23,826 bases of DNA from Baffinella frigidus (lineage: Eukaryota > Cryptophyceae > Cryptomonadales > Baffinellaceae), in assembly GCA_026770585.1 (NCBI GenBank), contig MU646338.1, positions 115,537-139,362 on the forward strand, in the 5' to 3' direction. The first letter of the stretch is position 1. Each line of letters starts with the position of its first letter. Under the pieces are notes generated by a model that was given only the letters and a program-made list of their open reading frames with translations, did no database searches and was not told the origin of the DNA. A program made the position numbers and the translations under genes. This document shows, piece after piece, positions 1 to 23,826 of the stretch.

Positions 1-230
1 AGGGTTCAGGGTTTAGGGGGTGAGGTTTAGGGTTTAGGGTTTAGGGTTTAGGGCTTAGGGTTTAGGGTTTAGGGTTTAGGGTTTAGGTTTTAAGGGTTCA
101 GGATTTCGGGTTTAGGGTTTTGGGGGTTTAGGGTTCGGGGATCGGGGCTCATGGTTTATGATTTTTAGTCCATGGTTTCTGGGTCATGATTTATGGTTTC
201 TGGGGTGGTGGAGGCGGGGGAGGGGTGCAC
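1..230 (-). repeat. Degenerate telomere-like repeat in the NGDN intron after exon 4
   Basis: About 150 bases of TTTAGGG-type units on the plus strand, many mutated (GGTTCAGGG, GGGTTTTGG). Read in the direction of the NGDN gene this is CCCTAAA. It lies beyond the GTGCAC donor of exon 4, so it is taken as intron sequence and not as a chromosome end. A second patch at about 320-352 abuts the acceptor of exon 4. Confidence 0.75.
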
Positions 231-3079
231 CGCTTCACTCTTGGAGGCGCGGGCAGCAGCCTTCTCGCGCGACCGCCGCACCTTGGCCTCCTCCTTGTCC
301 TCGAAATGCACCTGCGGGTCGGGTTTGGGGTTTAGGGTTTCAGGTTAAGGTTTAGGGACCTGCTCGTCCCAGCTCTCTCTCTCCGTCAGCCCCGGCTCCA
401 TGTTCAGGGCAGGGAGAGACGTTTGGGCATACGCGCACCCACCATGCCCGCATCCCTAGAGGCCTCATCTGGCGGGATCTGCGTGCACTTGCGCGCGCCC
501 CCCAGCTCTCTCTCCGGCAGATGCTCGTCCGGAGGTTTGGGAGTGGGGGAGACGCTGCGCCGCACACGCGGGTTCTCCGTACCCCCGATCTCGGATGCAG
601 ATCCCCGAGACTGGTTCGGAGTCCATGGAGATCCCATTCCACGGATCGTCGAGGGAGGGATCCCGGCCCTTGCGTTTCTAGAACAGAGACTGGTCTCAAG
701 TCCAGGGAGATCCTATTCCACGGATCGTCGATGGATCACGGACCTGGCATTTCTAGAAGGGCTCACGGCCGTGGCTGTAGCAGGGCTCACGGCCCCGTGG
801 CTGCAGGGTGTGGGGTGCTTGCGATAGACATGGCTGACGCTACCCGGTGACTGAGGGGGTTCGTAGCGCGAACCGCGGAAACCTTCGGGACGCGATAAGA
901 CGCCAGACATGACGGCTCACGGCACCGTGTCTGCAGGGTTTGGGGGGCCGGGCGGTGGTGACACGCACCGCGGAAAGCTTCGGGGCGCGATAGACGCCAG
1001 ACTTGGCCTCGCCATCGTCGTCGCGCCCGCGCCGCGCCTTGTTGTCATCCTCCTCGCCGCCATCCCCCGCCCCGAGAAGCCCCCCCGGCATCAAAGCGTC
1101 GGGGTTCGGCCTGCGAGGGCGAACGGTGCGTAGTTAGTAAGTTGATCGAGGGCGGTGCGTAGTTAGTAAGTCAAAGGGTGTGTGGTTAGTAAGTTGATCA
1201 CTTCCCAGAAGGCTCTAGGACCTGTTGACAAGGACTTGACAAGGTTAATACAGAAGACAAGAAGAAGGTTCGGCCTGTGCCGCAACAGCGTGAAGAAAAA
1301 AAGCCCCCCGCATGGGTTGACCGCGCTGCAAAACTTGAGAATCGAGTTCAGCGATCAAAAAGTCTACGAGCCGTACCTCGTAGACATGAAGACAAAAAAG
1401 TCTACGAGGTACGGCTCGTAGACTTTTTGATCGCTGAACTCAACTCTCAAGTCTTGCAGCGCGGTCAACCCATGCGGGGGGTGCGCCTGGGGAGGCAGGA
1501 TGACGCTGGCACGATGGCCGCCCACGTCCTTCGAGGCACGTTCTTATCTCAGAAAACGAGTTCTAAAACTCGTTTTCTTAAGTCAATTCCCCTACAAATT
1601 CGTCAACTTATTCTCTACTCTCCGCATAAGTTGACAAAATTGTAAGGGAATTGACTTAAGAAAACGAGTTTTAGAACTCGTTTTCTGAGATAAGTTCACG
1701 CTATGTTCATGCGGGGCACGTGGTCCGGCAGTGGTGGCTACAGAAGGCGGGGGCTGGCTGGCTACAGGAGGTAGGGTTGATATATCTGGCAGCTGGCTGT
1801 TAACTGTCACGTGCGGCAGCAGATTGTCAGTCAGCTGCTGCTAAGTCTTGTCACGAGGCAGTCAGGCTAGGCAAGGCTGGCTACAGGAGGCGGGCAGGCT
1901 GGCTATGGGAGACGGGCAGGCTGGCCAAAACCAAACCGAAATGAATCGATTGGGTCCTTCTGTGCGGGCTGGTGGAGGGTGCGGGCAGGCGCAGGGACTC
2001 ACTTGAAGCGGAGCGGGTCGGCTGATGCCTCGGCGCCGCCCGCACGGCTCGAGGCTGCCGGGGTCTTGAGGAGCTTGTCGATCTGGTACTTGAGTTTCGC
2101 GTCGAGGGGCCGCAGCTTTTCCTGCGTGCGGAATCGGTCAGGGATTTCATCCTCAAAATATGTGTACCATGCTCTTATTGCACAGGACAAACTGATAAAT
2201 TCCGTTCACCAAAACAGGTATCTGCACACAAAAAGGCAGTAAAGTCAGCGCTGCCTGGCGGGCTGGAAGATAATGGTGTGCTTCGATGCGTGTGCCCGCG
2301 CGCTACTCGTCGCATCCTCTCGTCGGCTCCGCGAGCTCCTGCTTTTTGAGAGCTGGGAACGCTGGCGGTGCTGGCAGATGCACAGAATCGCCGCCACCTT
2401 TCTGCACCAGCCAGACAGGTTCATGATGGCGAGGCTCGAAGGTGGGGCGCACCATGTATGCGCGCACTTCGACGAGCTTTTCGATGACGGGGTGGTCAAC
2501 CACTGACACGCCGCGTGCCTTGAGCGACAGGTACAGCGCCAGACTGGCGCAGTAGCTCAGAAGCAGCTGCAGCTTGACCTCGAGGTACGTGACCCCGTTG
2601 GCCGTGGGCATGCGGCCGCCCTCCACCTTGGCCTTGGCCCCCTGAATCTGCACGCGCACATCTGCGACGCTCTCCCGCAGGTCCTGCAGCACCTTCACCA
2701 GCTCCTTGCCGTCCACCTCCACGATCGCCTCCACCTCGTTGTCGGGCAGCGCAGGTTCCTCAAGCTCCTCATCCTCGCCCTGCCCAACCTCTTCCGCCTC
2801 CTCCTCCTCCTCCTCCTCCTCCTCCTCACCTTCGGATCGTGCCGCAGCCTCCAGCTTCCCCCCAACCTCCGTGCGTTTCTTGCTGCTCCCCTCGCTGGCG
2901 CGGCGCTTCTTCACGTCAGTGCCGCCGGGAGAAGGCGCTTTCTTTTTGCTCAGCTTGCCCACGCTCGCGCTGCCGTCGAAAGCTGGAGTGCGCGGCTTGG
3001 AGGGCTTCCCCTCGGATTTGGGGCGCACTGGCGTCTTGGACCCGCCGCCGGGCGACTTGAACTTGTCCGGCACCGCCAT
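231..3079 (-). CDS. NGDN: Neuroguidin/LCP5-like Sas10/C1D-family protein, 4 exons, 3' end outside window
   Basis: Family role: nucleolar factor of the U3 snoRNP/small-subunit processome, needed for 18S rRNA processing. Exons read on the minus strand: 3079-2453, 2121-2003, 1110-969 and 311-231; introns start GTGCGC, GTGAGT, GTGCGT and GTGCAC, and the three acceptors present are CAG. Phases join without a stop, giving 323 residues before the gene leaves the left edge. Residues 1-80 are Lys/Ser/Pro-rich and about 84-97 are a poly-Glu run (CTC repeat). The Sas10/C1D core spans roughly 125-230, with TYLEVKLQLLLSYC, HPVIEKLVEVR and, across exon junction 1, EKLRPLDAKLKYQIDKLL. The motif DPLRFKPNPDALM is rebuilt exactly across junction 2, and GVYRAPKLSA joins VHFEDKEEAKVRRSREKA across junction 3. 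DPLRF-PNP favours neuroguidin/LCP5 over SAS10/UTP3 or C1D. The roughly 120-residue low-complexity N-terminal extension is unusual. ATG 3079 is the only start ahead of the Lys-rich segment. Confidence 0.85.
312..968 (-). repeat. NGDN intron 3 with internal tandem duplications
   Basis: The intron between exons 3 and 4 is built from repeats. A unit of about 79 bases (GAGACTGG...TTTCTAGAA) occurs twice at about 606-684 and 685-762. A GGCTCACGGC...CTGCAGGGT segment recurs at 785 and 912, with a shorter match at 759. No additional exon was recognised in the rest. Confidence 0.6.
868..905 (-). pseudogene. Decayed copy of the 3' end of NGDN exon 3
   Basis: Plus-strand CGAACCGCGGAAACC...GACGCCAGAC closely matches the exon 3 end at about 964-1003. 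On the minus strand the true exon reads SGVYRAPKLSA and then donor GTGCGT. The copy has one extra base that shifts the frame (SGVLSRPE...) and has lost the donor. It belongs to a tandem duplication of about 125 bases that also carries adjoining intron sequence. Confidence 0.6.
1304..1481. repeat. Long near-perfect inverted repeat in NGDN intron 2
   Basis: Arms of about 82 bases (1304-1385 and about 1399-1481) separated by about 13 bases; the outer ends are CCCCCCGCATGGGTTGACC and its complement. The inner part contains a further self-complementary block (AGTCTACGAG...CTCGTAGAC). The arms differ at only a few positions, which suggests a recent palindromic insertion. It lies inside the intron between exons 2 and 3. 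Confidence 0.8.
1543..1694. repeat. Second long inverted repeat in NGDN intron 2
   Basis: Ends CTTATCTCAGAAAACGAG and the exact complement, arms of about 62 bases and a loop near 1605-1630. Each arm has its own short palindrome (AACGAGTTCTAAAACTCGTT), so the transcript could fold into a branched hairpin. It starts 61 bases after the 1304-1481 palindrome and has a different sequence. Confidence 0.8.
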
Positions 3080-3246
3080 GGCTCAGATCTGACTTCACGT
3101 GCTCAGTTACCCGTTTCCAAGGCCGTTCGGATCCTGGGATCGGATCCTACATATGTTGACAAACTGGCTCCAATCCCTTGATCAAACGGAGTTGACTTTT
3201 GGAATATCAAATACCCGGATTTTCTCGGATCTTTCCAGTTTTAGAA
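3080..3246. promoter_or_regulatory. Shared divergent promoter region
   Basis: Only 167 bases separate the start codon of NGDN (minus, 3079) from that of the membrane-protein gene (plus, 3247). Any core promoters and 5' leaders for both must lie here or overlap the genes. The interval is A/T-richer than its surroundings and contains a duplicated GGATC(C/G)-type stretch at about 3129-3146. No TATA box is convincing. Confidence 0.5.
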
Positions 3247-4233
3247 ATGGCTGGGCCTTTCGGGAAACTCGGCGCGTGGGCTGCCCTGGGGGCCGTCCTC
3301 GTGCTCGTGTGCGCGCTGGCGGCGGTGGCGGAAGCTGCTCCTCCTGTGATGGCAGAAACCGCAGCAGCCACCAAGGCTGAGATGAAGGCGGGCGCGGTGT
3401 CGGCTGCGTCGACGAAGCTGGAGGGGGGGAACGCGACGGCGGACGCTGCGCCGGCGGCTGACGCGATGCCGGAGGAGGACGCGCAGGGTATGATGCCTAC
3501 AGAAGACATCAACGAGGGCAAGGCAGGGTTCTGGTGAGCTGCGACCCCTCGATTGGAATCATGTCTGCACCAAAAAATGGCACGTTGACCCGATCCGTGC
3601 CTCGACTGGGATGGAGGCATTAGGAGCCTGTCGAACGGACAGGGCTCGGCAGGGAGAGGGGCTTTGCAGGGACGTTGCATCACCAGTTGCTGCTGTACCA
3701 TTTCAGGAATGTTGCAGCACCACCTCAATACTGCTGACCGCGCATCAAGTTTACTCGGCAACGAACCTCATTCTGGTGTACTGGTCCTCGCTCAATCGAG
3801 TGGGCCCACTTAAGTACGCTGCCGCTTTCCCGCCCCCCCCCCGAAGCCACCGCCCCTTCCACCTCCTCGACTTCCAACTCCCCTCCCCTCCCCTCCCCTT
3901 CCCCCACCTCCCCCACCTCCCTGACCCGATCCGCGCCTCGACTGAGCTCCGGCAGCTGAGCCCTGTCCAACGGATGGGGTTCGGCGCGCCACCTTTCCTT
4001 GCGTTAGCATGTGCCACTCCTGCGGATGGCATTGCCGCCCCCCCCTTCGCGCTCAACCGTTTGCACTTTGCAGGAAACATTTGATGGGGAGCAATGGCAA
4101 CGCGATGGGAGGCATGCCCGGGTCCGGGAAGAAGCCTGCGGACAAACTGCCGGCGATGGCGTTTGTGCTGCCCTTCGTCGGCATCTTCGGCGTGGGCGTC
4201 GCGATCACCGCCTACTTCTCGTTAGCAACATGA
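3247..4233 (+). CDS. Small secretory-pathway membrane protein, 2 exons, function unknown
   Basis: Exons 3247-3533 and 4074-4233, joined across a 540-base intron (GTGAGC...TTTGCAG) in phase 2: TG|G rebuilds Trp96 where unspliced reading would meet TGA directly after Trp. The product is 148 residues. Residues 1-30 form a signal peptide with hydrophobic core AALGAVLVLVCALAAV and an AEA|A-type cleavage site. About 31-90 are Ala/Glu/Met-rich and low complexity, with one N-glycosylation sequon (NAT, 62-64). About 97-118 are Gly/Met/Lys-rich, and 121-146 form a single membrane helix (AMAFVLPFVGIFGVGVAITA) ending two residues from the C-terminus. ATG 3247 is chosen because it begins the signal peptide; an upstream in-frame TTG is not credible. 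The layout suggests a type I protein of the secretory pathway or a thylakoid/plastid membrane with a very short tail. I recognise no family. Confidence 0.7.
3585..4073 (+). repeat. Intron carrying a duplicate of its own 3' portion
   Basis: TTGACCCGATCCGTGCCTCG at 3585 recurs as CTGACCCGATCCGCGCCTCG at 3920, and both copies go on through CTGTC(G/C)AACGGA...GG(G/C)TTCGGC-like sequence. The first copy also has a GGCTTTGCAG at about 3659-3668 resembling the real acceptor (CACTTTGCAG, 4064-4073), so it makes a decoy splice site. A C-rich tract lies between them (about 3830-3920). Confidence 0.55.
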
Positions 4234-4432
4234 GAGCATCCGCGCGCGCGGCGTGGGGTTCGCCGAGGGCGGGAGAGGATGTTTGAGCGAGGCCGAGGGG
4301 TCGATGCTCGTGTGTGTGGTGTGTTGCGGCGAGACGTGAGAAAAGCGTGTATTCTTTCACCGGTGGGTGCGGTGTCTGCGCAACGGTAGTCAATGCGGCC
4401 CCGCCACACTGTCCACGCTTGGTGCCGAGGTG

Positions 4433-4553
4433 TACAGGGGTACCTCGCTCATAAGAAACCGCCCCCCCCCTAGGACTATCGTAGGGCCCTAGGCATAGGC
4501 CTACTTTAGGGCCCTAGGAGGAGGCGGTTTCTTATGAGCGAGGTACCCCTGTA
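4433..4553. mobile_element. Palindromic element family 1, copy 1 (121 bp)
   Basis: Starts TACAGGGGTACCTCGC and ends with its complement; the arms continue through CTCATAAGAAAC into C-rich/G-rich sequence, with a CCTAGG-rich centre. It has no coding capacity. TA at both ends could be a target duplication as in mariner-type miniature elements. Intact. Confidence 0.8.
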
Positions 4554-4613
4554 AAAATGGCAGGGGGGCGATTTCTCTGTGGTTCTGCCAAGGCCCTGGG
4601 TTACCTTGGCCCT

Positions 4614-4732
4614 GCAGGGGTACCTCGCTCGTAAGAAAGACCCCCCTCCCTAGGACTAGCATAGGGCCCTAGCCAGGCATATGACTACTGTAGGGTCCTA
4701 GGGGGGCAGTTTCTCATGAGCGAGGGGTGCAT
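4614..4732. mobile_element. Family 1, copy 2, degenerate
   Basis: Left arm GCAGGGGTACCTCGCTCGTA; right arm TTTCTCATGAGCGAGG followed by a diverged end (GGTGCATGTA). It lies 60 bases from copy 1. The arms no longer match fully, so it is older or has been altered by conversion. Confidence 0.7.
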
Positions 4733-4812
4733 GTACCTCGCTCATAAGGAGACGCCCCCAGGATCCTACAGTGGGCCTTTACCTAGAGCCCTACGGTGGT
4801 CCTACAGGGGTA
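4730..4812. mobile_element. Family 1, copy 3, truncated and fused to copy 2
   Basis: GTACCTCGCTCATAAGGAG begins inside the end of copy 2, followed by the usual CCTA-rich core and a CTACAGGGGTATC end. The right hairpin arm (TTTCTTATGAGCGAG) is missing. Confidence 0.55.
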
Positions 4813-5261
4813 TCTGGGCTACAAGAAACCAGAACTTAAGAACACAGGCCGGATTTGGGCCTCCCCGTTTTCTTAATTTAGTACCAGAGGGTCGACTAAA
4901 TCTTGCGTTATGTAGGTATCGAGGCTCTAAGGGCATCTACAGGGTAAGGACGCAAGGTTATGATGACGTCGGCGTAGATTCACTTAGGCCTCCATACGTA
5001 CATACACTTAGGCTTTCTAAGTAGAGAGAGTTGAGTTAGTCAACGCGAGATTTAGTCAAACGCGAGATTTAGTCAACCCTATGGTACCAACTCAAAAACA
5101 AGCAGTGGTCGAATCTGTTCCGTGTTCTCAAGTCATGGGTTCTTGTACACGAGTTATCTCTGTATGGTGGCCATGCGCTCTTAGGACTGGCCTTACTGTA
5201 GGACTCTAGGGCGATGCGTGTCCCTAGTTTCGGGAAATCCCTGTATCCAGTGTTCGCAGTC
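4813..5261. other. Gene-free spacer with an inverted copy of a 38-base repeat
   Basis: No credible gene. Bases 4948-4985 are the reverse complement of the 38-base direct repeat found at 22259 and 22418 (core CATAACCTTGCGTCC), and as there it lies beside a TACAGGG motif (4938). The short tandem ACGCGAGATTTAGTCAA occurs twice at about 5043-5076. Confidence 0.5.
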
Positions 5262-5382
5262 TACAGGGGTACCTCGCTCATAAGAAACGCCCATCCCCCT
5301 ACGATCACCATAGGGTCTTAGGCATAGGCCTACTGTAGGGTCCTAGGGGAGGTTGGTTTCTTATGAGCGAGGTACCCCTGTA
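5262..5382. mobile_element. Family 1, copy 4 (121 bp)
   Basis: An intact palindrome, TACAGGGGTACCTCGC to GCGAGGTACCCCTGTA, the same length as copy 1, with a CCTAC/GTAGG core. No long flanking direct repeat is visible. Confidence 0.8.
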
Positions 5383-5442
5383 AGCGCTGTCTCGCACTCC
5401 GCATGACACAGGAGTGCCTAACTCTCTCTCCCCCGCTTGCTG

Positions 5443-5616
5443 TACAGGGCTTACTCGAAGTTCGGATGATCGAGTGTGTGACCTTGTTCGCATGATCGAG
5501 TGTGTGGCATCGGATGATCGAGTGTGTGACCTTGTTCGGATGATCGAGTGTGTGGCATCGGATGATCGAGTGTGTGACCTTGTATTGTGTGACCTTAACT
5601 TCGAGTAAGCCCTGTA
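5443..5616. mobile_element. Inverted-repeat element with an internal 48-base satellite
   Basis: Termini TACAGGGCTTACTCGAAGTT and its exact complement (5443-5462, 5597-5616). Between them a unit of about 48 bases (GATGATCGAGTGTGTGACC... then ...GTGTGTGGCAT) repeats just over twice. The TACAGGG ends resemble family 1, so the two may share a mobilising enzyme. It has no coding capacity. Confidence 0.75.
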
Positions 5617-5712
5617 GTCAACCATCCGGTAGATGTTAGCAGCACGCGCCCCGACCGAGGCTCGAGCCAACGTGCTCGGATTTTATCGGTACATGTAATA
5701 CAGTATTCTCAT

Positions 5713-5928
5713 CTATGTTTCCGCAAGCTTAGCAAAGACGTCCTCGGGCGGATTCAATTGGAAGCCGTTGAAGTTCTTGGAGAGGCCTTCCCACGCGCCG
5801 CTGATGTGCTCCGTGACGCTCAGCGTCGAGAGCGCCCCCGCCAGCACCGCCCCTGCCACCACCACCCAGCACCCAGCCACGCACGTCAGCCGTGCCTCCC
5901 TCGCGTGCTCACAGATCTTGCCTGTCAC
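5713..5928 (-). CDS. Terminal exon of a small membrane protein, function unknown
   Basis: The open frame on the minus strand ends with TAG at 5713. It reads KICEHAREARLTC, then a strongly hydrophobic stretch (VAGCWVVVAGAVLAGALSTL), then a polar tail with GAWEGLSKNFNGF and the end PPEDVFAKLAET. This is a single membrane helix with a C-terminal tail of about 35 residues. The codon use and ordered tail look like genuine protein. It is probably the last exon: two tandem acceptors (GACAG then GCAAG) sit at about 5923-5945, and an altered copy of the exon start lies at 6318. The upstream exon or exons were not found. Family unknown. Confidence 0.45.
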   Translation of the reverse strand: MTGKICEHAREARLTCVAGCWVVVAGAVLAGALSTLSVTEHISGAWEGLSKNFNGFQLNPPEDVFAKLAET

Positions 5929-6029
5929 AGGTCTTGCCTGTCAGCACTCATTCCTGCCAAGAATTCCGGGATCTGGGGATACATTCCCGTGTAGGATGGC
6001 CGGAGTGGCTCTACCCCAGTCACGTCCAC

Positions 6030-6134
6030 TATCCCTCAAGTGGCCAATAGGTGCATACGCCCTACCGTAGGGCCCTAGGACCTGCCTAGGACCTCTTGGC
6101 GGTCAAATTTGACCGCCTGGCCACTTAGGGGATA
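6030..6134. mobile_element. TA-flanked 105-bp element family 2, copy 1
   Basis: TA-TCCCTCAAGTGGCC at the left and GGCCACTTAGGGGA-TA at the right. The inner core is CCCTACCGTAGGGCCCTAGG, followed by CCTGCCTAGGACCTCTTGG. It is non-coding, and its length matches the other complete copies in this window (104-105 bp). Confidence 0.85.
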
Positions 6135-6659
6135 CGGAGACAAGGACGCCACGATGCGCGAGACGGGGCCGTCGCTCTGCACGCACTGCTCGCGTGCGGA
6201 CAGGGACGGTGTGCGTCGCGCCAGCCTGGCGGCAGCACGGCTCACGGTGGCGAGAGTGGTTGCAAGCACTCATCGCTTGCCAGGCCGATCCGTACAGGTT
6301 TCGAGCCCCGGGTGAGAAGCCGTGTCTCCTCGCGTGCTCGCTCACAGGTTTTGCCTGTCATTGCTGAGCCAAGGGTTGCGGGGGCGCATGCCGTACCTCC
6401 CGCGCCCTTGGCGAGATGGCCATCCCTGTTCCCGTTCCGCCGAACCACAACCTGCCAGCCAGGCTCGCGTGTGAGGGCAGGTGTACCTCTCTCGCTTAAC
6501 TACCCTAATTCCAGCCAGTTGCTCAATGAAAGTGCACGCAATGACATGGGGGACACGGTGGGAGTGGGAGGGATCCAGTTAGAGCGGTCCACTTAGCAGG
6601 GTCCATGTGTCGCCGTAAGTTGCCAAGGTGGCTACAAGTGGCCAAGGTGGCCAGGGAGG
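6135..6659. other. Spacer holding a copy of the 5713-5928 exon start
   Basis: At 6318-6361 the plus strand reads GTGTCTCCTCGCGTGCTCG...TTTTGCCTGTCA, a diverged copy of 5895-5942 (minus strand GACAGGCAA(A/G)A(C/T)CTGTGAGC...ACGCGAGG). The copy shifts frame after a few codons. A minus-strand frame at 6269-6120 (LATVSRAAARLARR) resembles a targeting peptide but lacks an ATG. Nothing else was recognised. Confidence 0.4.
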
Positions 6660-6835
6660 AGGCGGTAGGTACGTCGTGGTCGATGATCAAGCGGCACTCG
6701 AGATTGAGGGGTAGGAACGTCGCTGCCGATGATCAGATTGAGGGGTAGCAACGTCGCCGTCGATGATCAACGGCGCACGCGCTATTGCTCAAGCCAGCCG
6801 CGTGCTGCCGGAACCTCTGGCGCACATGAAAAAAA
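6660..6835 (+). repeat. Short direct repeats and a truncated copy of the 7079 cassette
   Basis: GTCGATGATCAA-type units recur at about 6680, 6725 and 6760. From 6775 the sequence matches 7077-7120 (LKPAACCRNLWR against PKPAECCRNLWR in the same frame), then stops at TGA. Confidence 0.5.
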
Positions 6836-6856
6836 CACCTACATGGAGGACGACGT

Positions 6857-6987
6857 CTAGCTCTGCCTCACACGGTTTGGTCTCGTCCAATTTGCCGAGA
6901 CCGGAAGTCAATCCCCCAGGGTTTTGGTGCATACACGTCAACGTGTGGAGTGAAAAAAAATCGCCAACCCGACTCAGGCAGGGCTAG
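6857..6987. mobile_element. CTAGCTCTG-ended element (family 4), copy 1
   Basis: Ends CTAGCTCTGCCTCA and TCAGGCAGGGCTAG, about 131 bp, with an inner hairpin GGTCTCG...CGAGACC. Shares its termini with the elements at 11410 and 21792. Confidence 0.6.
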
Positions 6988-7078
6988 AAGGTGGGAGGGG
7001 GGCGCCCGCTTGATCGATGAGCTAGAAGGTGGGAGGGGGGGTACGTCGTCGTCGATGATCAAGCGGGCGCCCCCCGCG

Positions 7079-7202
7079 GTATTGCCGAAGCCAGCCGAGT
7101 GTTGCCGGAACTTGTGGCGCGACACGGGCGTGTGCGCGTACACCTTCTCCTTCTTCGAGAGGGCCTTCGGGGGAGGACTCCCCGCACTGCTCAAAAACAT
7201 GG
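7079..7202 (+). CDS. Candidate exon of an unknown protein (TFSFFE cassette)
   Basis: The open frame reads VLPKPAECCRNLWRDTG, then AYTFSFFERAFGGGLPALL and KNMG, ending at a consensus donor GTGAGT (7203-7208). Two further diverged copies of the TFSF.E..FG.G segment follow in the same frame without internal indels, and the front part is copied upstream at 6775. Conservation of this frame across copies favours coding on the plus strand, although an opposite-strand frame is also open. No start, acceptor or partner exon could be fixed, and I do not recognise the family. Confidence 0.35.
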
Positions 7203-7258
7203 GTGAGTGGTGAGAAGAAAACACGGATTGCCAGAAGAATACAAGGGCTCACAACCTG

Positions 7259-7490
7259 CTCACCTTCTCCTTCTTCGAGAAGGCCTTGGGAGGAGGACTG
7301 CTAGTGCTGCTCACGCGTGAGGCCGGGGGAGAGCCGCAGGTTTGGTGCGCGACAGGTTAGAGAGCCTCGGGTTTGGTGCGCGATAGGTTTGCTCGGTGCG
7401 GTTTCAGTCCAGGTCGCATCATTGGAGCGTACACCTTCTCCTTCTGCGAGAAGGAATTTGGGGAGGGATTCCCGAGCTGCTCAAAAGGGG
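7259..7490 (+). pseudogene. Two further decayed TFSFFE cassettes
   Basis: 7261-7320 encodes TFSFFEKALGGGLLVLL and 7429-7490 encodes AYTFSFCEKEFGEGFPS, both in the frame matching 7079-7202. Neither keeps the GTGAGT donor. Each breaks into unrelated sequence, the second into a purine-rich tract. Confidence 0.45.
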
Positions 7491-7499
7491 GGCCGACAC

Positions 7500-7610
7500 C
7501 GTCAAGGAGGGGGGCAACGGGGATGGGGGGAAGGGGGAAGGGGAGGAAGGGGGGAGGGGAGGAAGGGGGGAGGGGGGGAGGGGAGAGGGCGGAAAGGGGG
7601 GTTGTTTGGG
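7500..7610. repeat. Purine-rich low-complexity tract
   Basis: Imperfect GGGGAGGAAGG-type units on the plus strand. All frames through it are open only because of composition, so long frames on either strand here are not evidence for genes. Confidence 0.75.
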
Positions 7611-8105
7611 GGACGGACACGTTTCTCGTCTCCAACAGACAGGGGAGGCTCGCCAGAAGTGAGCAGGAAGCACAGATTGCCACAAGAAAACAAGGGTTCA
7701 TAACCTACCGGAAGACAGGGGAGCGTCTCACCCCCACGATACGAGAGGAGCTGGGCGATGCACGTGAGAGCGCGTCTACAGAGGGAGTCCGTTCGGAAAG
7801 GGTTAAGCTGTGGACCCCTTTCCAAAGTCGAGCCGCCGCTCTTCTTGCCCCTTTTCGCGGTTTCCCTTAACCCTAAACCCAAACATGTGTCTGGTCCACA
7901 ACCGAAAACTTCTTTTGCGCGTGTGGTAGGATCTCGGGATTTTAAAGTGCTACACACTCCGTAGAGGGGACGAGATAGAATCTTGTCGTGGTACGAAACG
8001 GACACTGTCGGTTTTCCCCCGTGTCTGGGAAGACTGTTTGGCACCTGAAAAATAGTTAAGCTGATAGAATAGACCTCGGGACCCTGCCCCGCGCCACTTT
8101 CTTAG
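7611..8105. other. No recognised gene
   Basis: A short telomere-like patch (CTTAACCCTAAACCC) sits at about 7866-7882. The open frames are brief and lack recognisable motifs. Confidence 0.4.
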
Positions 8106-8186
8106 AAAGTGGTCAACGTGGCCAGGTTTAGTTAAGATTCACTCACGTCCTCCTGGTTGACTAAACCTGGCAACCTTGGCCACTTA
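8106..8186. repeat. Inverted repeat, 30-base arms
   Basis: Left arm AAAGTGGTCAACGTGG...TTTAGTTAA and right arm TTGACTAAACC...GGCCACTTA with a few mismatches and a loop of about 21 bases. Probably a degenerate miniature element. Confidence 0.65.
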
Positions 8187-8270
8187 TGGCGACAATTCTG
8201 AAAAAGCATCCTTCTTGAAATCGGCCACAAGTTTTCCCGCAGGCGCTCTAGTAAGGAAAAGGTTTAAACC

Positions 8271-8383
8271 TCGGGTCGTTCTAAAAACACAAATCTCAAC
8301 GTTTCGCATTTCATTTTTTGTACAAGGGCGGGGCAGCTCCTATGCGAAACGCTGAGATTTTTGTTTTCTGAGAGGATCCGAGG
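8271..8383. repeat. Inverted repeat, 43-base arms
   Basis: CCTCGGGTCGTTCTAAAAAC...TTTCGCAT pairs with ATGCGAAACGCTGAG...GATCCGAGG across a loop of about 28 bases. Unrelated in sequence to the palindrome at 8106. Confidence 0.65.
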
Positions 8384-8891
8384 TGTAGTAAACAAGAAAA
8401 TTTGTGGGATCGAGAAGAAACTACGGCTTGTCGACACCAGAAACCGCGAAAAGATCCGTTACTGGAGTGTCGAGGAAGCTGTTTAAAAGCCTTTTAAGTT
8501 TGGTCGTCGATTTCTCAAGTCGCCTCAGGTTAAGTCACAAGGGACGTACGTACTCCTCGACGACTTTCAAAATGAGTACCGGGGATTGACTGGATGACTC
8601 TGGAAAGGGGACCAGGGCTGCACCACGTTCTAGTTAGGTTCGGCAAAGAAGGGGGTGCAGTGTCGGGGATGTAATAGTGTGTAAGCCGAGCGTAATTGGG
8701 TGTACGCCGAGCGTAATGGAGCAGGGTGGGGGGCGGTACGGAGTCACGTCTGACATCCAGCTGAGAACAGCTGACGGAGTTTCTTCCCCCCTGGCAAGAC
8801 GGAAACGCGTTTCACACAGAAGTGACGGAACCGGGAATGCCGGAAAAAAGACGGAAACACGGTTTACACGTGGGGGGCAGTAATCTGATCT
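8384..8891. other. No recognised gene; short tandem repeat
   Basis: GTGTAAGCCGAGCGTAAT and GTGTACGCCGAGCGTAAT form a tandem pair at about 8680-8722. No convincing coding frame. Confidence 0.4.
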
Positions 8892-9016
8892 CAGTAAAAG
8901 TATTGATTAATTGTTTTTGGGCAACAAAAATTACTACACACTTGGATCATACTAGTGATAGTAAAAACTTTATGTAGTAAAATTCGTTGCCCCTAACGCA
9001 ATAAATCAATACTGTT
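8892..9016. mobile_element. Inverted-repeat element ending CAGTA...TACTG
   Basis: CAGTAAAAGTATTGATTAA...TTACTACA pairs imperfectly with TGTAGTAA...AATCAATACTG over about 45 bases. The inner motif TTACTACAC recurs at 9500, 22172 and 22229, and CCAATACTGTTACGG recurs at 9569, so fragments of this element type are scattered. Confidence 0.55.
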
Positions 9017-9067
9017 ACGGGGATGAAATCAACGGGGACCGTGTCGGGGCCACGGTTACACGAAATC

Positions 9068-9100
9068 AAAAGCCAAGGTCGCAAATCGACCTTGGCTTTT
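9068..9100. repeat. Perfect 14-bp hairpin with 5-base loop
   Basis: AAAAGCCAAGGTCG-caaat-CGACCTTGGCTTTT. It looks like a bacterial terminator but lies in eukaryotic intergenic DNA with no bacterial-type gene upstream. Confidence 0.8.
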
Positions 9101-9608
9101 CCGTAGGAACCCCCTATTTCCCTACGGTAGGGCCTATGGATTACGTTTAGATGGACTGTTCCATTCTCGCTCGGCAGCGGCTCCAGCAACCCGAATTCGC
9201 GTGTCCGGGGGTTTTATAACCCTCGAATCCTGGTACAAACCCGCGGAATCTCTTGACTGTCACGTCCCAACAGGCGTAGAGAATTCCCAGGCCCGTAGGG
9301 ATTTCCTACCGTAGGATCCTAGGACTGAATCGAACTCTTTGCTTCCTTCGGATGATCGATTTCAAGCTGGTTCGGGTTGCTGGTGGTGAGCGGAGGCTCT
9401 CAGTTGCTTCTGTCAAGGCGACAAGCCGCGGGAGACTCGGGTGGGCAGCAGGATCATCTCCGTACAACTATTTGACTAACCGCGTTTTGCGCAACGTAAT
9501 TTACTACACGAACGTTTGACTATCAGAATGGTCAAATTGCGTAGTTCGTAGACCAGAAGCAACTAACCAATACTGTTACGGAGCTGAAGGCGGGGGGGGA
9601 AGGCTCAC
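9101..9608. other. No recognised gene
   Basis: Contains CCTACGGTAGGGCC (9119) and CCTACCGTAGGATCCTAGG (about 9306), cores like those of families 1 and 2 but without their termini. The next exon of the minus-strand gene ending at 9609 should lie here or further left and was not found. Confidence 0.4.
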
Positions 9609-11162
9609 CCGGGAGTCCTCCCAGCAGCACGTCCCCCCGTCAGTAGCCCTCCCCCACCCCCCACCCCCACGTCCCCCACCCCATACGGGCTCCCAAGACT
9701 GTACAGCCCGCCACCCTTCGGGGTCAAGAACCCTTCCGAGCCGAGCTTCCCCGGCGTCCTCCTCGGGGTGGCTCCGCCGACCGGGGTTCCCAGTAACAGC
9801 GCGCCGTCGGGCGGGGGGCGGCGCGGGCGCCGGAAGACCGTGGACGTCTTGGCGCCAGCGGGGTTGAGGATCACGGTCGGGTCGTCGTCCATGGGGAAGT
9901 GGCGTGTGGCTCGGGACGCGGGGGCGCGCGGGCCCATGGGCTGGGGGGGCGTCTCCGTCTGCCGTGGCGGCTCCGGCACCTGATGTAGGGGGTACACTTT
10001 CACTCTCGATATAGGGGTCACACTTTCACACTCGCTAAGATCGCATGAACGTGTAACCCCCCCCCCCAACCCCCCCAGAGCCACCCGCGTCACTCCCCCC
10101 CCTGCGCCATGTCCCGGGGGCTTTTCACCCTGGTGTGCACTGGACTGAAGCCTGGCTGGTGAAAGCAATGCGTGGAAATGGAAGAGATTTTGTTGGGCTC
10201 ACTATTTTTCAGCCCGGTGCTCGCTGGACTGGATCCTAGCGCCGCTGCAGCGTGCGCTCCGATGGGTATGGTGAAACCGCGAATTCCTCTCTCTCTGTAA
10301 ATCCAAAAATGCCCAGAAATGGCTGCCTCGGGCGCCCGGGGGGGGGCATTTCCGCTTTCGGCGGCTCGGGAAGATCACTCAACTGAAGGCTTAAGAGCCT
10401 GTCTAGGGTCTGGTTCGAGAGTAATAAAGAAGAAGAAGAAGACGAAGAAGCAGAGCTGGTGCGAAAAACAGGCGGCACGGGTCCTGACCCATCTACTGAA
10501 AAGCCACAGGGGAAGTCTCAAAAAGTAGGCGACAGGATCCTGTCGCCTACTTTGGAGCCATTTTTTCCTCAAAAGGCAATTTTCACCCCAAGGACGTGAC
10601 CAAAATTCGTCAAAAGGTAACCTACAAGCAATTTTAGTGTCGTGTCCAAGAATTTGAGACTTGCCCTTTGGCTTTGCAGTAGATGTCTCCGACACCCACG
10701 AACATGAAGGTGCTGCCAAAAGTCTACCGTGCGGGAGTGGAGTGGGGTGGGGGGGGGACCGCAGACGAGCGCTCACTCTCGATGTGGATGTTGACTTTGT
10801 GTTGGTTGACGGGCGCGTGCGGTGGCAGCGACCACTGCCCAGGGGGGGAAACGAGGTTTCATAAGCTGACAACCACGACCGCTTCACGCCAGGGGGAGAG
10901 GCTGGACGAGACCAGGGCGTGGGGGGGNNNNNNNNNNNNNNNNNNNNNNNNNNNNNNNNNNNNNNNNNNNNNNNNNNNNNNNNNNNNNNNNNNNNNNNNN
11001 NNNNNNNNNNNNNNNNNNNNNNNNNNNNNNNNNNNNNNNNNNNNNNNNNNNNNNNNNNNNNNNNNNNNNNNNNNNNNNNNNNNNNNNNNNNNNNNNNNNN
11101 NNNNNNNNNNNNNNNNNNNNNNNNNNNNNNNNNNNNNNNNNNNNNNNNNNNNNNNNNNNNNN

Positions 11163-11223
<61 letters not shown>

Positions 11224-12564
11224 ACCGTGGGTACTTTGCGGTCAGGGTCCCCCATGGCTAGCTTGATGAGCGCGCTGTCGTCAACTTTGAGCGATAAGTT
11301 GCACTTGACGCACGTCTGCTGGCTCAATCCTTGCAGCTTCCTGCACACCCTCCGACGCGTCACCAACCGCTGTGCCTCCACGCATGCCATGCGCCGTCTG
11401 CTCCACCGTCTAGCTCTGCCCGAGTTTTATTCTAGCTGGTCCTGAAAAGTACTAAGCGCAGAAAGCAAGTACAAAAAGGGCGAATAGCAAGCCTTTAGAA
11501 CGCGCCAGAATAAAACTCAGGCAGAGCTAGAAAGGCCCACCGTCCAAGCGGCATCACCCGCCGCTAGGCTGTTCTAGGCTGTTGCGGTGCTGTTCCAGGC
11601 TGCTCCAGACTGTTCCAGGCATTCCCGGGCTGTTAAGGTACTGTTCTAGGTAATTCCAGGCTGTTCTAGGCTGTTGCGGTGCTGTTCCAGGCTGCTCCAG
11701 ACTGTTCCAGGCATTCCCGGGCTGTTAAGGTACTGTTCTAGGTAATTCCAGGCTGTTCTAGGCTGTTGCGGTGCTGTTCCAGGCTGCTCCAGACTGTTCC
11801 AGGCATTCCCGGGCTGTTAAGGTACTGTTCTAGGTAATTCCAGGCTGTTCTAGGCTGTTGCCGTCTGCCCCAACGTGTGTAACTCTCTCCCTGGCTCTCC
11901 CTGGAAAGTCATCGGCCAACCACCCCAGCGGCATCACCCGAACCACCCAGAGGGGGGTAGTAGAGGTGACACGCCCGAGAGAGGGAGATCGACGCCGCAT
12001 GCCTAAACCCTAAATCCTAAACCCTAAAGGATCCCGCACCAACGGTTGGCTAACGCTCCACACAGGCAGCCATTGCCACCGCAACCTGCCCCGATCCTGC
12101 CACCCTCACCAGCTGTCTACCCCTGGCGGCCTGGCGGAGGCAGCCCCTAATTGTGATCCAGACATGCACCGCGCAAACCCACAGCTGTAGGGCGCGTAAA
12201 TGCGACCCGACAGCAAAAATGCTTTTTCTGCAGATCCTTTCTACGGAAGGGCGTGGTGTCGGGCTATGTTGGGAGCATTTAAAACCTCGTATATTCTCGT
12301 GTGCTGGAGAGGTTGAGCACGGGTGCGCAAATCCCTTTGTAGCCCGCTGTGTGGTACAAGGGAGTGGAATCCCGGGCAGGCAAGCGCTGGAGGGGTTGAC
12401 CCTCTTTCTCTCCCTCTCCCTCTCTCTCTCCCTCTCCCTCTCCCTCTCCCTCTCCCTCTCCCTCTCCCTCTGGAATCGAGCACGCACCCGCAAAAGGGGC
12501 ACATCTGGCCGTCAGCTTCCTCCGCGGGCGCAGCTGCCTTCGAGGGCGACTCCTCCTCCTCACC
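9609..12564 (-). CDS. Multi-exon zinc-ribbon protein of unknown function (five exons joined)
   Basis: Minus-strand exons 12564-12488, 11340-11226, 10834-10760, 10723-10661 and 9979-9609. Acceptors are CAG, CAG, CAG, TAG and CAG; donors are GTGCGT, GTACCC, GTCCCC, GTCTCA and GTGAGC. Phases are 2, 0, 0, 0 and 2 and agree at every junction. The first exon is acidic, then MCPFCG; joining the second gives CPFCGKLQGLSQQTCVKC, a CxxC-11-CxxC treble that looks like a zinc ribbon. Next come VDDSALIKLAMGDPDRKVPT, PPHAPVNQHKVNIHIESE, TFGSTFMFVGVGDIYCKAK and a Pro/Gly/Thr-rich disordered stretch with TPRRTPGKLGSEGFLTPK. That zinc-binding Cys pairs are restored by splicing is the best evidence. Donors 3 and 4 are weak, and the 9979 exon is joined on phase only. 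The 12715-13437 frame may be its 5' part. No family recognised. Confidence 0.5.
10110..10275 (-). repeat. Two copies of a coding-like segment also present at 13180
   Basis: On the minus strand, ALGSSPASTGLKNSEPN (about 10240-10190) and PGFSPVHTRVKSP (about 10155-10115) share a pattern with ALGFIPPSTGVKISETN at about 13230-13175. DNA similarity extends upstream into GAGCCGCCGAAAGC at about 10360 and about 13270. This is either a repeat protein or decayed exon copies. Confidence 0.45.
10522..10553. repeat. Perfect 32-base palindrome
   Basis: AAAGTAGGCGACAGGA followed immediately by its exact complement, with no spacer, centred on GGATCC at 10537/10538. It is intergenic or intronic relative to the minus-strand zinc-ribbon gene. 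Confidence 0.85.
10928..11162. other. Assembly gap (235 N)
   Basis: Flanked by 7 G on the left and 60 G on the right, inside the intron between zinc-ribbon exons 11340-11226 and 10834-10760. True length and content are unknown. Any frame passing through it is meaningless. Confidence 0.98.
11163..11222. repeat. 60-base poly-G tract
   Basis: Uninterrupted G run. On the minus strand it is a C run starting directly after the intron donor GTACC of exon 11340-11226. A shorter C run follows the GTACC donor of LSG1 exon 17023-17082. Confidence 0.9.
11410..11530. mobile_element. Family 4 element, copy 2
   Basis: CTAGCTCTGCCCGAGTTTTA at the left and TAAAACTCAGGCAGAGCTAG at the right, about 121 bp, non-coding. 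Lies in the zinc-ribbon intron, 69 bases from the acceptor side of exon 11340. Confidence 0.7.
11571..11870. repeat. 92-base tandem satellite, about 3.2 copies
   Basis: GTTCTAGGCTGTTGC starts at 11571, 11663 and 11755, with a partial fourth start near 11847. The units are almost identical. Each unit is itself made of CTGTTCCAGG-like blocks of about 10-12 bases. Intronic. Confidence 0.85.
12001..12029. repeat. Short telomere-like patch
   Basis: Four near-copies of CCCTAAA on the plus strand within the minus-strand zinc-ribbon intron, so the orientation is opposite to the long tracts in NGDN and LSG1. Confidence 0.7.
12400..12472. repeat. CTCTCC microsatellite
   Basis: CTCTCC/CTCTCT units immediately following (minus sense) the donor GTGCGT of exon 12564-12488. 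Arg/Glu or Ser/Leu repeat frames across it are artefacts of composition. Confidence 0.85.
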
Positions 12565-12714
12565 CTGCGAGTGGGTCGTGAAATTAATAGATTTTCGTCT
12601 CCAGCATAAATAACCCAATAAATTATAATTCGTCTCTAACGCCTCAATCCACTATAATCTGGATTGAAACTGCAGTTCCCCCGGATATCCGGGGGGAGAG
12701 GAACTCCGCCGTTG

Positions 12715-13437
12715 CTAAGTGGCCGCGAGACTCTCAGATGCGCCCTTGTCAGCGACGTGCGTTGCGCCCTTGGGAAAGCGGTGTGAGGCGCTGCGGACGG
12801 GGTGGGCGCTGGGGGGGAGGCCCACCACTGCGAGGGTGATTTCCGGGATCTCGAATGCCTCATCTTCCGAGGCCTTTGAGAATCCGGAGTCTCGGAGGGA
12901 GGCCTTGGAGACTCCGGAATCTCGGAGGGAGGCCTTGGAGAATGCGGAATATCCGGAATCGCGAAGGCCAGAGATGCGAGAGGATACGTTGTCGTTGGGC
13001 GGGTCCTTGCTCTCTGGGGCATGGCTTGCGGCGCCAGGGCCTGGAGTTTCCCCCTCCCCATCCTCCTCCTCTTCAATCTGCAGCCCGGGAATCGGGTCGC
13101 TTTTCGGCTGGTTGGGGATCGGCGCGCTGGCCGGCTGGTCCAAGCCCTGAGTGGCACTCGCAGCCACTTCGTTGGTCTCACTGATTTTCACCCCGGTGCT
13201 CGGTGGAATGAAGCCTAGCGCCGCTTCAGCGTGCGCCCCGCGGCGCTGCAGCGCCGGGGGCTTTCGGCGGCTCAGGAAGGAGAGGCACGAAAAGTGAAAG
13301 CAGCCGGCACGGGTGCTGCTTCCGTCGCTGATGTCCTCCCACGCATGCGAACCTCGCATTCCATCTCCGAGCCCACCTTCCGTCGATCCCTGTGGAATGG
13401 CTGGGGCATGCGTCCCGGGTGGGGGGTGTCCCCCCAT
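12715..13437 (-). CDS. Long acidic, repeat-bearing frame, probable upstream part of the zinc-ribbon gene
   Basis: A 240-codon minus-strand frame with an acidic block (IEEEEDGEGETPGP), a low-complexity PNQPKSDPIPGL segment and a 30-base tandem repeat giving three approximate copies of SLRDSGVSKA. After EDEAFEIPEITLA a GTGGTG could serve as donor in phase 0, which would fit the phase-0 start of the next exon at 12564. The part before about 13260 reads less like protein, and a CTGCAG acceptor there may be the true exon start. The opposite strand is also open through the repeat because unit length is a multiple of three. The protein would be disordered and phosphorylatable (Ser-rich). No family recognised. 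Confidence 0.4.
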   Translation of the reverse strand: MGGHPPPGTHAPAIPQGSTEGGLGDGMRGSHAWEDISDGSSTRAGCFHFSCLSFLSRRKPPALQRRGAHAEAALGFIPPSTGVKISETNEVAASATQGLDQPASAPIPNQPKSDPIPGLQIEEEEDGEGETPGPGAASHAPESKDPPNDNVSSRISGLRDSGYSAFSKASLRDSGVSKASLRDSGFSKASEDEAFEIPEITLAVVGLPPSAHPVRSASHRFPKGATHVADKGASESLAAT

Positions 13438-14228
13438 CCTGACCCAGGTCTTCGCCCGACTCCGAGTCGCAGGGTATGCGACGCCGGCCGATTCTGGAGG
13501 GGTCCGTCGCGGTCGTGGGCGAGATCGGCCGTCGTCGTCGGTGACACTTCGTCACTCACGGCAGGGTCTCTGCAGAGAGGGGTCCGGGGATCTGCCGCTT
13601 CTTCGGTCACCCGTTGCGGGGACCTTTTAAAGTCAACATCATGCCTAAAGTTCACAAGCCCTGGAGCCTCGTAACCTCAAGATCCCATCGCGTTTTTAGG
13701 GATTTCGGCGGGCGTCGGAGAAACGAGAAGATGGAGGTTGCGGTGTTTGTCGCAGCCAAGTGTCTTCTGGGCTAAGCTGGCATCGCACTCGACGGTTTCC
13801 ACACCACGGTGGCCTCCGCACTGCGCTCCCCACACCACCACCACTGTCTGTTCTTACTTGCTGCTGCACAAACACCTCCCGGGTATGCCTCACAGAACGC
13901 CGCCGAGGGTTTTCTGAGGCAAGAAGGGGCTGGTCTGCTCCAGTGGCATTCCGTACCACGGTTGGTCGTACGGCCCCTTGGCCAAGAACGCGGGCTTAGG
14001 AGCCTTGCAGCCTAGATTTACCGTGGCCAACACCGTGCGCTAAACCACCCTGAGTTTCTCGGCTGACCTTCTAGCCCCGGACAGGACAAACAGGCGCAAT
14101 ACGTGGATCGCCAAGAGCAGTCGTACCAGGAGGAGCAGGAGGAGGAGTCGCCAGCCCTGAGGCCTGGAGAAGTCTCGTCCACATATTTCTTTCCAAGGAT
14201 CAACTTCTGTTCAAGGGATCGAGCCGGC
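13438..14228. other. No recognised gene
   Basis: Several open frames on both strands of Arg/Ser/Pro-rich composition, none with conserved-looking motifs or supported splice borders. Confidence 0.4.
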
Positions 14229-14547
14229 ATGGTCAGCGAGGGAGGGGCAAAGCCGCGAGGGAATGGCAGGACGGAGCAGTGTCGACAGCGTCGAGTGGGA
14301 GATCAGCCCAGATGGAGGGCGCGCGGCGCGTCGAAACTGCTGGTGGCAGTGCTCTTGGCATGTGCGGCGAGCGGGGGCGAGGGCGGGCTGAACCACTTCA
14401 AGCGCAACGGGCAGCAGACGCGGCAGAAGCTGTCGCACTCCTCAATTGTCAACACTCTGAACAAGGGCAAGGTGCGGCAGATGAAAGAGGCGGCGGAGAT
14501 GGCCTGGGATCAGCAGCTCTACAGGCACCGTCCCCGCCAGCTCCTGC
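14229..14547 (+). CDS. Candidate exon, unknown protein
   Basis: Open frame from ATG 14229 to a consensus-type donor GTGCGT (14548), the same donor used in NGDN, LSG1 and the zinc-ribbon gene. Its second half looks like ordered protein: GGLNHFKRNGQQTRQKL, SIVNTLNKGKVRQMKEAAEM and AWDQQLYRHRPRQLL. A hydrophobic stretch (KLLVAVLLACAAS) precedes it and could be a signal or membrane segment, but the Arg-rich start before that may not be coding. It ends in phase 1 and I could not join it to the LSG1 exon at 15964 (phase 0) or to another exon. It could be the 5' part of LSG1 with a missing intermediate exon, or an independent gene. Confidence 0.35.
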
Positions 14548-14908
14548 GTGCGTGCCCATACGGGAGGAGCGTGTTGGCTACTGCCCACTTGCGGGATAAG
14601 AAAGAGTGTAGCAGATGCAGCGACGCGTGTAGAGCACCGTGCGCAGATTCCCCCATGAGATTCGCGCCCCCTGCCACGCCCCGCGCGTCGATGGTTAGGC
14701 GCCACTCATACGCGGGTGGCGCGGGGTGACCACCAGCAACCCGCAGCAGCTTTTACCGGATCCTTGCAAAATCCGGGAATGAAATTCTTTTTTTGATTCA
14801 TTTGTAGGACCCTACGGTACGAAACCCTAGGGACCTCGAATTACTGACGGGAGATACCGAAGAGATTTCTTCGGTTTAGCTGAAAATTACTTCACTACCC
14901 GACCCGGT

Positions 14909-15012
14909 TATCCCTTAAGTGGCGGACGGGCGAATATTCACCCTAACTCGCCCTAGGCAGGTCCTAGGGCCCTACCGTAGGGCGTATGAGCCTACTCGCC
15001 ACTTAAGGGATA
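14909..15012. mobile_element. Family 2, copy 2 (104 bp, reverse orientation)
   Basis: TA-TCCCTTAAGTGGCGG...CTCGCCACTTAAGGGA-TA with the core GGGCCCTACCGTAGGGCG. Its core is inverted relative to copy 1. Confidence 0.85.
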
Positions 15013-15366
15013 AGCTGCTACGAGTCGCTGGTGGGGGTGACGCAGGCAGGTGGCGCGAGGCGTGAGAGGCACGCGATGCTGAGTGGTGGTGCAGGTTTCG
15101 TCGTTGGTTCGGATGGGGCGTGGTGGTGCAGGTTTCGTCGTGGTGGTGCAGGGTTCGTCGTTGGGTCGGGTCCATCCTCTTCATGACACTCACGTGTAAG
15201 GCGTGGGTGGTGCAGGGAGGGGCAGTCGATTGTGGATGACGAAGACCCTATCATCCGCCTGCTCATGAGCAAGGTCCGCGCCCAAACTGCATCCACTTCA
15301 TCCTCTGAGTTTCAAGTTAGAATCTCGCAGGGCAGGCCCCCCAGCATTCACCACTAGCCCTTGGAG

Positions 15367-15455
15367 GTGCCTCAAATAGGTCTCTCGGACATTTTCGATT
15401 TACCTTGACATGCAAGGTAAAATCGAAGACCTTCCAGGGGACTGTTTGAGCCACC
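15367..15455. mobile_element. Family 3 palindrome, copy 1
   Basis: GTGCCTCAAATAGG...CGATTTACCTTG pairs with CAAGGTAAAATCG...CTGTTTGAGCCAC. Shares arms with 17945-18053 (TCAAATAG, CTTCGAT, ACCTTG). Confidence 0.7.
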
Positions 15456-15709
15456 TGGGATGGCTGGTGGCAGGATGGGGGCACAGGACCTTGCCTGTCT
15501 CGTTGCCTTGTTGCTCAGCGTTCCTGCCAGCTCGTGGTGTCGGTGCAGCGTTGCTGCCACGTTGGATCGTGTTGTGGGTGCGATGGCATGCGATGGGCGC
15601 TCCGAGGGCGGCGAGATGCTATCTACCACCACGCCTCACCCCTGATGCACCCTACTCCGCAGGTCTCGAAGACCCTGGCAACCCCTGGACCTGAACCGCG
15701 ATGGCATGC

Positions 15710-15815
15710 CGCCTAAGATAGCATCATTGTATGCCTGAAATAGCATATGAACCCTTATCTTCGGCGTCGGAAGCCTAAGATAGCGGGACATAATCTGTCG
15801 TGTTCCGAAATTAAA
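15710..15815. mobile_element. Fragment related to the element at 23556
   Basis: Shares CCTTATCTTCGGCGT and a GTTCCGAAAT end with 23556-23685. The left terminus is not recognisable. Confidence 0.4.
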
Positions 15816-15963
15816 TTATTAAGGCGCTCGCGCGCGCGGGGCGCGGACGGGTTGAGCTGAGCGCTCTGGCGTGTGTGGAGCGCGCTTCCGGAAGAGCACT
15901 CCGAGTCCGCAGGGCAAATCCATACACGTGACTCGCTTATGTGTCATACGATCGCGGATGCAG

Positions 15964-18900
15964 AATTCGCTGGCGGACGACACGCGAGAGACGAAGCTGA
16001 TCGTCGGCGGCAAGATCGTCTCGGGCGGCGACTCGAAGCCTCCTATCCCGGGGGAGCTCCTCGAGCTGCCGATCCCACGGCGCCCCCCCCGCGCGTCGTT
16101 TGGGACGGATGTGGAGAAGCTGGTGGCTGCTGAACAGGTGCGTACGCGCCACACCAGACGCCCTGTGTGCCCTCTGTATCCCCTAAGTGGCTGACGGGCG
16201 AATATTCGCCCTCACTCGCTCTAGGCAGGCCCTAGGGCCCTACCGTAGGGCGTACATGCATACTCGCCACTTAAGGGATAGCGCTGTCGCTGACGCTGTG
16301 TGTGGGTGCGCGCGCCTGTCTACTCGCTGACAACGTCAATCGCCGCTCTGCCTGTTTGCAACGCCTGTCTTGAAACATCCACGAGAGACGAGGCAGCGTG
16401 CGGGGGGCGTGGCTGCCCTAAACCCTGAACCCCAAACCGTGAACCCTAAACCTTAAAACCCTGAATCCTAAATCCTGAACCCTAAACCCTGAACCCCAAA
16501 CCCTAAACCCCGAACCCTGAACCCTAAACCCTAAACCCTAAACCCTAAACCCTAAACCCTGAACACCCTAAACCTCAAACCCCAAACCCCAAACCCTAAA
16601 CCCTAGACCCTAAACCGTAAACCCCAAACCATCAACCCTAACCCCTATTCCCTCACCCTAAACTCTAAACCCTAAACACTGAACCCTGAACCCTAAATCC
16701 TGAACCCTAAACCCTATACCCTAAACACCCTAAACCCTAAACCCTAAATACCCAACCCTAAACCCTACCCTTAACCTTGAACACTCAACCCTCAACCCGA
16801 AGCCTTAAACCCTAAACCAGAAACTCTAAACCCTTAACCCTAAACCCTAAACCCTAAACCCTAAACCCTAAACCCTGAAACCGGAACCCTTAACCCCAAA
16901 CCCCAAACCCAAACCCTAAACCCTTAACCCTAAACCCCCAACCCCGAATTCCCAACCCCAAACCCCAAACCCCAACACCCAAACCCCAAACCCCAAACCC
17001 CAAACCCCAAACCCCGCACCAGGATGAGTTCATGCGGTGGAGAAAGCACCTCGCGCTAGTCGAGGACTCGTACGCTGTCACGGTACCCCCCCCCCCCCCC
17101 CCACCCTTTCTTCACTTGTCAGAAAATTGGATACGAGCCCTCCTCCTCCTTGCATCCGCTCCTCCCGCCTCCCTCCTCGCTCCATCCGTTTTTTGTCCTC
17201 CCTCTTCCCTCCTCCCCCTCGCCTGCCCCCCCCCCACTCCTGCCTCCCCCCACCTCACTCCTATTTCCTCCCTCCTCCCTCCTCTCTCTCGACTCATGTT
17301 TCTCGCCTGCTCCTACTCGCCCCCCCCCCGCTCCCGCGCGCGCCGGGTCCACTTGGCTGCCCGGGCTGACAGTTGCTGCTGCGTGGCTAGGCGTGGCAAA
17401 GCGTGGCGAGGCGTGAGCGAGGATGAGGCAGGCGAGGCGTGCGCGAGGGCGGGGCAGACGGCGGGGGTGGAGGGGGCTCCGTGTGTTTGACCAGTCTGTG
17501 ATTTGACCAGTCTCGAATTTGACGCGCGTCGCCTGGGCAGATCACGCCGTACGAGAAGAGCCCTTACTTCTGGCGCCAGCTATGGTGCGTTTCCCCCTAC
17601 CCCTCCCCACATACGCGGAAGCGCAAGTTGGAGAGTTGAGCGGTGGGAGCGAGCGTGCAGGGGAGGCTCGAGTGCTGAGTGGAGGGGGGGTCGATTGTAG
17701 CTTGCTGGTGTACGATCAAAATCAACTTTATGGTAGGCTGATTTGGGGTGTGCGGCAGGCGCGTGGTCGAGCGGTCGCACCTCGTCCTCCAGGCACGCGC
17801 CCCCCCTCCTCCTCCTGGAAGAGATACGATAGAAGGGGTTGCGACGAAAATAGGCTTTAACATGCGTCCCCGCCGCCCCCCCACCCTTCTTACCTGCCCC
17901 CCCCACGCTCTTCAACCCCCCGGACATCCCACCAGCCCTCCCAAGTGGCTCAAATAGTGCCCTGGAAGGTCTTCGATTGTACCTTGGATCGGAGTCGGAT
18001 CCGACCCCAATCCAAGGTAAATCAGAAATGCCCCAGCGCACTATTTGAGCCACGCTCCAACCCCTCGCTCAGAGGTACCCTTGTAGAGGGGGGGTTGCTG
18101 TAGGCCTCACGGGCCAGGGCGTCTCTCAGCGCCGCTGCCTCTGCCTCCCGACTCAGCACTGCTCTCTCTCTCTCGCTCCCAACTGTCTCTGCCGGACCGG
18201 TGCAGACCGGATCACCTCTCCAGCCCTCCTGACCTGGTCGGCCGATGCTCCAAACCTCCCCGAGAGCGGTACCCCTTAAGTGGCCAGTAGGCTCATACCG
18301 TAGGGCCCTAGGACCGAAATGTCCTAGGGTGGTCCTCCACAAGAGGCGTGGCCAAGTGTGGAGGCGATTGACTCTTGTGGAGGAGATTGGCTGACACGCA
18401 CGCGGCACTCAGGTGGTGGACTGCCGCACCCCCCTCCTCTACCGCTCGCGCGCCCTCGAAGACTACGTCGCCGAAGAGCCTGAGGAAGGCTTGGGCGTCG
18501 CGGCTGACGGCAGCGCGCGGGGGGGGCGGAAGACGCACGCGCTGTTGTTGAATAAGGCCGATTTGGTCCCGCGGGCGGTGCGGCGCGCGTGGGCGGCGTA
18601 TTTTAAGGGGATTGGGGTGGAGGCGTTCTTCTTTTCGGCTGCGGATGAGGCCCCGGTTGATGGAGAGGCTGAGGAGGATGAGGAGAGCTGGGAGGAGGAT
18701 GCGTGGGGGAAGGCGATGGGGTCTTTTGATGCATCGAGAAGAGGGAGGGGGCGGGACGCTGCTGCGGGTCAAGGGGAAGAGGATATCCCGCTGGCTGGCG
18801 ATGGAAAAACTCCCGCGAAGGAGGAGGAGGACGACGACGAGTCAGACGGGGCGGGAGGGGTCATGCGCGGGGGGGAAATATTGGGAGCGGAAGAGCTGCT

Positions 18901-20878
18901 GGACCAGCTTGTGGCCCTGGTCCGAAGAGAAGCCGCAGCCAACGGGGCTGCGAAGGCTCGGGGGGCGCCAGACGTGGGGAGCAGAGACGCGCCTGATCCA
19001 GGTGATGAAGATCAGTTGTGGGACGGGTCGGAGGAGGAGGAGGGGGGGGGGGGGGGGGGGAAGGGCGCGGGAGCGGGGGGGCGCGTGACGATTGGGATGG
19101 TCGGGTTTCCGAATGTGGGGAAGAGCTCTGTGGTTAACGCGCTGTCGAGTGGGTGCTACACCCTCAACCCTTGACCCTGAAACAAAAACAAACCCTGAAC
19201 CCTGAACCCTAAACCCTAAACCCCAAACCCCAAACCCCAAACCCCAAACCCTAAACCCTACACCCTACTACCAAACAAATGAAATTTAAGAAAGAAATAG
19301 CCGCACCCCAAACCCTAAACCCTAAACCCTAAACCCTGAACCCTACACCCCAAACCACAAACTCTCAACCCTAAACCCTAACCCCTAAACCCTAAACCCC
19401 AAACCCTAAACCCTCAACCCTAAACCCTAAACCCTAAACCCTAAACCCTAAACCCTAAACCCTAAACCCTAAACCCCAAACACTGAACACCAAACCGTAA
19501 ACCATACCCCCCAAGCCCTCACCCCTAACCTTCAACCCCTCAACCCTACACGTGACTGTCAAAGCGCCTGGCGCACGGGTCGCCCCCCTGGCAAGCCGAA
19601 GCACCTCCAGATGAGCATCATGCGGGAGGACGCTAAACCCTCAAACCCAAACCCTCAAGGTGTGGGTCGTGTCAAGCCCGGGGAAGACGAACCCCAAATC
19701 AAGCCCTGGGAAGACGAACCCTAAACCGTGTCAAGCCCGGGGAAGACGAAGCCTAAATCCCAACCCCTACAGGTGTGGGTCGAAGCGCGTGGCGCACGGG
19801 TCAAACCCCGGGAAGACGAAGCACCTCCAGACGATCATCATGCAGGAGGAAGCTAAACCCTCAAAAATCCAAACCCTGAAGGCGTGGGTCGAAGCACGCA
19901 GCGCACGTGTCAAGCCCGGGGAACACGAACCGTAAATCCCAAACCCTACAGGTGCCCGGGGAAGACGACCTCTATGGTCAAGCCCGGGGTAGACGACCCC
20001 TAAATCCCAACCCCTACAGGTGCGGATCGAAGCGCGTGGCGCACGGGTCGAACCCCGGGAAGACGAAGCACCTGCAGACGATTATCGTGCGGGAGGACGT
20101 GTGCCTCGCGGACTGCCCCGGCCTGGTCCTGTCCTAAACCCTTCTTGTGGCGGCCGCCGCAAACCCGACACCCTGAACCCTCAGCGCTGAACACTGAACC
20201 CTATACCCTATTCCCGAAACCCTGAACTCTAAACCCTAAACCCTGGACCCTAAATCCTAAGCCCCAAATCCTCAACACTCAACCCTCAACCCTAAACCCT
20301 CAACCCTAAAACCTCAACCCTCAACCCGCGTCCCCACCGTCTAATCCTTAAGCCCTAAACCCCAAACCCTAAACCCCCTGAACCCTCTACACCCTCAACC
20401 CTCAACCCCAAACCCCAAACGGCAGGTGCTCCCCTCCGTGGTCTCCCGGCGCGAAGAGATGGTGTGCGGGGGCATCGTCTCGCTCCACACCCTCAAGGAG
20501 GTGCTCGCGCCCGTGCAGCTGGTGGTGGACTCGGTGCCGCGCGCGGTGCTCGAGGAGCGGTACGGCTTCCCGCTCCCGATCCGCCGCGCGCTCGCGCGCC
20601 CCGCGTCCCCCCTGCAGCGCTCCCTCGACCTCGTGCGAGCCGCGCGCATGCAGCGCCTCGCCGCGCCCCCGGGGGCGTCTTCCGGCGCGCCGCCCGAGTC
20701 CATGATCGTGGAGACCGTGGTCGCGACCGACTTCCTCGACTGCTTCTGCTCCGCGCGGCGCCTGTTCCAGCAGGGGAGCGGCGTTGCCGACCACCACCGC
20801 GCGGCGAAGATGGTGCTCGCCGACTTCATCTCGGGGAAGCTGCCCCACTACTCGCTGCCCCCGCCCATCCCGATGTGA
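15964..20878 (+). CDS. LSG1: LSG1, circularly permuted 60S-maturation GTPase, 7 exons, N-terminus missing
   Basis: Family role: cytoplasmic GTPase that releases the export adaptor NMD3 from pre-60S ribosomes. Exons: 15964-16137, 17023-17082, 17541-17584, 17759-17792, 18413-19152, 20020-20125 and 20426-20878. All phases agree and give 536 residues. Landmarks in the partial product: IPRRPPRAS; DEFMRWRKHLALVE (59-72); ITPYEKSPYFWRQLW rebuilt across junction 3; RVVERSHLVLQ|VVDCRTPLLY; G4 NKAD (151-154); G5 SAA (179-181); an acidic/poly-Gly insert; G1 GFPNVGKSS (335-343); G2 PGKTK (363-367); G3 DCPGL (382-386), then VLPSVVSRREEMVCGG. The order G4-G5-G1-G2-G3 is diagnostic of the permuted class. 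Donors are GTGCGT, GTACCC, GTGCGT, GCACGC (a GC-AG intron), GTGCTA and GTCCTG. The stop lies just after GKLPHYSLPPPIPM, shorter than usual at the C-terminus, and overlaps a good donor (AT|GTGAGG), so further exons are possible. N-terminal exons were not found. Confidence 0.9.
16177..16280. mobile_element. Family 2, copy 3, in LSG1 intron 1
   Basis: TA-TCCCCTAAGTGGCTG...CTCGCCACTTAAGGGA-TA, 104 bp, beginning 40 bases after the donor of exon 15964-16137. The interior closely resembles copy 2 (GACGGGCGAATATTC). Confidence 0.85.
16415..17016 (+). repeat. 600-base telomere-like tract in LSG1 intron 1
   Basis: CCCTAAA and variants (CCCTGAA, CCCCAAA) on the sense strand, essentially filling the second half of the intron and running to within about 7 bases of the acceptor (GCACCAG, exon at 17023). 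The last 60 bases are nearly pure CCCCAAA. Confidence 0.9.
17945..18053. mobile_element. Family 3 palindrome, copy 2, in LSG1 intron 4
   Basis: GTGGCTCAAATAGTGCCCTG...TACCTTGGAT pairs with ATCCAAGGTAAAT...GCGCACTATTTGAGCCAC. Better preserved than copy 1. Confidence 0.75.
18270..18384. mobile_element. Family 2, copy 4, truncated, with a hairpin at its right end
   Basis: TA-CCCCTTAAGTGGCCAG and part of the core are present (to about 18330), then the right terminus is replaced by TCCTCCACAAGAG (18333-18345), which pairs with CTCTTGTGGAGGA (18372-18384). It ends 28 bases before the acceptor of LSG1 exon 18413. Confidence 0.55.
19165..19548 (+). repeat. Telomere-like tract in LSG1 intron 5
   Basis: Begins within about 12 bases of the donor GTGCTA and consists of CCCTAAA/CCCCAAA/CCCTGAA units on the sense strand. 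It is broken by an A-rich insert at about 19271-19302 (AAATGAAATTTAAGAAAG). Confidence 0.9.
19555..20010 (+). pseudogene. Array of decayed copies of the LSG1 G2 exon
   Basis: At least five partial copies of exon 20020-20125 lie upstream of it in the same intron: 19557-19632 (frameshifted, PPGKPKHLQ), 19656-19693, 19726-19750, 19770-19851 and 19880-19935; a sixth remnant is at about 19948-19990. The 19770 copy keeps the TACAG|GTG acceptor and encodes the same residues as the true exon from Cys-Gly-Ser to the Ile-Ile after HLQT, including PGKTK, but lacks the G3 DCPGL part and any donor. Copies pass directly into CCCTAAA-type sequence. Confidence 0.85.
20135..20418 (+). repeat. Telomere-like tract in LSG1 intron 6
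   Basis: Sense-strand CCCTAAA, CCCTCAA and CCCCAAA units fill most of this 300-base intron from just after the donor to the acceptor (AAACGGCAG). A non-repeat patch lies at 20140-20170. Confidence 0.85.
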
Positions 20879-21113
20879 GGCCTGCGCTGTTACGCTCGGT
20901 CTGCAGCTCGTGGGCGTGCTGCGTGTACATGTACACGAGCGCGTGCGTGTGCGGGCGGGTGGGGCGCAGTACAAAAGCCACCAAGTCAGCGCGTCGCCCT
21001 GGTCCCCCTCTAGCGGCCCGCGGCGGGCCCGTCCCTAGATTAGGTCCGCGCATTCATAGCTAGCAGCCCCCACCGAGTCGGGAGCCAGACCTGCTGCACG
21101 TGTAATCAACCTC

Positions 21114-21236
21114 CACAGGGGTGCCTCGCTCATAAGAAACCGCCCCCCCCTAGAACCCTGCAGTACGCCTATGCCGAGGGCCCTATGGTGGTCCTAGGGA
21201 AGGGGGGCGCTTTCTTATGAGCGAGGTACCCCTGTA
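21114..21236. mobile_element. Family 1, copy 5
   Basis: CACAGGGGTGCCTCGCTCAT...TTATGAGCGAGGTACCCC, ending TGTA. The right flank (CCACAGCC) matches an element-free copy of the flanking repeat at 22916, which places the junction at TA. Confidence 0.8.
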
Positions 21237-21319
21237 CCACAGCCACGTTCACGGCTGCCAATATCTCCCGCCAGAGCGCTCCCGACGCATCCCCCGACGC
21301 CTGCCTCGCGTCCATCGGG
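21235..21319 (-). pseudogene. Exon-like fragment trapped between two family 1 elements
   Basis: Minus strand reads DARQASGDASGALWREILAA and then VNVAVV, matching the LAAVNLAVV part of the segment at 22877-22983. It is bounded on both sides by family 1 palindromes, so its continuation is lost. Confidence 0.4.
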
Positions 21320-21440
21320 TACAGGAGCACCTCGCTCATAAGAAACCGATCCCCCCTAGGACCCTACAGTAGGACCATGCCTATGGCCCTACGGTGGTCC
21401 TAGGGGGGGGGCAGTTTCTTATGAGCGAGGTACCCCTGCA
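21320..21440. mobile_element. Family 1, copy 6
   Basis: TACAGGAGCACCTCGCTCAT...ATGAGCGAGGTACCCC, ending TGCA, 121 bp. Slightly diverged ends. Confidence 0.8.
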
Positions 21441-21616
21441 ACGCACTGACAACCAGGTAACTAGGCCGACGGTAAATGTATTGCCTACGGTAGACCGCAG
21501 GGGCCTGCGGCTCCTACGAAAACCCAGCCGGGGGGCAGGGGGGCTCCTACGAAAACCCAGGTCCTAGGGGCCCTACGGCCCACCGTAGACCTAACTACCC
21601 GGTTTTCAGTCCGTTA
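21441..21616. repeat. Short direct repeat spacer
   Basis: GGCTCCTACGAAAACCCAG occurs twice (about 21509 and 21543), followed by CCTAGGGGCCC core-like sequence. Probably the remains of another element. Confidence 0.45.
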
Positions 21617-21721
21617 TATCCCTTAAGTGACCAGTAGGCACATACGCCCTACGGTAGGGCCCCAGGACCTGCCTAGGACCTCTTGGCCGTCAAATTTTGC
21701 GGCATGGGCACTTGACGGATA
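21617..21721. mobile_element. Family 2, copy 5 (105 bp)
   Basis: TA-TCCCTTAAGTGACCAG...GGGCACTTGACGGA-TA; the core is CCCTACGGTAGGGCCC, and the interior is nearly the same as copy 6. Confidence 0.85.
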
Positions 21722-21745
21722 GGCGTGTCTTGTGCGTCGCGCGCC

Positions 21746-21784
21746 TCACGAGAGGCCTCCGTTCTCCTCGACGGTGTTGCCGCG
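21746..21784 (-). pseudogene. Copy 1 of the VEVSGGLS terminal segment
   Basis: Minus strand encodes GNTVEENGGLS followed by TGA. The upstream part is cut off by a family 4 element starting at 21792. Confidence 0.4.
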
Positions 21785-21791
21785 CGCGTGT

Positions 21792-21953
21792 CTAGCTCTG
21801 TTCCACTTGAATCGGGCTCGACAATTTGTCGAGGCCCAAATCGCAACGGTTCGCCAAAAGTTGATAAATTCCCTTGAAAAAATAGACTTTTGACGATTTG
21901 GGTCGAATAAAAGGACACAATCGATTTAGTCAACCCGAGTGAAACAGAGCTAG
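21792..21953. mobile_element. Family 4 element, copy 3
   Basis: CTAGCTCTGTTCCACTTG...and CGAGTGAAACAGAGCTAG, about 162 bp. The A/T-rich interior contains GACAATTTGTCGAGGC and ACTTTTGACGATTTG stretches that pair internally. Non-coding. Confidence 0.65.
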
Positions 21954-22258
21954 GACATCTCAACGCTACAACTTTGGAGGCCTACGCCACTCGACGACGA
22001 GCTGTGACCCAAATCCAGATGAGTCCTTCTATTATTTGGCACTTTGTAGTACAAATTGGTCGAGTAGATGGACGCACGTCCGTATTCCGGACGGCAAGGC
22101 TCATTCTTGAATTTAGTACCAGGAATTGAATTTTGGGACGACTTAACTTTTCCAGCCCATACCAAAAAAAAGAATTTACTACACGTGGACGACCCGAAAA
22201 GAGGTCGTCAGTTTTCAAGTTTTTCACCGTGTTTACTACACAGCCCAGGGTCGCGTGG
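21954..22258. other. Gene-free spacer
   Basis: Contains CGTCCGTATTCCGGACGG (a small hairpin) and two TTTACTACAC motifs flanking a GACGAC...GTCGTC inverted pair (about 22170-22238). No gene recognised. Confidence 0.4.
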
Positions 22259-22455
22259 CGTGAATCTACGCTGGCGTCCTCATAACCTTGCGTCCGTACA
22301 GGGGTACCTCGCTCATAAGAAACCGCCCCCCCCCATAGGACCTCATAGAGCCCTAGGCATAGCCCTACTGTAGGGCCCTGGGGAGGGGCGGTTTCTTATG
22401 AGCGAGGTACCCCTGTACGTGAATCCACGCTGGCGTCCTCATAACCTTGCGTCCG
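22259..22455. mobile_element. Family 1, copy 7, between 38-base direct repeats
   Basis: The element occupies 22297-22417 (TACAGGGG...CCCCTGTA). Immediately left (22259-22296) and right (22418-22455) is the same 38-base sequence, CGTGAATC(T/C)ACGCTGGCG through CTTGCGTCCG, with one mismatch. No other bases intervene. Confidence 0.85.
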
Positions 22456-22515
22456 CAGGCGCCCTTGGAGCCTAGATACCAACAAGACACGAGAGCACTT
22501 GACGAGAGGCGTCCA

Positions 22516-22858
22516 CTCACCTGGCTCTCTCCAGCCAATGGCTCAAACGTCTGTCGAAGCGGGCCTATCCCCGGATACAGGGGCACCTCGTGTATCCCTT
22601 AAATGCCCAGTAGGCTCATACGCCCTACCGTAGGGCCCCAGGACCTGCCCAGGACCTCTTGGCCGTCAAATTTGGCGGCATGGGCACTTAAGGGATAAGA
22701 AACCGCCCCCCCCTCTAGGACCACCATAGGACCCTAGGCATGGTCCTACTGTAGGGTCCTATGGGGGGGGCAGTTTCTTATGAGCGAAGTACATCCGCTC
22801 ACCTGGCGCCCTCCAGCCAATGGCTCCAAGGTCTGCCGAGGCGGGCCTATGCCCAGAT
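22516..22858. mobile_element. Family 1, copy 8, with a nested family 2 element and 62-base flanking repeats
   Basis: Element 22576-22793 starts TACAGGGGCACCTCG, is interrupted by family 2 (22593-22697), and resumes AGAAACCGCCCCC to GAGCGAAGTACA. The flanking sequence CTCACCTGGC...GGGCCTAT...GATA is at 22516-22577 and again at 22798-22858 with about eight differences. Confidence 0.8.
22593..22697. mobile_element. Family 2, copy 6, nested inside family 1
   Basis: TA-TCCCTTAAATGCCCAG...GGGCACTTAAGGGA-TA, 105 bp, in the left arm of a family 1 palindrome at the TA of CTCATAAGAAAC. The left host bases (CCTCGTG) differ slightly from the consensus. Confidence 0.85.
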
Positions 22859-22876
22859 AGTCCTGGCCTCGACGCG

Positions 22877-22983
22877 TCACGAGAGGCCGCCGCTGACCTC
22901 GACAGTGTTGCTTACCACAGCCAAGTTCACCGCTGCCAACGTGAACGCGCTCGCGAAGCATCCCACGACGGCTGGCTGTGTCT
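22877..22983 (-). CDS. Candidate terminal exon, copy 2 (VEVSGGLS end)
   Basis: After a possible acceptor (GATGCAG) the minus strand reads TQPAVVGCFASAFTLAAVN, then LAVVSNTVEVSGGLS and TGA. Hydrophobic and then a short polar tail. The tail and stop recur at 21746 and 23007. Which copy, if any, belongs to a working gene is unclear, and upstream exons (to the right) were not found. Family unrecognised. Confidence 0.35.
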
Positions 22984-23006
22984 GCATCCGCCTCACGAGA
23001 AGCGCC

Positions 23007-23078
23007 TCACGAGAGGCCGCCGCTGACCTCGACGTTGTTGCCTGTCACGTACGAGCTCGCGCTGCACGCCGCGGCCAT
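23007..23078 (-). CDS. Candidate terminal exon or mini-frame, copy 3 (VEVSGGLS end)
   Basis: From ATG 23078 the minus strand reads MAAACSASSYVTGNNVEVSGG, then LS and TGA (23 residues). A GTGACAG acceptor lies just before the shared part (GNNVEVSGGLS), so the ATG may be fortuitous. Confidence 0.3.
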   Translation of the reverse strand: MAAACSASSYVTGNNVEVSGGLS

Positions 23079-23119
23079 GGATGTCAGCGCAACCTCTGGA
23101 TATAAGGATAAAGGCAAGG

Positions 23120-23224
23120 TATCCCTTAAGTGGCGAGTAGGCTCATACGCTCTACGGTAGGGCACTAGGGACCTGCCTAGAGCTTCCGCAGGCGATTATT
23201 CCCCCGTTGGTCACTTAAGGGATA
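23120..23224. mobile_element. Family 2, copy 7 (105 bp)
   Basis: TA-TCCCTTAAGTGGCGAG...TGGTCACTTAAGGGA-TA. The right half is more diverged (CTTCCGCAGGCG) than in copies 5 and 6. Confidence 0.85.
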
Positions 23225-23296
23225 GGTCTGGACATAGGAACATAGATAAAGTCTCATGGCCTCATGGCCATGGTGGTGAGCGCAAGGCTAGAGGGT

Positions 23297-23421
23297 TACG
23301 AGAGAGAGGGGGGAAACCGCCCCCCCCAGGACCCTACAGTAAGACCATGCCTGGGGCCCTCTGGTGGTCCTAGGGCGGGGGACGGTTTCTTATCAGCGAG
23401 GTACACATGTACGAGAGAGAG
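23297..23421. mobile_element. Family 1, copy 9, left-truncated, between 12-base direct repeats
   Basis: 23311-23411 retains AAACCGCCCCCC, the core and the right arm (GGTTTCTTATCAGCGAGG) but not the left terminus. TACGAGAGAGAG occurs at 23297-23308 and 23410-23421. The repeat is low complexity, so this case is weaker than copies 7 and 8. Confidence 0.6.
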
Positions 23422-23555
23422 AGTGCCGCCCCGACAGACGTCCCAACCATGTGTGAGGATCGCGTTATTGCGTGGGTAAATGGGGGGTGGGTTGCCTTTT
23501 CAGTCGTGTGAAATAAACTCATCCAGTGTTCTGACTATGGAGGTAAGGGCAGGTA
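23422..23555. other. No gene recognised
   Basis: Short spacer without notable motifs. Confidence 0.4.
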
Positions 23556-23685
23556 ATCTCGGAACCTAACAGAATCTGGTGTGTATCCTGAGGCTGCCAA
23601 CGCCGAAGATAAGGGTGGATACGCTCTTTTAGGCTTAAAACCTTGGATGAGTGTACATATTTACAGATTCTGGTATGTTCCGAAA
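23556..23685. mobile_element. Inverted-repeat element ending TCGGAAC
   Basis: ATCTCGGAACCTAACAGAAT at the left; CAGATTCTGGTATGTTCCGA with AAAT at the right. Contains CGCCGAAGATAAGGG, shared with 15750-15770. Non-coding. Confidence 0.6.
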
Positions 23686-23723
23686 TGAGGCGATGGAGGT
23701 GGGCGCTTCCCAACGCCAGCGAG

Positions 23724-23826
<103 letters not shown>

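Follow-up and report, generated by a model that had tools for sequence, protein, structure and literature searches.

How does an intron come to hold repeated partial copies of its downstream exon, and what does their presence mean for the choice of splice site? Both questions are raised by a gene of the cryptophyte Baffinella frigidus, a cold-water alga, that lies in the 23,826-nucleotide stretch of DNA analysed here (the window). The copies fill the end of the eighth intron, directly upstream of the working ninth exon, and are mixed with telomere-like sequence.

The gene and the copies in its eighth intron

Judged by its sequence, the gene is LSG1, a circularly permuted GTPase (Table 1). The translation of the ten exons equals, residue for residue, the deposited 719-aa protein T484DRAFT_1880213 (P0001, hypothetical protein, Baffinella frigidus); exons 5-10, the array region included, had been fixed before P0001 was known, and exons 1-4 were placed using it. 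The closest PDB structures are named Large subunit GTPase 1 (best E 8e-62), the Pfam assignment is MMR_HSR1, and the motif NKAD precedes GFPNVGKSS, PGKTKH and DCPG, the order of a circularly permuted GTPase. We take these four motifs to be G4, G1, G2 and G3, respectively. All 18 splice sites of the model are GT/GC or AG, with AG acceptors in nine of nine introns, GT donors in seven and GC donors in two; the acceptors read CAG in all nine cases, and donor base +4 is C in eight of nine. With the full-length protein as the query, P0001 was the sole near-identical match among the best 120 of 2631 (7988 candidates scored), and with the C-terminal part, none exceeded 61% identity among the best 120 of 171 matches. 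The deposited protein model uses the last, working copy of the exon only and skips all copies in the array; going by this deposited gene model, the mature mRNA is predicted to join exon 8 to position 20020.

The original prediction held that at least five copies of the exon encoding GSKRVAHGSNPGKTKHLQ lie in one intron, amid CCCTAAA-type repeats. Such copies are indeed present at 19552-20019, and division of the array by eye yields eight copies, each covering part of the first half of exon 9, namely two long (A and E), one medium (F) and five short ones (B, C, D, G and H). When the working exon (20020-20125) was aligned locally with the intron (19153-20019), the best match, at 19773-19850, scored 64.0 (71 of 78 positions identical) and the second, at 19559-19632, scored 49.0 (62 identical), compared to a best score of 18.0 among 200 dinucleotide shuffles of the intron. 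Further matches scored 27.0 (F with G), 18.0 (D), 17.5 (B with C) and 13.5 (H), three of these being at chance level against the exon alone; the short copies are weak matches to exon 9 but closely alike among themselves (families D3, D4 and D8). The long copies differ mutually and from the exon at 8-14 of ~80 bases (10-18%), with A and E identical at 66 of 80.

Exon base 1 is the starting point of five copies (A, B, E, F and G), each of which immediately follows an intron-type tail that ends in CCCTACAG, CCCTxAAG or a remnant thereof; the other three (C, D and H) begin within the exon, near position 25. In A and E, the exon-derived part stops near position 80 and CTAAACCC follows; F and the short copies stop near position 48 and are mostly followed by telomere-like sequence. 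Copy E, the one near 19770, retains its acceptor together with the complete G2 part but has no G3, as had been proposed; the accompanying statement that it has no donor needs a caveat, given that the next copy starts AAG/GCGTGG (the slash marks the boundary) 109 nt further on and that GC donors occur at two of nine introns of this gene.

Table 1 Coordinates of the gene, its exons and the repeat features within the window
Feature	Position	Strand	Description
LSG1 (large subunit GTPase 1) gene, by sequence	13397..20878	+	ten coding exons
LSG1 exons 1-5	13397-13447, 14085-14524, 15216-15273, 15964-16137, 17023-17082	+	
LSG1 exons 6-10	17541-17584, 17759-17792, 18413-19152, 20020-20125, 20426-20878	+	
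Telomere-like array, intron 4	16416..17014	+	without copies of neighbouring exons
Exon 8	18413..19152	+	carries the G1 motif; donor TGG/GTGCTA, lowest score among 9 donors
Intron 8	19153..20019	+	867 nt; contains the array of exon copies
Telomere-like CCCTAAA-type array, intron 8	19157..19551	+	C-rich on the gene sense strand; 4 AG and 1 GT in 395 nt
Higher-order block 1	19549..19772	+	copies A, B, C, D; aligned end to end with block 2
Copy A	19552..19632	+	exon positions 1-80; acceptor broken (CACG); one base inserted; 67/79 identical to exon
Copy B	19660..19694	+	acceptor AAG; 16-nt gap relative to F
Copy C	19695..19726	+	short, internal exon piece
Copy D	19727..19752	+	short; exon positions 25-50; 22/26 identical to exon
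Higher-order block 2	19770..20019	+	copies E, F, G, H; overlaps block 1 by its first 3 bases (acceptor CAG)
Copy E	19773..19852	+	exon positions 1-80; whole G2 segment, without G3; 72/80 identical to exon
Copy F	19882..19930	+	exon positions 1 to ~48; acceptor AAG; starts GC
Copy G	19952..19973	+	short; intact CCCTACAG acceptor before it
Copy H	19974..19999	+	short, internal exon piece
Working exon 9	20020..20125	+	G2 (PGKTKH) and G3 (DCPG)
Intron 9	20126..20425	+	telomere-like at 20161-20420; without copies of neighbouring exons

Among 18 comparisons of LSG1 exons with their adjacent introns (100 shuffles each), exon 9 vs. intron 8 was the only strong pair (64.0; shuffle maximum 15.5), and the presence of copies of other exons in adjacent introns is rejected on these grounds. 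The score of 23.5 for exon 8 vs. intron 8 was reached by none of the 100 shuffles; it comes from a gapped alignment of ~260 nt across the copy stretch, in which the longest exact stretch is 10 nt, and we read it as a reflection of like composition, the shuffles diluting the exon-like part in C-rich repeat. For the remaining 16 pairs, the observed score was reached by 7 to 100 of the 100 shuffles, and a run of seven pairs (60 shuffles) agreed with this. Elsewhere in the window (1-19152 and 20126-23826, both strands), exon 9 scored 18.0 to 21.0, within the values for 10 shuffles of the 19-kb part (17.5 to 24.5), and a search of the repeat piece against viral contigs gave 0 matches.

The window carries several other kinds of repeats. 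An inverted-repeat family of ~120 nt (TACAGGGGTACCTCGCTCATAAGAAACCGCC...) is found at 4433-4553, 5262-5382, 21115-21235, 21322-21438 and 22295-22419, with arms that are 86-98% complementary, like those of small non-autonomous DNA transposons. A second palindromic family, recognized by eye and absent from the inverted-repeat listing, has ends like TATCCCTTAAGTGGC / CACTTAAGGGATA (~14909-15010, 16176-16281, 21620-21725, 22594-22700 and 23120-23230) and occurs also within LSG1 introns 2 and 4. Two long hairpins (1304-1481 and 1543-1694; arms of 82 and 69 nt, 96% complementary) sit between probable exons of a minus-strand Sas10-family gene, and a 92-bp tandem repeat (11566-11861; 3.2 copies, 100% match) lies ~340 nt past a run of N and 60 G.

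Origin of the copies

Blocks 1 and 2 align end to end with a score of 134.5 (300 shuffles: mean 19.2, maximum 33.5), the longest gap being 16 nt, and the sequence directly after copy H is working exon 9, which can be aligned with A and E. The array thus consists of two complete tandem units, after which the live exon forms the start of a third. The two-block structure was absent from the original prediction and is added by the present analysis; the two full blocks plus the working exon lend support to the earlier proposal that the head of the exon was repeatedly duplicated together with telomere-like sequence.

Passive genomic tandem duplication across the intron/exon boundary, followed by decay, is very probably the origin of the copies. 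The arrangement expected from such duplication, an intron tail joined to an exon head in the same orientation and adjoining the parent, is found in A, B, E, F and G as well as in both whole blocks. Because A, B, E, F and G carry the intron tail, they were made from genomic DNA and not from spliced RNA, and retroposition of mRNA pieces is ruled out by this tail; C, D and H, which begin inside the exon, are uninformative in this respect. Segments reaching from within the telomere-like intron repeat into the start of exon 9 would have been duplicated head to tail at least twice, with exon-side ends near position 80 for the long copies and near position 48 for F and the short ones; C, D and H probably stem from further amplification of a short internal piece (approximately exon positions 25-48 plus repeat); and a whole block of ~224-250 bp was duplicated, as the end-to-end alignment of A-D with E-H shows. 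G3, the donor and the 3' side of the exon survive in the last copy alone, which for this reason remains coding, the others having become intron and drifting. We infer the order of these steps from the arrangement of the copies.

Signs of decay include the 1-nt insertion and the lost acceptor in A, the AAG acceptors in B and F, and early stops. When A, E and exon 9 were compared position by position, A differed at 10, exon 9 at 4 and E at 3, all three differed at 1, there was a gap at 1, and 62 were the same, counts that are too few to date or order the duplication steps. Copies A and E share ATG (Met) where six of six aligned LSG1 proteins (the model's own included) have Val, suggesting a common ancestor that separated from the live exon 9 first and only later gave rise to A and E; the shared codon could also stem from gene conversion or a parallel change. 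What speaks against passive decay is that E is better preserved than A (3 vs. 10 private differences) and encodes the residues of exon 9 for 22 codons, which could reflect constraint or gene conversion. Over 25 codons, E differs from exon 9 by five synonymous and two amino-acid changes; the probability of at least five synonymous changes among seven is 0.014 when both copies are taken as unconstrained and every single change as equally likely, 0.053 with transitions only, and 0.106 under a rough expectation of 0.41 (one copy drifting, one constrained).

Two further explanations concern the array itself. Long simple arrays are difficult for short reads. The Baffinella draft (534.5 Mb, 41.1% repeats; annotated with the JGI pipeline and accompanied by RNA-Seq from the same strains) was assembled, for strain CCMP2293, from Illumina reads with AllPathsLG, according to the assembly description in the genome report (PMC9756366), and the array could, on this account, be an artefact of short-read assembly. 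We regard such an artefact as unlikely to the point of being almost negligible, given that the long copies diverge from each other and from the exon by 10-18% over ~80 nt, that the longest exact repeat is 24 nt in 19552-20125 and 54 nt in 19153-20425, both shorter than the reads of 100 or 150, and that 17500-23826 contains no N; a short-read assembly may still misstate the copy number. A different account invokes repair synthesis, whereby breaks or stalled forks on the G-rich strand of the telomere-like array were repaired through template switching or by telomerase-type synthesis, and exon ends were copied together with the repeat. This account, which overlaps with tandem duplication as a possible cause of its first step, is consistent with the seven G-quadruplex-type motifs on the antisense strand of 19153-19551 and with exon-side junctions that, by eye, seem to share at most ~3 nt with the repeat. 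However, intron 4 has 12 such motifs and intron 9 has 4, yet neither carries copies of neighbouring exons, and blocks that align end to end are the outcome of simple tandem duplication, so that we consider repair synthesis an unlikely, if conceivable, source.

The telomere-like filler, whose repeat unit is CCCTAAA, is strongly asymmetric with respect to splice-like dinucleotides. Across the three telomere-like stretches in LSG1 introns (1,254 nt in total), 10 AG and 5 GT occur on the sense strand, compared to 128 AG and 178 GT on the antisense strand, and being almost free of both, the sense-strand filler may come at little cost to splicing. The C-rich strand is the gene sense strand in four of four assignable arrays (16138-17022, 19153-20019, 20126-20425 and a short one upstream of a probable minus-strand Sas10-family exon starting at 311), a count that excludes telomere-like stretches at 1-135, near 6500 and near 12000, to which no intron can be assigned. 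Since the opposite orientation would place an acceptor-like TTTAG/G in every unit, selection on array orientation is a reasonable guess, although n = 4 proves nothing. Both LSG1 and the probable Sas10-family gene of this window are, we assume, linked to ribosome assembly. The telomere-like arrays of introns 4 and 9 come without copies of neighbouring exons, and thus, the telomere-like repeat alone does not bring decoys.

Splice choice at the copied boundaries

Over 24 nt, the acceptor region of E (19752-19775) matches that of the working exon (19999-20022), 247 nt downstream, without a difference, and therefore, the choice between the two cannot rest on that stretch. The acceptor CAG is kept only in E and G, B and F have AAG, and A has CACG. 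Copy A is followed by a donor-like AAG/GTGTGG and has lost its acceptor, whereas E keeps the acceptor and its later site is AAG/GC; each long copy is without one full site, which, with two copies, may be chance. Scoring of acceptors had no power, with AGs inside the copies beating the real sites (top scores over 16 of 17 positions).

Exon 9 begins with GTG, and the copied boundaries read CAG/GTGTGG (E), CAG/GTGCCC (G) and AAG/GTGTGG (B). The recursive-site pattern YAG/GT is present at E and G; B has AAG/GT and F has AAG/GC. When each donor was left out of its own model, the donor of exon 8 scored -0.9, the lowest of nine, the others ranging from 3.6 to 7.8, and the donors that would be re-formed by joining exon 8 to a copied boundary (TGG/GTG...) scored -0.2 (B and E) and 1.6 (G).

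The claim that use of a decoy would wreck the protein is borne out in part. Translation that reads on from B, E or G meets an early stop. However, the acceptor of F, which is AAG compared to CAG in nine of nine acceptors of the model, opens a frame that continues through exon 9 and exon 10 and adds 46 residues, and B, E and G, if spliced again, leave the mRNA unchanged. The latter possibility amounts to a ratchet (recursive) mode of splicing, whereby exon 8 is joined to a copied (C/A)AG/GTG boundary, a 5' splice site is re-formed, and a second splice yields the correct mRNA, so that the copies would act as stepping stones that do no harm or are even of use. Zero-length use of B, E or G would indeed be silent in the mRNA, the three re-formed donors score no lower than the own donor of exon 8, and the identity of the E and real acceptors implies that another factor must decide. 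Yet, in a donor model built on 8 sites, 34 positions of intron 8 reach -0.2 and 15 reach 1.6, boundary A is broken, F reads GC, and in an intron of merely 867 nt, one step suffices. We accordingly hold recursive use of the copies to be doubtful, and the scores of the re-formed donors would be a lead rather than evidence of use.

The same early stops could serve regulation if E or G were used as a decoy or poison exon that tunes the LSG1 level. In favour of this, translation from acceptor E, G or B terminates upstream of exon 9, both the acceptor and the frame of E are intact, private differences are more numerous in its sister A (10 vs. 3), and the synonymous excess of E vs. exon 9 (5/7; P between 0.014 and 0.106) adds a weak point. 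However, A, C, D and H are without a usable acceptor, the 10 vs. 3 difference is itself weak, the deposited model has no such isoform, and no second near-identical LSG1 was found among the best 120 of 2631 and the best 120 of 171 matches. Such regulation is very unlikely, and its original proposal is not supported by the broken acceptor and 1-nt insertion of A, the early stops of B, E and G, and a deposited model that uses the last exon only. Tandem alternative exons are expected to have both splice sites and a usable frame, a combination found neither in A and E nor in the short copies: the donor candidates of E are AAG/GC at 109 nt, which causes a frameshift, and GTGGGT at 111 nt, which is in frame and has no AG before it, and the short copies are too short.

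Relation to known systems and possible consequences for intron growth

Duplication across the boundary followed by decay, the reading that we prefer, has a described counterpart. Boundary-crossing tandem duplication that turns exonic sequence into intron has been reported for the potato RdRp gene, where the upstream exonic piece is now intron (PMC4974935). As in that report, the duplicated segment in LSG1 spans the end of an intron and the start of an exon, the upstream exonic sequence is intronic, and the splice signals are inherited from the parent boundary; unlike the potato gene as described there, in which a new intron was gained, LSG1 has its copies in an existing intron, and they are several, form a higher-order block and are accompanied by telomere-like filler. 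In tandem exon duplication, as characterized in PMC9013439, exon-like copies likewise adjoin the parent exon, and some lie unannotated in introns, whereas the LSG1 copies are truncated on the 3' side, are missing most splice sites and do not resemble alternative exons. In searches of open papers, most of them not aimed exactly at this, the top matches included no account of exon heads arranged in a multi-unit array with telomere-like filler.

The juxtaposed acceptor and donor at E and G, use of which would leave the mRNA unchanged, resemble the YAG/GT sites known as recursive splicing sites (PMC5126111); unlike the sites covered in that source, those of LSG1 are known from sequence alone, lie in a short intron and arose by copying of an exon start. 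Interstitial telomeric sequences and telo boxes (PMC6410037, PMC3022908, PMC7215372) similarly place a plant-type telomere motif inside genes, here LSG1 and probably a Sas10-family gene; unlike telo boxes, which these sources present as short motifs enriched in 5' UTRs, the LSG1 arrays are long, degenerate and intronic.

The locus is a clear snapshot of an intron acquiring copies of its downstream exon. It also offers a clean test of splice choice, with two acceptor regions that are identical over 24 nt, just one of which leads to the known protein. Although we put this forward with little confidence, an exon that starts with GT may allow repeated, low-cost copying of its upstream boundary, the cost being low because each copied acceptor would re-form a donor and be spliced out in a second step; in combination with splice-silent, C-rich telomeric filler, ratchet copies of this kind could let the introns of this alga expand into coding sequence. 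Re-splicing of the copied boundaries, should it occur, would provide a simple route for harmless intron growth.
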